NCBI GenBank assembly: GCA_011392765.1
Contig: WYCW01000002.1
Location: forward strand, 94,917 to 158,916
Direction of reading: 5' to 3'
DNA: 64,000 bases
Origin: Candidatus Thiosymbion ectosymbiont of Catanema sp. Cochon2018
Lineage (GTDB): Bacteria; Pseudomonadota; Gammaproteobacteria; Chromatiales; Chromatiaceae
The translations under genes and the position numbers were made by a program. Below the pieces are notes generated by a model. That model was not told where the DNA came from and searched no databases. It was given only the letters and a program-made list of their open reading frames with translations. This document shows positions 1 through 64,000 of the stretch, piece after piece (the first letter of the stretch is position 1; each line of letters starts with the position of its first letter).

Positions 1-2
1 TG

Positions 3-2093
3 AACGACTATACCCTCACGGCCGAACAGGCGCGGCAAAGCGGACTCGTTCACGAAGTAGTCCCCGATGCAGCGGCGGCAAAAAAGCGCGCGCTGCAAAT
101 GGCCGCATGGCTGGCCGGCTTCCCATCCATGGGCGTGAAGGCTACCCTCGACTTGATGCGACCGCCGCTCGATGAGGCACGCTTGGCCAGGGAATGCGTT
201 GGATTGGCCCGCTGCATTACCCAGGGCAACGCATTCGATTCCGGTTGGCAGATACCGGCGCGATATATGGATGACACACTGCTTGCAGGGATGGCATCGC
301 CGTCGGACACTTATCCGGCAGGGGGTGTATCCATCCCGGGCTCTCCGGTATCCATGACCCCCACGAGAAATCATCAGGTCGCAACACCGCAGTATTTCCC
401 TCCAGGCACGAACGTTGGGAGACCCGCCAATCGATCACGCAACGTGGGTATCCACGCCATGGAGCTGTATTTTCCCAACTTCATGGTCCACCAAAGCGAC
501 ATGGAAAAGCGCGATGGCGTAGAAGGCAAGTACACGGTGGGTTTGCTTCAGGAGGCCATTACCTTTTGCGGTGACGATGAGGATGCGGTTTCCATGGCAA
601 TGACGGTCGTTTTGCGTCTGATGAAACGCCATAGGATCGGATGGGACCGGATCGGACGCCTCGAGGTCGGCACTGAAAGTCTTGTGGATCGCAGCAAGAG
701 TATCAAGACGCACTTGATGGAACTGTTCGAAAGCCACGGACAATGCGACATCGAAGGGGTCGATACCTATACCGCCTGCTACGGTGGCACGGCCGCCCTC
801 TTCAATACGGTGGCCTGGTGTCAGAGCGATGCCTGGGATGGCCGCTTCGGTATCGTCATTGCCGTCGATATCGCCGATCTCAGTGAGAAATACGCCTTCT
901 TAAACGGCGCCGGCGCCGTGGCCATGCTGATAGGTCCCGATGCCCCCGTCGTGATGCTGCCCGAACGCGGCAGCCACATGATCCATAACTGGGATTTCTA
1001 CAAACCGGTCGGGTGGAAGGAGTCCTTCCCGATAATGCCCGACGGTCAGCATACCGTCGAGGTCTACATGGATTGCCTGACCGGTTGCCAGAAGGCCCTC
1101 ACCGCACGGCTCGGAGGTATGAATCTGCTAAGGCACGACGATTACTTTGCATTCCATTCCACCGGCAGTTATCTTGCCAAGCGCGGGTTCGAGCGTCTTG
1201 CAAGGAATGTCGAACCGGATCTGTCGCGCGAGGAACTGCAAGCCCTGTACCAACAGAAAGTCTATCCCGGCACCCTGCTCACAAGACAGCTCGGTTCTAC
1301 CTACACGGCGTCCGTCTATATCGCCCTCTATTCACTGTTTCTCCACCGGTTCGACGCCATTGCCGGAAAAACCATCTGCGTCTATTCATACGGCGGCGGT
1401 TCCGCGTCATCCCTCTACCGGCTGCGGGTGATGCGTCCGCCTGTCATCAATCGGGCCATCCCCGAACAATTAGAAAGGCGTGTGCGCCTCGATTCGCAGC
1501 AGTATCCGGCCCTTGCCGATCGGTATTCTTCTGCTTACGGTCGTTTCGATTTTGTCCCGGATGATCGCGGTGACCGTCAGGCGGATACCTTCTATCTCGA
1601 ACGAGTCGATGAATGGGGGCGACGTTTCTATACCGATGTATCCCAGGTAGAAGCCAATTTCCTCCCGGAGCAACCATCGGCATCCGTCGAGTTCGCCGGG
1701 GAGTCGAAGGAGATGCTATCCGAGTCGGATGGGTCACCCGCGTCTGTGTCGAGCGATTTCGTCGAGGAGTTGAAAAGGGTATCCCCCGAAAAACAACGGG
1801 ATCATTTGAGCATCCATATTCAATCCGAGCTCAACAAGTTACTTGGTTTCGGACCCGGAGAATCCATCGATTTCCACAAGGGATTTTTCGATTTGGGGAT
1901 GGATTCATTGATGGTGGTGGAATTGGGAGATCGTTTGAAAACCAGTCTGGGATGCGCGCTGCCATCCACACTGTTGTTCAAATATCCCACGCTCGAGGCA
2001 TTGCTGGATCACATCTTGCGGGAGGTCCTGGGTTTGGACTCTGCGCCAAAACCCGCGGTCGGGAACCCACCGATGGTCGATGAGGCTGATTAG
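3..2093 (+). CDS. Enoyl-CoA hydratase / HMG-CoA synthase / ACP fusion (5' partial)
   Basis: The frame is open from base 3, so the N-terminus lies outside the window. The first ~80 residues read as the C-terminal half of a crotonase (LTAEQARQSGLVHEVVP). A linker leads to an HMG-CoA synthase from about nt 438 to 1440. The protein ends in an acyl carrier protein with the phosphopantetheine serine in GMDSL (codon 1905). The expected HMGS catalytic residues are visible: Glu (675), Cys in TACYGG (777) and His in FHSTG (1155). The Glu-Cys spacing of 34 equals that of the human enzyme. The HMGS resembles eukaryotic and mevalonate-pathway synthases more than PksG-type enzymes. Known family role: HMGS with hydratases adds an acetyl-derived beta-branch to a polyketide. 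ECH, HMGS and ACP are usually separate proteins, so this fusion is unusual. Pathway assignment is inference. Confidence 0.85.
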   Translation, partial: NDYTLTAEQARQSGLVHEVVPDAAAAKKRALQMAAWLAGFPSMGVKATLDLMRPPLDEARLARECVGLARCITQGNAFDSGWQIPARYMDDTLLAGMASPSDTYPAGGVSIPGSPVSMTPTRNHQVATPQYFPPGTNVGRPANRSRNVGIHAMELYFPNFMVHQSDMEKRDGVEGKYTVGLLQEAITFCGDDEDAVSMAMTVVLRLMKRHRIGWDRIGRLEVGTESLVDRSKSIKTHLMELFESHGQCDIEGVDTYTACYGGTAALFNTVAWCQSDAWDGRFGIVIAVDIADLSEKYAFLNGAGAVAMLIGPDAPVVMLPERGSHMIHNWDFYKPVGWKESFPIMPDGQHTVEVYMDCLTGCQKALTARLGGMNLLRHDDYFAFHSTGSYLAKRGFERLARNVEPDLSREELQALYQQKVYPGTLLTRQLGSTYTASVYIALYSLFLHRFDAIAGKTICVYSYGGGSASSLYRLRVMRPPVINRAIPEQLERRVRLDSQQYPALADRYSSAYGRFDFVPDDRGDRQADTFYLERVDEWGRRFYTDVSQVEANFLPEQPSASVEFAGESKEMLSESDGSPASVSSDFVEELKRVSPEKQRDHLSIHIQSELNKLLGFGPGESIDFHKGFFDLGMDSLMVVELGDRLKTSLGCALPSTLLFKYPTLEALLDHILREVLGLDSAPKPAVGNPPMVDEAD

Positions 2094-2151
2094 GGCGATG
2101 TTGTCGGGTTCGACATGATCTTGCTAAATTCGAGCCGCTGGAGAAAACGAT

Positions 2152-2952
2152 ATGGCAACCTTCACCGCACTATCTTCCCATTATAGGGACAAGTCCTTAG
2201 TACACGCCACCGAAGGTGAGAAATTGATCGATTTGTTACCGATTTCCGCGGCATCCGATATCCTCGACGTAGGCTGTGGAACAGGAAATCTCACCGCAAA
2301 ATTAAGGAAAAAGACCAAGGGCAGGGTCATCGGAATGGACCCGTCCGCCGGCATGATCCGACAGGCCCGCTCCTTTTACCCGGAAGAGGGTATCGAATTT
2401 CATGTTGTTGCCGTTGACCGGATGCCATTCTCCAATGAGTTCGATATTGTTTTTTGCAATTGCGTCTTTCACTGGTTCAAGGAACCATTAGCTACATTGA
2501 ACCTTTTCAGGAAGGCGCTGCGATCATCCGGAAAGGTCGCTATGCAAGTGGCGGCCACCACTGAATATTGCCCGAATTTTATCAGCGCCATCGAATATTG
2601 TCGAAGATCGGATGATATTGATGACCTGTTTTCCGGCTTCCGGTTACCATGGTTTCTTCTTGAAACGACAGATGAATACCGGGAGTTGTTCGAGCGGGCA
2701 GGATTCACGGTGCCCATATGTTACATGGACGAAGTACATCGCTTCTATTCCCCGGCCCAGGTATTTGATATATTCAACTGCGGCGCCTCTGTCGCATATT
2801 TGAATCAGGAATATTTTGCCGCTGCTCTCCCTGATGGATTTGCGGATAAGGTACCGGCGGGGGTGAAAGAATCGTTCAATAATCAAGCAAATGAGAAGGG
2901 TGAGGTCGACTTGATGTTTTATCGGGTTTATGTTATTGCGGAAAAGGGTTGA
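2152..2952 (+). CDS. Class I SAM-dependent methyltransferase
   Basis: This 266-residue protein has a clear SAM-binding motif I, ILDVGCGTGNLTAKL, near residues 37-51. An acidic residue follows at the end of beta-2 (IGMDPSAGM), and motif IV-like FDIVFCNCVFHWF lies near residues 98-110. The layout is that of the Methyltransf_11/25 and BioC-like group, of usual length. A purine-rich stretch (GGAGAAAA) precedes the ATG. It starts 58 bp after the ECH-HMGS-ACP gene on the same strand, so it probably belongs to the same biosynthetic operon as an O-, N- or C-methyltransferase tailoring enzyme. The substrate cannot be read from the sequence. A BioC role in biotin synthesis is possible, but no other bio gene is present. 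Confidence 0.8.
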   Translation: MATFTALSSHYRDKSLVHATEGEKLIDLLPISAASDILDVGCGTGNLTAKLRKKTKGRVIGMDPSAGMIRQARSFYPEEGIEFHVVAVDRMPFSNEFDIVFCNCVFHWFKEPLATLNLFRKALRSSGKVAMQVAATTEYCPNFISAIEYCRRSDDIDDLFSGFRLPWFLLETTDEYRELFERAGFTVPICYMDEVHRFYSPAQVFDIFNCGASVAYLNQEYFAAALPDGFADKVPAGVKESFNNQANEKGEVDLMFYRVYVIAEKG

Positions 2953-2977
2953 AGTGAAATAAAGATCCCTCCCTTCG

Positions 2978-3093
2978 GGCAACCGTTCAGCTCCCTTCTC
3001 GACCCTGATCCCGGAAATCGGAAATGGCGCGGATTTTGGTGATTTGTAGAGAACGCCCTCTGTGGCGTTCCGCAACCCCCTCGTGGTGTTCCG
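2978..3093 (+). repeat. Fragments of two dispersed repeats upstream of the NRPS remnant
   Basis: Bases 2978-3015 resemble one arm of the CAACCGTTCAGC palindrome family (fuller copies at 56860-56959 and 60042-60144). Bases 3027-3093 resemble 26104-26170, sharing the GGTGAT and GTGGCGTTCCG blocks. Both copies of the second repeat lie just upstream of a coding region. Confidence 0.5.
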
Positions 3094-3482
3094 GCCTATC
3101 GTGGAGGGTAAAAATATGAATGATGCCGTTGCAATAAAGGATCTCTCCGGCGCACAAAAGCGCGCGCTTCCGGAACGCTTGTTGGTTGAAAAGGCGGGCC
3201 GGGAAAAGACCTCACACCCTCTATCCTATGGCCAGCAAGCCCTCTGGTTCCTGTATCAGGACGCCCCCGAGAACCCAGCTTACAACATAGCCGCGGTCTT
3301 TCGCATTCTCTCCCCGGTCGAGGTGCCAGCCCTGCGGGCTACATTTCAGACCCTGATCGCCCGTCATGCCTCCCTGCGCAGCACCTTTGCGCACCGGGAC
3401 GGCTAACCGGTCCGGATCGTCCACGGCCACCAGGCGCTCTATTTCGAGGCGATCGACGCCACCACGGATACCGAGGAGGAAC

Positions 3483-5015
3483 GTAACTATTCAGGACCCC
3501 TTGCCAACCGTGAGGTTCCCTGTATAGGCTAGCCCCATGCCTGAACAGCACGTCTTAACCCATTCTCCCGACAGCCCTGCTAACGAGCTTGAACGCCTGC
3601 GCGGGCTGGTTGTCGAGCGAGCGGCGCTCATTGTGGAACTGCGCGAGCGTATCCATGAACTGGAAGCGCACATCCAAACACTCGAAGCACGCTTGGCCCA
3701 GGATAGCCACAACTCCAGCAAACCGCCCTCTTCGGACCCGCCGTACAAAAAGCCACCGCCGCGCTCGCGGCGACAACCGAGCGGGCGTCGGGCGGGAGGC
3801 CAACCCGGTCGGGATGGGGCCACCCGTCGCTTGGTCGAGGAGCCTGACCAGTGCGTCATTATCCCGTTGACCGGCACCTGTGCCTGTGGGCGCTGCCGTG
3901 CACAAATCGCCACCGAGGTGCTGCCGGAACGGCGTCAAGTCGTCGAGGTCGTGATCCAACATGAGGTTACCGAATACCGCATCGTGAGTGGAACCTGTGC
4001 CTGCGGGCAGGTGCCGCGTAGCGCCTTCCCGGAAGGGGTCACGGCCTCGATCCAATATGGACCGGGGGTATCGGCACTGGCGGTGTACCTGACCCAATAC
4101 CAACTCCTGCCTTCCCAACGCACCGCCGAGTTGCTCCATGAACTGGCCGGGATTGCGATTTCGCCCGGCACCCTCCAGCGCGCCGTCATGGCGGCTGCGA
4201 CCCACCTGGAGGCGCCGGTGGCGGCAATTCAGGGCGCACTGGTCACGTCGCCGGTGGCCCATGCCGATGAGACCGGCGTGCGCGTAGATGGCACCTTGTA
4301 CTGGCTGCACGTGCTCAGTACCGCACACCTGACGGCTTATTTTCCGCATCCCAAACGTGGGGCCGAAGCCTTAGACGCCTGCGGTCTGCTGGAACAGTTC
4401 ATCGGCGTGCTGGTCCACGACCACTGGTCGGCCTACCAGCGTTACCAATGCGTGCACGCCTTCTGCAATGCCCATCATCTGCGCGAGCTGACGGCCATTG
4501 CCGAGATGGCCCCGGACCAGCATTGGGCCACGGAGATGAGCGCCCTGTTGTGTGAGGCCAACACCCACGTCACTGAGGCCCGCGCACAGGGCTTGACAAC
4601 GCTGCCCGCCACCGACATCGAGCACTTGCACGCTCGCTACGACGCTATCCTCAACCAAGCCGAAGCCCTCAACCCGCGCCGTCCCCGGCGCCCCGGCACC
4701 CGCGGGCGGGTTAAGCAATCCCCCGCCTACAACCTCATTGCACGCCTGTGCGCACACCGCGATCAGGTCCTACGCTTCGTCACCGACCTGCGGGTTCCCT
4801 TCGATAATAATCAAGCCGAACGCGACATCCGCATGCCTAAGCTCAAGCACAAAGTCTCCGGCGGCTTCCGATCCGTGACCGGGGTGGAGGCCTTCGCAAC
4901 CATCCGTTCCTACCTCTCGACCCTCCGCAAACAGTCCATCAACCTCTTCAGGTCCCTTGTCCTGACGTTCCAGGGCAGCCCGCCGATGCCTCGCTTGGGG
5001 TAGCTGAATAGTTAC
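3483..5015 (+). mobile_element. IS66-family insertion sequence (single transposase gene)
   Basis: The element is 1533 bp with terminal inverted repeats GTAACTATTCAG (3483-3494) and CTGAATAGTTAC (5004-5015). It is flanked by a perfect 8-bp direct repeat GGAGGAAC (3475-3482 and 5016-5023). IS66 elements characteristically begin GTAA and duplicate 8 bp. There are no tnpA/tnpB accessory genes, as in the ISBst12-like subgroup. The intact repeats and duplication point to a recent insertion. Confidence 0.95.
3537..5003 (+). CDS. IS66 family transposase (TnpC type)
   Basis: This 488-residue DDE transposase nearly fills the element. The N-terminus has a leucine-rich coiled coil (ERLRGLVVERAALIVELRER) followed by the family signature NSSKPPSSDPP near residue 60. 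A cysteine-rich zinc-finger region (CACGRCRAQ) follows. Acidic catalytic candidates are in HADETGV, VHDHWSAY and the family-typical FDNNQAERDIR block near residue 423, followed by KHKVSGGF. The reading frame is intact from an ATG 54 bp inside the left inverted repeat to a stop just before the right one, so the enzyme is probably active. Confidence 0.95.
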   Translation: MPEQHVLTHSPDSPANELERLRGLVVERAALIVELRERIHELEAHIQTLEARLAQDSHNSSKPPSSDPPYKKPPPRSRRQPSGRRAGGQPGRDGATRRLVEEPDQCVIIPLTGTCACGRCRAQIATEVLPERRQVVEVVIQHEVTEYRIVSGTCACGQVPRSAFPEGVTASIQYGPGVSALAVYLTQYQLLPSQRTAELLHELAGIAISPGTLQRAVMAAATHLEAPVAAIQGALVTSPVAHADETGVRVDGTLYWLHVLSTAHLTAYFPHPKRGAEALDACGLLEQFIGVLVHDHWSAYQRYQCVHAFCNAHHLRELTAIAEMAPDQHWATEMSALLCEANTHVTEARAQGLTTLPATDIEHLHARYDAILNQAEALNPRRPRRPGTRGRVKQSPAYNLIARLCAHRDQVLRFVTDLRVPFDNNQAERDIRMPKLKHKVSGGFRSVTGVEAFATIRSYLSTLRKQSINLFRSLVLTFQGSPPMPRLG

Positions 5016-5281
5016 GGAGGAACTTAAATCTCGGGTCGCCGCGGCCTACCGGCGACCCTTCGACCTGGAACAGGGCCCGTTGCTGCGCGTCGGTCTGTTC
5101 ACCCGCGGGCCGCAAGACCATGTCCTCATGATCGCGATGCATCACATCGTCACCGATGGCAGGTCCCGGTGGACGTTGCTGTCGGAGTTATTGACGCTCT
5201 ATGCCGATAGAAAGGGGGGCCAAAAGGCCGGGGACCAAAAGACCGATCGGGCGACGCCATTGCCCCCCTTGCAGTGGCAAC

Positions 5282-7258
5282 ATGGCGGATGCCACCCAGG
5301 ATTGGCTCTATGAGATCGAGTGGCAATCCCGACCACATCCGTCGACTTCCCCAATCCAATCGCCAGGTCATTGGTTGATCTTTGCTGACCAAGCTGGCAT
5401 GGGGGAGGAGCTGGCTGAAAGCCTGGAGGCATTAGGGAATACCTGCCTCCTGGTTTATGCGGATGTCGGGGCACCCCCTGCGGGTACCCGACTCGACGAA
5501 CAAGGTCGAACCGGGCACCCGCAAGGGATGCCCCACCAGCAATCGACAGCTGGGGGGAAAGACAACCTATGGTACGTCGATCCCGCCAAACCCACCGACT
5601 TCGAGCGCCTCTTCGCCGACGCTTTCCAGGCGGAAACGTCGCCGTTACGGGGCATCATTCACCTGTGGAGTCTGGATGCGCCCGATGCCCCCGAATTGAC
5701 AGCTGAGGCCCTGTCCGAGGCCCAGGTCCTCGGTTGCGGCAGTGTGCTCCATCTATTGCAGGGCGAGATCAGACAGAACCTATCCGCAAAACTATGGCTG
5801 GTGACCCGCAAGGCCGTGGGCATCGAACAAGACCAGGATTCCCTGGCTATCGCCCAGCCGCCTTTATGGGGATTAGGTAAGGTCATTGCCCAGGAACATC
5901 CGGAGCGCTGGGGCGGGCTGATCGATGGCCCGACGGTTGCCGATCTAGTGGCTGAAATTGCCTCCGAAGACAAGGAAGATCAGGTGGTTTATCGGGCTGG
6001 AAAACGGTATGTCGCCCGTTTGGTGAAGAGCAAAGTGGCTCTAGCGGATGGTGGCGTGCTATCACAGTCCCCATTACAACCGGACCACAGTTATCTGATT
6101 ACCGGTGGTCTGGGTGCCCTGGGACTTAAGATCGCCCATTGGATGGTCGATGAGGGAGCCCGGCAGCTGGTCCTGACAGGCCGACGCGGACCTTCCGCTG
6201 AAGCCCAAGCGGTTGTGCGGCAACTGGAGGAAATGGGCGCCGAGGTCCTGGTGGTCAGCACTGATATTTCCGATCGAGCCCAGGTGGCCCGTTTGTTGGC
6301 GGAGATGGATGAAAAGATGCCGCCGCTCAAGGGCATTATCCACGCCGCCGGGATCCTGGATGATGGCGTGCTGGCGCAGCAGGATAGGGCGCGTTTCGAG
6401 CAGGTGATGGCCCCCAAGATAGTCGGTAGCTGGATTCTCCACACCCTGACGCAGGATCGGCCACTGGACTTCTTCGTGTGTTTTTCCTCGCTGGCGTCCT
6501 TGATCGGCTCGCCCGGTCAGAGCAATTACGCCGCCGCCAATGCCTTCATGGATGCCCTGGCCCATCACCGGCACGTCCTAGGACTGCCGGCCTTGAGCAT
6601 CAACTGGGGGGCCTGGGCGAAGATCGGGCTCGCCGCCAAGATGGACAGACAACAGCGAGACCGTTTGTTGGCGATGGGCATCGATAGTATCGACCCGAAA
6701 CAGGGAATCGCCATCTTAAGCGAATTGATGGGGAAACCTAAGGCCGTTCAGGTGGGCGTCTCTCCCATGGACTGGCCGCGCTTCCTGAAACAATTTTCGG
6801 TGGTGCCGGCCTTTTTGTCCGAGCTGTCTCGATCTCTCCCGGCTCGACCCTCGATGCCTGCCGATTTTATCGGGGAACTGAAAAAGCTACCGCCTGAAAG
6901 GCAAAAAGATTATGTGACCGCGCATATTCGATCCGAGCTCAATCGGATATTGGGTTTCGATCCCTCACAACCACTGGATTCCCAAACAGGATTTTCCGAT
7001 CTCGGGATGGATTCATTGATGACAGTGGAATTCAAGGCGCGTTTGGAAGCCAGGCTCGAACATAGATTATCCATAGAGTCTATGTTCAACTATTCCACGC
7101 TGGATTCGTTGGTAAACCATGTCGCCACTGAAGTATTGGCTCTGGAGCCGCCGAAAGAATCTGTTGCCGGTTTCAGGCAGGCGGAAGATGAATCCCAACA
7201 AAAGACTTTGAACAAATTCAACCACTATGGACTGAAAGTCCATAGAATGGCGGGCTAA
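5282..7258 (+). CDS. Polyketide ketoreductase-ACP protein (KR-ACP)
   Basis: From this ATG (658 residues) the protein begins with the LYEIEW linker that normally precedes the structural half of a PKS ketoreductase. Another in-frame ATG at 5201 would add 27 residues of non-domain sequence. The catalytic half has the NADPH motif TGGLGALG (residues 274-281), LDD at 359-361 (the signature of B-type KRs, which give a D-configured hydroxyl) and the catalytic region SSLASL..Tyr416-AAAN. A C-terminal ACP carries its serine in GMDSL (codon 7013) and closely resembles the ACP of the HMGS fusion. There is no KS or AT. The upstream junction is a condensation-domain pseudogene in another frame, so this is probably the surviving tail of a larger megasynthase. 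Its last 12 residues run into a hairpin array. Confidence 0.85.
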   Translation: MADATQDWLYEIEWQSRPHPSTSPIQSPGHWLIFADQAGMGEELAESLEALGNTCLLVYADVGAPPAGTRLDEQGRTGHPQGMPHQQSTAGGKDNLWYVDPAKPTDFERLFADAFQAETSPLRGIIHLWSLDAPDAPELTAEALSEAQVLGCGSVLHLLQGEIRQNLSAKLWLVTRKAVGIEQDQDSLAIAQPPLWGLGKVIAQEHPERWGGLIDGPTVADLVAEIASEDKEDQVVYRAGKRYVARLVKSKVALADGGVLSQSPLQPDHSYLITGGLGALGLKIAHWMVDEGARQLVLTGRRGPSAEAQAVVRQLEEMGAEVLVVSTDISDRAQVARLLAEMDEKMPPLKGIIHAAGILDDGVLAQQDRARFEQVMAPKIVGSWILHTLTQDRPLDFFVCFSSLASLIGSPGQSNYAAANAFMDALAHHRHVLGLPALSINWGAWAKIGLAAKMDRQQRDRLLAMGIDSIDPKQGIAILSELMGKPKAVQVGVSPMDWPRFLKQFSVVPAFLSELSRSLPARPSMPADFIGELKKLPPERQKDYVTAHIRSELNRILGFDPSQPLDSQTGFSDLGMDSLMTVEFKARLEARLEHRLSIESMFNYSTLDSLVNHVATEVLALEPPKESVAGFRQAEDESQQKTLNKFNHYGLKVHRMAG

Positions 7259-7370
7259 AGCCCTTTGCGACTGAAAGTCGCTGATCTAAGGTGTCGCTGC
7301 GCGACGTTCTTAATTTTTTAGAGAGCTTTCCTTCGGAAAGACATTACTAAAAGTCTTGCACTAAAGTGCA
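7225..7370. repeat. Array of six small hairpins
   Basis: Six perfect short palindromes follow one another: CTATGGACT-GAA-AGTCCATAG (7225-7245), GGGCT-AA-AGCCC (7252-7263), GCGACT-GAA-AGTCGC (7267-7281), GTCGC-TGC-GCGAC (7293-7305), CTTTCC-TTC-GGAAAG (7326-7340) and TGCACT-AA-AGTGCA (7357-7370). The stems differ, while four of the six share an ACT/GCT..AGT/AGC loop-closing pattern. The first overlaps the end of the KR-ACP gene. It could act as a terminator or RNA-stability region; its origin is unknown. Confidence 0.75.
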
Positions 7371-7571
7371 TAGTTTTTACTAACGTATTGGGACAATAAA
7401 ATAACAAGTTATAGCGAGGCAGGTTGGGCAAAGGGCGTAGGATGCGGTGAGGGTGGTGGTTCTGAGCTTGCCGGCCAGTGCACGCCCTCTCCGCGCGAAC
7501 CGCATCAATGGATGGCCCGTGCCCAACACCCACAAATTACGTTTTCCCTGAACAAAGGAGTGATTTCGGCT

Positions 7572-7693
7572 ATGAAGACGAGTGTTGTCAATATCGATCC
7601 GGAGGTAATGAGCGGTACCCCCGTCTTTAGAGGTACTCGCGTACCCATACAGCACTTGGTAGTATTCCAATTTTGTTTCTCAGGGTTCAAATA
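7572..7693 (+). pseudogene. Truncated DUF433-family protein (antitoxin-like)
   Basis: The 40-residue frame starts MKTSVVNIDPEVMSGTPVFRGTRVPIQHL, the typical N-terminus of DUF433 proteins (about 75 residues, often paired with a PIN-like toxin). It has AAGGAG upstream. Homology stops after the PIQHL block and the rest (VVFQFCFSGFK) is unrelated, so the C-terminal half is missing. Directly after it, frame 1 around 7699-7859 reads ANQYFVLREQQNYN...EEFEQQ-like residues ending at TGA 7859. I do not recognise that fragment and it has no clear start. Confidence 0.7.
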
Positions 7694-7890
7694 GACATGC
7701 TAATCAATACTTTGTACTTCGGGAACAACAGAATTACAATACCACCGAATCGCTCGATATCCGTCCCGGTGAAGTCTGTGCCCTCCTGCACGGGCAGTTA
7801 CCCGAGGAGTGTACCGATGAGTTCGAGCAGCAACTCCTCAAGACAGGGATACCGCTATGAATCTGAGACAAATTCTTTGCGTGTGGATGA

Positions 7891-8481
7891 ATGATGCAAC
7901 CAGCAACCCAACCAACCCTCTATGAGTCCCTGGAAGCTCTGCCGGAAGGAGTGACCGGGGAAATCCTGAACGGACAACTCTATACTCAATCACGGCCCTC
8001 CAAACGTCATGCCTATGTTGCTTCCCGTATTGATCGTTCGATTGGACGTGGTTATGGCGATGGTATTGACGGTCCTGGTGGTTGGTGGATCTTTGCTGAG
8101 CCGGAGATCCACTTCGTGCGTAATGTCGAGGTGGTGGTGCCGGATCTGGCTGGCTGGCGGCGAGAGCGCATGCCATCGCTACCGCTGCCGGAAGATCATC
8201 GCTTCGAGGTGGTCCCTGATTGGGTCTGTGAGATCCTATCTCCGTCTACGGCGGGTAAGGACCGTCAGGACAAGATGCCGCTGTATGCTCACTATGAGGT
8301 ACAGTACGCATGGCTAATTGATCCGGTCCAATGCATGTTGGAGGTCTATCGGCTTGACGCCGGTACCTGGATCAAGGTCGGTTATTTCACTGGCAATGAT
8401 CAGGTGACTGCCCCACCATTTGAGGCCATGAGCCTTGATCTGAAAGCCTTTTGGGTTTCCGGACGACCGGTTCTCGTGTGA
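7891..8481 (+). CDS. Uma2 family protein (DUF820, PD-(D/E)XK nuclease fold)
   Basis: This 196-residue protein has the family's hallmark opening PTLYESLEALPEGVTGEILNG. It continues with the WWIFAEPEIHFV and VPDLAGWRRERMP blocks (residues 68-90) and PDWVCEILSPST (109-120), which include acidic residues of the restriction-endonuclease-like core. It ends with YAWLIDP..LEVYRL. A paralogue is at 31924. Uma2 proteins are a large family, expanded in cyanobacteria and some large sulfur bacteria, whose cellular function is not established. The start is the first ATG in the frame with a family-like N-terminus. Confidence 0.9.
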   Translation: MMQPATQPTLYESLEALPEGVTGEILNGQLYTQSRPSKRHAYVASRIDRSIGRGYGDGIDGPGGWWIFAEPEIHFVRNVEVVVPDLAGWRRERMPSLPLPEDHRFEVVPDWVCEILSPSTAGKDRQDKMPLYAHYEVQYAWLIDPVQCMLEVYRLDAGTWIKVGYFTGNDQVTAPPFEAMSLDLKAFWVSGRPVLV

Positions 8482-8674
8482 GTTCGCGAAGGTATATCTA
8501 CAGCTTTTTCGCGGCCCGCCGCTTGGTATGGTCAATTCGTTCATGCTGTTCTCGGCAAGCGTGAGCCGGGCCGTCCGTTGGTAAGCCTCGATCCCGGAAC
8601 GTGAGCCCATCGGTGATCGGATCGAAGCTCGGGCCAAACTCACCGAAGTAAAATCACACGAATGCCATTTCAGG

Positions 8675-9109
8675 GTGGAGTTCCGAAACCTCTACCGAGA
8701 CTATCGCCGGAGTAACGAACTCGTCGTCAAGACCGCGTTTCTGACTCTGCTCTTCAACGATACCCTCTACATCATGGAATCGGAGGCGGAAATCGAGCGC
8801 GGCCATGCGGATCTGACCCTGATCGTGCGCCCGGACAGGCGCCAGTACCAGGTGCTCGATATCCTCATCGAGTTCAAATTCGTTTCCCTCAAAGAAGCCG
8901 GACTCGATGGTAAGATACCGGAAACAACGGATCGTGAGGCCCTGCAGACACTGCCCGCCGTACAAAGCAAACAACGCGAAGCCGAAGCCGGTCTGGCGCG
9001 CTATCGGGCCAGGTTGCAGGCCAAATTCGGCGACCTGCTGTGCCTGCACAGCTTCAGTGTAGTGGCGGTGGGATTCGAGCGCTTGGTGTCTTTATCATCG
9101 GAGTCATAG
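8675..9109 (+). pseudogene. C-terminal fragment of an AAA-ATPase-like / PDDEXK_9 protein
   Basis: The 144-residue frame matches only the last quarter of the protein at 27165. SNELVVKTAFLTLLFNDTLYIMESEAEIERGHADLTLIVRPD and the following nuclease-like strand (VLDILIEFKFVSLKEAGLDGK) are almost identical. The N-terminal ATPase two thirds are absent. The start codon falls inside the homologous region, so this is a truncated copy. Bases 8482-8674 hold no gene I can identify. Confidence 0.85.
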
Positions 9110-9250
9110 GCTCGATCGGGCAGTCCGGCCACCGGTTCCTCCCTTGGCGTTGTAGGATTCCTGAATCCGTGAGGTAAAATTCTCCGGCTTCCATGCTCCG
9201 GAGAAAGTATTACTGGATTTTGAGATCTGATGGGACAGGGCACTTAAACC

Positions 9251-9399
9251 TTAGAGGCCGTCTAAAAACTAACACATTGATTTTAAATCGGTAGGCTGGC
9301 GTGAAGAACGAACCCCAGCTTTGGTTATTGCTGGGTTTTGGCCGTCCTTGGCCGCAACCCAGCCTACAGCCTACGATCCCTTTTTAGACAGTCTCTTAA
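9251..9399 (+). mobile_element. MITE family A, copy 1
   Basis: This 149-bp element has terminal inverted repeats TTAGAGGCCGTCTAAAAA / TTTTTAGACAGTCTCTTAA. An inner palindromic block is bounded by GTAGGCTGG and CCAGCCTAC. Near-identical copies lie at 25732-25880 (inverted) and 52527-52676. It contains no open reading frame. The rest of 9110-9498 shows no gene. Confidence 0.85.
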
Positions 9400-9498
9400 C
9401 CACTACCCCTGGATTTTACCTCATGGATCCGGAGGATCGTCCCGGCAAACATGAAAAATAAGCCGTAACGAGGCGCTACGACGTTACGAAATTCCGCT

Positions 9499-12400
9499 AT
9501 GAGTAATAACAACCCTACCCAACCAACCACCCTGGTCGACCTGCTCCGCTATCGGGCACAAACGCAACCTGACAAGACAGCCGATACCCTCACCGATCCC
9601 ATCGCCATCATCGGCATCGGTTGTCGCTTTCCCAAGGCCAGGAATCCCGACGAATTCTGGCAGCTCCTGAGAAATGGGGTGGATGCCGTCAGCCGGGTCC
9701 CCACATCGCGTTGGCCGCCCAAGGATAACAGCGTTCCCTGGGGCGGTTTTATCGATGACATGGACCGGTTCGACCCGGGCTTTTTCGGCATCTCTCCCCG
9801 CGAGGCTCAAACCATGGATCCTCAGCAACGCCTCCTGCTGGAGGTCGGCTGGGAGGCCCTGGAAAACGCCGGTATTGCCGTCCCATCCCTGGCCGGTAGT
9901 CGAACCGGGGTATTCGTTGGTATCTGGCAACGTGATTACCGCTATTACCTGCCTTCCGTAGGGGCGAATCTTTATTTCGAGACCGGCAACTCCTTCAGTA
10001 TTGCCGCCAATCGTCTATCTTATCTGTGGGATCTGCATGGCCCCAGCAGGGCCGTGGACACGGCTTTTTCCTCTTCCCTGGTGGCCTTACACGACGCCTG
10101 TCAGAGCCTGCGCTCGGGAGAATGCGATCTGGCCCTCGCCGGCGGCGTCAATCTGATGCTGCATCCCGGCGTGACGGATCGGTTTTCCGCCTCCCGTATG
10201 CTATCCCCCGAGGGGCGTTGCAAGGTCTTCGGTGCCGGGGCCGACGGTTATGTGCGGGGAGAGGGGTGCGGCATAGTCGTAATCAGGCACCTGAAGGATG
10301 CACTTGAAGGCGGTGACCGCATTCTGGCCGTTATTCCGGGTTCCGCCGTCAATCAGGATGGCCGCACGAATGGATTGGCCGCTCCCAATGGTAGGGCCCA
10401 ACAGGCGGTTATCCGCCAGGCCCTGGCCAATGCCGGGGTGGCGGCCTCGGAAATCAGCTATGTCGAGGCCCATGGCACAGGTATGCCGCTCGGCGATCGC
10501 ACCGAATTCGATGCCCTGAAAGAGGTGCTTCTGACACCGGATCGTTCGCCTGGGCAGATCTGTCATATCGGTTCGGTCAAGACCAATATCGGGCACCTGG
10601 AGTCCGCGGCAGGGATCGCCGGGGTGATCAAGACGGTACTGGCCCTGCAACACCGGGAGATCCCCCCCCATCTGAATATCGAAGCGCCCGATCCGGTGCT
10701 GGACATAGGGGCCGGGCCTCTCACGATTCCCATGGAATTGACCCCGTGGTCGAATGATTTTGCCCCCCCAAATTATCTGTTGGCGGGGGTAAGTTCCTTC
10801 GGTTTCAGCGGTTTCGGCGGCACCAATGCCCACGTCGTTCTGGCAGAGGCCCCTCCCGTAGAGGTATCTCCCGGAGAAGGATACGGTGAGCCGTCAGGCG
10901 AACCGCACCGATCGAGGCCTGTTCCCAGTGAGGCCGAACGCCCCTTCCACTTATTGACGCTGTCGGCCAAGACCGACGAGGCGCTGGGTGAGTTGGCAGA
11001 GAACTACGGCACCTACCTGAAGGCCCATCCGGAAATCCCACTGGCCGATGTCTGTTTCACGGCCAATACGGGACGGTCCCATTTCGATCATCGCCTGGCC
11101 CTCGTTGCCGGTTCCTCGGCAGAGGCACGGGAACAGTTGCACGCAGCCGGTTACAGCGTCGGGACCGCCGCTCGGGAAAGGCCCAGGATTGCCTTCCTGT
11201 TCTCCGGGCAGGGTTCCCAGTACGTGAGAATGGGGCGGCAACTCTACGAAACAGAACCGCTCTTTCGTCGGACCCTCGATGAATGCGACGCCATCCTGCG
11301 TCCTCTGGATGTCCCCTTGCTCGATCTCCTCTATCCCGAGACCGGAAAGCCGGATACCGGGTTGCTGGATCAAACCGCCTATACGCAACCGGCCCTGTTC
11401 GCTCTGGAATATGCCCTGGCCGGACTGTGGCAATCCTGGGGGGTTACCCCCGATGCCGTCATGGGGCATAGTTTCGGGGAATATGCGGCCGCCTGTATTG
11501 CCGGGGTTTTCGGTCCGGAGGATGGTCTGAAACTGATCGCGACGCGGGGCCGCCTGATGCAGACCCGGTGCGAGACGGGTGACATGCTGGCCCTGCCGGT
11601 GGGAGAAACCGAGGCCCGCGAACTCATCGCGCCCTTCGCGGAAGAGATCTCGGTTGCCGCTATCAACGGTCCTTCGAGTGTGGTCGTCTCCGGTACTCAC
11701 CGCGCCATGGAGGAATTGGCGGCTACCCTTGCCGACAGCGACGTAAAGGCCAAATCGTTATCCGTTTCCCATGCCTTCCATTCCGCCATGATGGAACCCA
11801 TGCTGGCCGAGTTTGAACAGGTGGCAAGCGCGATAACCTATGCCAAACCCACAATTCTCCTGTGTTCCAATGTCACAGGGAAAATAGCGACCGAGGAAAT
11901 CACAACGCCGGCTTACTGGGTCCGTCATGTACGCCAGCCGGCACGCTTTGCGGAAAGTATCCGGACCCTGTACGACCAGGGCCTGGAGACTTTTCTGGAG
12001 ATCGGCCCGAAACCGATCCTGCTGGGCATGGCCGGCCAGTGCCTGCCCGATGAAGTGGGGAATGGGCTCCCGAGTCTGCGTGAGGGACAAGACGACTGGT
12101 GGCAGATGCTGCAAAGCCTGGGAGAGTGGTACGCGCTCGGGGGCGCTGTCGATTGGGTGGCTTTCGATAAGGACTTCACACGCCGCAAGGTGCAACTGCC
12201 CACCTATCCCTTCCGGCGGCAGCGGTATTGGGTGGATGGAGCTGCGGGCAGGGATCCCGAGACAGCCGGATTGCCGACAAGTTCCTTGTCCGATCCGGTG
12301 GAACAGGGAAATATCGAAAGGCTGATCCAGCGGTTGAAGCAGACGGAACAGTTATCGGAAGAGCAGCTCGAACAGCTGCCGGCCTTGTTGGAGATACTGG

Positions 12401-12912
12401 CTGAACAGCACCAAAAAGAAGCCATAGCGGATACCACTTTGTCCGAACCGATCCAAGACCCGTTACCTGCTCGCAAATCGATTCCGATCAGACAGCGGTT
12501 GGAACAGGCCTCCGAGGAAGAATACGAGGGCATTTTAATCGGGTTTATCCGGGATAGGCTTGCCAATGTCCTGCGCATAAATCCCTCCCGATTGGATGTG
12601 CAGCAACCGCTGAATACTCTGGGGCTCGATTCCCTGATGGTGGTCGAGCTGAGAAATCGGATTCGATCGGAATCGGATGTGGACATCCCCATGGTAAGGT
12701 TCATGGAAGGGACCAGTGTTCTCGATTTGGCCAGGCAAGTCGGAACCCAAATCAAGATGCAATCCGGGGAGATTCGTTCCACCATATCGCTATTGCCGAC
12801 CACCGGCACGGCTGCGCTCAGCCCGGAGGAACAAACGCTTGCCAAACTGAAATCCGGGCAGTTGAGCGACCAGGAGATCGATGCCCTTCTGAATGAACAC
12901 GTCCGGCCGTGA
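9499..12912 (+). CDS. Type I polyketide synthase, KS(Cys-to-Phe)-AT-ACP
   Basis: This 1137-residue protein has a ketosynthase at ~33-450, an acyltransferase at ~565-870 and an ACP at ~1010-1080. The KS has all usual motifs, but the active-site cysteine of DTACSSS is Phe190 (codon TTT, 10066-10068). The two KS histidines (H325 in EAHGTG, H366 in NIGHLE) are kept. The AT has GHSFGEY (Ser658) and HAFH (758-761), the malonyl-CoA signature. The ACP serine is S1045 in GLDSL. A KS without cysteine but with both histidines cannot condense; it may decarboxylate malonyl-ACP to acetyl-ACP, as in KSQ-type loading modules. The C-terminal [12 protein letters not shown] may be a docking segment. It is therefore a likely starter module for the downstream NRPS, or an acetyl-ACP donor for the HMGS. 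Confidence 0.92.
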
Positions 12913-12961
12913 TCGTTAAGTCCTCTGCTATTTTGTAATCATTCAGCATCGGGCATGAATC

Positions 12962-14734
12962 ATGAAATTTCCCTACGGTATTGCCGATTTTTACGCTTTG
13001 ATTATGGAGGGTTATTTTTATGCCGATCGTACGGATCGCATCTCTTCCCTCGAAGAAGCGGGCAAACACCTCCTGTTCCTGCGTCCGCGCCGGTTCGGAA
13101 AAAGTCTGGTGCTGTCGATGCTGGAAAACTACTACGACCTGGCGAAGCGCGACGAATTCGAGCAACTGTTCGGGCGCCTGAAGATCGGCGCAAACCCTAC
13201 CCCGCTGCACAATCGCTACTTCGTGATGTGGTGGGATTTTTCCATGGTGGCCTCCCATGGCGATACCCAGGCCATCGAACAGGCGTTGCATGACCACATC
13301 AATGTCTGTGTACAGGGTTTCATCGACCGCTACCGGGAACAGCTGCCCCCGGTATCCCCTCTCAATCCCAATAATGCCCTGGCCTCTTTTCACACCCTGG
13401 TCAATGCGGTGAGCCGGACACAGTACAAACTCTATCTCTTCATCGACGAATACGACAACTTCGCCAACGAGGTCATGGCCGCCCAGCTGGGTGGAAAGGA
13501 CCGGTATGCGACTCTGGTGCATGGCGAAGGCATCTTGAAAACCCTGTTCAAGGCGATTAAAGCCCTGAGCAGTGGGCAGGGCTTCGACAAGGTATTCATT
13601 ACCGGGGTGTCGCCGGTGGTCATGAGCGACATCAGCAGCGGCTATAACGTGGCGCGCGATGTCTCTTTCCTTCCGAAATACCGTGATCTGTGCGGTTTTC
13701 ACGACAGCGAGGTAGCGGACGCCCTGGAGAAAATCGGCAAGGAATGCAATTTGCCCGCATCCCAGGTGCAGGAGGCCCTTGCTACCATGCGCACCTTTTA
13801 TAACGGGTACCGTTTCGGCTATGAAGAGGGACCACTTCTCTACAATCCCACTCTGGCGCTGTATTTTCTCCAAAATTACCAGGAAGAATGCACCTATCCC
13901 CGGAGGATCCTGGACGACAACCTGGCCATGGATCGCAACCGCATCGAATACATCGCCCGCCTGCCACACGGCAACGAACTGGTTACCAGGGCCCTCGGTC
14001 CCACCGACGCGATCCTGATCGACGAGTTGGCCAATCGCTTCGGCGTCGAGGACATGTTGGCGGCCACCCGTGACCAGCCCTTCCTGGCCTCCCTCATGTA
14101 TTACCTGGGGGTGTTGACCATTGCCGGGAGCGACGCCATGGGTCGCCTGGCACTGACTATTCCCAACCTGGTGATCCGGCGCCTGTATGTGGAGCGCATC
14201 CGGGACGCACTGCTGCCTGAATATGAGGACCGAGAAACCGCCCGCCGGGCGGCAGAGCACTTCTACACCAGTGGCGATCTCGAGTCCCTGTGCGATTTCA
14301 TCGAAACCCGCTATTTTCAGGTATTCGACAATCGGGATTATCGCTGGACCAATGAACTGGTGGTCAAGACCGCATTCCTGGTGGTGCTGTTCTCCGACAC
14401 CTTCTACATCATGGATTCGGAAACGGCCATCGACAAGGGCTATGCCGACCTCAGCATGATCGTCCGTCCCGACATGCGCAGATACCAGCTATTGGATCAC
14501 CTGTTGGAATTCAAATATATCCCGCTGCAGGAATTGGGTCTGAGCAACCAGGAAGTCGGGTCGAAAAGCCGCGAGGAGCTGCGGGCACTGCCCCAGGTCG
14601 AGGCCAAACTCACGGCAGCCACGGAACAACTGGCCGGCTATCGCGCCACCCTGGAACAGGTCTATGGTGACAGGCTACGCCTTACCACCCATGCGGTGGT
14701 GGCCCTGGGGCTGACCCGGTTGGTTTGGGAATGA
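12962..14734 (+). CDS. AAA-ATPase-like / PDDEXK_9 domain protein
   Basis: This 590-residue protein starts MKFPYGIADFYALIMEGYFYADRTDRI. A Walker A-like motif RPRRFGKSL lies at ~41-49, LYLFIDEYDNFANEV (Walker B-like) near 158-172 and FITGVSPVVMSD near 215. The C-terminus (~460-580) is the PD-(D/E)XK-like PDDEXK_9 domain with YQLLDHLLEFKYI. It is full length for the family (about 500-600 residues) and paralogous to 27165-28955. It sits 49 bp after the PKS and 33 bp before the NRPS on the same strand, yet no member of the family is known as a biosynthetic enzyme. It may be an insertion tolerated in the operon. The molecular function of the family is not established. Confidence 0.88.
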   Translation: MKFPYGIADFYALIMEGYFYADRTDRISSLEEAGKHLLFLRPRRFGKSLVLSMLENYYDLAKRDEFEQLFGRLKIGANPTPLHNRYFVMWWDFSMVASHGDTQAIEQALHDHINVCVQGFIDRYREQLPPVSPLNPNNALASFHTLVNAVSRTQYKLYLFIDEYDNFANEVMAAQLGGKDRYATLVHGEGILKTLFKAIKALSSGQGFDKVFITGVSPVVMSDISSGYNVARDVSFLPKYRDLCGFHDSEVADALEKIGKECNLPASQVQEALATMRTFYNGYRFGYEEGPLLYNPTLALYFLQNYQEECTYPRRILDDNLAMDRNRIEYIARLPHGNELVTRALGPTDAILIDELANRFGVEDMLAATRDQPFLASLMYYLGVLTIAGSDAMGRLALTIPNLVIRRLYVERIRDALLPEYEDRETARRAAEHFYTSGDLESLCDFIETRYFQVFDNRDYRWTNELVVKTAFLVVLFSDTFYIMDSETAIDKGYADLSMIVRPDMRRYQLLDHLLEFKYIPLQELGLSNQEVGSKSREELRALPQVEAKLTAATEQLAGYRATLEQVYGDRLRLTTHAVVALGLTRLVWE

Positions 14735-14767
14735 TTCTGCTGCGCGCAATCCTAGAGGATAGAAAAT

Positions 14768-17700
14768 ATGAATGATGCCCCTGAAACAAAGGATCTCTCC
14801 GGCGAAGAAAAGCGCGCACTTCTGGAACGCTTGTTGCTCGAGAAAGCGAGCCGGGTAAAAACCTCGCATCCCTTATCCCATGGTCAGCAAGCCCTCTGGT
14901 TCCTGCACCAGGACGCCCCCGAGAGTCCGGCTTATAACGTGGCGGTGGTCTTTCGTATTCTCTCCCCGGTCGATGTATCGGCCTTGCGGTCGGTATTTCA
15001 GACTTTACTCAGTCGCCACCCCTCCCTGCGCAGCACCTTTTCGCAACCGGATGGCCAACCTGCTCAGATCGTCCAGGGCCACCAGGATGTCTATTTCGAG
15101 GAGATCGATGCCTCCATGGATACCGGGGAGGAACTCCAGCGACGGGTAACCGAGGCCTACCAGCGCCCTTTCGATCTGGAACAAGGCCCATTACTGCGAG
15201 TCAGTCTGTTCACGCGCGCGCCGGAAGAGCATGTGCTATTGATCGTGATGCATCATATCGTGACCGATGGTTGGTCCGATTGGGCGTTGCTGTCGGAGTT
15301 GTTGCTGCTCTATCCGGCCCTAAAGGCCGGCCAGTCGGCGACCTTGCCTCCCCTGACATACCACTACCGGGATTTCGTGAAGTGGCAGGCCGAACTGCTC
15401 GCAAGCCCCGAAGGGGAACGGCTGTGGAAATACTGGCGGGAACGGTTATCCGGTGAACTGCCGGTGCTCGATCTACCCACGGACCGCCCTCGTCCGCCCG
15501 TGCAGACCCATGAGGGCGCATCCGTTTTCTTCACACTACCGGAACCCCTGACCCGGAAACTCAGGGACCAGGCGCAAGCCTCGGGTGCCACCCTCTACAT
15601 GATCCTCCTGGCCGCCTTTCAGATATTGCTACATCGCTATACGGGCCAGGACGATATCCTGGTGGGCGCCCCCGCCGCGGGCCGTAGCCGCAGTGAATTC
15701 GAGGGCATCGTCGGTTATTTCGTCAATCCCATCGTCCTGCGGGCCAGGCTGGAAGGAAATCCGTCTTTCGCTGTCTTTCTCGACCAGGTGCGCCAAACCC
15801 TGCTGGAAGGACTCGCCCATCAGGATTACCCCTTCCCGCTGCTGGTCGAACGCCTGCAACCGACTCGGGATACCAGCCATTCTCCCATTTTCCAGGTCAT
15901 GTTCGCTTTGCGGAAAGCCCAGCAGGATGATGACCTATCCGCCTTGCTGGGGGCAGGCGACGAAAGCTTCAGCGTAAATAAAAATGGACTTCTATTGGCG
16001 CCTTTCAGGATGGCCCAACAGGAAGGCCAGTTCGATTTGGCCCTGGGAATGACTGAAACGAAACAATCCTTGTCCGGTGCCTTCCAATACAACACGGATC
16101 TGTTCGAGGCCGAGACGACCGAACGGATGGCGGGGCATTTCGTGCGGCTGTTGGAAGGGATTGTCGCCGCGCCCGAGGCGGAAATATCCCGGCTGCCGCT
16201 GCTGACCGAGGTAGAACAGGCACGCATCCTGGTCGAGTGGAACGACACGAAAGCTCCCTATCCGGCCGACAAATGCATCCATGAGCTCTTCGAGGAACAG
16301 GTGGCGAAAAGCCCGGATGCGGTGGCGGTGGTCTTCGAAGATGAGGAGGTCAGTTACGGGGAACTCAACGCCCGCGCCAACCGGCTGGCACACCGGCTGC
16401 GGGCGCTGGGGGTAGGACCGGAAACCCTGGTCGGGCTCCTGGTGGAACGGTCGGTAGAGATGATTGTGGGCCTGCTGGCGATCCTCAAGGCCGGCGGGGC
16501 CTATGTACCCCTGGACCCGGCGTATCCGCAAGAACGGCTTGCCTTTATGGCCGAGGATGCGGAGCTGAAGCTATTGCTGTGCCATGGATCGACCCGGGAA
16601 GGGTTGCCGGAATGCCCGGCACGGATCCTCGACCTGGATGCGGAAGCGGCGGCAATCGCCGGTGAAAGCTCGGCTAACCCTGTACGACTTGCCGGGCCGG
16701 ATAACCTCGCCTATGTCATCTATACGTCCGGTTCGACCGGGAAACCGAAAGGAGTGATGACCCAACATCGTGGTTGTGTAAACTATATTATTCCAGTTAT
16801 TGCCATATACGAGTTGGGTGATAATGATACTGTTCTCCAATTCTCTTCTATAACCTTCGATTCATCGGTAGACGAGATTTTTACGTGTCTTTCCTCCGGA
16901 GGAAGACTGATTCCAAGGACGGAAAAAATGATCGAGTCACCACAACGCTTCCTGGAAACCTGCCGGGACTCGGGTGTAACCGTATTGTATCTTCCAACCT
17001 CATATTGGCATCAGATCATATCCGAAATAGCAGGCATCATGAATGAGTCCTTTGTTGTCAAAAAGAAAGGTAGAGTTGGTGATGGTTTATTTTCCACACG
17101 GCCGTATAAAAAAGGAGAAATGGTACTGAAGTTGGAAGGTGAGATTCTCGACCACCCTACAAGAGAGACCGTGCAACTCGGTAAAAATAAACATATCAGG
17201 GATAAATCGAATGGAGTCTTTATGAATCATTCATGTTATCCCAATACGACCATAAAACATGATTGCGTCATAGCGATCAGAGACATCCGGTTCGGTGACG
17301 AAATAACCTTTGATTATTGTGAAACGGAAGACAAGCTGAGCAATCCTTTTATTTGCGATTGCTGCAATAATCTGATCGCAGGAAAATTCAGTGCAAAAGA
17401 AAGAACGCCTGATCCTGAATTATCCGACGCGAAGACGCACAATTTCATCTTCTCCAGAAGATTGCGTCTCGTTATTATCGGAGGGGAAAATGCGCTACCG
17501 GATAGATTAAAGATCTGGAACACGCTGAGTGGTTACTCGAAATTAGTGAACGGCTATGGACCCACGGAAGCAAGCATTGCCGTCACGTTCTGGGCGTTCG
17601 ATGGTACTGAATACATTAAGGAGGAAATAAATGAAGTCCCGATCGGTCGTCCTATCGCCAACATGCGAACATATATTCTCGACCAGCACCGGCAGCCTGT

Positions 17701-20700
17701 TCCCATTGGAGTCCCCGGTGAGCTTCATATCGCAGGCATAGGGCTCGCACGTGGTTATCTCAATCAGCCTGAACTGACTGCCGAAAAATTCATTGACGTT
17801 GAATTACTCGGTAAAACGGAGCGTGTCTACAAAACCGGTGACCTTTGCCGCTGGCTGCCCGACGGGAATATCGAGTTCCTGGGCCGGATCGATACGCAGG
17901 TAAAAATCAGGGGCTTCCGCATCGAGTGCGGGGAGGTGGAAAATGCCCTGTCGGCACACCCCGGCATCCGCGAGGCGGTGGTGGATGCCCGTGGTGAGGG
18001 CGTGGACCGGCAATTGGTGGCGTGGGTGGTCGCGGAGAGCGACAACCAACCGGCGCTGCGGGATGAATTACGCGCGCACCTGCGTGGCCTGCTGCCCGAC
18101 TGGATGGTGCCCGCCGGATTCGTGTTCCTGAAGGCATTACCCCTGACGCCGAGCGGCAAGATCGACCGGCGGGCATTGCCGGACCCGGATGCCGACGCGC
18201 TGGGAACGGAAGCGCACTATGCTGCACCCCGAGATCCGGTGGAAGAGACCCTGTGCGGGATCTTCGCCCAGGTGCTCGGGGTCTCACGGGTGGGCATCCA
18301 GGACGGCTTCTTCGCACTCGGCGGCCATTCCTTGTTGGCGACCCGCGTGGTGTCCCAAGTGCGAGAGCATCTCGCGGTGGAATTGCCCTTGCGCACCCTG
18401 TTCGAGTATCCGACCCCGGCCGGGTTGGCGAGGGCCATCGCCGAACTCTCCGGCTCCGAGACCTTGCCGCCGGTGGTTGCTATCCCACGCGATGGTCCCC
18501 TTGCAGCCTCGTTCGCCCAGGAGCGGTTGTGGGTGCTGGATCGCCTCGAAGGCAGTGAGAATGTCACCTACTCCATCCCGTTTGCAGTGCGTTTGCGGGG
18601 GGCGTTGGAGGTATCCGCGCTCAGCCGGGCGCTCTCCCAGCTCGCGGCCCGGCATGAATCCTTGCGCACGCACTTCGCGGCGGGTGCGGAGGGCCCCCCG
18701 ACTCAGGTGATTCTGCCGGCGGGACCAAGCCCCCTGCCCAGCGAAGCGGTCACGGAAGCGGCCTTGGTCGTCCGTCTGCGTGAAGAGGCCGCCCGTCCCT
18801 TCGATCTGGCAACGGGCCCCCTGTTTCGGGCGCTGCTGTTCCGTACCGACGAGCTGGGACACGTCTTGTTCCTGAATGTCCACCACATCGTCTTCGACGG
18901 TTGGTCGGGGGACATCCTGCAGCGAGAACTGGGAGAACTCTACAACGCGGAAATCGAAGGCCGCCCCCCCGTCCTCCCCGCGGCATCCCTGCACTACGCG
19001 GATTACGCGGCCTGGCAACGGGGCTGGCTGGCGGGTGAGACCCAAGCGCGTCAGCTCGACTGGTGGCGGGAACACCTCGCGGGCGCGCCGGCCTTGTTGG
19101 AGCTGCCCTGGGATCATCCGCGTCCGCCGCTCCAGGATTTCCGGGGTGGTCAGGTGCCGGTAGTCATCCCCTCGCACCTGGGAACGCGGCTCGCCGAGCT
19201 GGGTCGTGGGCAGGGAGCGACCCTGTTCATGGTTCTGCACGCGGCTTTCTGCGTCCTGCTCGCTCGCCTGTCGGGGCAGGAAGACATCGTAGTCGGTACG
19301 CCGGTTGCCGGACGCCGGCACGCCAGCTTCGACCACATGATCGGGTTCTTCGTGAACACCCTGGCCCTGCGGGCGGATCTCGCCGGAGACCCCGGCTTCG
19401 GGGAAGTGCTATCACAGGTTCGGGAGCGTGCGTTGGCGGCCTGGTCGCACCAGGACGTACCCTTCGAGCGGGTGGTGGATGCCCTGCGCCCGGAACGCTC
19501 CCTGGATCGGACACCGCTGTTTCAGGTGCTGTTCGTGCTGCAGAACACCCCGGTGGAGGACATGACCTTTGTCGATCTGGATGTGGAAGCACTGGCGATT
19601 GGTGAGGAAGATGGGCGTGGCATTGCCAAGTTCGATCTGTTGCTCGGCCTCGAAGAGACAGCTGCTGGTGAAATAAAAGGTTCCCTGGGATACGCCTCGC
19701 AGCTGTTCAAGCGCTCCACGATCGAGCGTTGGGCGGGGCATTTCGTGCGGCTGTTGGAAGGGATCGTCGCCGCCCCCGAGGCGGAAATATCCCGGCTGCC
19801 GCTGCTGACCGAGGTAGAACAGGCACGCATCCTGGTCGAGTGGAACGACACAAAAACGCCCTATCCGCAAGACACGTGTATCCATGCGCTCTTCGAGGAA
19901 CAGGTGGCGAGGAGCCCGGATGCGATGGCGGTGGTCTTCGAAGATGAGGAGGTCAGTTACGGGGAACTCAACGCCCGCGCCAACCGGCTGGCACACCGGC
20001 TGCGGGCGTTGGGAGTAGGACCGGAAACCCTGGTCGGGCTCCTGATGGAACGGTCGGTGGAAATGATCCTGGGCCTGCTGGCGATCCTCAAGGCCGGCGG
20101 GGCCTATGTGCCCCTGGACCCGGCGTATCCGCAGGAACGGCTGGCCTTCATGACCGAGGATGCGGATCTGAAGGTGCTGCTGTGTCATGGGGCGACACGG
20201 GAAAGCTTACCGGGGTGCTCGGCGCGGATTCTCGACCTGGATGCGGATGCGGCGGCAATCGCCGGTGAAAGCTCGGCCAATCCCGCACGGCTTGGTTCAC
20301 CGGATAATCTTGCCTATGTCATCTATACCTCGGGGAGCACGGGGAAACCAAAAGGTGTGGCTATGTCCCATGCCGGGTTGGTCAACCTTCTTGCATGGCA
20401 GAGGGCACAGTTCCGTGGTGAAGAAGAACATGTCGTTTTGCAATTTGCTCCCTTGAGTTTCGATGTCTCTTTTCAGGATATTCTGTCCACATTGTACGAA
20501 GGCAGTACGTTGGTACTGGTTGGAAACGACGTGCGCAGGGATTTCACTCTCCTGATCGACCATCTGATTGCAAACGAAGTGGATCGCATCTTTCTGCCAT
20601 TCATTGCCCTGCAAAACTTTGCCTCCATTTCGAACAGCACGGGAAAAATTCCGGATCTGAAGGAGGTAATCACCGCCGGAGAGCAATTGCAGAATACGGA

Positions 20701-23700
20701 TGAGATACAAACATTCTTTGGCAGACTGCCCGGTTGTATCCTTTACAACCAGTATGGACCCACGGAGACGCATGTTGTCAGCAGCTATGCCCTGAAAGGG
20801 GACGTTTCCGAGTGGCCGGAATTACCCCCCATCGGCTCTCCTATTGCCAATATCCGACTTTATATTTTCGATGTTCAAAAGCATCCTGTTCCCATCGGTG
20901 TTCCGGGAGAGCTCTACATCGGTGGCGTGGGCGTAGCCCGTGGCTATCTCAACCGTCCCGATCTCACTGCCGAGCGATTCATTCCCGATCCCTTCAGCCA
21001 AGACCCCGATGCCCGTCTGTACCGCACCGGCGATCTGTGCCGCTGGCTACCCGACGGGAACATCGAGTTCCTGGGTCGGATCGATACGCAGGTAAAAATC
21101 AGGGGCTTCCGCATCGAGTGCGGCGAGGTGGAAAATACCCTGCTGGCACACCCCGGCATCCGCGAGGCGGTGGTGGATGCCCGTGGCGAGGGCGTGGATC
21201 GGCAACTGGTGGCGTGGGTGGTCGCGGAGAGCGACGACCAACCGGCGCTGCGGGATGCCTTGCGCGCCCACCTGCGCGGCACCTTGCCCGACTGGATGGT
21301 GCCCGCCGGATTCGTGTTCCTGGAGGCATTACCCCTGACGCCGAGCGGCAAGATCGACCGACGGGCATTGCCGGACCCGGATGTCGATGCGTTAGGAATG
21401 GAGACCCAATACACTGCGCCCCGGGATCCGGTGGAAGAGACCCTGTGCGGGATCTTCGCCCAGGTGCTCGGGGTCTCGCGAGTGGGCATCCATGACGGCT
21501 TCTTCGCGCTCGGCGGCCATTCCTTGTTGGCGACCCGCGTGGTATCCCAGGTGCGAGAGCATCTCGCGGTGGAATTGCCCTTGCGCACCCTGTTCGAACA
21601 CCCGACCCCGGCCGGGTTGGCGAGGGCCATCGCCGAACTCTCCGGCTCCGAGACCTTGCCGCCGGTGGTTGCTATCCCGCGTGACGCACCCCTCGCCGCC
21701 TCGTTCGCCCAGGAACGGTTGTGGGTGCTGGATCGCCTCGAAGATAGTGAGAATGCCACCTACTCTATCCCGTTTGCGGTGCGTTTGCGGGGGGCGTTGG
21801 AGGTATCCGCGCTCGCTCGGGCGATCTCCCAATTCGTGGCCCGGCATGAATCCTTGCGCACGCTCTTGGCGGAGGGTACGGAGGGCTCCCCGACTCAGGT
21901 GATTCTGCCGGCGGGACCAATCCCCCTGCCCAGCGAAGCGGTCACGGAAGCGGCCTTGGTCGACCGTCTGCGTGAAGAGGCCGCCCGTCCCTTCGATCTG
22001 GCAACGGGCCCCCTGTTTCGGGCGCTGCTGTTCCATACCGACGAGTTGGGACACGTCTTGTTCCTGAATGTCCACCACATCGTCTTCGACGGTTGGTCGG
22101 GGGACATCCTGCTGCGGGAGCTGGGAGAACTCTACAACGCGGAAATCGAAGGCCGCCCCCCCGTCCTCCCGGCTGCATCCCTGCACTATGCGGATTACGC
22201 GGCCTGGCAACGGGGCTGGCTGACGGGTGACGTCCTGGCGCGTCAGCTCGATTGGTGGCGGGAACACCTCGTGGGCGCGCCGGCCTTGTTGGAGCTGCCC
22301 TGGGACCGGCCGCGTCCACCGCTCCAGGATTTCCGGGGTGGTCAGGTGCCGGTGATCATCCCCCCACACTTGGGAACGCGGCTCGCCGAGCTGGGCCGTC
22401 GGCACGGAGCGACCCTGTTCATGGTTCTGCACACGGCCTTCTGCGCCCTGCTCGCTCGCCTGTCGGGGCAGGAAACGATCGTGGTCGGTACGCCGGTTGC
22501 CGGACGCCGGCACGCCAGCTTCGATCACATGATCGGGCTCTTCGTGAACACCCTGGCCCTGCGGGCGGATCTCGCCGGAGACCCCGGCTTCGAGGAATTG
22601 CTCTTGCAGGTGCGGGAGCGCGCATTGGCGGCCTGGTCGCACCAGGACGTGCCCTTCGAGCGGGTGGTGGATGCCTTGCGCCCGGAACGCTCCCTGGATC
22701 GGACACCATTGTTTCAGGCGATGTTCGCGCTGCAGAACACCTCGGTCGAGGATATGACCTTTGCCGATCTGGATGTGGAAGCACTGGCGGTCGGCGAGGA
22801 AGCCGGGCTCGACATTGCCAAGTTCGATCTGTCACTGGGCCTCGAAGAGACGCCCGGTGGCGGCATGACAGGTGCCCTGGAATATGCCTCCCAGCTGTTC
22901 GAACGCCCCACCATCGCCCGTTGGGCGGGGCATTTCGTGCGGCTGTTGGAAGGAATTGTCGCCGCGCCGGAGGCAAAAATTTCCCGGTTGCCGCTGCTGA
23001 CAGAGGCGGAGCAGGAGCGGATGCTGGTGGAATGGAATGCAACGGCGACACCCTATCCGCAAGACAAGTGTGTCCATGCGCTCTTCGAGGAACAGGTGGC
23101 GAGGAGCCCGGATGCGATGGCGGTGGTCTTCGAAGATGAGGAGGTCAGTTACGGGGAACTCAACGCCCGCGCCAACCGGCTGGCACACCGGCTGCGGGCG
23201 TTGGGAGTAGGACCGGAAACCCTGGTCGGGCTCCTGATGGAACGGTCGGTGGAAATGATCCTGGGCCTGCTGGCGATCCTCAAGGCCGGCGGGGCCTATG
23301 TGCCCCTGGACCCGGCGTATCCGCAGGAACGGCTGGCCTTCATGACCGAGGATGCGGATCTGAAGGTGCTGCTGTGTCATGGGGCGACACGGGAAAGCTT
23401 ACCGGGGTGCTCGGCGCGGATTCTCGACCTGGATGCGGATGCGGCGGCAATCGCCGGTGAAAGCTCGGCCAATCCCGCACGGCTTGGTTCACCGGATAAT
23501 CTTGCCTATGTCCTCTATACCTCGGGGAGTACCGGAAAACCGAAGGGGGTGATGGTCGAGCACAAGAGCTTGACCAACCTTGCCCACATGCAAACGCAGG
23601 CCTTCGGTATCACACCGAAGGACAGGGTGCTGCAATTCGCATCGCTCAACTTCGACGCCTCGCTGGAGCAGATATTCAGTGCCTTCCTGGGTGGGGCAAG

Positions 23701-25642
23701 GTTGGTTTTGCGAGGGCAGCAGCTATGGACGGCGGAGGAATGCTACCGCCATGTGTGTCGGGACCGGGTCACGGTTGCGGAATTTCCGCCTGCTTACCTC
23801 CATCAATTCCTGGAATTTTGCCTGGAGGATGAAAACGTATCTTCCACGCTCCCGCTCAAACAACTCGTCACCGGGGGAGAGGCACTCTCCAATGCGACTG
23901 TCGCCTTATCTCGCAGCCTGGGGTTATCCCTCTTCAATACCTACGGTCCCACGGAAGCGACAATAACAGCCACCAACGCCTATTTATCCGACGATGAAAA
24001 GATCACCGACCCGATAGCTCCCATTGGCCGCCCGATAGCAAATGTCCGGGTATATGTCCTTGACCGCCGGATGCAGCCTGTTCCCATCGGCATTGGTGGT
24101 GAATTGTGTATCGGCGGCGCAGGCGTAGCCCGTGGCTATCTGAATCGCCCTGATCTGACTGCCGAGCGATTCATTCCCGATCCCTTCAGCGAAGACCCCG
24201 ATGCCCGCTTGTACCGCACCGGCGATCGGTGCCGCTGGCTGCCCGACGGGAATATCGAATTCCTGGGCCGGGTCGATACGCAGGTGAAAATCAGGGGCTT
24301 CCGCATCGAGTGCGGCGAGGTGGAAAATGCCCTGTCGGCACACCCCGGCATCCGGGAGGCGGTGGTGGATGCCCATGGCGAGGGCGTGGACAAGCAATTG
24401 GTGGCGTGGGTGGTCGCGGCGAGCGATGACCAACCGGCGCTGCGGGATGAGTTGCGCACACACCTGCGCGGTCTGCTGCCCGACTGGATGGTGCCCTCGT
24501 TATTCGTATTCCCGGAGGTGCTGCCCCTGACGCCGAGCGGCAAGATCGACCGGCGGGTACTGCCGGACCCGGATCCGTTTCAAAGAGAGGCAAAACAAAC
24601 ATTCATCGCACCACGCACGTCGATTGAAAAGGTGCTGGTAGATATCTGGGCCGATGTGCTGGAGCACAAAAACATCGGCATTCACGATAGCTTCTTTGAG
24701 TTGGGCGGCCATTCGCTGTCGGCGACGAGGGTGGTATCCCAGGTGCGGACACGTCTCGGGGTGGAGCTACCGCTACGGGCCCTGTTCGAGCATCCTACTC
24801 CCGCGGGTCTGGCGAGTGCGGTGCGCGGGAATAAAGAATGGAAGCCGACCATCCTCTTTCCACTCAATGCCGGCAATAAGAGGTCCAAACCACCGCTCTT
24901 TTGTGTCCATCCGGTTGGAGGTGGCGCCCTCTGTTATCGGGATCTGGCCAATTGTCTGGAGAGTGACCAACCGGTTTACGGCATTCAGGCCGTCGGCTTC
25001 GAGGGAGAAGTAGAGCCATTGACAGCTATCGACGCCATGGTCACTCGTTATGTCGAGGAAATAACGACGCTCTGGCCACAAGGACCTTACAACCTGTACG
25101 GCTGGTCATACGGCGGTCTGATTGCCTTCGAAATGGCCCATCGTCTGCGGTCGGATGATCGGGAAGTCGCGCTGCTGGCGTTAGGGGATAGCCCGAGTCC
25201 GTTGGAGTTCGAGCAGCATCCGCAAGAACCGGAAGAAGATGAAATACTGCTCCATATCCTGATGGAGACAAGCGACGAAAAGCTTCCTCTGTTCGGTGAA
25301 CTGCAAGACTTGACGTCAGCGGAGCGTATGGGCTACCTGAGGGAACGGGTGATGGGTAGTGAATTCGGGGATCTCGACCGCTTTACTCGCATCTACCGAG
25401 CCAACCTACGCGCATTCCCTGCCGGCTATCGGCCTGTTCCCTGGGAAGGCAAGATCCTGTCCCTCACCGCGGCGGAAGAGGAACCGGTCGCCACACCTGA
25501 AACCCGTACCGACGCCATATGGGAGGATTTTGCCCGGCAGATCGACCACCATGCGGTTCCCGGCGATCATTTCACGATGCACAGACAACCGAACGTTCGC
25601 AGGATTGCCGAAATCCTGGGGAAGTACTTGGAAATATCATAA
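14768..25642 (+). CDS. Three-module NRPS with SET domain inside A1 (C-A[SET]-T-C-A-T-C-A-T-TE)
   Basis: The protein is 3624 residues. C1 has HHIVTDG at 162-168, C2 at 1372 and C3 at 2436 (HHIVFDG). A domains lie at ~490-1110, 1690-2190 and 2750-3250, each with TSGSTGKPKG and YGPTE. T-domain serines are S1188, S2252 and S3316 (GGHSL). The thioesterase has Ser3447 in GWSYGG and His3601. There is no epimerase, so L-residues are expected. In A1 a SET domain (~758-874) separates motif A4 (FDSSVDEIF, 697-705) from A5 (NGYGPTE, 928-934). Outer parts of the A domains are nearly identical while the cores differ, so specificity cores have been exchanged. My hand-read specificity codes are DSDSIGGIAK (A1, lysine-like), DVQIIAQVVK (A2, proline-like) and DAEAVGTITK (A3, unassigned). 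C1 resembles hybrid PKS-accepting domains, fitting delivery of a starter by the KS-AT-ACP protein. The product would be an acylated tripeptide; no known product is assigned. Confidence 0.95.
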   Translation: MNDAPETKDLSGEEKRALLERLLLEKASRVKTSHPLSHGQQALWFLHQDAPESPAYNVAVVFRILSPVDVSALRSVFQTLLSRHPSLRSTFSQPDGQPAQIVQGHQDVYFEEIDASMDTGEELQRRVTEAYQRPFDLEQGPLLRVSLFTRAPEEHVLLIVMHHIVTDGWSDWALLSELLLLYPALKAGQSATLPPLTYHYRDFVKWQAELLASPEGERLWKYWRERLSGELPVLDLPTDRPRPPVQTHEGASVFFTLPEPLTRKLRDQAQASGATLYMILLAAFQILLHRYTGQDDILVGAPAAGRSRSEFEGIVGYFVNPIVLRARLEGNPSFAVFLDQVRQTLLEGLAHQDYPFPLLVERLQPTRDTSHSPIFQVMFALRKAQQDDDLSALLGAGDESFSVNKNGLLLAPFRMAQQEGQFDLALGMTETKQSLSGAFQYNTDLFEAETTERMAGHFVRLLEGIVAAPEAEISRLPLLTEVEQARILVEWNDTKAPYPADKCIHELFEEQVAKSPDAVAVVFEDEEVSYGELNARANRLAHRLRALGVGPETLVGLLVERSVEMIVGLLAILKAGGAYVPLDPAYPQERLAFMAEDAELKLLLCHGSTREGLPECPARILDLDAEAAAIAGESSANPVRLAGPDNLAYVIYTSGSTGKPKGVMTQHRGCVNYIIPVIAIYELGDNDTVLQFSSITFDSSVDEIFTCLSSGGRLIPRTEKMIESPQRFLETCRDSGVTVLYLPTSYWHQIISEIAGIMNESFVVKKKGRVGDGLFSTRPYKKGEMVLKLEGEILDHPTRETVQLGKNKHIRDKSNGVFMNHSCYPNTTIKHDCVIAIRDIRFGDEITFDYCETEDKLSNPFICDCCNNLIAGKFSAKERTPDPELSDAKTHNFIFSRRLRLVIIGGENALPDRLKIWNTLSGYSKLVNGYGPTEASIAVTFWAFDGTEYIKEEINEVPIGRPIANMRTYILDQHRQPVPIGVPGELHIAGIGLARGYLNQPELTAEKFIDVELLGKTERVYKTGDLCRWLPDGNIEFLGRIDTQVKIRGFRIECGEVENALSAHPGIREAVVDARGEGVDRQLVAWVVAESDNQPALRDELRAHLRGLLPDWMVPAGFVFLKALPLTPSGKIDRRALPDPDADALGTEAHYAAPRDPVEETLCGIFAQVLGVSRVGIQDGFFALGGHSLLATRVVSQVREHLAVELPLRTLFEYPTPAGLARAIAELSGSETLPPVVAIPRDGPLAASFAQERLWVLDRLEGSENVTYSIPFAVRLRGALEVSALSRALSQLAARHESLRTHFAAGAEGPPTQVILPAGPSPLPSEAVTEAALVVRLREEAARPFDLATGPLFRALLFRTDELGHVLFLNVHHIVFDGWSGDILQRELGELYNAEIEGRPPVLPAASLHYADYAAWQRGWLAGETQARQLDWWREHLAGAPALLELPWDHPRPPLQDFRGGQVPVVIPSHLGTRLAELGRGQGATLFMVLHAAFCVLLARLSGQEDIVVGTPVAGRRHASFDHMIGFFVNTLALRADLAGDPGFGEVLSQVRERALAAWSHQDVPFERVVDALRPERSLDRTPLFQVLFVLQNTPVEDMTFVDLDVEALAIGEEDGRGIAKFDLLLGLEETAAGEIKGSLGYASQLFKRSTIERWAGHFVRLLEGIVAAPEAEISRLPLLTEVEQARILVEWNDTKTPYPQDTCIHALFEEQVARSPDAMAVVFEDEEVSYGELNARANRLAHRLRALGVGPETLVGLLMERSVEMILGLLAILKAGGAYVPLDPAYPQERLAFMTEDADLKVLLCHGATRESLPGCSARILDLDADAAAIAGESSANPARLGSPDNLAYVIYTSGSTGKPKGVAMSHAGLVNLLAWQRAQFRGEEEHVVLQFAPLSFDVSFQDILSTLYEGSTLVLVGNDVRRDFTLLIDHLIANEVDRIFLPFIALQNFASISNSTGKIPDLKEVITAGEQLQNTDEIQTFFGRLPGCILYNQYGPTETHVVSSYALKGDVSEWPELPPIGSPIANIRLYIFDVQKHPVPIGVPGELYIGGVGVARGYLNRPDLTAERFIPDPFSQDPDARLYRTGDLCRWLPDGNIEFLGRIDTQVKIRGFRIECGEVENTLLAHPGIREAVVDARGEGVDRQLVAWVVAESDDQPALRDALRAHLRGTLPDWMVPAGFVFLEALPLTPSGKIDRRALPDPDVDALGMETQYTAPRDPVEETLCGIFAQVLGVSRVGIHDGFFALGGHSLLATRVVSQVREHLAVELPLRTLFEHPTPAGLARAIAELSGSETLPPVVAIPRDAPLAASFAQERLWVLDRLEDSENATYSIPFAVRLRGALEVSALARAISQFVARHESLRTLLAEGTEGSPTQVILPAGPIPLPSEAVTEAALVDRLREEAARPFDLATGPLFRALLFHTDELGHVLFLNVHHIVFDGWSGDILLRELGELYNAEIEGRPPVLPAASLHYADYAAWQRGWLTGDVLARQLDWWREHLVGAPALLELPWDRPRPPLQDFRGGQVPVIIPPHLGTRLAELGRRHGATLFMVLHTAFCALLARLSGQETIVVGTPVAGRRHASFDHMIGLFVNTLALRADLAGDPGFEELLLQVRERALAAWSHQDVPFERVVDALRPERSLDRTPLFQAMFALQNTSVEDMTFADLDVEALAVGEEAGLDIAKFDLSLGLEETPGGGMTGALEYASQLFERPTIARWAGHFVRLLEGIVAAPEAKISRLPLLTEAEQERMLVEWNATATPYPQDKCVHALFEEQVARSPDAMAVVFEDEEVSYGELNARANRLAHRLRALGVGPETLVGLLMERSVEMILGLLAILKAGGAYVPLDPAYPQERLAFMTEDADLKVLLCHGATRESLPGCSARILDLDADAAAIAGESSANPARLGSPDNLAYVLYTSGSTGKPKGVMVEHKSLTNLAHMQTQAFGITPKDRVLQFASLNFDASLEQIFSAFLGGARLVLRGQQLWTAEECYRHVCRDRVTVAEFPPAYLHQFLEFCLEDENVSSTLPLKQLVTGGEALSNATVALSRSLGLSLFNTYGPTEATITATNAYLSDDEKITDPIAPIGRPIANVRVYVLDRRMQPVPIGIGGELCIGGAGVARGYLNRPDLTAERFIPDPFSEDPDARLYRTGDRCRWLPDGNIEFLGRVDTQVKIRGFRIECGEVENALSAHPGIREAVVDAHGEGVDKQLVAWVVAASDDQPALRDELRTHLRGLLPDWMVPSLFVFPEVLPLTPSGKIDRRVLPDPDPFQREAKQTFIAPRTSIEKVLVDIWADVLEHKNIGIHDSFFELGGHSLSATRVVSQVRTRLGVELPLRALFEHPTPAGLASAVRGNKEWKPTILFPLNAGNKRSKPPLFCVHPVGGGALCYRDLANCLESDQPVYGIQAVGFEGEVEPLTAIDAMVTRYVEEITTLWPQGPYNLYGWSYGGLIAFEMAHRLRSDDREVALLALGDSPSPLEFEQHPQEPEEDEILLHILMETSDEKLPLFGELQDLTSAERMGYLRERVMGSEFGDLDRFTRIYRANLRAFPAGYRPVPWEGKILSLTAAEEEPVATPETRTDAIWEDFARQIDHHAVPGDHFTMHRQPNVRRIAEILGKYLEIS
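17039..17389 (+). other. SET domain embedded in the first adenylation domain
   Basis: Residues 758-874 of the NRPS read as a small stand-alone SET methyltransferase, beginning with its own methionine (MNESFVVKKKGRVGDGLF). It contains the SAM-binding GRVGDGLFS, the diagnostic NHSCYPN (820-826), GDEITFDY (843-850) and a post-SET-like CDCC (863-866). The frame is continuous on both sides. Immediately before it is LPTSYWHQI and soon after it RLRLVIIGGE, which are adjacent in an ordinary A domain. Base composition drops here (23 of 60 G/C at 17041-17100, against 42 of 60 at 18001-18060). SET domains methylate lysine side chains; the substrate here is inference. Confidence 0.9.
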
Positions 25643-25731
25643 CTTGCGGAACGGCACGGAGACCATTCCCCACGGGAGGGTGTCGTAAAGGGCACCTTGA
25701 AAAATAGGTATTTTCACCAATCAGGCGACTC

Positions 25732-25880
25732 TAAGAGACTGTCTAAAAAGGGACCGTAGACCGTAGGCTGGGTTGCGGCCAGGGACGGCCAAAACCCAGC
25801 AATAACCAACGCTGGGGTTCGTTCCCTGCCCCAGCCTACCGATTTAAAATCAATGTGTTAGTTTTTAGACAGCTTCTAAG
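25732..25880 (-). mobile_element. MITE family A, copy 2 (inverted)
   Basis: This is the reverse complement of the element at 9251-9399, with matching ends TAAGAGACTGTCTAAAAA and TTTTTAGACAGCTTCTAAG and the same GTAGGCTGGG-bounded core. It begins 89 bp after the NRPS stop. Together with copy 1 it brackets the PKS-ATPase-NRPS block. Confidence 0.85.
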
Positions 25881-25970
25881 CCATTGCTTGTTGGGGTGTG
25901 CCGTAGACGAAAATCGCATCTTTCAAAATGCCCTAAAAACAGTGGTGTCGGCTGCCGGCCTGCGGAATGT

Positions 25971-26034
25971 GAACCACAGAGGACACCGAGAAGAGAGTAG
26001 GCCAACTCTGTGTTCTCGGTGTTCTCTGTGGTTC
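25971..26034. repeat. Long hairpin repeat, GAACCACAGAGG type
   Basis: Two 22-base arms (25971-25992 and 26013-26034) pair with one mismatch around a 20-base loop. Similar GAACCAC-headed hairpins occur at 36411, 42132 and 45997. The interval 26035-26204 holds only the 26104-26170 repeat, shared with 3027-3093. Confidence 0.8.
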
Positions 26035-26204
26035 AAAAGCAAAGCGAACACAGGTTCTCATCAATAGCCCCGGAGGGACTTTTGCGACATCCTCCATGGG
26101 AACGGGGCGGACTTTGGTGATTGTAGGGAATGCCCTCGGTGGCGTTCCGAAAAGCCCTCCGTAGCGTTGTGCCTTCGCAATTCCTGGTAAGAGAGGACAA
26201 CCAC

Positions 26205-27143
26205 GTGAAGAAAACCGGCCGGACAATCATCACCTTCGACTGGGCCATCAAGACCGTCCTGCGCGACAAGGCCAATTTCGATGTCCTGGAGGGGTTTTTG
26301 ACCGCCCTGTTCGGACGACCGGTGGTCATCCTCGACCTGCTGGAGAGCGAGAGCAACCGAGGTGACGACCGTGAAAAATACAATCGGGTGGACCTCCTGG
26401 CCAAGACCCACGACGGCGAGCGGATCATCGTCGAGGTCCAATACCTCTCGGAAATGGCCTACCTTCGGCGCCTGGCCTACGGCACCGCCAGGACCATCGT
26501 CGAGACCCTGAAGCTGGGCGAGCCCTACGCCAATCTCAGCAAAGTCTACTCCATCAGCCTCCTCCATTTCGACATCAGCCGGGACGGGGATGACTACATC
26601 TACCACGGCAAGACCGAGTTCACGGGCTTGCATACCCACAATCCCGTGACCCTGAAAAAATCCCTGGTCGGCGATCGGGTTCGGATCGGTGAGACCAATA
26701 TCTTTCCCGAATACTATCTGATTCCCTTGAAGCGCTTTACGGACGTAGTCCGGGACGACCTGGATCAATGGGTCTATGCCTTCAAGAACAACGAGGTATT
26801 GGACGAATTTACCGCCCCCGGCATCGGGGCCTTGAAGGAAAAGCTCGATTATCTGAAGCTGGATGAACGGGAGCGGAGAAAGTTCGACAAGCACATGGAT
26901 TATGCCCGCTCCGAGTGGGGAACGATCGAGGATGCCCGACAAGAAGGGCGCGAGGAGGGACTGGAGGAGGGGCTTGTGAAAGGACGGGAGGAAGGGCTTA
27001 TGAAAGGACGCAAGGAAGGACGCGAGGAAGAAAGGAGAATCCTCATCAAGTCTCTGTATGATAATGGGATAGCTATTGAAACCATCGCTGCATCCGTGGG
27101 ACTTTCCGAACCGGCAACACGCCGGTTGCTCGATGACGGATGA
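26205..27143 (+). CDS. Rpn family recombination-promoting nuclease / putative transposase
   Basis: I chose the GTG at 26205 because it follows GAGAGG and gives the family-typical start VKKTGRTIITFDWAIKTVLRDKANFDVLEGFL. An in-frame ATG at 26130 would translate a dispersed repeat. The 312-residue protein has the PD-(D/E)XK core YNRVDLLAKTHDGERIIVEVQY (about residues 64-85, Asp then ExQ). A charged Lys/Glu-rich repeat region (EEGLEEGLVKGREEGLMKGR, ~245-285) follows, then a short helix-turn-helix-like tail (IETIAASVGLSEPATRRLL). This matches Rpn/PDDEXK_2 proteins, DNA endonucleases implicated in RecA-independent recombination in E. coli. It lies 21 bp before an AAA-ATPase/PDDEXK_9 gene and may be co-transcribed with it. 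Confidence 0.88.
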   Translation: MKKTGRTIITFDWAIKTVLRDKANFDVLEGFLTALFGRPVVILDLLESESNRGDDREKYNRVDLLAKTHDGERIIVEVQYLSEMAYLRRLAYGTARTIVETLKLGEPYANLSKVYSISLLHFDISRDGDDYIYHGKTEFTGLHTHNPVTLKKSLVGDRVRIGETNIFPEYYLIPLKRFTDVVRDDLDQWVYAFKNNEVLDEFTAPGIGALKEKLDYLKLDERERRKFDKHMDYARSEWGTIEDARQEGREEGLEEGLVKGREEGLMKGRKEGREEERRILIKSLYDNGIAIETIAASVGLSEPATRRLLDDG

Positions 27144-27164
27144 TAGAACAGAGAAAAATTATCC

Positions 27165-28955
27165 ATGAAATTCCCCTACGGCATCAGTGATTTCGATTCA
27201 CTCATCACGAGACAATTCCATTACGTGGACCGCACCGACCACATTCCGTTGCTGGAAGAAGCCGGGGACCAACTGCTCTTCCTGCGTCCGCGCCGGTTCG
27301 GCAAGAGCCTATTGTTGTCCATGTTGGAAAGCTACTACGACCTCAACCAGGCGAGCCGGTTCGAGTCTTTGTTCGGGCACTTGGCCATCGGCAAGAATCC
27401 CACTGCCCAACACAACCGATATTTCGTGCTCAAATGGGACTTTTCCGTAGTCAGCCCGCTGGGTGACGGTGAGGAAATCAAGCGTAATCTTTATCGTTAT
27501 CTCAATACTCGGATCGGCGATTTCTTCAATTATTATCGGAAGACATTAGGTGATTCCCTACAGATCGATCATCAGGATGCCATTGCCTCCTTTCAGACCC
27601 TGCTTGGTGTCGTGCGGCAAACCGGTCACCCCCTGTATCTCCTCATCGACGAATATGACAACTTCGCCAATGAGCTGATGATGGGGCACCGAGCTACGGA
27701 AGAAAGCCGTCATCAGGCCATCCTGTCCGGCGAGGGCTGCATGAAGGCCCTGTTCAAGTCCGTCAAGGCCGCCGCCGGCAGACAGGGCCTGGGACGGGTG
27801 TTCATCACCGGCGTGTCGCCGGTGGCCATGAGCGATCTGACCAGCGGCTACAATGTGGCGGAGAATATTTATTTACTCCCGCACTTCAACACGCTGTGCG
27901 GTTTTCGAGAGGCGGAGATCGCTGAGGTTCTGTCGGAGATTGCCAGGGAATGTGACATGTCCCAAGCCGATGCGGATGAGGCGCTCTCCATGATGCGCAC
28001 CTTCTATAATGGCTATCGTTTCAGCCTCGACGCGGAGCAGCATGTCTATAACCCGACCCTCGCCCTGTATTTTCTCAAGGCCTTCCGGCGCGATTGCCGT
28101 TATCCGAAACAGGTCTTGGACAGCAATCTGGCCATGGATCGAGGCAAGATGCATTACATCTCCCGGTTACCGAAGGGCCGGGAACTCATCTTCGATGCCC
28201 TGACGGAAACCGAATCCGTAACCATCTTCGAGCTGGCCGATCGCTTCGGCGTAGAAGACATGCTCTATGCCCGCAAGGACACCGGCTTTGCCGCCTCACT
28301 CCTGTATTACTTCGGCATCCTGACCCTGGGTGGCATGACGCCCTTCGGCGAGCTCATTCTGACCATCCCCAACCTGGTCATCCGCAAGCTCTATGCGGAA
28401 CAAATCCAGGAAATGTTGCTGCCGGAAGGCAGGGACGGAGATTTGGCGCGCCGAGCCGCTGAGGTCCTGTACCAGCGTGGCGATTTGCAACCCTTGTGCG
28501 ATTTCGTGGAGCAAAAGTATTTCAAGGTCTTCAGCAACCGTGATTACGCCTGGAGCAATGAGCTGACCGTCAAGACCGCCTTTCTGACCCTGCTCTTCAA
28601 CGACACCCTCTACATCATGGAATCGGAGGCGGAAATCGAACGCGGCCATGCGGATCTGACCCTGATCGTGCGCCCGGACATGCGCCAATATCGGGTACTG
28701 GATATTCTCATCGAGTTCAAATTCGTCTCCCTGAAAGAAGCCGGACTCGATGGTAAGACACTGGAAACAATGGATCGTGAGGCCCTGGGGACGCTGCCCG
28801 TGGTACAGGCAAAACGGCGCGAGGCCGAGGAAGGTCTCGCCCACTATCGGGAAAAACTCGAGTGCAAATTCCCAGATGTGCTTCGGCTTCACAGCTTCAG
28901 TGTGGTGGCGGTCGGGTTCGAGCGGTTGGTGTTTTCGCCGTCGGGTAGTGGATAA
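27165..28955 (+). CDS. AAA-ATPase-like / PDDEXK_9 domain protein
   Basis: This 596-residue full-length paralogue of the protein at 12962 starts MKFPYGISDFDSLI. It has Walker A-like RPRRFGKSL (~41-49), Walker B-like LYLLIDEYDNFANEL (~157-171), FITGVSPVAMSD (~213) and a C-terminal nuclease-like domain (ERGHADLTLIVRPD, VLDILIEFKFVSL). The start ATG is 21 bp after the Rpn gene. The truncated copy at 8675-9109 is nearly identical to its 3' end, so that copy derives from this or a very similar gene. The family is common in multi-copy genomes; its biochemical role is unproven. Confidence 0.9.
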   Translation: MKFPYGISDFDSLITRQFHYVDRTDHIPLLEEAGDQLLFLRPRRFGKSLLLSMLESYYDLNQASRFESLFGHLAIGKNPTAQHNRYFVLKWDFSVVSPLGDGEEIKRNLYRYLNTRIGDFFNYYRKTLGDSLQIDHQDAIASFQTLLGVVRQTGHPLYLLIDEYDNFANELMMGHRATEESRHQAILSGEGCMKALFKSVKAAAGRQGLGRVFITGVSPVAMSDLTSGYNVAENIYLLPHFNTLCGFREAEIAEVLSEIARECDMSQADADEALSMMRTFYNGYRFSLDAEQHVYNPTLALYFLKAFRRDCRYPKQVLDSNLAMDRGKMHYISRLPKGRELIFDALTETESVTIFELADRFGVEDMLYARKDTGFAASLLYYFGILTLGGMTPFGELILTIPNLVIRKLYAEQIQEMLLPEGRDGDLARRAAEVLYQRGDLQPLCDFVEQKYFKVFSNRDYAWSNELTVKTAFLTLLFNDTLYIMESEAEIERGHADLTLIVRPDMRQYRVLDILIEFKFVSLKEAGLDGKTLETMDREALGTLPVVQAKRREAEEGLAHYREKLECKFPDVLRLHSFSVVAVGFERLVFSPSGSG

Positions 28956-29035
28956 ATTTTAATTTCAGATTCTTTCCCCCTCCCTCTTCCACCCGGACGC
29001 TCCCGGCGCTGAGCCGAAAAAAGGGGCAGTGGGTG

Positions 29036-29064
29036 CTTGACAGTCCGGCATAAGCCCCTATTAT
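29036..29064 (+). promoter_or_regulatory. groESL promoter (sigma-70 and possible sigma-32 overlap)
   Basis: TTGACA (29037-29042) and TATTAT (29059-29064) are 16 bp apart, a good sigma-70 promoter. The same stretch also reads CTTGACA..CCCCTATT (29036-29062), close to the heat-shock sigma-32 consensus. The -10 box abuts the CIRCE operator. Confidence 0.65.
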
Positions 29065-29090
29065 TGGCACTCACAAGCAGCGAGTGCTAA
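29064..29090. promoter_or_regulatory. CIRCE operator upstream of groES
   Basis: TTGGCACTC - 9 bases - GAGTGCTAA matches the CIRCE consensus TTAGCACTC-N9-GAGTGCTAA with one mismatch. It overlaps the probable -10/start region, so HrcA binding would block transcription. hrcA itself, with its own CIRCE, is at 61890. Confidence 0.92.
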
Positions 29091-29176
29091 CAGCCGGTCG
29101 CCGGCAGCGACCCCCTGCACTCGCCGTCCAATTATCCCTACGGCATGAAACCTTAACTCTATGAGGAGACCGCTCA

Positions 29177-29467
29177 ATGAAGATCCGTCCCCTACACGAC
29201 CGCGTCGTCGTTCGCCGCATGGAGGAAGAACGCACTTCCGCCGGCGGCATCGTGATTCCGGATTCCGCGACCGAGAAGCCGATTCAAGGCGAAGTCCTCG
29301 CCGTCGGCAAGGGCAAGATCCTCGACACCGGCGGCGTCCGTCCACTCGACGTCAAGATCGGCGACCGGGTGCTGTTCGGCAAATACTCGGGCACCGAGGT
29401 CAAGATCGAAGGTGAAGACCTACTCGTCATGCGCGAGGAAGACATCATGGGTGTCGTCGAGGGCTGA
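29177..29467 (+). CDS. groES: Co-chaperonin GroES
   Basis: This 96-residue protein starts [18 protein letters not shown], the classic GroES opening. The mobile-loop region ([17 protein letters not shown], ~17-33) is followed by the [52 protein letters not shown] core. GAGGAG lies upstream of the ATG. Length is normal (about 95-97). It caps the GroEL cylinder during ATP-dependent folding in the cytoplasm. groEL follows 56 bp later, so the two form a bicistronic operon controlled by the CIRCE operator. Confidence 0.98.
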
Positions 29468-29508
29468 TGGGCCGACACCTTCAAGACAACAGACGCATAT
29501 CCCACTGA

Positions 29509-31146
<1,638 letters not shown>

Positions 31147-31162
31147 TCGCCCGGAACCTGAA

Positions 31163-31239
31163 CGCGGGCTTCGGCCCGCGCGGTTTCGCATCACACTTCC
31201 CTTTATGGACCTTGAAAACCCCCATCCTCGGGGGTTTTT
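31163..31239 (+). terminator. groESL terminator region
   Basis: A strong hairpin CGCGGGC-TTCG-GCCCGCG lies at 31163-31180. A second hairpin, CCCCC (31219-31223) paired with GGGGG (31230-31234) and followed by TTTTT (31235-31239), is a typical rho-independent terminator for groESL. Confidence 0.85.
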
Positions 31240-31361
31240 AACAATGTTGATGTTGGGCACGCCGCATCATTGGCTTCCGGCTCATTGATGCGGTTCGCGC
31301 CCAATGCCATTAAGTTAGGGGGCGTTCTCAATTGAGCCAAATCATCATAAAACTCAAGCCC

Positions 31362-31450
31362 GTAGGCTGGGTTACGGCCAGGGACGGCCAAACCCAGCAC
31401 ACGGTATTGCGGATCGGAAAAGCTGGGTTTCGTTCCTCAACCCAGCCTAC
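31362..31450. repeat. GTAGGCTGGG palindromic repeat (free copy)
   Basis: The unit begins GTAGGCTGGG and ends CCCAGCCTAC, with inner inverted blocks (ACGGCCAGGGACGGCCAAACC). The same unit forms the core of MITE A and encloses another palindrome at 56820-57012. A half copy lies at 53235 and another at 61688. Confidence 0.75.
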
Positions 31451-31511
31451 AACACTTAGATGATTTATTAATTGAGAATGCCCCCTAGCTGTTGGCCACT
31501 TACCGATGCGG

Positions 31512-31627
31512 AAGAGAAAACTACGAATCACGCGAATCTCCGCGAATCGATTCGCGAGGATTCGCGTGATTCGTAGTTTCTTCTCTTACTTTGCCGACCG
31601 GTAATGCTTAACTTAATGGCATTGGGT
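31512..31627. repeat. GATTCGCG-type long hairpin plus AATGCCATTAAGTTA repeat
   Basis: Bases 31512-31586 form an almost perfect hairpin centred on CGCGAATCGATTCGCG. It is followed by the dispersed unit read on the minus strand as AATGCCATTAAGTTAAGC (31591-31627). The same combination recurs near 42757-42886 and 50296-50390. The rest of 31640-31923 has no gene. Confidence 0.7.
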
Positions 31628-31923
31628 TCGCGCCTCCTCGTGATGCCATCCTGAACGACCAACCGCGCTCACCGCATCCTACGCCGGCTCATCCTACGCC
31701 AGCTCACCACATCCTACACTCCCGGCAAGACCGTAATATAACGAGGGGGGTGAAGGCTGCGAACGGTTCGGCAGCGAGAAACAAGATGACTCCGCGGCCA
31801 AGGCAAAGCAGGGCGTGCAGTTTAAACAATGTCCACCGAACAAGTAAGTACTGTACAAAGGACTCTTTTTCCCGGACAGGCAGCCGGGCGAATAATCGAC
31901 CACATTGCGCAGAGACCGAAACC

Positions 31924-32523
31924 ATGCCGCAACCAGCACCAGCACATCAACCAACCCTCTATGAGGCCCTGGAGGCCCTACCCGAGGGGGTAACCGGAGA
32001 AATCCTCGACGGACAGCTGTATACGCAACCACGCCCGTCGGGTCCACATGGCTATGTTTCTCTCAAGCTTACCCCCAAGCTTGATGGCCCTTATGGTGAG
32101 GGAATCGGTGGTCCTGGTGGTTGGTGGATTTTTCCCGAACCGGAGGTGCACTTCGTACGGGACACGGAGGTAGCGGTACCGGATCTGGCCGGCTGGCGGC
32201 ATGAACGAATGCCTTATCTGCCGGAAGGTCACCGCTTCAAGGTCGTCCCCGATTGGGTTTGCGAAATCCTGTCCCCATCCACCAAACGGAAGGATCGTAA
32301 GGACAAGATGCCACTGTATGCGCGTTACGGTGTGCGGTATGCGTGGCTGATTGATCCGGTCGAGCAGACCTTGGAGGTCTACCGGCTCGATGCCGGTACT
32401 TGGGTTGAGGTCAGTCGCTTTGCTGGTGCCGACCAAGTTCGCGTACCGCCGTTCGAGGCGGTGTCTATCGATCTGAAAGGCTTGTGGTTACCGCGGCAAC
32501 TACGGCTTGTCGAACGTCAATGA
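31924..32523 (+). CDS. Uma2 family protein (DUF820, PD-(D/E)XK nuclease fold)
   Basis: I chose the ATG at 31924 because it gives the same N-terminus as the paralogue at 7891 (MPQPAPAHQPTLYEALEALPEGVTGEILDG). The 58 extra in-frame codons upstream show no homology. The 199-residue protein has WWIFPEPEVHFV, VPDLAGWRHERMP, PDWVCEILSPSTKRKDRKDKMPLYARYG and YAWLIDPVEQTLEVYRLDAGTW in family order, with the acidic and lysine residues of the nuclease-like core. Neighbours are repeats rather than operon partners. The biological function of Uma2 proteins is unresolved. Confidence 0.9.
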   Translation: MPQPAPAHQPTLYEALEALPEGVTGEILDGQLYTQPRPSGPHGYVSLKLTPKLDGPYGEGIGGPGGWWIFPEPEVHFVRDTEVAVPDLAGWRHERMPYLPEGHRFKVVPDWVCEILSPSTKRKDRKDKMPLYARYGVRYAWLIDPVEQTLEVYRLDAGTWVEVSRFAGADQVRVPPFEAVSIDLKGLWLPRQLRLVERQ

Positions 32524-32684
32524 GCGTGTCGACGGCTTGGTGCCGTCCTCGATAAGCACGGCATAGCTCTGCTTGCACCGCCAGGCGATCATCCTGAGTT
32601 GCATGGAATGTGGGTCCGGACCGCTGTTTGCGGGCTGGTTGCAAATAATCCGGTCCCAATTGCGGACAATCCGGTTCTGAGACA

Positions 32685-32905
32685 CTAGGATTCCTTGACT
32701 GCCTCGGACTTTTACAAAGGAGTCAAGTTTATGCAGTGCACAAATCGGGATCGGGATCGGGATCGAAATTCCGATTGCGATCCCGATCCCGATTTCGACC
32801 TACCCAAGCTCTCCAACGGTTGGTTAGGTGTAGGAGATGGGGCCTTACGGGAGAGGGGCTGTTGGGGTCTTCATGCCTCGTCGGTCTGAGGCGAAGCCTC
32901 GCTAG
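32685..32905 (+). repeat. CTAG-bounded modular repeat, copy a (GATCGG core)
   Basis: The unit runs from CTAGGATTCCTTGA through TTTACAAAGGAGTCAAG and TGCAGTGCACAAATCGGG. A hairpin built of ATCGGG/ATCGAA six-base units follows, then ACGGGAGAGGGGC and GTCGGTCTGAGGCGAAGCC, ending GCTAG. Related copies are at 33855 (minus), 36310, 45896 and 53284. Neither 32524-32684 nor 32906-33024 contains a recognisable gene. Confidence 0.8.
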
Positions 32906-33024
32906 ATAGTTACAGCTAATGTGGTCCCGTGGACGGGCTTGTTTGCGGGCCAAGTGGATTATGATTGCGGGCCGCTACACCTAACCGCCGGATGTCGGGA
33001 ACCGTTCGCGGGTAGAGGCAGGCT

Positions 33025-33384
33025 TCAATCCGATTCGACATTCGACTCCTTCACCCCCGCCATGGCCTCGATGAGTGCCAATAGGGGCACCCGCAACGTG
33101 AGCGGCAGACCCTCCCAGGCTGCCAGCAGGCGGGCCATTTGGCCTGCGGCATAGTCGCCCGCTGACTCCAACACATATCCCTCCTTGCCGGTCGCCAACC
33201 ATTTCATACTGACCCCGAGTGCGCGCGCCAAGGCCGCCAGGGTGCTGGGTTTTGCCCCCTTGGTCTCACCGGACTCGATCTTATTGATCGAGCCCGGTGT
33301 CACCCCGACCCGCGCCGCGAGCTCGTTCTGTCGTAACCTCAAGCGTTCCCTCGCGGCAGCGACCCGTTCGCCGAATGTGCTCAT
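33025..33384 (-). CDS. XRE-family helix-turn-helix regulator (CI-like)
   Basis: From the ATG at 33384 (119 residues; a TTG nine codons upstream is possible) the protein starts MSTFGERVAAARERLRLRQNELAARVGVTPGSINKIESGETKGAKPSTLAALARALGVSMKWLATGKE. This is a textbook HTH_3 domain over residues 4-62. The C-terminal half is short and lacks a LexA-like Ser-Lys peptidase. It is divergent from a Cro-like gene at 33465 with an 80-bp intergenic region, the arrangement of a phage or plasmid repressor switch. It likely represses itself and the divergent gene. Confidence 0.85.
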   Translation of the reverse strand: MSTFGERVAAARERLRLRQNELAARVGVTPGSINKIESGETKGAKPSTLAALARALGVSMKWLATGKEGYVLESAGDYAAGQMARLLAAWEGLPLTLRVPLLALIEAMAGVKESNVESD

Positions 33385-33464
33385 ATTCCAAGAAACTACT
33401 TGACTGCTCAATTCTCATGCTATATTTTGAGTGAATATATGCGCCCGCGGGAGGGGCGGCAGAT
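33385..33464. promoter_or_regulatory. Divergent promoter/operator region of the CI/Cro-like pair
   Basis: Rightward TTGACT (33400-33405) and a TATATTTT stretch (33421-33428) form a plausible sigma-70 promoter for the Cro-like gene. The leftward gene must initiate in the same 80 bp. TTGAGTGAATATATG overlaps the -10 area and could hold an operator, but I see no clear repeated operator half-sites. Confidence 0.45.
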
Positions 33465-33659
33465 ATGACCAAGGCAGAGGCGATTCAGATCTTCGGGAGC
33501 AAGAAGGCATTCGCGGAGGCGATGGGTGTTCACCGAAGCCTGGTTTCGAAGCTGCCGGAGGAGTTGCCCACCAAATACAGCGATCGGGTGATGGGCGCAG
33601 CGATCCGGCTGGGCCGGGTGGTCCCACACCTGGTAGGCGGTCGCTGGCAAGTGGAATGA
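33465..33659 (+). CDS. Cro/YdaS-like small DNA-binding protein
   Basis: This 64-residue protein reads MTKAEAIQIFGSKKAFAEAMGVHRSLVSKLPEELPTKYSDRVMGAAIRLGRV. It has the short helix-turn-helix of YdaS/Cro-type antitoxin-like regulators (residues ~5-40), in which KAFAEAMGV.RSLVSKLP forms the HTH. It is transcribed divergently from the CI-like gene at 33384. The pair probably forms a small bistable switch left from a prophage or mobile element; no other phage genes are nearby. Confidence 0.75.
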   Translation: MTKAEAIQIFGSKKAFAEAMGVHRSLVSKLPEELPTKYSDRVMGAAIRLGRVVPHLVGGRWQVE

Positions 33660-33678
33660 TATCCGATAAAGATTTTTC

Positions 33679-33750
33679 ATCCGCAGATTACGCAGATTCT
33701 CGCAGATTAAGAACAGAAATAATCTGCGAGAATCGGCGTAATCTGCGGAT
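33679..33750. repeat. Long hairpin, CCGCAGATTACGCAGATT type
   Basis: 31-base arms (33679-33709 and 33720-33750) pair nearly perfectly around a 10-base loop. It has the same architecture as the other long hairpins in this window but an unrelated sequence. Confidence 0.8.
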
Positions 33751-33854
33751 AAAAGCAATGGGCACAACACCCCCGAGTGCTGCATGAGGAGACATGAGTT
33801 TTTGCGCAGTAACAAACTTGACTCATGTGTAAAGATTCAGGTCCCTCAAGGATC

Positions 33855-34080
33855 CTAGCGAGGCGTTGCCTCAGACCGACGAGGCGTGATGCCCCGAAAG
33901 CCCCCTTCCCGTAAGGCCCCATCTCCTACACCTAACCAACCGTTGGAGAGCTTGGGTAGGTCGAAATCGAAATCGAAATCGAAATCGGGATCGAAATCGA
34001 AATTCCGATTGCGATCCCGATTTGTGCACTGCATAAACTTGACTCATTTGTAAAGATTCGGGTCCCTCAAGGAATCCTAG
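33855..34080 (-). repeat. CTAG-bounded modular repeat, copy b (GATCGG core), with adjoining fragment
   Basis: On the minus strand it runs CTAGGATTCCTTGAGGGACC...GAGGCAACGCCTCGCTAG, with a long run of ATCGAA six-base units and a matching ATCCCG arm. A partial second copy (33818-33858) shares the CTAG at its edge, so two units are joined at CTAG. Confidence 0.8.
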
Positions 34081-34088
34081 CTAACCTG

Positions 34089-34146
34089 TAGGGTGGGCTG
34101 TGCCCACCAAATACTACGCCTGATCGGTGGGCACAGCCCACCCTTG
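34089..34146. repeat. Inverted repeat around GGTGGGCACAGCCCACC
   Basis: AGGGTGGGCTGTGCCCACC pairs with GGTGGGCACAGCCCACCCT across a loop of about 20 bases. It lies between the modular repeat and the IS110 element. I see no coding sequence in 34147-34402, which may instead be the IS110 left end. Confidence 0.7.
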
Positions 34147-34402
34147 TATGTTCTGTTTCTAAGGGAAAGCCAAGGATCAGGTATAAAGGGATTTGATGGA
34201 GAGTACCTGGGGAAGCCGTCCCACCCGGAGGCCCCGAGCCTGTGCGTAGATTGGCTCCCCGCCCTCTTCGCCCATACCGAAGAGTATCCGAGGCCGTGAG
34301 CGATGCTCGTGAGCCTGCATACACAAGGTCGGTAGGCGAGGGTTCAGGGTCGGGGAACCAGGTCTTGATCCTAGCGCCTTTTTGACTGACGAGGAACCAC
34401 CC

Positions 34403-35395
34403 ATGAACGTTGCCGGAATTGATGTCAGCGCCAAAACCGTTACCTTGGTCATCAGCCGCGATGAGCGCACCGGAAAACCCCGCGAGTTCAAGAATACCCC
34501 AGCCGGTCATGCGACCTTGCGCAACCGCTTGCGTAAGGCACACGTGAGCCGCGTCTGCCTGGAGGCCACCGGCCTCTATCACCTCGACCTAGCCCTGGCC
34601 CTGGAGGACGCCGGGCTACCCCTCATGGTAATCAACCCCAAGGCCGCCAAACGCTTCGCGGAGGCCTTCCAGACCCGCACCAAGACCGATGCCGTCGATG
34701 CCGCAGTCCTGGCCCAGTTCGCCCTGCGCATGCCCTTCACACCCTGGCAGCGCCCCGATGACTTGGCCCTGGCTATCCGCGCCTGCGCACGCCGCATCGC
34801 CGCCCTCGACAAGCTCCGGACCCAAACCAAGAACCAGCTCCATGCGGCCCAACTGACCGCCATGACGCCGGATTTCCTCATCGCTAGCCTGCAGCAGACC
34901 GTTGCCTTCCTGGATGACCACATCGAACACCTGCGCCAACAGGCCCGCGACCTCATCGCCACGAATGAGGCGCGCCGGCACGCCTTCGACCTGCTGATCA
35001 CCGTCACCGGCATTGCCGATGCCAGTGCCATCCAACTCCTCGGCGAGCTGTTGGTCTTGCCCGATGACATGCAGGCCAAACAATGGGTTGCCATGGCCGG
35101 CCTCGATCCCCGACAACACCAGTCCGGCTCCAGCATCGACAAGAAGCCACGCATCTCCAATGCCGGCAACCGCTACCTGCGCCTGGCCCTTTACATGCCC
35201 GCTCTCAGCGCCGCACGCCATGATCCCAACGTCAGGGCCTATTACCGCCACCTCATCGAGGATCGCGGCCTCAAAAAGCTCCAGGCCCTCTGTGCCGTCA
35301 TGCGTAAGCTCCTGCTCGCCATCCATGCCATGCTCAAGACTCAGAACCCCTTCGACAGCAGCCGCTTCTATACCCCCACCGAAACGGCTGCCTGA
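34403..35395 (+). CDS. IS110 family transposase (DEDD)
   Basis: From the ATG at 34403 (330 residues) the protein begins MNVAGIDVSAKTVTLVI, the RuvC-like first acidic motif. It continues with CLEATGLYH (~51-59) and TKTDAVDAAVLAQFA (~94-108), giving the DEDD residues. The C-terminal Transposase_20 region has VTGIADASAIQLLGEL, WVAMAGLDP..SGSSIDKKPRISNAGNRYLRLALY near 230-260 and the serine expected there. An in-frame ATG seven codons upstream is less typical. IS110 elements have no long inverted repeats; for the group, a structured non-coding end produces a bridge RNA. The upstream 34190-34402 non-coding region contains a stem CTCTTCG/CGAAGAG (34264-34284). Element ends are not determined. Confidence 0.93.
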   Translation: MNVAGIDVSAKTVTLVISRDERTGKPREFKNTPAGHATLRNRLRKAHVSRVCLEATGLYHLDLALALEDAGLPLMVINPKAAKRFAEAFQTRTKTDAVDAAVLAQFALRMPFTPWQRPDDLALAIRACARRIAALDKLRTQTKNQLHAAQLTAMTPDFLIASLQQTVAFLDDHIEHLRQQARDLIATNEARRHAFDLLITVTGIADASAIQLLGELLVLPDDMQAKQWVAMAGLDPRQHQSGSSIDKKPRISNAGNRYLRLALYMPALSAARHDPNVRAYYRHLIEDRGLKKLQALCAVMRKLLLAIHAMLKTQNPFDSSRFYTPTETAA

Positions 35396-35519
35396 TAAAT
35401 CTGATTTATGTGCATAAGGTGAATCTTTGGGAATCAGGAGCTAAATTGGACTTGCATCGGAACAGAGTATCTACGACAGGCAGCCAGCAGCTAACTTAAT
35501 AAGACGAAGGAGGACGACC

Positions 35520-35861
35520 GTGAGGCAAAATCGCGGACAGGAACCCGTGGCGAGGCGGTTGCCTGGTGAGAAGCCCCCGACGCATCCCGGAGAGATGCTG
35601 TCGGAGGAATTCCTGAAGCCACTGGGGATCAGTCAGTCCGCCTTTGCGATTCGCCTGGGAGTTTCATTCCTACAGCTGAACGAAATCATTCGTGGAAAAC
35701 GCGCGGTGACACCGGACACGGCATTGCGGTTGGCCCGTGTGTTGGGAATGTCGGCGGACTTCTGGCTTGGGCTCCAGCAGGACTGGGACCTCTGGCACGC
35801 CATGCGAAGTGACAAGGCAGCTGAGATCGACAAGTTGGCACCGCTAGGTCGCACTGCGTAG
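35520..35861 (+). CDS. higA: HigA family addiction-module antitoxin (orphan)
   Basis: This 113-residue protein starts at GTG with AAGGAGG seven bases upstream. The signature THPGEMLSEEFLKPLGISQSAFAIRLGVSFLQLNEIIRGKRAVTPDTALRLARVLGMSADFWLGLQ (~20-85) is the HigA/VapI HTH. In an ordinary higBA operon a RelE-like HigB toxin gene lies just upstream; here there is only repeat DNA and the IS110 gene, so the toxin seems lost. It would bind its own promoter. A stand-alone regulator role is possible. Confidence 0.9.
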   Translation: MRQNRGQEPVARRLPGEKPPTHPGEMLSEEFLKPLGISQSAFAIRLGVSFLQLNEIIRGKRAVTPDTALRLARVLGMSADFWLGLQQDWDLWHAMRSDKAAEIDKLAPLGRTA

Positions 35862-35886
35862 CGAGCTATCTAAGAAGCTGTCCGGT

Positions 35887-36101
35887 TATACTGCCACACG
35901 GCACAATCTGAGCTTTTGAATTTTCCCCTCACCCCAGCCCTCTCCCGAGGGTGTCGCAAAAGTAGCGCAGGCGTCCTCGCCTGCATCGAAAAATGCAGGC
36001 GGGGACGCCTGCGCTACGCCCCACGGATGGGCTTTTACGACACGCTCCTCTCCCGGAGGGAGAGGGAATGAAATGCGCAGATTGTTCCGTGTGGCAGGAT
36101 A
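35887..36101. mobile_element. MITE family B, copy 1
   Basis: Terminal inverted repeats are TATACTGCCACACGGCACAA at the left and the complementary TTGTTCCGTGTGGCAGGATA at the right. Inside, CTCTCCCGAGGGTGTCGCAAAA and a strong inner hairpin (GTAGCGCAGGCGTCC and its complement, 35963-36018) are seen. A second copy with a different core lies at 42534-42756. Bases 36102-36309 show no supportable gene. Confidence 0.8.
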
Positions 36102-36309
36102 AAACGGGTTCTCGCGTCTATGTCCGACTTGACTTTGTGTACGCACAAAAAATTCGGTTCTATTACGGATTGTGTGGGTGGATGGAAAAGAGCCAACGAG
36201 GATGGCGCGCCGATTCCGACCGATTTGCGTTCATTGGCGTTCATTCGCGGCAAAAAAATTCTTCAGGAAAGAATCGAACCGATGTCATCGGTACTTCGGC
36301 ACTGCTGTA

Positions 36310-36529
36310 CTAGGATTCCTTGAGGAACCTGCATCTTTACAAATGAGTCAAGTTTGTGCGCTGCACAAAAATAGTTCTGCCTCTTGTTGGGCAGGAACCG
36401 CAAATCCTTTGAACCACGGAGGCAGACACGGATAAACACGGGTCACAATCCGTGTTTATCCGTGTCTGCCTCCGTGGTTCTTCGGTGCGGTTGGTCTCGC
36501 CTCGTCAGTCTGAGGCGAAGCCTCGTTAG
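36310..36529 (+). repeat. CTAG-bounded modular repeat, copy c (GAACCACGGAGG core)
   Basis: Ends match copies a, b and e (CTAGGATTCCTTGAGGAACC, TTTACAAATGAGTCAAG, TCTGAGGCGAAGCCTCG, final TTAG). The centre is a different hairpin, GAACCACGGAGGCAGACACG with its complement (36411-36482), instead of the ATCGGG repeats. Confidence 0.8.
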
Positions 36530-36550
36530 CGACTGAAAAGCCGGAAACCT

Positions 36551-38506
36551 ATGATCGGCTCTGAATTCTATGCTGGTTGTGTAACGCCGGGTCTGCAGGC
36601 CTGCGGCGTCGATAAGCTGTTTCTGGAGATCCACGACGCCAGCTTCCCGGCTCTATACGAAGAAGACACAGGCCGCGGCACACCCTACGCCGAAGGTACC
36701 GCGCATTTTGTGGCCCAGTTGGCGCGGCTCGGTTTCAACGGCATCCAATTGGGACCCCAAGGTCTCACGACCCCGGATAATCCGTCTCCATACAACGGCA
36801 CCCTCTTCTCGCGCAATCCGTTGAGCCTGGCCCTATCCCCCCTGCAACGGGAGGGCCTGCTCACAAAAGACGATATCGAGTCCCTGCTCGCGGGACGCCC
36901 ACCGGTTCGAGACCGGGTCCACTATGCCTTTGCCTATGCCGCTCAAAAGCGCGCTATCGATATTGCCTATCGGCGCTTCGATACGAATCGCTCGGCTTAC
37001 CCGGAACTGGAAAGGCAGCTGAACGAGTTCCAACGCACCCATGCGCACTGGCTGGAACCCGACGCCCTCTACTCGGTATTGTTCGAGCTACACGGGCAAC
37101 AGAGCTGGCACCGTTGGAAGACTGCGACCGGTGCCCCCCACCCCGACCGCGACCTGTTCAATCCGGCCGTCGGAACGGAAGCCGACCGTGCCGACAGAAG
37201 GGCCAGGCTACTGGATGACCATCAAGAGGCGATCGGGCGCTATACCTTTGGCCAATTACTCCTGCATCGGCAGCACCACCGGCTGAGGGAGCGGTGCAAA
37301 AGGCTTGGGGCAAAACTATATGCCGACCTCCAAATCGGGCTGGCGGATCAGGACGTATGGGCCTATCAAGGATTGATGATGCCCAATTACCGGCTGGGTG
37401 CCCCGCCGAGCCGGACCAATCCCAGGGGCCAACCCTGGGGTTTCGCGGTGTTGGATCCCGGCCAATACCGGACCGCGGACGGCTCCCCCGGACCCGTGCT
37501 CGAATTCGTACGTCGTCGGCTGAAAAAGATCTATTCCGAGTACGACGGGGTACGGGTCGATCACCCCCACGGATGGGTCTGTCCCTGGGTGTACCGCAGC
37601 GACAGAGAGGACCCCTTTCTGGCCGTGCAGCAGGGGGCGCGGCTGTTTTCCTCACCGAACCTGCCGCAGCACCCGGACCTGTGGGCCTTCTCCTATGTGG
37701 AGGAACACCAGCTCAACACCGCAGGTGCCCTACATGCGGACCATTGGGTAGAGTATCTGACCCCGGAGCAGGTAGACGCCTACGCCCAGCTCTTCTCCTG
37801 TCTGGTCAGCCCCGACGGTATCTCGAACCATCGCCATGACCTGGTGTGCGAGGTACTCAGCACCCTGCCGCTGCCCCTCAGGCGGGTGCTGGACAAGTTC
37901 GGCCTCGGTCGATTTCGGGTCCTGCAGAAGGCGGACCCGCACAATCCCACTCACGTGTATCGCAGCGATCGGGCCGAGCCCGCCGATTGGATCATGCTCG
38001 GCAATCACGATACCCCGCCGATCTGGCAGTTGGCCGCGCAGTGGGTCAGGGACGGCAGCGCGCGGGACCGGGCCGAAGACCTGGGAAACCGGCTGGTCCC
38101 GGCAAATACGGACCGGGAACGCTGGGTGACCGCGCACGCCGGACACCCCGGCGCGCTGGTGCACGCCCTGTTCGCCGATCTGCTGATCAGCCGGGCCCGC
38201 AGTATCATGGTCTTCTTCGCCGACCTGCTCGGTCTGGAGGAGCAGTACAACAGCCCCGGTACGGTGCAGGATGCGAACTGGTCGCTGCGCGTCCCTGCCG
38301 ACTACGAACGGGCCTATCTGCTGCGGTTGGGCGATGATCGCGCACTCAATATTCCCTATGCCTTGAGTATCGCGTTACGCGCCCCCGGATTCGACCTGGT
38401 GACGCCGCAGATACTCGCCCTGCTTGATCGGGAGGCCCAATATCTGCGCGACCAGGGGCATAACCTGGCGCATCCGGTGACGCTCGATTCAAGTCAACGC
38501 CATTAA
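36551..38506 (+). CDS. malQ: 4-alpha-glucanotransferase (GH77, amylomaltase-like)
   Basis: This 651-residue protein has a GH77-like layout: FNGIQLGPQGLTTPDNPSPYNGTLFSRNPL near 60-90, GAKLYADLQIGLADQDVWAYQGLM (~255-278) and YDGVRVDHPHGW with the probable nucleophile Asp337. SYVEEHQLNTAG (Glu384/385) and LGNHDTPPIW (Asp487) complete the set. GH77 enzymes transfer alpha-1,4-glucan segments during glycogen/maltodextrin metabolism. Motifs deviate from ordinary MalQ (no clear 250s loop), so it may belong to a divergent branch. The last codons and stop lie within a dispersed repeat (CGCCATTAAGTTAAGCG), hinting that the C-terminus was altered by repeat insertion. A GH13 enzyme lies 2.3 kb downstream. 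Confidence 0.8.
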   Translation: MIGSEFYAGCVTPGLQACGVDKLFLEIHDASFPALYEEDTGRGTPYAEGTAHFVAQLARLGFNGIQLGPQGLTTPDNPSPYNGTLFSRNPLSLALSPLQREGLLTKDDIESLLAGRPPVRDRVHYAFAYAAQKRAIDIAYRRFDTNRSAYPELERQLNEFQRTHAHWLEPDALYSVLFELHGQQSWHRWKTATGAPHPDRDLFNPAVGTEADRADRRARLLDDHQEAIGRYTFGQLLLHRQHHRLRERCKRLGAKLYADLQIGLADQDVWAYQGLMMPNYRLGAPPSRTNPRGQPWGFAVLDPGQYRTADGSPGPVLEFVRRRLKKIYSEYDGVRVDHPHGWVCPWVYRSDREDPFLAVQQGARLFSSPNLPQHPDLWAFSYVEEHQLNTAGALHADHWVEYLTPEQVDAYAQLFSCLVSPDGISNHRHDLVCEVLSTLPLPLRRVLDKFGLGRFRVLQKADPHNPTHVYRSDRAEPADWIMLGNHDTPPIWQLAAQWVRDGSARDRAEDLGNRLVPANTDRERWVTAHAGHPGALVHALFADLLISRARSIMVFFADLLGLEEQYNSPGTVQDANWSLRVPADYERAYLLRLGDDRALNIPYALSIALRAPGFDLVTPQILALLDREAQYLRDQGHNLAHPVTLDSSQRH

Positions 38507-38529
38507 GTTAAGCGTTAGGGGCAAAGATT

Positions 38530-38760
38530 ATGTTTAAACAACTAACCGCCATCATCGAAAAAGAAGATGATGGATATGTGGCTCTTTGCCTCGAAGTGGA
38601 TGTGGCAAGTCAAGGCGATACCGTAGGAGAGGCGCGGGCAAATTTGAAAGAAGCATTGGAATTGTTCTTTGAAATGGCTGCGCCGGAAGAAATCAACCAG
38701 AGACCTTCACAGCTTGAACCTCCGAACTTTTTCAGCAAACCGATCAAAAGACCCACTTGA
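38530..38760 (+). CDS. HicB-like antitoxin (orphan, altered C-terminus)
   Basis: This 76-residue protein reads MFKQLTAIIEKEDDGYVALCLEVDVASQGDTVGEARANLKEALELFFEMA, the RNase-H-like HicB/UPF0150 fold. No HicA gene adjoins it. Its last ~18 codons overlap, in antisense, the 3' end of the TOPRIM-like gene (38707-39339). The tail therefore looks like read-through into foreign sequence after a recombination that removed the natural end. Confidence 0.82.
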   Translation: MFKQLTAIIEKEDDGYVALCLEVDVASQGDTVGEARANLKEALELFFEMAAPEEINQRPSQLEPPNFFSKPIKRPT

Positions 38761-39339
38761 TGCCGATGGCTTGTCGATAAGATTCAGCTCACGCACTTTC
38801 GACGCGATCTTAGGAGAATCGCTTTCTTTATAGTCCGGTGGCCGCTTCCCTTTGGTTCGGGGTCTCAGTACCTGGCGTAGTGCCTCCTTGGCGTTAGGAA
38901 TCATTCCCACCTGTGGTTGCGGCGGTTTCAACTTACGCCACCTTCCGTTTACCGCTGCAACGGCATCCGGCCAAAGAAACCACCACGCCTCAATTTCCCA
39001 AGCAGCAACGGCTGCCACTACTTGGTCGATACCTTCCCTCGTCAGGCCATCTTCAATTTGCTTTGCAAGCATCTCATGTGCCGGCTCAATGGCATCAGAG
39101 TCCCTGTGTGCCACAACGGTACATCGTTGTCCTCGACGTTGTTCCGCTCGCACTACCGATGCAATGTCTTTGAGGTTTTTGCGCGCCTTGGCTTCCTCTA
39201 TTCCCTTTACCAATACAGGTGGCGAACGCCGTTTTTTGACGAGTCGATGTTCCGGACGCAGGGCTAATACCAGTTCTCGTACAGCTGATATGTCGTTGTC
39301 ATCTTCCCCGAAGATCAATATGGCAGTGCGGTCGACCAT
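38707..39339 (-). CDS. TOPRIM-like protein (DUF4276/DUF4435-like), partner of ATPase
   Basis: This 210-residue protein starts MVDRTAILIFGEDDNDISAVRELVLALRPEH. GEDDND at 10-15 fits the TOPRIM glutamate/acid position, and VVAHRDSDAIEP (~97-108) resembles the DxD motif. AAWEIEAWWFLWPDAVAAV (~140-158) matches a conserved block of DUF4276-type proteins. Its start overlaps the stop of the upstream ATPase gene as TAATG, so the two are translationally coupled. ATPase + TOPRIM pairs include the PARIS (AriA/AriB) anti-phage system and OLD-like nucleases. Membership in a named system is inference. The 3' end overlaps the HicB gene convergently by 54 bp. Confidence 0.7.
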   Translation of the reverse strand: MVDRTAILIFGEDDNDISAVRELVLALRPEHRLVKKRRSPPVLVKGIEEAKARKNLKDIASVVRAEQRRGQRCTVVAHRDSDAIEPAHEMLAKQIEDGLTREGIDQVVAAVAAWEIEAWWFLWPDAVAAVNGRWRKLKPPQPQVGMIPNAKEALRQVLRPRTKGKRPPDYKESDSPKIASKVRELNLIDKPSASSGSFDRFAEKVRRFKL

Positions 39340-40553
39340 TACTCCGGAACTCCACCCAAGGCACCCGAAAACCAGAGTTCCCCGAGCCGGAGTTCCTCCC
39401 CGCTATACATTTCCTTGACATCATTTGGGGGGATCGCCGGAATGCGTGAAGCTCCCGTATTGGGATTACGCTCGCACACGATTAATTCGTCCGGCTTCAG
39501 ACGATTCACCAATGCCGGTGAATGCGTGGCAGCCAGAATTTGCGTTTTTCTACTCGCGTCTCGCAGACGCTCGACAATCCGGTCCAACGCATAGGGATGC
39601 AAACCATGATCGAGCTCCTCGACACAGGTAAGCTTCGGAGGGTTTGGATCGTGCAACATCGCCAATAGGGATAAAGCACGTATCGTACCGAACGACGCCG
39701 AGGACAGTGGAGTCTGTCCACGCAATGCCGTCTCTTTCAGCCTTATTGCAATAGCATGACTGCTGCCCCCTATGGGCGCCAACAGCAGTCGATCCAACCC
39801 CGGCACCATGTAGCGAAGATCATCTTCCAGGAGTTCGAACGTGTCAGGGTGCTGTTCTGACAACCAAGCGATAAATGTAGCGAGATTAGCGGCGTCCGGA
39901 TCGAGATGGATTGGTCCTCGACTAGGTACATCAGAAGGTGTTCGTGCTTTATCGACATTGGGTTCGAATACCCGGAAGGATTCAAAAAGCTTCGCCAGCT
40001 CATCGACCTGTTCGGCCCCCTGTGGTTTGCTCAAACGTCGCAGTGTCGACAATCCTGAAGATTTGGCAGACATTGTGAAACGAGTTGGTTCGCTGCTTTC
40101 TCCTTCTTCCGAAATTTGAACGTGAGACCCTTTTATGCTAATTCGACGTCCCTGCCCTCTGGTCCGCTTGAACTTGAAATTCTCATAGCGTTGTAGTAAT
40201 TTCAGTTCGCCTTCACTATCTGTCCCGAGACGCCTTTGCCAAAAGGTCAGAGAGTATTCGTCAGGGGCAGTAGGACCAGCGTACTGTGTAATTCGAGCAT
40301 CAATACCTAAACGAATGCTCGGGGTACGTCTCGTAGATACTCCCCTAAAAAAGAGTTCATTGAACCCACCATGTTGTTCGATCGCGGGAGCCAGATCCAT
40401 ACGGGCCGTATCACCGAGAAACTGAATGGCGCGCAACAGGTTGGTTTTTCCCGCGCCATTCGGACCCACAAGCACATTGAGGCGATCAAGGTCAACTTTA
40501 ACCTTTTCCAGGCTAAGGAAGTTCTCTGCTTCAATAGTGTAGAGGTAACGCAT
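39339..40553 (-). CDS. AAA family ATPase (AAA_15/AAA_21, OLD/AriA-like)
   Basis: This 404-residue protein has an SMC/ABC-type N-terminus, YTIEAENFLSLEKVKVDLDRLNVLVGPNGAGKTNLLRAIQFLG, with Walker A GPNGAGKT near 30-37. A middle region of ~200 residues is followed by the ABC signature-like SSASFGTIRALSLLAML (~281-297), Walker B TCVEELDHGLHPYALDRIV (~308-326) and the H-loop LAATHSPALVNRL (~341-353). Such chromosomal ATPases (RecF/OLD type) act as sensors or regulators for a toxic partner in phage defence. The overlapping TOPRIM-like gene downstream is the likely effector. Confidence 0.85.
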   Translation of the reverse strand: MRYLYTIEAENFLSLEKVKVDLDRLNVLVGPNGAGKTNLLRAIQFLGDTARMDLAPAIEQHGGFNELFFRGVSTRRTPSIRLGIDARITQYAGPTAPDEYSLTFWQRRLGTDSEGELKLLQRYENFKFKRTRGQGRRISIKGSHVQISEEGESSEPTRFTMSAKSSGLSTLRRLSKPQGAEQVDELAKLFESFRVFEPNVDKARTPSDVPSRGPIHLDPDAANLATFIAWLSEQHPDTFELLEDDLRYMVPGLDRLLLAPIGGSSHAIAIRLKETALRGQTPLSSASFGTIRALSLLAMLHDPNPPKLTCVEELDHGLHPYALDRIVERLRDASRKTQILAATHSPALVNRLKPDELIVCERNPNTGASRIPAIPPNDVKEMYSGEELRLGELWFSGALGGVPE

Positions 40554-40814
40554 GTAGGGTTTCAGTCAAAATGTATCCCGAACTAGGGACTGTCGAGCTT
40601 ATTTGAGCGCGATCGATCATTTGACAAGGGTAACACAGATGGCAATCATAATCGGGACACACTCGACACAGCGGACGGACGTGTTCACACAGTCAGCGGA
40701 TAGACCAGGGATACGCGCTCGCCCTGCGAGGGCAAGGCACAGCGGAAAATCCCTGTGCGACGGATATATAATGCCCTAGGGTTACCAACACAGGAATTCA
40801 CCAGCGTTCGCCAC

Positions 40815-42086
40815 ATGAAAATATATAATCTGTTCCCACTACTCACCGGACCCTTCGGGGACTGGAAACCACACCTGAAGCGCGCCGCCGACATGGGCTT
40901 CGATTGGGTGTTCGTCAACCCGATCCAGCAGCCGGGCCACTCCGGCAGCCTGTATTCCATCGCCGACTACTTCAAGATCAACCCCAACCTCCTGGATCCC
41001 GAATCCGGTAAATCCCCGGAAACCCAAGTCAAGCAAATGGTCGCCCAAGCCAATGACTTGGGCCTGCGCATGATGATCGACCTGGTCATCAATCATTGTG
41101 CGGTGGACTCCTCGCTGGTCAAGGAGCACCCGGAGTGGTGCGTGCGCGAGGGCGACCGGCTGGTCAACCCCTACTGCCTGGAAGAGGACGGAAGCAAGAC
41201 CGTGTGGGGCGACCTGGCCCAGCTCGATCACCGACATTCTTCGGACCTGGAAGGGCTGCGGCGCTATCTGGGCGATGTCATCCTCTATCTGGTGGAGCTC
41301 GGCTTTACCGGCTTTCGCTGTGATGCCGCTTATCAGATCCCTCAGGACTTCTGGCGCCGGATCATCGAAGATGCCCGGAGCCGGCATCCGGATCTCGTGT
41401 TCGCCGCCGAGACCCTGGGCTGCTCACCCCATGAGACCAAGGAAACCGCCTCCGCCGGCTTCGACTATGTCTTCAACAGCGCCAAGTGGTGGGATTTTTC
41501 AAGCCCCTGGCTCCTGGAGCAATATGAACTGACCCGCCAGGTCGCCCCCTCCATCGGCTTCCCGGAAAGTCATGATACCGAGCGCCTGTTCAGTGAATCG
41601 GGCGGCAACGCCGAGGTCCTCAAGCAGCGCTACCTGTTCGTCGCCCTGTTCTCGTCCGGCGTCATGATGCCGATCGGTTACGAGTACGGATTCCGCAACC
41701 GCCTACACGTGGTCGACACCCGACCGGAACACTGGGAGGAACCGTCCGTGGACCTCACCGACTTCATCACCCGGGTGAACCGAATCAAAAGCGACCACCC
41801 CGTCTTCCGGGAAGAAGGCCCGCTCCAGAAGCTCGACCACCCGAATTCCGCTCTGCTCATGTTCTGGAAGGCATCCACCAGCAATAACAGCGAGGCGCTG
41901 CTGACGCTCAACAAAGACCCCTGGAACCGTCAGCACTTCCACTGCTACGACCTCTACCGGCATGTGCAGGCGGCGACCCCGCTGCAGGACGTCTCCCCGG
42001 AATGGCCGATGGAACACCTGCCCACCCCCTTCGATTTCGAGCTGGGTCCGGGTATGGGGCGGGTGATGATCTCCGGTCCGGACTAG
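40815..42086 (+). CDS. GH13 alpha-amylase family protein
   Basis: From ATG 40815 (423 residues; an in-frame ATG 20 codons earlier is less likely) the protein reads MKIYNLFPLLTGPFGDWKPHLKRAADMGFDWVFVNPIQ. GH13 landmarks are DLVINH (~80-85), FTGFRCDAA with nucleophile Asp170, FAAETLG with acid/base Glu199 and ESHDTERL with Asp254. The domain is shorter than most amylases and is closest in flavour to the alpha-1,4-glucan:maltose-1-phosphate maltosyltransferase (GlgE)/GH13_3-like catalytic core. No signal peptide is seen, so it is probably cytoplasmic. With the GH77 gene upstream it suggests alpha-glucan turnover. Confidence 0.82.
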   Translation: MKIYNLFPLLTGPFGDWKPHLKRAADMGFDWVFVNPIQQPGHSGSLYSIADYFKINPNLLDPESGKSPETQVKQMVAQANDLGLRMMIDLVINHCAVDSSLVKEHPEWCVREGDRLVNPYCLEEDGSKTVWGDLAQLDHRHSSDLEGLRRYLGDVILYLVELGFTGFRCDAAYQIPQDFWRRIIEDARSRHPDLVFAAETLGCSPHETKETASAGFDYVFNSAKWWDFSSPWLLEQYELTRQVAPSIGFPESHDTERLFSESGGNAEVLKQRYLFVALFSSGVMMPIGYEYGFRNRLHVVDTRPEHWEEPSVDLTDFITRVNRIKSDHPVFREEGPLQKLDHPNSALLMFWKASTSNNSEALLTLNKDPWNRQHFHCYDLYRHVQAATPLQDVSPEWPMEHLPTPFDFELGPGMGRVMISGPD

Positions 42087-42131
42087 GGCGCGTTGACATA
42101 TAAAGCTGAGCAACTGATTTCAAACGCAATG

Positions 42132-42191
42132 GAACCACGAAGGCAGACACGAATTTTCATTCGTGTGAATTCGTGTCTGCCTTCGTGGTTC
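42132..42191. repeat. Long hairpin, GAACCACGAAGG type
   Basis: Arms 42132-42154 and 42169-42191 are perfect complements (GAACCACGAAGGCAGACACG...). Bases 42192-42533 carry small fragments such as AACCGCATCAATGGA (also at 7500) and an inner stem GTGGCCCC/GGGGCCAC, but no gene. Confidence 0.8.
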
Positions 42192-42533
42192 ATGTTCCCC
42201 GCGCCCGCAGGTATATTAAATGTCAACAGACCCTAAACCCTCTCTGACCACGGAACAACCTGAACCGCAAAGGCGAAGGGGTAGGATGTGGTGAGCCGTG
42301 GCCCCAGGGACGGGGCCACGGCAAACCGCATCAATGGACGCCCGCTCGGCGGCGAACCGCATCAAGGGATGGCCCGTGTCCGACCAGTTAGGCACAGACA
42401 GTAAGCGAGATGACTGCGCTACGGAACACCCTTGTTGGGCATCCCCAGTGTCCAAAGATGCGGTTCGCTGTCTGCCTGTCTCGCCCATGGGACGGCAGAC
42501 AGGTAACCCGACAACCGGGATGTTAGGGAAAAC

Positions 42534-42756
42534 TATACTGCCACACGGCACAATCTGCGCATTTCATTCCCTCTCCCTCCGGGAGGATGTCGCAAAAGCT
42601 TGTCCGACGGAACGTCGCCATGTCCCGTTTCCTTTATTTTCAATCAGTTGCGGCGGTCAAAAATGCTGGTCCATTCCCTTTTACGACATCCTCTCCGGGA
42701 GAGGGCGGGGGTGAGGGGGAAATTCAAAAGCTCAGATTGTGCCGTGTGGCAGTATA
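42534..42756. mobile_element. MITE family B, copy 2
   Basis: TATACTGCCACACGGCACAA (42534) and TTGTGCCGTGTGGCAGTATA (ending 42756) are perfect inverted termini. The ATTCCCTCTCC / GGGAGGATGTCGCAAAAG block is shared with copy 1, but the centre differs. Bases 42757-42988 hold a GATTCGCG-type remnant and the AATGCCATTAAGTTAAGCG repeat (42851-42884). Confidence 0.82.
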
Positions 42757-42934
42757 CGAATCGCGCGAATCGGCACGAATAGGATTCCTCCCTTCGGTTC
42801 GGGATAACAATTTCGCGAGGATTCGTGTGATTCGTAGTTTTTCCTCTTGTTGCCGACCGGTAACGCTTAACTTAATGGCATTGGTGTGCCTCTCCTTATG
42901 TCGAAGAATTGAGGCACTCAAGGGAATTTGTTAG

Positions 42935-44701
<1,767 letters not shown>

Positions 44702-44735
44702 AGCACATCTTTGGGGCGGCATGCCCAACTATACT

Positions 44736-45128
44736 TCATATTGGCACAATGTTGCATTTCTTGAACACTTGGAATCTCAGCGTGAGGAGCGAATCAAGCT
44801 CCTTCTTGTACGTTGTGTGTGTTTGATTTAAACACGCCGATATTGAACGTTTAAAACTGCCAAAGTCGTAATAGTGCTTGGAATAGAGAACCTCTTTCTT
44901 GACGAACTTCCATACTCTCTCGATGAGGTTCAAGTTCGGTGAATAGGGTGGCAGAAAAAGTAGCTCGATATTGAGTTTCAAGGCGAGTGCGGTGACGATT
45001 TTGCATCTCTGGTAACGCGCGTTATCCAACACCAGAGTAATCGCTACTCCATGCGTTACCGATGCGATTTTTCGGAGCAATTCACAAACACTTTCGGCGT
45101 TGATATAGCTGTCATTCGTGATTAACAC
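44736..45128 (-). CDS. IS630 transposase, C-terminal DDE frame (copy 1)
   Basis: The 130 residues from the first ATG in this frame contain the second catalytic Asp in ITLVLDNARYQ and the Glu in LPPYSPNLNLIERVWKFVKKEV, the IS630 DDE signature. The open frame extends upstream to the slippery T-run near 45264, so the functional protein is a -1 fusion with the N-terminal frame (about 350 residues in all). Confidence 0.85.
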   Translation of the reverse strand: MLITNDSYINAESVCELLRKIASVTHGVAITLVLDNARYQRCKIVTALALKLNIELLFLPPYSPNLNLIERVWKFVKKEVLYSKHYYDFGSFKRSISACLNQTHTTYKKELDSLLTLRFQVFKKCNIVPI

Positions 45129-45193
45129 CAGTTCATGTGTGATGGCATTTAGCGCGCCGAGAACGTTAAAACGTCTCCGTCCGGCGGTCGCCT

Positions 45194-45796
45194 TTACAAA
45201 GAGGCGTGTAAATGACCACAGTACACCGAGAAAAGGTCCGAATACGAAATGGGCAGCATCGACAAAAAAATAGCGCGCTTGCCTTCCTTGGCTTCTTCGA
45301 GGCGCGGCTCTAACTCATTGATTTTGAATCTCTCTTGCTCTTCCGAGTCCGCTTTTTCCGGGATCGACCCGACTTTTCTCGGGCGCATACCAAGCGACTT
45401 CAGGAACTTTCCCACGGCGCTGGGGCTGCGCTTGATTCCAGTCAGCTGCTCTATGCTTGCTATCGCGTCCTTGAGCGTCGCTGGCGGATGCGCGCGAAAA
45501 TGGGCTTTGAGGCGAGCTCGATGCTCATCCAACTCACTCGTCGGGGCGTAGAAGTTAATTTCCATTAGTTTTTCCACCCCACCCGCTTGATACATCCTGA
45601 GGTATTTGCATAAGGTGTTACTACCAATACCGGCAAGCCGACAGATCTCCTGATGGGAAAGGCCCTGACTTTTTAGCCACAGCACATCCATTCTCCTTCT
45701 CACTCTTGGATGAGGGTCATCGTAGCGTAACTGCTTAATCCTCTTGATATCCTGCGGGCGGAAGTCGATTCTTATCATTGCTGCCTCAATGTACAC
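45194..45796 (-). CDS. IS630 transposase, N-terminal frame (copy 1)
   Basis: This 200-residue frame covers the helix-turn-helix part (VLWLKSQGLSHQEICRLAGIGSNTLCKYLRMYQAGG) and a winged-helix linker (TGIKRSPSAVGKFLKSLGMRPRKVG). It loses homology after GKRAIF, where a run of seven T (complement of 45264-45270) precedes GTCGATGCTGCC. A -1 slip on this run joins FFVDAAHFVF, which carries the first catalytic Asp, to the next frame. Both copies keep the same seven-base run, favouring programmed frameshifting over decay. Confidence 0.85.
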   Translation of the reverse strand: MYIEAAMIRIDFRPQDIKRIKQLRYDDPHPRVRRRMDVLWLKSQGLSHQEICRLAGIGSNTLCKYLRMYQAGGVEKLMEINFYAPTSELDEHRARLKAHFRAHPPATLKDAIASIEQLTGIKRSPSAVGKFLKSLGMRPRKVGSIPEKADSEEQERFKINELEPRLEEAKEGKRAIFLSMLPISYSDLFSVYCGHLHASL

Positions 45797-45895
45797 AATA
45801 AGCTCTCTAACCCAACTTAGTATATCATCTCTCAGAAAGTTACACGTCTTTCCAGGAATTTATTTTAAAATTCGTATTTTGTGCCTATAGGGAGT

Positions 45896-46113
45896 ATAGG
45901 ATTCCCTGCGGGACCTGCATCTTTACAAATGAGTCGAGTTTGTGCACTGCACAAAAACATTTCTGTCTCTTGTTGGGCGGGAATCGCAAATTCTTTGAAC
46001 CACGGAGGCAGACACAGATAAACACGGATCATAATCCGTGTTTATCCGTGTCCATCGGTGGTTCTTCGGTGCGGTTGGTCACGCCTCGTCGGTCTGAGGC
46101 GGAGCCTCGTTAG
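45896..46113 (+). repeat. CTAG-bounded modular repeat, copy d (GAACCACGGAGG core)
   Basis: The unit has GGATTCCCTGCGGGACC, CTTTACAAATGAGTCGAG, the GAACCACGGAGGCAGACACA hairpin (45997-46063), GTCGGTCTGAGGCGGAGCC and a final TTAG. Its first CTAG is split by the IS630 insertion. It ends 12 bp before kdsA and so probably supplies kdsA's leader. Confidence 0.8.
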
Positions 46114-46125
46114 GGGTAAGACAAC

Positions 46126-46971
46126 ATGATGCGATTGCTCGATTACGAGGTGGGGCTCGACCGCCCCCTGTTCCTGATCGCCGGCCCCTGCGTCATCGAG
46201 GGCGAGGGCATGGCGCAGGAAAGCGCCGGGGTGCTCAAAGAGATCACCGAGGCGCTCGGCATCCCCTTCATCTACAAGGCCTCCTTCGACAAAGCGAACC
46301 GCTCGTCCTTAAATAGCTTCCGCGGACCTGGGATAGAAGTGGGCCTGCGGATTCTCGCCGACGTGCACGAGCGGATCGGGGTGCGGGTGTTGACAGACGT
46401 CCACCAGGACACGCCACTGAATGAGGTGGCCGCGGTGGTGGACGTGCTCCAGACTCCGGCCTTCCTGTGCCGCCAGACCGATTTCATCCGGGCGGTGGTC
46501 GCCCAAAAACGGCCCGTCAACATCAAAAAGGGACAGTTCTTGGCCCCGTGGGACATGAAACTGGTGGTCGAGAAGGCGCGTTCTGCCGGCAACCAGGCGA
46601 TCATGGTCTGCGAGCGTGGCGTCTCCTTCGGCTACAACAACCTGGTTGCGGACATGCGGACCCTGGCCCTGCTGCGAGAAACCGGCTGTCCGGTCGTATT
46701 CGACGCCACCCATTCCGTCCAGCTACCCGGAGGCCGGGGAGACAGCTCCGGCGGTCAGCGGGAAATGGTGCCGGTGCTGGCGCGTGCCGCGGTCGCCGCC
46801 GGCATCTCAGGCTTATTTCTGGAGACCCACCCCCGGCCCGAGGAGGCCCTGAGCGACGGCCCCAATTCCTGGCCCCTGGGCCGTATGCGCGAGCTGCTCC
46901 AAACCCTGCTGGAGCTGGACGGGATAGTCAAATCCCGTGGCTTTCCCGAGGACCAGGGCGGACGCATATAG
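46126..46971 (+). CDS. kdsA: 3-deoxy-8-phosphooctulonate (KDO8P) synthase, metal-dependent class
   Basis: The 281 residues cover the whole KdsA fold: [17 protein letters not shown] (~17-33), [24 protein letters not shown] (~51-74), [34 protein letters not shown] and [11 protein letters not shown]. It condenses PEP with arabinose-5-phosphate for the KDO of lipopolysaccharide. Cys in GPCVIE marks the metal-dependent class; E. coli-type metal-independent enzymes have Asn there. The sequence is closer to the Aquifex-type enzyme. It shows a Gram-negative host. The gene is cut off from pyrG and eno by insertions. Confidence 0.96.
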
Positions 46972-47010
46972 ATTTTTCTTATGATTAACCTGAATCCGGG
47001 TACAACTTTA

Positions 47011-47379
47011 ATGCTAACGATCCGAGAGGAACAACTTCAGAATTTTCGTGAATCTCGCCTCTGGCGTTCACGAAAACGGGTTGCTGGTTATCTTCGGCAG
47101 ACAGCAGGTGATTACGTTGCAGAATTAGATGATGAGGATCTTCTTCAGGAGGTTGTGCGATTCGAAGCGGTTGGAAAGAGTCTTAATCTCAAGTCGGAAC
47201 GCGCACATGCCAAATGGGCCTTTCTGATGACCACAACTTCTGGTGAGATTGCCGGACCAGGTCCCGTGCGCGATGCATTATTGTCGGTTGCGGAGCAGTC
47301 CAGTTCCGATGCTATGCTGCATTTGATTTTCGACGAACTAGTTCGCTTTGAGCTTGCCGAAAAAACCGGAGCACTATAG
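47011..47379 (+). CDS. Small protein preceding predicted toxin (possible adaptor)
   Basis: From ATG 47011 (122 residues; an in-frame ATG 30 bp upstream is possible) the protein starts MLTIREEQLQNFRESRLWRSRKRVAGYLRQ. This N-terminal pattern is one I associate with small proteins located before PAAR/toxin genes in type VI secretion-linked loci. The rest is helical and hydrophilic, with no catalytic motif. Its TAG stop directly abuts the ATG of the next gene, so the two are surely co-translated. A chaperone/adaptor role is inference. Confidence 0.6.
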   Translation: MLTIREEQLQNFRESRLWRSRKRVAGYLRQTAGDYVAELDDEDLLQEVVRFEAVGKSLNLKSERAHAKWAFLMTTTSGEIAGPGPVRDALLSVAEQSSSDAMLHLIFDELVRFELAEKTGAL

Positions 47380-48051
47380 ATGGCTGTTCCAGCTATTATT
47401 TATTGGGGTGGTCAAGCTGCCAATTGGGGATATAGGTCATACCGTGGATATCGCTCAGCAAGAGCGGTGGCTATCACAGCGAATGCGCTTGCCCATGCTA
47501 ATCAACAAGCAGATGAGCTCTCCGACGAGGAAGAGCGCGACAAGACCTGTGAGAAGTGCGAGCAAGAGTCGGTATGTCCCCCCCATAACTGGGTGGAGGT
47601 AGAGCGAAAGGCGCCTGACGAAACAAAGAGTCTTTTGGACTCTATGGTGAGCGATTTGCAATCAAAGCCTTCAAAGGCGGAGGTTATGCGAGGCTGGGTG
47701 TTTGAAAAGATGGCACTAGCAGAGAATCAGAAGATCAAGGATGTGGAAGCCTCATCTGTCAAGTATCGGTGCTCGAAATGTGGGGATGAGCAAGAGATTG
47801 ATATTCTCTTTAAGGACGGCCAAATTGGTGAAAGTAAGAGCCGCAATTTTAAAGGGATCAAATCAACAAAGGATCAGCTAGCACGGATAGCCGACATTCA
47901 GCGGCAGCTCAATCAAAAGAACAAGACCAACCTGCAACCACTAGCAAAGCTCGACAACACACGCCCTAACATCGAAGATTCTGCGGAGTACGTAAAAGAC
48001 CACGGCGTGGATGTCGAAAGGCTAACTCTGCTGAGAGAGAACCCAATCTAA
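47380..48051 (+). CDS. Predicted PD-(D/E)XK nuclease toxin
   Basis: This 223-residue protein has an N-terminal segment (YWGGQAANWGYRSYRGYRSARAVAI) that is glycine/aromatic-rich. A cysteine-containing middle follows (CEKCEQESVCPPHNW). The C-terminus (~125-190) contains KYRCSKCGDEQEIDILFKDGQIGESKSRNF, an Asp followed ten residues later by ExK, the PD-(D/E)XK nuclease core, with two CxxC pairs around it. It resembles C-terminal toxin domains of polymorphic toxins with a restriction-endonuclease fold. The gene directly downstream (48100) is a candidate immunity protein. No secretion genes are in the window. Confidence 0.6.
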   Translation: MAVPAIIYWGGQAANWGYRSYRGYRSARAVAITANALAHANQQADELSDEEERDKTCEKCEQESVCPPHNWVEVERKAPDETKSLLDSMVSDLQSKPSKAEVMRGWVFEKMALAENQKIKDVEASSVKYRCSKCGDEQEIDILFKDGQIGESKSRNFKGIKSTKDQLARIADIQRQLNQKNKTNLQPLAKLDNTRPNIEDSAEYVKDHGVDVERLTLLRENPI

Positions 48052-48099
48052 AGTTATCTAGACCCAAAGTAAAAATGCCAAACATTTTGGGAGCATAAG

Positions 48100-48738
48100 A
48101 TGTCTCGATCATTCGAAGTTCTGTTTTCCTCTCCAAACGGCAACCTACCTGAGCTTGTATCAAGGTGCATCCGTCTTTTTCAGGTGCTCGGTTTTCGCGT
48201 TGGCCCAGACGTATCCCGACTTTTTCTGGTCGATCCAGAAAACGAACGCAGGCATGAGCACGAAAAAGTGAATATTTCCCTGAATTCGAGATTCGTTGCG
48301 GACCTTGCCGACTGGAAGGATGCTACATTCACGTTTTGGTCGTCGGAGTTCACATTATATGCCGTGCTCACAAGATGGGCCGAAAGTTATTCGAACTGCT
48401 GTATCTCGACTTCTGCGTCCAGATTTCGAGAGCTTTTTCGAGAGGACCGTATCGGGCGCTACTATGAAATATTACAAGAGATCGGAGCAGCTTGCTCTTC
48501 GCCAGGAGGTATCGGTGGAATAGATCTTGACTACTACGATATCACCCCCGAGTCGATTCGTGTTGATATGCTAAGTCATGACGAAAATAAAGGATTCCTT
48601 GCTCCATTTGGAATAATCGACAAATCCATATGTTCATCCTCTGCGCTTCGACAACAACTAGGGGCGGAGTACCGAATACTAGAGTTGGCTCATTACTGGG
48701 TTATAGAAGAAGAAGGGCTTTCTACTGGTAGTGGTTAA
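48100..48738 (+). CDS. Hypothetical protein, candidate immunity protein
   Basis: This 212-residue protein is acidic, soluble and lacks a signal peptide or membrane segment. It begins MSRSFEVLFSSPNGNLPELVSRCIRLFQVLGFRVG. I recognise no domain. The case for immunity is positional: it is the third gene of a co-directional trio with the nuclease-like toxin, 48 bp after it, and shares the trio's lower GC. An unrelated function is possible. Confidence 0.5.
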   Translation: MSRSFEVLFSSPNGNLPELVSRCIRLFQVLGFRVGPDVSRLFLVDPENERRHEHEKVNISLNSRFVADLADWKDATFTFWSSEFTLYAVLTRWAESYSNCCISTSASRFRELFREDRIGRYYEILQEIGAACSSPGGIGGIDLDYYDITPESIRVDMLSHDENKGFLAPFGIIDKSICSSSALRQQLGAEYRILELAHYWVIEEEGLSTGSG

Positions 48739-48816
48739 TTTTTAAATGCCATCCTAACCAGCAGCTGGATTGAGGAACGAAACCCAGCATCTTTAGCTAC
48801 CAGCTTTCGCCGGATT

Positions 48817-49092
48817 TTCTCTCGTTCCCACGCGCCGAGACTGTGAAAGTATTGCCGAATTTTCAGAGTATCAGGGACAAGGCAACATAATCTCCCTTAT
48901 TTGGCCGAAAGTCTTTCTCTTCCGCCCCATATGACACAGAATTCAGCGTGAAATATGGTGACTTCATCCCGCCGCTTCCGGGAAAACCGAATACTTTCAT
49001 AGTCTCGCCGCGTGGGAACGCGGAAGCTCCGCGCCGCGGAGGGCTTTAGGCTGGGGTGAGGTACGAACCCCAGCTTCTTCCGGTATACGAGG
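48817..49092 (+). repeat. Repeat family D, copy 1 (upstream of SDR gene)
   Basis: It has inverted arms around GTTCCCACGCGCCGAGACTG (48824) and AGTCTCGCCGCGTGGGAAC (ending 49019), with GAAAGTATTGCCGAATTTTCAGAG inside. A tail GGCTGGGGTGAGGTACGAACC follows. A direct second copy lies at 49985-50271. Bases 48739-48816 hold no gene. Confidence 0.75.
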
Positions 49093-49164
49093 ACAGGAAT
49101 GCTACGCGGGCTGCATCTCCGGATGGCGGCGTGCCCAACATCCAACCAAACAGAGGGGATTAAC

Positions 49165-49932
49165 GTGACCAGTCAATTTAAATCGAAAGTAGCACTGGTT
49201 ACCGGTGGAAGTTCAGGGATCGGCCAGGCCATCGCCTTAGCGTTTGCTCAAGAAGGTGCCAAAGTGGTGGTGGCAGATCGTCGTGTTTCCGAGGGTAAAG
49301 GAACCGTAGCCATGATCGAGGAAAAAGGCGGCGAAGCCCGTTTTGTACCGACGAATGTTTCAAAAGCAGCAGAAGTAAAGGCTATGGTTGCTGCCTGCAT
49401 TACCGAATATGGTGGGTTGGACTATGCGGTAAACAATGCAGGTATTGTGGGCACACCCTTCATCCCGGCAGCGGAATATGAGGAAGAGGTTTGGGACCAG
49501 GTTATGGACATAAACCTCAAAGGGGTGTGGCTATGTATGAAGTACGAAATTCCCGAAATACTCAAGCGTGGACAAGGTGCCATTGTGAACATGTCATCCG
49601 TAACCGGGCTGAGGGGAGGACCACCGGTAACAGGAGTAGCCTATTATGCCAGTAAGCATGGAGTGATCGGGCTGACCAAGGCGGCTGCAAATGAATATGC
49701 GACACAAGGCCTGCGTATTAACGCGGTTTGTCCGGGTGTGATTGAGACCCCGATGATTGAGGAAGAGCTTTCTCACAATGAAGAGTTCGCTGCACAAATG
49801 ATGGCTCTGCATCCGATGCGACGGTTTGGGCGACCGGAAGAGGTCGCTGCCGTGACGCTATGGCTATGTTCCGAAGGCGCATCCTTTGTCACCGGCCATG
49901 CTCACGCAGTGGATGGTGGTGCACTGATATGA
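49165..49932 (+). CDS. Short-chain dehydrogenase/reductase (classical SDR)
   Basis: I took the GTG at 49165 (255 residues) because AGAGGGG precedes it and the protein then starts VTSQFKSKVALVTGGSSGIGQAIALAFAQEGAKVVVADRR, as SDRs do. An upstream in-frame ATG would add 22 residues from repeat D. The protein has the NAD(P) motif TGGSSGIG (~12-19), an acidic/basic pair after beta-2 (ADRR), NNAG (~90), catalytic Ser in MSSVTG and YYASKHG with Tyr/Lys (~160). The family oxidises or reduces alcohols and sugars; the substrate is unknown. It is framed by two direct copies of repeat D. Confidence 0.92.
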   Translation: MTSQFKSKVALVTGGSSGIGQAIALAFAQEGAKVVVADRRVSEGKGTVAMIEEKGGEARFVPTNVSKAAEVKAMVAACITEYGGLDYAVNNAGIVGTPFIPAAEYEEEVWDQVMDINLKGVWLCMKYEIPEILKRGQGAIVNMSSVTGLRGGPPVTGVAYYASKHGVIGLTKAAANEYATQGLRINAVCPGVIETPMIEEELSHNEEFAAQMMALHPMRRFGRPEEVAAVTLWLCSEGASFVTGHAHAVDGGALI

Positions 49933-49984
49933 ATGTGAACCTTGAAGGATGCGAAATTGTTCAATTTGCGCAGAGCTGACCTTT

Positions 49985-50271
49985 TCTCTCATTCCCACGC
50001 GGCGAGACTGTGAAAGTATTGCTGAATTTTCAGAGGGCCAGGGACAGAGCGACACAATCTCCCCAGATTAAGCGTCATAGCTTTTCCCTAGCCCCACATG
50101 GTGCGGAATTTTGCATGGAACACGTCAATCTCATTCCACCGTCTCCGGGAAAACCGAATACTTTCACAGTCTCGCCGCGTGGGAACGCGGAAGCTCCGCG
50201 CCGCGGAGGGTTGCAGGCTGGGGTGAGATACGTAACCCCAGTTTCTTCCGGCATACGAGGACAGGAATGCT
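49985..50271 (+). repeat. Repeat family D, copy 2 (downstream of SDR gene)
   Basis: It has the same orientation and parts as 48817-49092: TTCCCACGCGGCGAGACTG (49992), GAATTTTCAGAG, CCGGGAAAACCGAATACTTT, AGTCTCGCCGCGTGGGAA and the GGCTGGGGTGAGATACG tail. The inner sequences differ between copies. Confidence 0.75.
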
Positions 50272-50289
50272 GAGGTTCGCAAGCTCACC

Positions 50290-50510
50290 CCAGCCCAATG
50301 CCATTAAGTTAAGCGTTACCGACCAGCAAAAGAGAGGAAACCTCACCAATCACACGAATCCTCGCGGATTGATTCGCGCGCTTCGTAGGTTGGGCAAAGC
50401 CCGCCAGGGACGGTGGGCGTGCCCAACACCGGTGTTGGGCACGGGCCATCCCTGGCCCTTTGCCCAACTACAACAAGCGGCCAGCAGCTAACTTAATGGC
50501 ATTGCACTCC
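50290..50510. repeat. AATGCCATTAAGTTAAGCG units with hairpin remnant
   Basis: The unit occurs at 50296-50329 on plus and 50481-50504 on minus, enclosing ACACGAATCCTCGCGGATTGATTCGCGCG and a GTGTTGGGCACGG stretch. Bases 50511-50781 contain only short repeats (GAAAATGCCTATTTTTCAAGGTG, related to 25692-25715) and no gene I can support. Confidence 0.6.
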
Positions 50511-50781
50511 AGCCTACGCGGGCTTTGAAAAATACGATTTCCGTCAACGGCACGCTAGAATAATCAATGGGTTAAAGTCGCATTTTCGGTGAAAATGCCT
50601 ATTTTTCAAGGTGTCCACAAAGCAACGGTGTTTCATGGGCACAAGATTTCTCGCTACGCTCGAAATGACACTAAATGTCAACACGACCTAGTTGTTAGGT
50701 ACTTATCAGGTATTGAATTATTGGGGGCACTTTGAGGCATTCTGAAGGTATCCGCGTGGGGAATTGAGATCAGAGGAGAAA

Positions 50782-51702
50782 ATGAGAATGACCATTAATG
50801 ATATTTACTCCTTCATCAACGTCATTAGCGAGAACAGTACTTTATCTAGTATTGCTGCTATCATTACCATTATTATGGCTATCATAAGTATCCTTTTTAA
50901 ATTGCCAGCGCGACTCATGAATCAAATCAGTGAATTCGATGGGATATATGAGGGGAATGCTGAGGATTTCATTTGTGATAACTCCAAACCGGATCTTGAT
51001 CTGCTTTATATTTTCCGTGCAAAAATAAATCGTTCCTCATCTCGCTACAAGATGGAAGCATACGTAGATATATATGAGAGACCAAATAAAAAGCCTTTGG
51101 GGGAGGCTAAATTAAAAGGAGATCTCCGTGTAAGTAACAGTATGGGATACATGGAATACTCTCTGACTTCGGAAATAGAAGGCGAATCTGAACTCGCAAA
51201 AAAAAATGATGGATTTATGATCTTCTCGGTGGCCAGCGAAGGAAAACTCTGTGGAAACTGGATTACTGCCCGCCCGACAAGAAACCGGAAATGCAAAGTT
51301 TTATTTGGCTCAATTTCTTTGATGAGGGTGAAAAAGTCATCGTGGCCCTTTTCGTTGCGTAAACTAAAAAAACCTTTGGGTAAAATTGAGAAAACACGTC
51401 TTATAAATACATGTGATCCAAGTTCTTCTTGGCCTTCAATACCAGTTAAGGAATACTTAGATATAAAAAATAAAGGAGGACTTTTCGATATCCGGCAAAT
51501 GCTTCAGCAGGCAATGCAGCTTTCCGTTTTGGATCGCGCCGCCCTCGTCGAGGGACTTATCGCTAACCTCGACAAACCCGATAACACCCTCGACACCTTA
51601 TGGCTGAAAGAGGCCGAGGATCGCATGCATGCCTATCGTGCCGGAGCGCTTGCAGCCGTTGACGCAGATGAAGTATTTGCCGAGCTCGGACGTAATCCTT
51701 GA
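50782..51702 (+). CDS. Membrane protein fused to an addiction-module antitoxin domain
   Basis: From ATG 50782 (AGAGGAG upstream; 306 residues) the N-terminal part has one hydrophobic helix (LSSIAAIITIIMAIISILFKL, ~20-40). A beta-rich soluble region of unknown family follows. The last ~70 residues (MLQQAMQLSVLDRAALVEGLIANLDKPD...AVDADEVFAELGRNP) are an Unstab_antitox/TIGR02574-type antitoxin, almost identical to the stand-alone gene at 52221. DNA identity with that gene begins abruptly at CCGGCAAATGCTTCAGCAG. The fusion probably arose by a deletion joining two genes. The N-terminal part is AT-rich and unlike its neighbours. Confidence 0.75.
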   Translation: MRMTINDIYSFINVISENSTLSSIAAIITIIMAIISILFKLPARLMNQISEFDGIYEGNAEDFICDNSKPDLDLLYIFRAKINRSSSRYKMEAYVDIYERPNKKPLGEAKLKGDLRVSNSMGYMEYSLTSEIEGESELAKKNDGFMIFSVASEGKLCGNWITARPTRNRKCKVLFGSISLMRVKKSSWPFSLRKLKKPLGKIEKTRLINTCDPSSSWPSIPVKEYLDIKNKGGLFDIRQMLQQAMQLSVLDRAALVEGLIANLDKPDNTLDTLWLKEAEDRMHAYRAGALAAVDADEVFAELGRNP

Positions 51703-51759
51703 AGGCTCGATTTCTGTGTCGGTTGAGCGGCTGAGTATATCAATGGGAGGATTCGAATA

Positions 51760-52197
51760 ATGGGACGCATCGTGGCCCAGGTGGAAGTGACCAATCCTAC
51801 GGATTCCGAGAAATCGCTGGTATTCAGCGCGTTCGTGGATACCGGCGCCGGGGCATTGATATTACCATCATCCTGGAAAGGCAGATTAGGAAAGTTCGTG
51901 AATGAAGAGAAGGTTGAATTTGTGTTGGCGAACAACGAAGTGGCTCATGGCATTGCATGTGGGCCCGTGGGTATTCGTATAGAAGGATTCCGAAGGATCT
52001 TCAACGAAGTAATGTTTATAGACATGGAACCTGCCGAGGATGGAGAATATCAACCCTTGCTCGGCTACGTTATCCTCGAACAAGCACAGGTCGTGGTTGA
52101 TATGCTGGGACATCGGCTGGTGCCGGTTAAACATATTGATTGCAAATTTTCTTCCCAATCGCTACGTAAACAGAGCACGGCCCGGAAAATTCGATAA
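51760..52197 (+). CDS. Retropepsin-like aspartic protease (clan AA)
   Basis: This 145-residue protein has the flap and active-site layout of single-domain retropepsin-like proteases: VFSAFVDTGAGALILPSSW with the catalytic D-T-G at ~28-30, then VEFVLANNEVAHG and PLLGYVILEQAQVVVDMLGHRLVPV, where LGYVILE resembles the (A/I)-L-G strand. Such proteins act as homodimers with one Asp from each subunit. GGGAGGATTCGAATA precedes the ATG. It lies between two near-identical antitoxin copies. Substrate and role are unknown. Confidence 0.82.
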   Translation: MGRIVAQVEVTNPTDSEKSLVFSAFVDTGAGALILPSSWKGRLGKFVNEEKVEFVLANNEVAHGIACGPVGIRIEGFRRIFNEVMFIDMEPAEDGEYQPLLGYVILEQAQVVVDMLGHRLVPVKHIDCKFSSQSLRKQSTARKIR

Positions 52198-52220
52198 CAT
52201 TCGGCATAGGGTTATCCAAC

Positions 52221-52445
52221 ATGACCAATTCCGCCCGGCAAATGCTTCAGCAGGCAATGCAGCTTTCCGTTCCGGATCGCACTGCCCTCGTCGAGGGACT
52301 TATCGCCAGCCTCGACAAACCCGATAACATGCTCGACATGTTATGGCTGAAAGAAGCCGAGGATCGTATGAATGCCTATCGTGCCGGAGAGCTTGCAGCC
52401 GTTGACGCGGATCAAGTATTTGCCGAGCTCGGACGCAATCCTTGA
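52221..52445 (+). CDS. Addiction-module antitoxin (Unstab_antitox/TIGR02574 family)
   Basis: The 74 residues, MTNSARQMLQQAMQLSVPDRTALVEGLIASLDKPDNMLDMLWLKEAEDRMNAYRAGELAAVDADQVFAELGRNP, match the family length and its L.DR..L...L..S pattern. The stop overlaps the start of a ParE/RelE-like remnant (52442), the usual antitoxin-toxin order. The toxin is cut by a MITE, so the antitoxin is orphaned. It is a duplicate of the C-terminal domain of the protein ending at 51702. Confidence 0.85.
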   Translation: MTNSARQMLQQAMQLSVPDRTALVEGLIASLDKPDNMLDMLWLKEAEDRMNAYRAGELAAVDADQVFAELGRNP

Positions 52446-52500
52446 AGGTTCGATTTCTATTACCGGCTCGGCGCGAACTCAGGGAAGTGGTTCGTTACTA
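52442..52500 (+). pseudogene. ParE/RelE toxin remnant, truncated by a MITE
   Basis: Starting at TTG 52442, overlapping the antitoxin stop, the frame reads LKVRFLLPARRELREVVRYYN. This is the typical N-terminus of ParE/RelE-family toxins. It breaks off where a MITE A end (AATGTGTTAGTTTTTAGA, 52502) begins. The equivalent place after the first antitoxin copy (51699) keeps only a degenerate LKARFL followed by a stop. Confidence 0.75.
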
Positions 52501-52526
52501 TAATGTGTTAGTTTTTAGATGGCCTC

Positions 52527-52676
52527 TTAGAGGCTGTCTAAAAACTAACACATTGATTTTAAATCGGTAGGCTGGGGGCAAGGAACGAATCCCAGCTTTG
52601 GTTATTGCTGGGTTTTGGCCGTCCCTGGCCGCAACCCAGCCTACAGCCTACGATCCCTTTTTAGACAATCTCTTAG
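52527..52676 (+). mobile_element. MITE family A, copy 3, with an adjoining half copy
   Basis: This 150-bp element, TTAGAGGCTGTCTAAAAAC ... GGATCCC-like core ... TTTTTAGACAATCTCTTAG, is the same as 9251-9399. Bases 52502-52530 are the inverted end of another copy, so two elements abut. They separate the ParE remnant from hicA. Confidence 0.85.
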
Positions 52677-52702
52677 GCACGAGGGAAGACGAAAGGCATT
52701 TT

Positions 52703-52954
52703 GTGGCGAAACATGACAAGGTAATGGAGAAGATCCTTCTCGGCGCATCTGATGCGAATATAGCGTTCGAGGATCTTCGAAGGCTACTGCTTCATCTTGG
52801 CTTTGAGGAGAGGATTCGTGGAGATCACCACGTTTATCGGAAGGGAGGCGTCGAGGATAAGATAAACATCCAGAGAGCAGGCAACAAGGCCAAGCCGTAT
52901 CAGGTTAGGCAGGTTCGCAGAATTATCCTGAAATACCACTTATCGGGTGGGTAA
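52703..52954 (+). CDS. hicA: HicA mRNA interferase toxin
   Basis: I propose GTG 52703 as start (83 residues; ATG 52724 is the alternative), since codons before 52703 lie within the MITE. VAKHDKVMEKILLGASDANIAFEDLRRLLLHLGFEERIRGDHHVYRKGG...INIQRAGNKAKPYQVRQVRRIILKY is a full HicA dsRBD-like fold, with the catalytic His in GDHHVY (~42-45). HicA degrades mRNA and is neutralised by HicB, whose gene starts 2 bp after its stop. The pair looks intact. Confidence 0.9.
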   Translation: MAKHDKVMEKILLGASDANIAFEDLRRLLLHLGFEERIRGDHHVYRKGGVEDKINIQRAGNKAKPYQVRQVRRIILKYHLSGG

Positions 52955-52956
52955 TC

Positions 52957-53169
52957 ATGTATAGATACGAGACTATTATTTATTGGAGTGATGAAGATGG
53001 GTCGTTCATCGCAGACGTTCCCCAACTGCCCGGCTGTATGGCGCACGGCGCATCACCAGATGAGGCATTAGCCAACGCACAGGATGCTATGCAGCTTTGG
53101 ATTGATACGGCTCGTGAATTTGATGATCCTATACCGGAACCGTTAGGGCGTCGCCTTGCCTATGCGTAA
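52957..53169 (+). CDS. hicB: HicB antitoxin
   Basis: The 70 residues, MYRYETIIYWSDEDGSFIADVPQLPGCMAHGASPDEALANAQDAMQLWIDTAREFDDPIPEP, are the partial RNase-H fold typical of short HicB proteins. It follows hicA by two bases. No C-terminal HTH is present in this short form, so autoregulation would need HicA or another DNA-binding part. Confidence 0.92.
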   Translation: MYRYETIIYWSDEDGSFIADVPQLPGCMAHGASPDEALANAQDAMQLWIDTAREFDDPIPEPLGRRLAYA

Positions 53170-53283
53170 TTCGCCTAACGGGTAGCTCAGGCGACGCCGG
53201 AAGCCTCGGTGGCGCTTCGCGGTAGGTTCAGCCCGTAGGCTGGGTTGAGGAACGAAACCCAGCACCTCAGCTACCAATTTTCG

Positions 53284-53496
53284 CTAGGATCCTTGAGGGA
53301 CCCGCATCTTTACAAATGAGTCAAGTTTGTGCAGTGCATAAATCGGGATCGAAATCGAGATTCCGATTGCGATCCCGATCCCGATTTCGACCTATCCCGG
53401 CTCTCCAACGGTTGGTTGGGCGTAGGAGATGGGGCCTTACGGGAGAGGGGCTTTTGGGGCCTCACGCCTTGTCGGTCTGAGGCAAAGCCTCGCTAG
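53284..53496 (+). repeat. CTAG-bounded modular repeat, copy e (GATCGG core)
   Basis: CTAGGATCCTTGAGGGACCC, TTTACAAATGAGTCAAG, an ATCGGG/ATCCCG hairpin (53340-53392), TACGGGAGAGGGGC, GTCGGTCTGAGGCAAAGCC and GCTAG match copies a and b. A half copy of the GTAGGCTGGG unit precedes it at 53235. Confidence 0.82.
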
Positions 53497-53634
53497 AGTT
53501 TGAGAATAAGTGCGGAGCCGTCATTCCGGCAGGGATTGCCGGAATCTGCCGATGCCGGGGATGGCCGACTTGCGGGAACCGGAAACATTGGCTCAGGGGC
53601 TGCGACATAATCGTCGTGCCAACCACTAAGTAGG

Positions 53635-53718
53635 ACAAGATTAACAGGATTTCCAGGATTATTTTCTTAAATAACAATTATAATATTCTGTTAATCCTGA
53701 AAATCCTGTGAATCCTGT
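53635..53718. repeat. Long hairpin, AACAGGATTTTCAGGATT type
   Basis: Arms 53635-53662 and 53684-53718 pair with a few mismatches (ATTAACAGGATTT / AAATCCTGTGAATCCTG). The region 53497-53883 has no other feature except the eno leader. Confidence 0.75.
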
Positions 53719-53808
53719 ACGATTAGGAGACAAGCCCGGAGGTTAGGGTTTACTCCCTCATTAGAAATCCTGCCGGCTGTTTCCGGATATTGTGCACCGC
53801 CGGATTAA

Positions 53809-55158
<1,350 letters not shown>

Positions 55159-55179
55159 CGGTCCGCCCGCCCTGAGACC

Positions 55180-55506
55180 ATGCGCTGGTTCGCAGGCATC
55201 CTGCTGCTGTTGCTGGTGGCGTTGCAGTATCGCCTGTGGACCGGCGACGGCAGCTTGGCGGAGGTCCGGGCGCTGCGGGACGAGATCAGGGCGCAGAAGG
55301 CTGAGCTCGAACAACTGCGGGCCCGCAACCAGGCCCTCGAAGCGGAGGTCCTCGACCTCCACGAGGGTCTGGACGCCCTGGAAGAACGGGCCCGCAGCGA
55401 GCTGGGGATGATTAAGCAGGGAGAACTGTTTCTGCAGATCATCGAGGAACCGGCCGAGGATACTTCCCCAGCGCCGGCTCCTGCCGGCACGGGGAAGGGA
55501 CCATGA
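55180..55506 (+). CDS. ftsB: Cell-division protein FtsB
   Basis: The 108 residues have a single N-terminal membrane helix (RWFAGILLLLLVALQYRLW). A leucine/glutamate coiled coil follows (VRALRDEIRAQKAELEQLRARNQALEAEVLDLHEG, ~28-62), and then the conserved LEERARSELGMIKQGELFLQI. FtsB joins FtsL and FtsQ in the divisome. The position right after eno is the conserved gammaproteobacterial order. ispD, which often follows, is missing; unrelated AT-rich genes come next. Confidence 0.95.
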   Translation: MRWFAGILLLLLVALQYRLWTGDGSLAEVRALRDEIRAQKAELEQLRARNQALEAEVLDLHEGLDALEERARSELGMIKQGELFLQIIEEPAEDTSPAPAPAGTGKGP

Positions 55507-55566
55507 AAAAGGCCCTATATTGGGCTTGAGACTATCGAGTCACTCAGAGCACAGAGGTAGTCGGTG

Positions 55567-56337
55567 ATGAAGACTGAAGAACAAACTCTGTCTGAGGGGA
55601 CGTCCGTGACGAGTGAGTCACCGACCCGAGACTCGCGAGGAACATCTGTTGAGCCTGATGAGGAGAGAGGTGCACCGCCCGCCCCAGAAAATGGGGGTTC
55701 GAGTGCGGTTATTCGAGGCAAACCGCCGCGGAATTGGCTACCACTAGCAAACATACTTGCCCTGCTTACAGTGCTGATGGCGACGGTACCTGCAACATTG
55801 TCTCTCTACAACTGGGTAGTGGACAGCGCGTTGGTGATCGTCGACACAGGGGTCTATGAGTTTCAAGCGGATAGGGCCTGGGGACCCTCTGAAAGCATTG
55901 AGGGTTGGAATGAGAGTAAGAAGCGCATACGCTTTAAGTCGCCAGTGCCGTGCCCTCAGCCAGAAATACGAGTGTCGATAAGCTCCGTAGATTTCGGCGG
56001 TGCGAGTCGTCTGGACGTTGCCGCTCCGGCCGAAGAACGTACCCGCGATGGGTTTCAATTGGTTGCCAGAACATGGGGTGGTTCAAAAAAAATTCCCTGG
56101 GTGAAAGTTGATTGGTTCGTTGCCTGCCCACGTGAAGCAGGAGTTGTTCAAGACAAACCGCTGCCGAATTGGCTGATAGCAATGTGGAACTGGCTAACAC
56201 CAACAAACGTGCTCGGCTTGCTCACAGTGCTGCTTATTCTGTTCATATTGCTGGCAGCACCCGAAATATTATCTTTCTACGACTCGTGGAAGAGGAAGGC
56301 AGCGGACAAGAAGCCGCGATCCTATTCTCCTCGGTGA
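55567..56337 (+). CDS. Hypothetical membrane protein, two transmembrane segments
   Basis: This 256-residue protein (GTG 55564 immediately before is an alternative start) has a Ser/Thr/Glu-rich N-terminal tail. A membrane helix lies at ~60-82 (NILALLTVLMATVPATLSLYNW), a ~110-residue soluble domain follows and a second helix lies near 215-240 (VLGLLTVLLILFILLAAPEI). No domain is recognised. It lies 60 bp after ftsB but differs in character; no functional link is seen. Confidence 0.65.
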   Translation: MKTEEQTLSEGTSVTSESPTRDSRGTSVEPDEERGAPPAPENGGSSAVIRGKPPRNWLPLANILALLTVLMATVPATLSLYNWVVDSALVIVDTGVYEFQADRAWGPSESIEGWNESKKRIRFKSPVPCPQPEIRVSISSVDFGGASRLDVAAPAEERTRDGFQLVARTWGGSKKIPWVKVDWFVACPREAGVVQDKPLPNWLIAMWNWLTPTNVLGLLTVLLILFILLAAPEILSFYDSWKRKAADKKPRSYSPR

Positions 56338-56410
56338 AGTGTAGACTCGGTGTAATGCGGCCTTGGCCTTAGTCGCCTGATTCGTAACCGTCAGAGCTAC
56401 AGGGGAATAT

Positions 56411-56797
56411 ATGCAGAAAATAACCCCGGAAATGATAAAGCATATTGAAGCCGAATATGCGGAATGGGGAGAATTTCTCAATGGAGTAATTGGCCTCCTT
56501 GCTTTTTCATTCGGCTTATCATGTTTAGGCACTGACAGGCCGGATATTACTGGCTTTATGTCGTTAGTATTTATCTTGATTTTTGCATTATATGGAAAAA
56601 CTAAGTTTCCTCAAAAACTAAAGGATCTCCGAAAAGAAGAGTTGTCAGGTATTGATGAGCTTATTCTTCTGGGCTTTGAAAGAAAGTATTTTAGCCCAAT
56701 GGCTGTAATTAAAAATTTTCCGGTAGGTCTAATCGGATGGTTTTTTCTAGGCGGAGTAACACTTTATGGTGCTGCTGAAAATGCCGGTTGGCTCTAA
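56411..56797 (+). CDS. Small hypothetical membrane protein
   Basis: This 128-residue protein starts MQKITPEMIKHIEAEYAEWGEFLNGVIGLLAFSFGLSC. Three hydrophobic stretches are visible (~20-38, ~48-66, ~105-125). It is AT-rich relative to eno and ftsB, suggesting transfer. The start has GGGGAATAT ahead of the ATG. No family is recognised. Confidence 0.6.
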   Translation: MQKITPEMIKHIEAEYAEWGEFLNGVIGLLAFSFGLSCLGTDRPDITGFMSLVFILIFALYGKTKFPQKLKDLRKEELSGIDELILLGFERKYFSPMAVIKNFPVGLIGWFFLGGVTLYGAAENAGWL

Positions 56798-56819
56798 GAT
56801 GGAAAAAGAACGAGCCCAC

Positions 56820-57012
56820 GTAGGCTGGGATGAGCTTGCGAGCCCCAGCATCCCCATTCGTAACCGTTCAGCCCCCCCTCGATCCTGATCTCGAAAACCA
56901 GAAATCAATAGATTATGTTAGGACCAAGCCGAAATCCAAAGGGGGGGCTGAACGGTTACCCCCATTCTCGTATGCTAGAAGAAGCTGGGGTTCGTACCTC
57001 ACCCCAGCCTAC
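56820..57012. repeat. Nested palindromes: GTAGGCTGGG unit enclosing GTAACCGTTCAGCC unit
   Basis: The outer arms GTAGGCTGGG (56820) and CCCAGCCTAC (ending 57012) enclose an inner inverted repeat. Its arms are GTAACCGTTCAGCCCCCC (56860) and GGGGGGCTGAACGGTTAC (ending 56959). The inner unit stands alone at 60042-60144. Confidence 0.8.
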
Positions 57013-57041
57013 GGCCCTTCAGAATAAGATGGTAAGGTATT

Positions 57042-58016
57042 ATGTTTCAGAAAAGTAATATCATGTTTTTGGTAGTAATTACTACCGCTCTCCTAACGGT
57101 TTTCTTGCCTTCTGTAACGATGGGTTATGAAGACGAGATCACCAGGCTCTCGGAAGATTTAAAAAAGCACATTCAGCTTTCAAACAAAACAAGAATAGCT
57201 GTTGTAGATTTTACCGACCTGAAAGGGAATGTGACTGAACTGGGAAGGTTTATTGCTGAAGAATTTTCTATGGGACTGCTTATGGCTAGCGGGAACTACG
57301 AAGTTGTTGACCGGTCACATCTTCAGGTTCTTCTCAAAGAGAATAAATTGTCTGCAAGTGGTTTGGTTGCCCCTGAAGACGCGAGAAAAATTGTAAAAGT
57401 TTCGGGTGTTGATGCTCTGATCACAGGAAATATTACCGCATTTAACGATAATGTTAGGCTGTCAATCAAAATATTAGATGCGGGCACGGCAAAACTTATC
57501 GGCGCGAGCAAGGGAAATATACCGGCGACAAAAGCAATTAAGGATTTGCTGGAAAAAGAAATTCACAGCTTTGATATTTCAGATCGGAGTAATAACGCAA
57601 CAAGCATTAAGACAGAGTTTAAGATACGTAAGAAAACTGAAAAGGAAGGTTTTGTTTTTGCATTGCAAGACTGTCAAAGGAAAGGAGAAAATGTGAAATG
57701 TGAATTTTTAATAACCAGTTCCGGCCAGAATCAAAAACTTAGAATTTTTGCTGATTACGGTAATGATAGTTCATATTTTTTAGACAATTCAGGAGATTCC
57801 TTTTACCCTAAAAGAATCGTGCTTGGAAATAATAGTCACCAATCATATATTTATAAAACATTCTATAAAGACACTCCTGTCAAAATGGTATTAGAATTCA
57901 ATCAGGTCGGCACTCAATCAAAAATTATGAGTATACTTGTTGTATTATGTAAGCTCAATAACAAAGCCCCTTTTGTTATAAAATTTCAGAATATTCCAAT
58001 TCTAAAAGACAATTGA
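57042..58016 (+). CDS. Secreted FlgO/CsgG-like protein
   Basis: This 324-residue protein has an N-terminal signal peptide (NIMFLVVITTALLTVFLPSVTMG). The mature part reads KTRIAVVDFTDLKGNVTELGRFIAEEFSMGLLMASGNYEVVDRSHLQVLLKENKLSASGLV...VSGVDALITGNITAFNDNVRLSIKILDAGTAKLIGA, the pattern of FlgO and CsgG-type periplasmic/outer-membrane assembly domains (~45-175). The C-terminal 150 residues are unassigned. It is AT-rich and followed 30 bp later by a small membrane protein. Function is inferred from fold only. Confidence 0.72.
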   Translation: MFQKSNIMFLVVITTALLTVFLPSVTMGYEDEITRLSEDLKKHIQLSNKTRIAVVDFTDLKGNVTELGRFIAEEFSMGLLMASGNYEVVDRSHLQVLLKENKLSASGLVAPEDARKIVKVSGVDALITGNITAFNDNVRLSIKILDAGTAKLIGASKGNIPATKAIKDLLEKEIHSFDISDRSNNATSIKTEFKIRKKTEKEGFVFALQDCQRKGENVKCEFLITSSGQNQKLRIFADYGNDSSYFLDNSGDSFYPKRIVLGNNSHQSYIYKTFYKDTPVKMVLEFNQVGTQSKIMSILVVLCKLNNKAPFVIKFQNIPILKDN

Positions 58017-58046
58017 TTTGGAGCAGCTCCGGATGGAAATAAGAAC

Positions 58047-58487
58047 ATGAGGTTTCAGTATCCAAAATATTGGGAAGTAATCGGTCTTATTATTGCGCTG
58101 TTAACATTAATTGTAACTATAGCGCAACTAGGCCAAGACAGAGATAAGGCTCATAATGAAATTACAAAAAAGGACAACAAAATTGAAAAAAGCAACCATA
58201 GAAAAACATTCTCTGCACTAACCGTATCTGAGAGAGGGTCTCAACACATTGATTTTGCCGATACTGAATTGTCTGTAGCTTTTCAAAATATAAATAGTGA
58301 AGAATATGTGAGTTTGTATGTCGCACCGGCAGGACAAAAAAGTTATGTCTATGCAGTAGTTGACGGTTCTGTCGTAGAATTTAAATCGTTAGATGTCTCA
58401 TACTATATCCAAGTAATAAAAGTCGATTATTCAGAGAAAAAAATAACCTTGAAAGTGAATTATAAAACAGATGAGAATGCCCCGTAG
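58047..58487 (+). CDS. Small membrane-anchored hypothetical protein
   Basis: This 146-residue protein has one N-terminal membrane helix (YWEVIGLIIALLTLIVTIAQLG, ~8-29), a charged stretch and a beta-rich soluble domain. It shares the low GC and orientation of the FlgO/CsgG-like gene 30 bp upstream, so the two may form a unit. No family is recognised. Confidence 0.6.
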   Translation: MRFQYPKYWEVIGLIIALLTLIVTIAQLGQDRDKAHNEITKKDNKIEKSNHRKTFSALTVSERGSQHIDFADTELSVAFQNINSEEYVSLYVAPAGQKSYVYAVVDGSVVEFKSLDVSYYIQVIKVDYSEKKITLKVNYKTDENAP

Positions 58488-58530
58488 TGTCACTGTGTAC
58501 GCTGCGCTTTCTCATGCAATAGAACGTCGT

Positions 58531-58809
58531 TCACGGATGTTTCCCATTCGCTTCCATACTCCAGCATCGAATCCGTAAAGATACGTCGTCATCTCTCTCA
58601 CGGCGAAGAAAGGGCGCATGTTCCAGAGCAGCGAGTGCCGACAGATAATCGGCGCGGGTATCCGGATACTCGGCGGGGACTACCTTTACATAGAAGCCCT
58701 TGCTGTGTCCGGTCGTGGTAGCGAGCTGTTCCAGGTCTTGTTCCATTTTGGGATCGAGGGTAACGGCAAGCATCTCTTCGGTCGGTTCGTTTGATAAAAT
58801 GCTATACAT
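58531..58809 (-). pseudogene. RelB/ribbon-helix-helix antitoxin, frameshifted
   Basis: The start MYSILSNEPTEEMLAVTLDPKMEQDLEQLATTTGHSKGFYVK matches RHH antitoxins. It then diverges after FYVK (VVPAEYPDTRADYLSALAALE), where a frame change appears; DYLSALAALE resembles the usual end. The rest is nonsense extension. The IS630 copy begins nine bases upstream of its ATG, so promoter sequence was also disrupted. Confidence 0.6.
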
Positions 58810-58821
58810 ATAATCTATACT

Positions 58822-59214
58822 TCATATTGGCACAATGTTGCATTTCTTGAACACTTGGAATCTCAGCGTGAGGAGCGAATCAAGCTCCTTCTTGTACGTT
58901 GTGTGTGTTTGATTTAAACACGCCGATATTGAACGTTTAAAACTGCCAAAGTCGTAATAGTGCTTGGAATAGAGAACCTCTTTCTTGACGAACTTCCATA
59001 CTCTCTCGATGAGGTTCAAGTTCGGTGAATAGGGTGGCAGAAAAAGTAGCTCGATATTGAGTTTCAAGGCGAGTGCGGTGACGATTTTGCATCTCTGGTA
59101 ACGCGCGTTATCCAACACCAGAGTAATCGCTACTCCATGCGTTACCGATGCGATTTTTCGGAGCAATTCACAAACACTTTCGGCGTTGATATAGCTGTCA
59201 TTCGTGATTAACAC
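58822..59214 (-). CDS. IS630 transposase, C-terminal DDE frame (copy 2)
   Basis: This 130-residue DDE half is identical in protein sequence to 44736-45128 (LVLDNARYQ, LNLIERVWKF). It depends on -1 frameshifting from the frame at 59882. Confidence 0.85.
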   Translation of the reverse strand: MLITNDSYINAESVCELLRKIASVTHGVAITLVLDNARYQRCKIVTALALKLNIELLFLPPYSPNLNLIERVWKFVKKEVLYSKHYYDFGSFKRSISACLNQTHTTYKKELDSLLTLRFQVFKKCNIVPI

Positions 59215-59279
59215 CAGTTCATGTGTGATGGCATTTAGCGCGCCGAGAACGTTAAAACGTCTCCGTCCGGCGGTCGCCT

Positions 59280-59882
59280 TTACAAAGAGGCGTGTAAATG
59301 ACCACAGTACACCGAGAAAAGGTCCGAATACGAAATGGGCAGCATCGACAAAAAAATAGCGCGCTTGCCTTCCTTGGCTTCTTCGAGGCGCGGCTCTAAC
59401 TCATTGATTTTGAATCTCTCTTGCTCTTCCGAGTCCGCTTTTTCCGGGATCGACCCGACTTTTCTCGGGCGCATACCAAGCGACTTCAGGAACTTTCCCA
59501 CGGCGCTGGGGCTGCGCTTGATTCCAGTCAGCTGCTCTATGCTTGCTATCGCGTCCTTGAGCGTCGCTGGCGGATGCGCGCGAAAATGGGCTTTGAGGCG
59601 AGCTCGATGCTCATCCAACTCACTCGTCGGGGCGTAGAAGTTAATTTCCATTAGTTTTTCCACCCCACCCGCTTGATACATCCTGAGGTATTTGCATAAG
59701 GTGTTACTACCAATACCGGCAAGCCGACAGATCTCCTGATGGGAAAGGCCCTGACTTTTTAGCCACAGCACATCCATTCTCCTTCTCACTCTTGGATGAG
59801 GGTCATCGTAGCGTAACTGCTTAATCCTCTTGATATCCTGCGGGCGGAAGTCGATTCTTATCATTGCTGCCTCAATGTACAC
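59280..59882 (-). CDS. IS630 transposase, N-terminal frame (copy 2)
   Basis: This 200-residue helix-turn-helix half is identical in protein sequence to 45194-45796. The same seven-T run (complement of 59350-59356) lies where the -1 shift is required. Confidence 0.85.
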   Translation of the reverse strand: MYIEAAMIRIDFRPQDIKRIKQLRYDDPHPRVRRRMDVLWLKSQGLSHQEICRLAGIGSNTLCKYLRMYQAGGVEKLMEINFYAPTSELDEHRARLKAHFRAHPPATLKDAIASIEQLTGIKRSPSAVGKFLKSLGMRPRKVGSIPEKADSEEQERFKINELEPRLEEAKEGKRAIFLSMLPISYSDLFSVYCGHLHASL

Positions 59883-60041
59883 AATAAGCTCTCTAACCCA
59901 ACTTAGTATATCATCTCTCAGAAAGTTACACGTCTTTCCAGGAATTTATTTTAAAATTCGTATTTTGTGCCTATAGGGAGTATATAAGCCGAAAAATCCC
60001 AAGGATGGAATTTTTCAAGGCTTCCAGGGATCTGTCGGGGC

Positions 60042-60144
60042 GTAACCGTTCAGCCCCCTCTCTGGATTCCGGTTTGATTCGGACATAACCCCTTGATTTC
60101 TCGTTTTCGGGATCAGGATCGTAGAGGGGGGGCTGAACGGTTAC
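60042..60144. repeat. GTAACCGTTCAGCC palindromic repeat (free copy)
   Basis: Arms GTAACCGTTCAGCCCCC and GGGGGCTGAACGGTTAC enclose ~65 bases that include ATCAGGATC, also present in the fragment at 2985-3010 and the copy at 56860. Bases 60145-60303 carry the sodB leader only. Confidence 0.8.
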
Positions 60145-60303
60145 GCCGGGGCAGTTGCAAAAACCAAAAGTCGTGATTAAAATTCCTCACTGATTACTGA
60201 GCAATTTAGTCAGGTATGGCTCAGGTTGAGATCCGGGCATCCAGCGTGGATCTCTGCCGATCGTCGGAAAGCACACAACACACTTTGCAGGAGACTACAC
60301 ATC

Positions 60304-60885
60304 ATGGCACACGAACTGCCCCCACTTCCTTACGACAAGAAGGCCCTGGAGCCCGTTATCTCCCAGGAGACCATCGAGTATCACTACGGCAAGCACCACC
60401 AGACCTATGTGACCAACCTCAACAACTTGGTGCCGGGTACCGAATTCGAGGGTAAAAGCCTGGAAGACATCATCATGAAATCCTCCGGCGGCATCTTCAA
60501 CAACGCCGCGCAGGTGTGGAACCATACTTTTTACTGGAACTGCCTGAGCCCCAAGGGCGGTGGCGAGCCTTCCGGTGCCCTGGCCGATGCCATCAACGCC
60601 GAATTCGGCTCTGTGGGAGAGTTCAAGAAGCAGTTCTCTCAGTCCGCCGCTACCAATTTCGGCTCCGGCTGGACCTGGCTGGTGAAGAAGACCGACGGCT
60701 CCGTGGAGATCGTCAATACCTCCAACGCCGGTACTCCCATGACCGAGGGCAAGACCGCCCTGTTGACGGTCGATGTGTGGGAGCATGCCTACTACGTCGA
60801 CTATCGCAATGCCCGCCCCAAGTATCTGGAGGAGATCTGGAAGATCATCAACTGGGATTTCGTGGCGGCCAAATACACCGGCTGA
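60304..60885 (+). CDS. sodB: Superoxide dismutase, Fe type (SodB)
   Basis: ATG 60304, preceded by AGGAGA, gives the 193-residue length and start MAHELPPLPYDKKALEPVISQETIEYHYGKHHQTYV expected of SodB. An in-frame upstream ATG would add 26 unrelated codons. Metal ligands are His in EYHYGKHH (~26), His in AAQVWNHTFYW (~73) and DVWEHAYYVDYRN (Asp/His ~157-161). FNNAAQ..N.FYWNC and the Gln in the AAQ position favour iron over manganese. It detoxifies superoxide in the cytoplasm. A hairpin terminator follows. Confidence 0.96.
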   Translation: MAHELPPLPYDKKALEPVISQETIEYHYGKHHQTYVTNLNNLVPGTEFEGKSLEDIIMKSSGGIFNNAAQVWNHTFYWNCLSPKGGGEPSGALADAINAEFGSVGEFKKQFSQSAATNFGSGWTWLVKKTDGSVEIVNTSNAGTPMTEGKTALLTVDVWEHAYYVDYRNARPKYLEEIWKIINWDFVAAKYTG

Positions 60886-60914
60886 GGCGGTTGACCGGCG
60901 GTTCAATCATTCAC

Positions 60915-60971
60915 AATGAATAAGGATAGATCGTGCGCACGAAGCGGAGCACGATCTGTCCTTTATTCATT
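60915..60971. terminator. Hairpin between sodB and mazF
   Basis: AATGAATAAGGATAGATCGTGC pairs with GCACGATCTGTCCTTTATTCATT (two imperfect positions) around a 12-base loop. Lying between convergent genes, it probably ends transcription from both sides. Confidence 0.75.
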
Positions 60972-60976
60972 AGGTA

Positions 60977-61315
60977 TCAGGGTTTTCCGACCAGAGCAAC
61001 CAGCTTGGCCCGGACTGCGGTCAACTCGGGAGCAGAGGCCTTGCCCTTGCGACTCGCCTTGCACGCAACCCAATCGAGGGATTTCACTTGGTCGGCCAGC
61101 ACTGCGCCGGGGGGAGTACCGGCAATCGGGACCTCGAACGGATAGCCTTTGATCCGCGTCGTCAGGGGACAACAGAGCATCAAGCCGGTTTTGCCGTTAT
61201 AGGTTGCCGGGCTGAGGACCAGCGCAGGCCGGTGCCCGGCTTGTTCGTAGCCGGCTTGGGGGTCGCAGTCCAGCCACACAATATCGCCCGCCTCGGGGAC
61301 GTAGCGACGAGCCAT
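60977..61315 (-). CDS. mazF: MazF/PemK family mRNA interferase toxin
   Basis: This 112-residue protein starts MARRYVPEAGDIVWLDCDPQAGYEQAGHRPALVLSPATYN, the MazF N-terminus with the GHRPALVLSP signature. It continues with CCPLTTRIKGYPFEVPI and AVLADQVKSLDW (catalytic region Arg/Thr). MazF cleaves mRNA at short motifs. Its gene starts two bases after the mazE stop, so they form one operon read leftward. Confidence 0.93.
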   Translation of the reverse strand: MARRYVPEAGDIVWLDCDPQAGYEQAGHRPALVLSPATYNGKTGLMLCCPLTTRIKGYPFEVPIAGTPPGAVLADQVKSLDWVACKASRKGKASAPELTAVRAKLVALVGKP

Positions 61316-61317
61316 AG

Positions 61318-61560
61318 TTAGAACGCCTCGTTACCGACCGCCCGACCGAAGCTGACTTCGGCATGCAGGTTGTCCGATGTGATTCCGGCCAGCAGTTGCG
61401 CAAGATCGTATTCACGCGGGTGCATCGGCTCGATGACGATGCGTCCGGTTTCTTCGCGCACGTCTACCGGGTCGTCCAAGTGAAGGCCTGCGGCCTCCAT
61501 GATGGCAGCGGGGATGCGCACCGATGCGCTGTTACCCCATTTCTTCACGAATGTTTGCAT
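61318..61560 (-). CDS. mazE: MazE-like antitoxin (AbrB fold)
   Basis: The 80 residues, MQTFVKKWGNSASVRIPAAIMEAAGLHLDDPVDVREETGRIVIEPM, form the swapped-hairpin AbrB domain (KWGNS..VRIP), and an acidic tail covers MazF. It would also autorepress the operon. A partial palindrome TATGATGTAGATACCATA (61578-61597) lies upstream and may be its operator. Confidence 0.92.
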   Translation of the reverse strand: MQTFVKKWGNSASVRIPAAIMEAAGLHLDDPVDVREETGRIVIEPMHPREYDLAQLLAGITSDNLHAEVSFGRAVGNEAF

Positions 61561-61687
61561 CGTAAACCCCGGGAGTATCTATGATGTAGATACCATAGAG
61601 GACCCCAGGATGCATTGCAATCAAGAAGGCTCGTCACCAACGAGTTCCTATGCTCAATGCACTCACGATTTCTTGGATTCTTAGGGT

Positions 61688-61728
61688 ATTGCTGGGTTTT
61701 GGCCGTCCTTGGCCGCAACCCAGCCTAC
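61688..61728 (-). repeat. Half copy of the GTAGGCTGGG unit
   Basis: TTGCTGGGTTTTGGCCGTCC...CCCAGCCTAC equals one arm of the MITE A core. The region 61561-61817 is otherwise empty. Confidence 0.7.
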
Positions 61729-61817
61729 GGTCCTGCCAAGTGGACTTTTGCGGTTCAGACGATTCCACGGACAGATCCGGGTTGACAGTCCTGGGGGCGA
61801 ACTCTAAATTGCGGTTG

Positions 61818-61844
61818 TTAGCACTTATATGAATCGAGTGCTAA
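61818..61844. promoter_or_regulatory. CIRCE operator upstream of hrcA
   Basis: TTAGCACTT - 9 bases - GAGTGCTAA has one mismatch to the consensus. It indicates HrcA autoregulation and control of the downstream grpE-dnaK genes if they are co-transcribed. Confidence 0.93.
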
Positions 61845-61889
61845 GCTGTCCTCCGCAGTGAGGCTTCGATTTTCCGTGAGAGGGCCTTG

Positions 61890-62951
61890 ATGACGAGTGC
61901 CGTCGGTGGTGACACCCAAGTCAGTGAACGCGCGCAGCATTTCCTCAAGGCCCTGATCGAACGCTACATCAGGGATGGTCAGCCCGTGGGCTCGCGGACG
62001 CTCTCGAAGGATACGGGCCTGGAGCTCAGCGCGGCGACGGTGCGCAACATCATGGCGGACCTGGAAGATATGGGGCTGGTGTCCTCGCCCCATATCTCCG
62101 CCGGTCGGGTGCCTACGCGTTTGGGTTACCGGCTCTTTATCGATTCCCTGCTGACCGTCAGGCGACTGGCCGAGCAGGAGGTAACTGAGATGCGGCGCCG
62201 GCTGGAGGGCCCTGGCGATGCCGCCACGCTGATCGAAAGCACTTCTCAGCTGCTATCCGGCGTCACCCACCTGGCCGGGGTGGTCATGATGCCGCGCCAT
62301 GAGCACGATGCCTTTCGCCGGATCGAATTTTTGTCCCTGTCCGGAAAGCGGGTACTGGCGATTCTGGTGACCAGCGAGGGCGAAGTTCACAACCGGATTG
62401 TCAATACGGATCGCACCTATTCACCGGCGCAGCTCGAACAGGCGGCAAACTATCTGAACGACATGTTCACCGGCCGGGATTTGCACGAGGTGCGCAAGTA
62501 CCTGCTGGCCGACATGAAGACCACCCGCGAGCACATGGACCAGGTCATGTTGCAGGCGGTGGAAATGGCGCAACAGGTGATGGAGGCCGCCGAAGGCACC
62601 GGTGATTGCTTTATCGCCGGACAGACCAACCTGATGGAATTCGATGAGCTGGCGAACGTGGAACGGCTCAAGCAGCTGTTCGATGCCTTTACGGAAAAAA
62701 ACCAGATCCTGCATCTGCTCGACCGTTGCATCGCGGCCGAGGGGGTCCGGATTTTCGTCGGCGAAGAGTCCGGCTACCAGTTGTTGGACGATTGCAGCCT
62801 GGTCACGGCGCCATACGGCATCGACGATCAGGTGATCGGCGTGCTGGGGGTAATCGGACCGACACGGATGAATTATCCGCGGGTCATCCCCCTGGTGGAC
62901 ATGACCGCACGTCTGTTGACGGCGGCCCTGAAGCAGCAAGAGCGTACCTGA
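61890..62951 (+). CDS. hrcA: Heat-inducible transcription repressor HrcA
   Basis: From ATG 61890 (353 residues) the winged-helix N-terminus (ERAQHFLKALIERYIRDGQPVGSRTLSKDTGLELSAATVRNIMADLEDMGLVSSPHISAGRVPTRLGYRLFIDSLL, ~13-88) is typical. The GAF-like central domain and the dimerisation region follow (VRIFVGEESGYQLLDDCSLVTAPYG...GVIGPTRMNYPRVIPLVDMTARLL). HrcA binds CIRCE, and GroEL assists its folding, so heat stress releases groESL. Its own CIRCE is 45 bp upstream; the groES CIRCE is in this window too. grpE and dnaK follow. Confidence 0.97.
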   Translation: MTSAVGGDTQVSERAQHFLKALIERYIRDGQPVGSRTLSKDTGLELSAATVRNIMADLEDMGLVSSPHISAGRVPTRLGYRLFIDSLLTVRRLAEQEVTEMRRRLEGPGDAATLIESTSQLLSGVTHLAGVVMMPRHEHDAFRRIEFLSLSGKRVLAILVTSEGEVHNRIVNTDRTYSPAQLEQAANYLNDMFTGRDLHEVRKYLLADMKTTREHMDQVMLQAVEMAQQVMEAAEGTGDCFIAGQTNLMEFDELANVERLKQLFDAFTEKNQILHLLDRCIAAEGVRIFVGEESGYQLLDDCSLVTAPYGIDDQVIGVLGVIGPTRMNYPRVIPLVDMTARLLTAALKQQERT

Positions 62952-63034
62952 TTCTTTGAGGTGATCACAGTCGCCGGACCCCGCAACCCGGTGCCGACCG
63001 GGCATGGGGTCCGAGAACCGGTATGGAGGTTCAG

Positions 63035-64000
<966 letters not shown>

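What the first reader, a model, noticed from the sequence alone, without database searches (positions are those of the whole stretch)
17039..17389. A SET methyltransferase domain is embedded inside an NRPS adenylation domain
In one unbroken frame, motif A4 (FDSSVDEIF) and LPTSYWHQI are followed by ~115 residues with all SET hallmarks (GRVGDGLF, NHSCYPN, GDEITFDY, CDCC). Then RLRLVIIGGE and NGYGPTE (A5) resume. Interrupted A domains are established for Rossmann-type methyltransferases, ketoreductases and monooxygenases, mostly at A2/A3 or A8/A9. I recall an A4/A5 precedent only for monooxygenases. I know of no NRPS with a SET domain. The insert even starts with its own Met, as if a free small SET gene had been swallowed whole.
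Basis: partly seen in the sequence, partly recalled or inferred. Interest (0 to 1): 0.93.

Follow-up and report, generated by a model that had tools for sequence, protein, structure and literature searches.

The report
SET methyltransferase inside peptide-synthetase adenylation domain
A bacterial peptide-building enzyme carries a small SET methyltransferase, a type best known for marking histone lysines, inside the domain that picks an amino acid; there it would likely methylate the side chain of that amino acid, predicted to be lysine-like, and the same arrangement occurs in a second bacterial phylum.

Summary
One unbroken 3624-aa NRPS frame (14768-25642; C-A-T-C-A-T-C-A-T-TE) holds a SET domain (PF00856, 46.6 bits, cut-off 22.4) between motifs A4 and A5 of its first A domain. 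It is not an assembly error: an NRPS of the Nitrospirota bacterium Ca. Magnetocorallium paracelense has the same insert at the same place (57% identical). In the window, SET and A core (about 16760-17840) form one low-GC block between near-identical module flanks, so it came by A-core swapping. Free relatives of the SET lie directly upstream of a Pls/PosA-like (poly-lysine/ornithine-type) synthetase in 9 of 72 loci; 68 other loci, with 1.5-kb flanks, have no such neighbour. All 11 SET-linked A domains have an acid at the code position that holds the side-chain amine in PosA and Pls. Best explanation: an interrupted A domain that selects a basic amino acid and methylates its side-chain amine (inferred, untested). 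Main rival: S-methylation of Met, as in BurB, the closest solved SET; the tree does not settle which is nearer. The library searches made show no SET domain in an NRPS. Upstream polyketide genes look partly decayed, so the pathway may not run here.

The parts
14768..25642 (+). NRPS gene, 3624 aa, C-A(SET)-T-C-A-T-C-A-T-TE
14861..16231 (+). Condensation domain 1 (HHIVTDG intact)
   Evidence: Pfam aa 32-488; motif
16268..16759 (+). A1 domain, N-terminal flank up to motif A3 (YTSGSTGKPKG); DNA mostly 81-97% identical to A2 and A3 of the same gene
16760..17839 (+). A1 core (A3 to A7) with the SET insert: low-GC block; where alignable 44-56% DNA identity to the A2/A3 cores, 62-71% from about 17630; GC3 0.41-0.52 against 0.71-0.82 in the flanks
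16859..16873 (+). A4 specificity residues D235, S236, D239 (acidic code position 3)
17036..17428 (+). SET methyltransferase insert (aa 757-887)
   Evidence: PF00856, 46.6 bits; BurB E 6.1e-10
17225..17236 (+). NHSC motif of SET
   Evidence: sequence
17315..17317 (+). SET tyrosine of FDY, the column of BurB Tyr124
   Evidence: numbering from PMC12542666
17354..17365 (+). post-SET cysteines (CDCC)
   Evidence: sequence
17459..17839 (+). A1 core resumes: RLRLVIIGGE, A5 (NGYGPTE), up to A7
17840..18196 (+). A1 C-terminal subdomain (A7-A10); 86-96% DNA identity to A2, and 85-96% to A3 up to about 18.1 kb
18200..18480 (+). T domain 1 (GGHSL, aa 1185)
   Evidence: borders approximate
19871..21388 (+). 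A2 domain, code DVQFIAQVV-K, Pro-like
23063..24574 (+). A3 domain, code DAEEVGTIT-K, basic-residue-like
24890..25621 (+). Thioesterase domain
   Evidence: Pfam; GWSYG
9499..12912 (+). PKS module KS-AT-ACP upstream, probably the partner of C1
99..2093 (+). HMG-CoA-synthase-like plus ACP (3' part of a longer ORF that begins upstream of the window)
5201..7258 (+). KR-ACP, a PKS piece without KS or AT

Best explanation
The first adenylation domain of this NRPS is an interrupted adenylation domain whose A4-A5 loop holds a SET-fold (class V) methyltransferase, and it likely methylates, with SAM, the side-chain amine of the basic, predicted lysine-like amino acid that the same domain selects. Shown: one frame, SET with its catalytic motifs, intact A motifs, same architecture in a second phylum, core and SET acquired as one block here. 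Inferred: the A domain loads a basic amino acid onto T1; SET, tethered beside it, transfers methyl to the omega-nitrogen, most likely on the T1-bound aminoacyl thioester (as reported for M domains in interrupted A domains, PMC11355689, passage); C2 then joins it to proline (A2 code) and a second basic residue (A3 code), and TE releases the acyl peptide. The building block would be N-epsilon-methyl-lysine or a close analogue.
For: SET and A domain in one frame with intact motifs. Same insert at the same site in L028; the two A cores are 54% (first half) and 61% (second half) identical, while eleven other A domains give 21.5-32.6% and 36.0-57.8% against the window core. Model with A fold intact: mean pLDDT 83, pTM 0.76, top match ApnA A1; 4d4h TM by target 0.95. 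Free relatives of the insert (33-39% identical) stand directly upstream of Pls/PosA-like synthetases in 9 of 72 loci, with a 4-nt ATGA overlap in 6 of 9 (the in-frame ATG of L033 was checked by hand); in a separate draw 5 of the 6 Planctomycetota loci with E < 1e-45 have an A-domain gene next door. All 11 SET-linked A domains have D/E at code position 3; in PosA this Glu binds the omega-amine and its mutant had no activity, in Pls it is E217 (PMC10522769, PMC11253843, passages). Position 2 is Ser or Ala in all 11; the PosA authors report Ala for Lys, Met for Orn, Phe for DAP/DAB enzymes. L028 code DAEINGGVAK equals PosA DMEHNGTVSK at 6 of 10 and BacB-Lys at 5 of 8, but also the Arg/Har code at 6 of 10. 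SETs are typically lysine-side-chain N-methyltransferases (established knowledge).
Against: No activity is shown. The window's own code DSDYIGGIAK has Asp, not Glu, at position 3 and by simple identity is nearer to a Met code (DVWYLGGICK, 6 of 10) than to Lys (BacB 3 of 8) or PosA (3 of 10). The closest solved SET is BurB, which methylates the sulfur of free Met. The corrected tree leaves open whether the embedded SETs are nearer to the Pls-type or to the bur-like SETs. SET next to an A-domain gene is not general: 0 of 68 other fetched SET loci with 1.5-kb flanks, and 54 of 60 in the second draw lack it. The two embedded domains differ at code positions 2, 3, 4, 5 and 8. In poly-lysine-type enzymes the omega-amine is the bond-forming nucleophile, so its methylation there is not self-evident. 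The Pls-like neighbours fall under NCBI's curated cut-off (324-382 against 423 bits for the three tested). Upstream PKS genes look broken.
Confidence: 0.52

Rival explanations
1. The embedded SET works like BurB: it S-methylates methionine (free or loaded) to S-methyl-methionine, and the acidic pocket residue would hold the sulfonium cation.
For: BurB is the best match in the PDB (E 6.1e-10) and methylates free Met (PMC12542666, parts 1-2 of 4 read). Window code is 6 of 10 identical to Met code DVWYLGGICK and 5 of 10 to DVFYLGGVCK (codes from PMC12283262). A bur-like cluster in Eleftheria terrae holds a free SET 36% identical to the insert.
Against: L028 code shares only 4 and 5 of 10 with these two Met codes. 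In the tree the bur-like SET (L149) lies in a 12-row starred set (100/97) without the embedded pair; deeper forks are unresolved. BurB residues R70, H72, R133 and H138 are T, E, N and D in the insert (alignment, read by hand). PosA/Pls-type pairing of other relatives points to diamino acids.
Confidence: 0.18
2. The insert is a tolerated passenger: the SET no longer methylates, or the whole assembly line is decaying, and no methylated product is made.
For: An IS66 transposase (3537-5003) lies in the cluster, a KR-ACP piece lacks KS/AT, and the KS upstream of the window looks truncated by a frame break. Three same-genus genomes searched have no match to this SET.
Against: The NRPS frame is open over 10.9 kb with all checked catalytic motifs intact; SET keeps NHSC, the FDY tyrosine and the post-SET cysteines in both embedded copies at 54% overall identity; two phyla keep it.
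Confidence: 0.14
3. The SET methylates a protein lysine, for example on the T domain, the NRPS itself or another cell protein, and regulates the machine.
For: Most characterised SET domains act on proteins (established knowledge); NHSC and DY are as in protein lysine methyltransferases (alignments).
Against: No extra substrate-binding domain in the insert; recurring partnership of relatives with amino-acid-activating enzymes (A domain, Pls/PosA-like genes, ATP-grasp ligase fusions) points to a building block.
Confidence: 0.08
4. The SET methylates another nucleophile of the selected residue: a guanidine or imidazole nitrogen, or the alpha-amine.
For: Arg/Har code DVESIGGVTK shares 5 of 10 with the window code, 6 with L028 and 7 with the Pls-type code; ApnA A1, the closest structure, takes Arg and Tyr; SETD3 methylates His (title in listing).
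Against: No SET acting on Arg or on an alpha-amine came up in these searches; position 2 Ser/Ala with acidic position 3 fits Lys equally well.
Confidence: 0.08

Closest known systems
Interrupted A domains with M domains (TioN, TioS, KtzH, MarQ)
   Same: A methyltransferase sits inside an A domain and acts on the residue that the domain loads.
   Different: Those sit at a2/a3 or a8/a9 (PMC11355689, passages) and are class I (Rossmann) folds (recalled); this is a class V SET fold at A4/A5.
Myxothiazol/melithiazol A domains with an FMO between a4 and a5
   Same: Same insertion site.
   Different: Oxygenase, not methyltransferase (PMC10204066, passage).
BurB, SET methionine S-methyltransferase
   Same: SET fold; acts on an amino acid in natural-product synthesis; closest solved structure.
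   Different: Free protein, tetramer, free Met as substrate; its bur-like relative sits in another set of the SET tree.
PosA / Pls cationic homopolymer synthetases
   Same: Related free SETs are paired with Pls/PosA-like genes; the A code has an acid at position 3.
   Different: The window NRPS is an ordinary multimodular one with TE; the neighbours score under the family cut-off.
A-core subdomain swaps in NRPS evolution
   Same: Breakpoints just after A3 and near A7 with flanks kept (PMC8097286, passages).
   Different: Here the swapped core carries an extra enzyme.

Membership tests
Interrupted NRPS adenylation domain | Auxiliary catalytic domain within one A domain, same frame | tested here: met
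Interrupted NRPS adenylation domain | A motifs intact on both sides of the insert | tested here: met
Interrupted NRPS adenylation domain | Insertion at a known site (A2/A3, A4/A5, A8/A9) | tested here: met
   A4/A5; sites from PMC8097286
Interrupted NRPS adenylation domain | Both activities in one polypeptide | not testable with these tools
   needs enzyme assay
SET (PF00856) methyltransferase | Score over the curated cut-off | tested here: met
   46.6 (insert alone) and 37.1 (whole protein) bits against 22.4
SET (PF00856) methyltransferase | GxG, NHSC, catalytic Tyr | tested here: met
   GDG, NHSC and FDY present, (which residues define the family is recalled)
SET (PF00856) methyltransferase | SAM-dependent methyl transfer | not testable with these tools
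   needs enzyme assay
BurB-type Met S-methyltransferase | Groups with the bur-cluster SET | tested here: not met
   tree: L149 in a 12-row set (100/97) that lacks the embedded pair; deeper forks unresolved; BurB itself was not in the tree
BurB-type Met S-methyltransferase | Host A domain selects Met | tested here: inconclusive
   6 and 5 of 10 for window, 4 and 5 of 10 for L028
Pls/PosA synthetase (for the free-SET neighbours) | TIGR02353 over its cut-off | tested here: not met
   324-382 bits against 423.1 for the three tested, near full length; 0 of 4 genomes over the cut-off, where 13 of 14 control genomes also gave some match at E <= 0.001 (1 over the cut-off)
Basic-amino-acid-activating A domain | Acidic residue at Stachelhaus position 239 | tested here: met
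   D in window, E in L028 and in 9 of 9 Pls-like

The most novel reading that the evidence does not exclude
SET enzymes have a second life as amino-acid-level methyltransferases of nonribosomal assembly: small bacterial SETs methylate the side-chain amine of lysine-type building blocks in partnership with amino-acid-activating enzymes, as a stand-alone partner of poly-lysine-type synthetases in Planctomycetota, Verrucomicrobiota and Armatimonadota, and, in two phyla, built right into the A domain as a new class of interrupted A domain.
Probability: 0.45. Interest if true: 0.92.

Novelty: new variant of a known kind. Interest (0 to 1): 0.86.

Why it matters
Interrupted A domains are the natural models for building two activities into one NRPS module, and the methylating kinds tabulated in the review seen here sit at a2/a3 or a8/a9 (PMC11355689, passages; their Rossmann fold is recalled). 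A 130-residue SET in the A4/A5 loop would add a much smaller methylating insert, a new site for methylation, and side-chain N-methylation of basic residues. It would also place a fold best known from histone lysine methylation in the making of peptide natural products, and the free SET plus Pls/PosA-like gene pair gives a simple two-gene system in which to test it, possibly leading to methylated poly-lysine-type polymers.

Tried and rejected
Assembly chimera: rejected, since a second genome has the same architecture.

More examples of the fusion: none found besides the window and L028. Protein database, two region searches with NRPS-length and module-length queries: only the window's own protein (469 candidates) and nothing (191 candidates); the plain insert gave two free SETs (4 candidates). 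Whole genomes, SET queries: 194 genomes; 369; 345; 339; 235; 246; 194; the draws overlap in part. The only SET matches in frames of NRPS length are the window's (3628 codons) and L028's (3731). Other long frames: 2141 codons turned out to be two overlapping genes; 1140 (L249), 825 (L250) and 783 (L251) hold no A domain; L193 (940) is an ATP-grasp-SET frame; L195 (814), L148 (557), L019 and L024 (523 each) had no A domain in the fetched stretch. The other frames over 500 codons and most unfetched matches were not looked into. Same-genus genomes: 3 of 3 listed without a match. Phages: no match. Plasmids: 10 records, none with an NRPS annotated under the match; three contexts were read.

SET beside an A-domain gene: 71 fetched loci were scanned; only the three that are the window or L028 themselves hit, so 0 of 68 others. 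In the second draw 6 of 60 hit, two of them the seed genomes.

First tree is void: loci from the genome search are not turned to the match strand, so several minus-strand rows were read in a wrong frame. It was rebuilt with an HMM-guided frame for every row (175 rows; of 203 loci with a SET I left out those under 45 bits and copies of the two embedded ones). The correction removed my earlier reading that the embedded SETs lie nearer to the Pls-type than to the bur-like SETs; I lowered the best explanation from 0.55 to 0.52, raised the BurB rival from 0.15 to 0.18 and lowered the novel case from 0.48 to 0.45 for that reason.

First code reading (Ser at position 278, in my first notebook entry) was wrong; corrected by motif logic (Pro code of A2) and by the 235-278 spacing of 42-43 (PosA 217 to 260 is 43). 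The code search was partly built on it.

First structure job was poor (pLDDT 64, pTM 0.31) for lack of A-domain rows; the second replaced it. Its SET part is only moderately confident, with low-confidence linkers, so no claim is made on the SET-to-A geometry. Neither Foldseek listing shows a SET among its 50 rows; the fold of the insert rests on sequence. Finding A domains by the search for related loci in viral contigs gave nothing; DNA patterns did.

SET-Pls pairing as many independent events: not claimed; on the tree it needs one change (73/87, not starred). In Verrucomicrobiota only the seed among 30 fetched loci has the pair; in Planctomycetota one of the six strongest loci (L189) lacks an A domain within 1.5 kb.
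Full report
WHAT IS THERE. The window lies in contig C9 of a 5.0-Mb, 16-contig genome. ORF 14768-25642 encodes a 3624-aa NRPS, C-A-T-C-A-T-C-A-T-TE, and a SET domain is matched at aa 771-850 inside the first A domain. The cut-out insert scores 46.6 bits against a cut-off of 22.4. GDG, NHSC and the FDY tyrosine are present, and A3, A5, A7, A8, A10, the T serines, C-domain HHxxxDG and TE GxSxG are intact. The insert lies between A4 (FDSSVDEIF ... LPTSYWHQI) and A5 (RLRLVIIGGE ... NGYGPTE).

NOT AN ARTEFACT. A scan of one genome for each of 84,980 species with an alignment of the insert and two free relatives gave 227 stretches, of which 72 encode a SET relative. One of the 72, L028 from Candidatus Magnetocorallium paracelense (Nitrospirota; a coral-reef magnetotactic bacterium, PMC10278575, listing and passages), carries the SET inside an NRPS A domain at the same site, in an open frame of 3731 codons that runs off the contig start. 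SET identity is 57% over residues 1-122 by tblastn, 54% over the aligned insert. The A core is 54% (first half) and 61% (second half) identical between the two genomes; the flanks are 51% and 53%. Eleven other A domains (two of the window, two of L028, six of viral contigs L157, L158, L160 and L161, one Pls-like, L037) give 21.5-32.6% for the first core half and 36.0-57.8% for the second against the window (a twelfth row failed). The first half above all marks the two as one kind of A core, so the fusion of this SET with this core is probably older than the split of the two lines.

HOW IT GOT HERE. Within the NRPS, A1 is mostly 81-97% identical in DNA to A2 and A3 up to motif A3 (about 16760; A2 and A3 98-100% to each other there), falls to 44-56% where it can be aligned, is 62-71% from about 17630, and 85-96% again from about 17810. 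GC3 is 0.713 in the N flank, 0.413 in the pre-SET core, 0.405 in SET, 0.518 in the post-SET core and 0.815 in the C flank; the cores of A2 and A3 have 0.578 and 0.667. The SET therefore came in with its A core by the A-core swapping described for NRPS evolution (PMC8097286, passages).

STRUCTURE. An AlphaFold2 model of the 643-residue A(SET) (48 rows; mean pLDDT 83, pTM 0.76) matches A-domain structures, best ApnA A1 (4d56, E 7.1e-58; 4d4h, core only, TM by target 0.95, rmsd 3.1). The A fold is thus predicted to be undisturbed. The SET part is predicted with moderate confidence and the linkers poorly; I draw no geometry from it. ApnA A1 takes Arg and Tyr (PMC11253843, passage).

WHAT THE SET IS KIN TO. 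In a 175-row tree with few columns (it replaces, see Tried and rejected) the two embedded SETs are sisters (100/95, starred) and fall with nine free SETs of Bacteroidota and metagenomes (L029, its genome copy L125, L030-L032, L039, L041, P0001, P0002; 97/79, not starred). The closest solved structure is BurB (E 6.1e-10), a SET that methylates free Met to S-methyl-Met (PMC12542666, two of four parts read). The bur-like SET of Eleftheria terrae (L149) falls in another set (100/97, starred, 12 rows). How the embedded set, the bur-like set and the Pls-type SETs relate is unresolved.

THE PARTNER CLUE. In 9 of the 72 loci (L033, L034, L035, L036, L037, L038, L040, L042, L049; records labelled Planctomycetota, Verrucomicrobiota and Armatimonadota) the free SET is directly upstream of and co-directional with an A-domain protein; eight have open frames of 1340-1404 codons, L034 is cut by the contig end. 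Three of them scanned against NCBIfam match the Pls/PosA-family terminal domain with E 1.5e-96 to 4.4e-114, near full length but below the curated cut-off; Pfam finds a T domain in three of four scanned (not in L036). The membrane nature of that domain is known for the family (PMC10522769) and was not tested here. In six of the nine the genes overlap by ATGA (and hand check for L033); in L042 and L038 the distance is 2 and 6 nt, in L035 the start is unclear. Of the other 62 loci (some with short flanks) only L056 shows a related gene, an acyl-CoA-ligase-like ORF 5.5 kb off. In a second draw (52 of 246 genomes with a match) five of the six Planctomycetota loci with E below 1e-45 have an A-domain gene beside the SET (L186 the seed, L187, L188, L190, L191; L189 not), while in Verrucomicrobiota only the seed of 30 fetched loci does. 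Elsewhere the pairing is absent: 0 of 68 other fetched SET loci with 1.5-kb flanks. SET and A domain are separate genes also where one frame looked fused (L246). Two further long frames join SET to a D-Ala-D-Ala-ligase-like ATP-grasp domain (L193, L250). So SETs recur beside amino-acid-activating enzymes in some branches, not in most.

WHAT THE A DOMAIN PICKS. Codes, read by motif and checked by spacing: window A1 DSDYIGGIA-K, L028 A3 DAEINGGVA-K, Pls-type DSECYGGVT (nine loci, six positions read in truncated L034). All 11 have an acid at position 3. In PosA this Glu221 holds the omega-amine and its mutant had no activity; position 2 is Ala in Lys, Met in Orn and Phe in DAP/DAB enzymes; Pls uses E217 (PMC10522769 and PMC11253843, passages). 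Ser/Ala at position 2 and D/E at position 3 point to a long basic side chain. Against this, the window code taken alone is nearest to a Met code (6 of 10), and D replaces E; Arg/Har codes fit about as well as Lys. A2 reads Pro-like (Val236, Gln239 as in PMC12283262, section 11) and A3 basic-like.

MECHANISM. Best reading: A1 loads a lysine-like residue on T1, and SET methylates its side-chain amine before condensation. In interrupted A domains with M domains, methylation follows loading on T and free substrate is not accepted (PMC11355689, passage); BurB by contrast works on the free amino acid. Timing and methyl number are open.

CONTEXT. Upstream lie PKS genes (KS-AT-ACP 9499-12912; KR-ACP 5201-7258; HMGS-type 99-2093), further up, by eye, ECH-like and FAAL-like pieces and a KS that looks truncated by a frame break, and an IS66 transposase at 3537-5003. 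Function of the whole line in this strain is doubtful; the NRPS frame itself is intact.

NOVELTY. Searches for SET with NRPS or interrupted A domains in the held library listed nothing relevant (0 papers, 16: 2, 33: 20 of 447 seen, 70: 20). PMC11355689, PMC11253843, PMC8949500 and PMC8097286 do not contain 'SET domain'. The library lacks most subscription papers and the census PMC8341866. I file it as a new variant of the interrupted A domain.

Noticed in passing
L033, L034, L035, L036, L037, L038, L040, L042, L049: Conserved two-gene unit: free SET directly upstream of a Pls/PosA-like synthetase, code DSECYGGVT; may make a methylated cationic polymer.
   Followed up: partly
   Followed up: partly
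L149 (Eleftheria terrae plasmid NZ_CP106953.1): A bur-like cluster: PKS, SET, TauD-type dioxygenase, aminotransferase, aldehyde dehydrogenase, reductase-ended synthetase, FkbH, decarboxylase.
   Followed up: partly
L029:6879-8318: Nearest free SET overlaps a PP-loop (QueC-like) gene, with another small ORF, GNAT-like by eye, just before it.
   Followed up: partly
contig C9, about 3.2 kb before the window start; window 3537-7258: The PKS part looks decayed: KS apparently truncated at a frame break (by eye), IS66 transposase, and a KR-ACP piece without KS/AT.
   Followed up: partly
window 12962-14734 and 27165-28955; 26130-27143; 7891-8481 and 31750-32523: The NRPS is flanked by two paralogous AAA-ATPase-like/PD-(D/E)XK genes, a PDDEXK_2 gene and two Uma2 genes. 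An ORF next to the L028 NRPS (L028:13151-14836) looks like the same AAA-ATPase-like kind by eye.
   Followed up: no
window 16268-16759, 19871-20353, 23063-23545: N-terminal A subdomains of the three modules are 81-100% identical in DNA over most of their length, pointing to recent module duplication or gene conversion.
   Followed up: partly
G000:C15:14917-15150: A second, free SET ORF (116 codons) in the same genome, 35% identical to the insert over residues 37-111; it groups elsewhere in the tree.
   Followed up: partly
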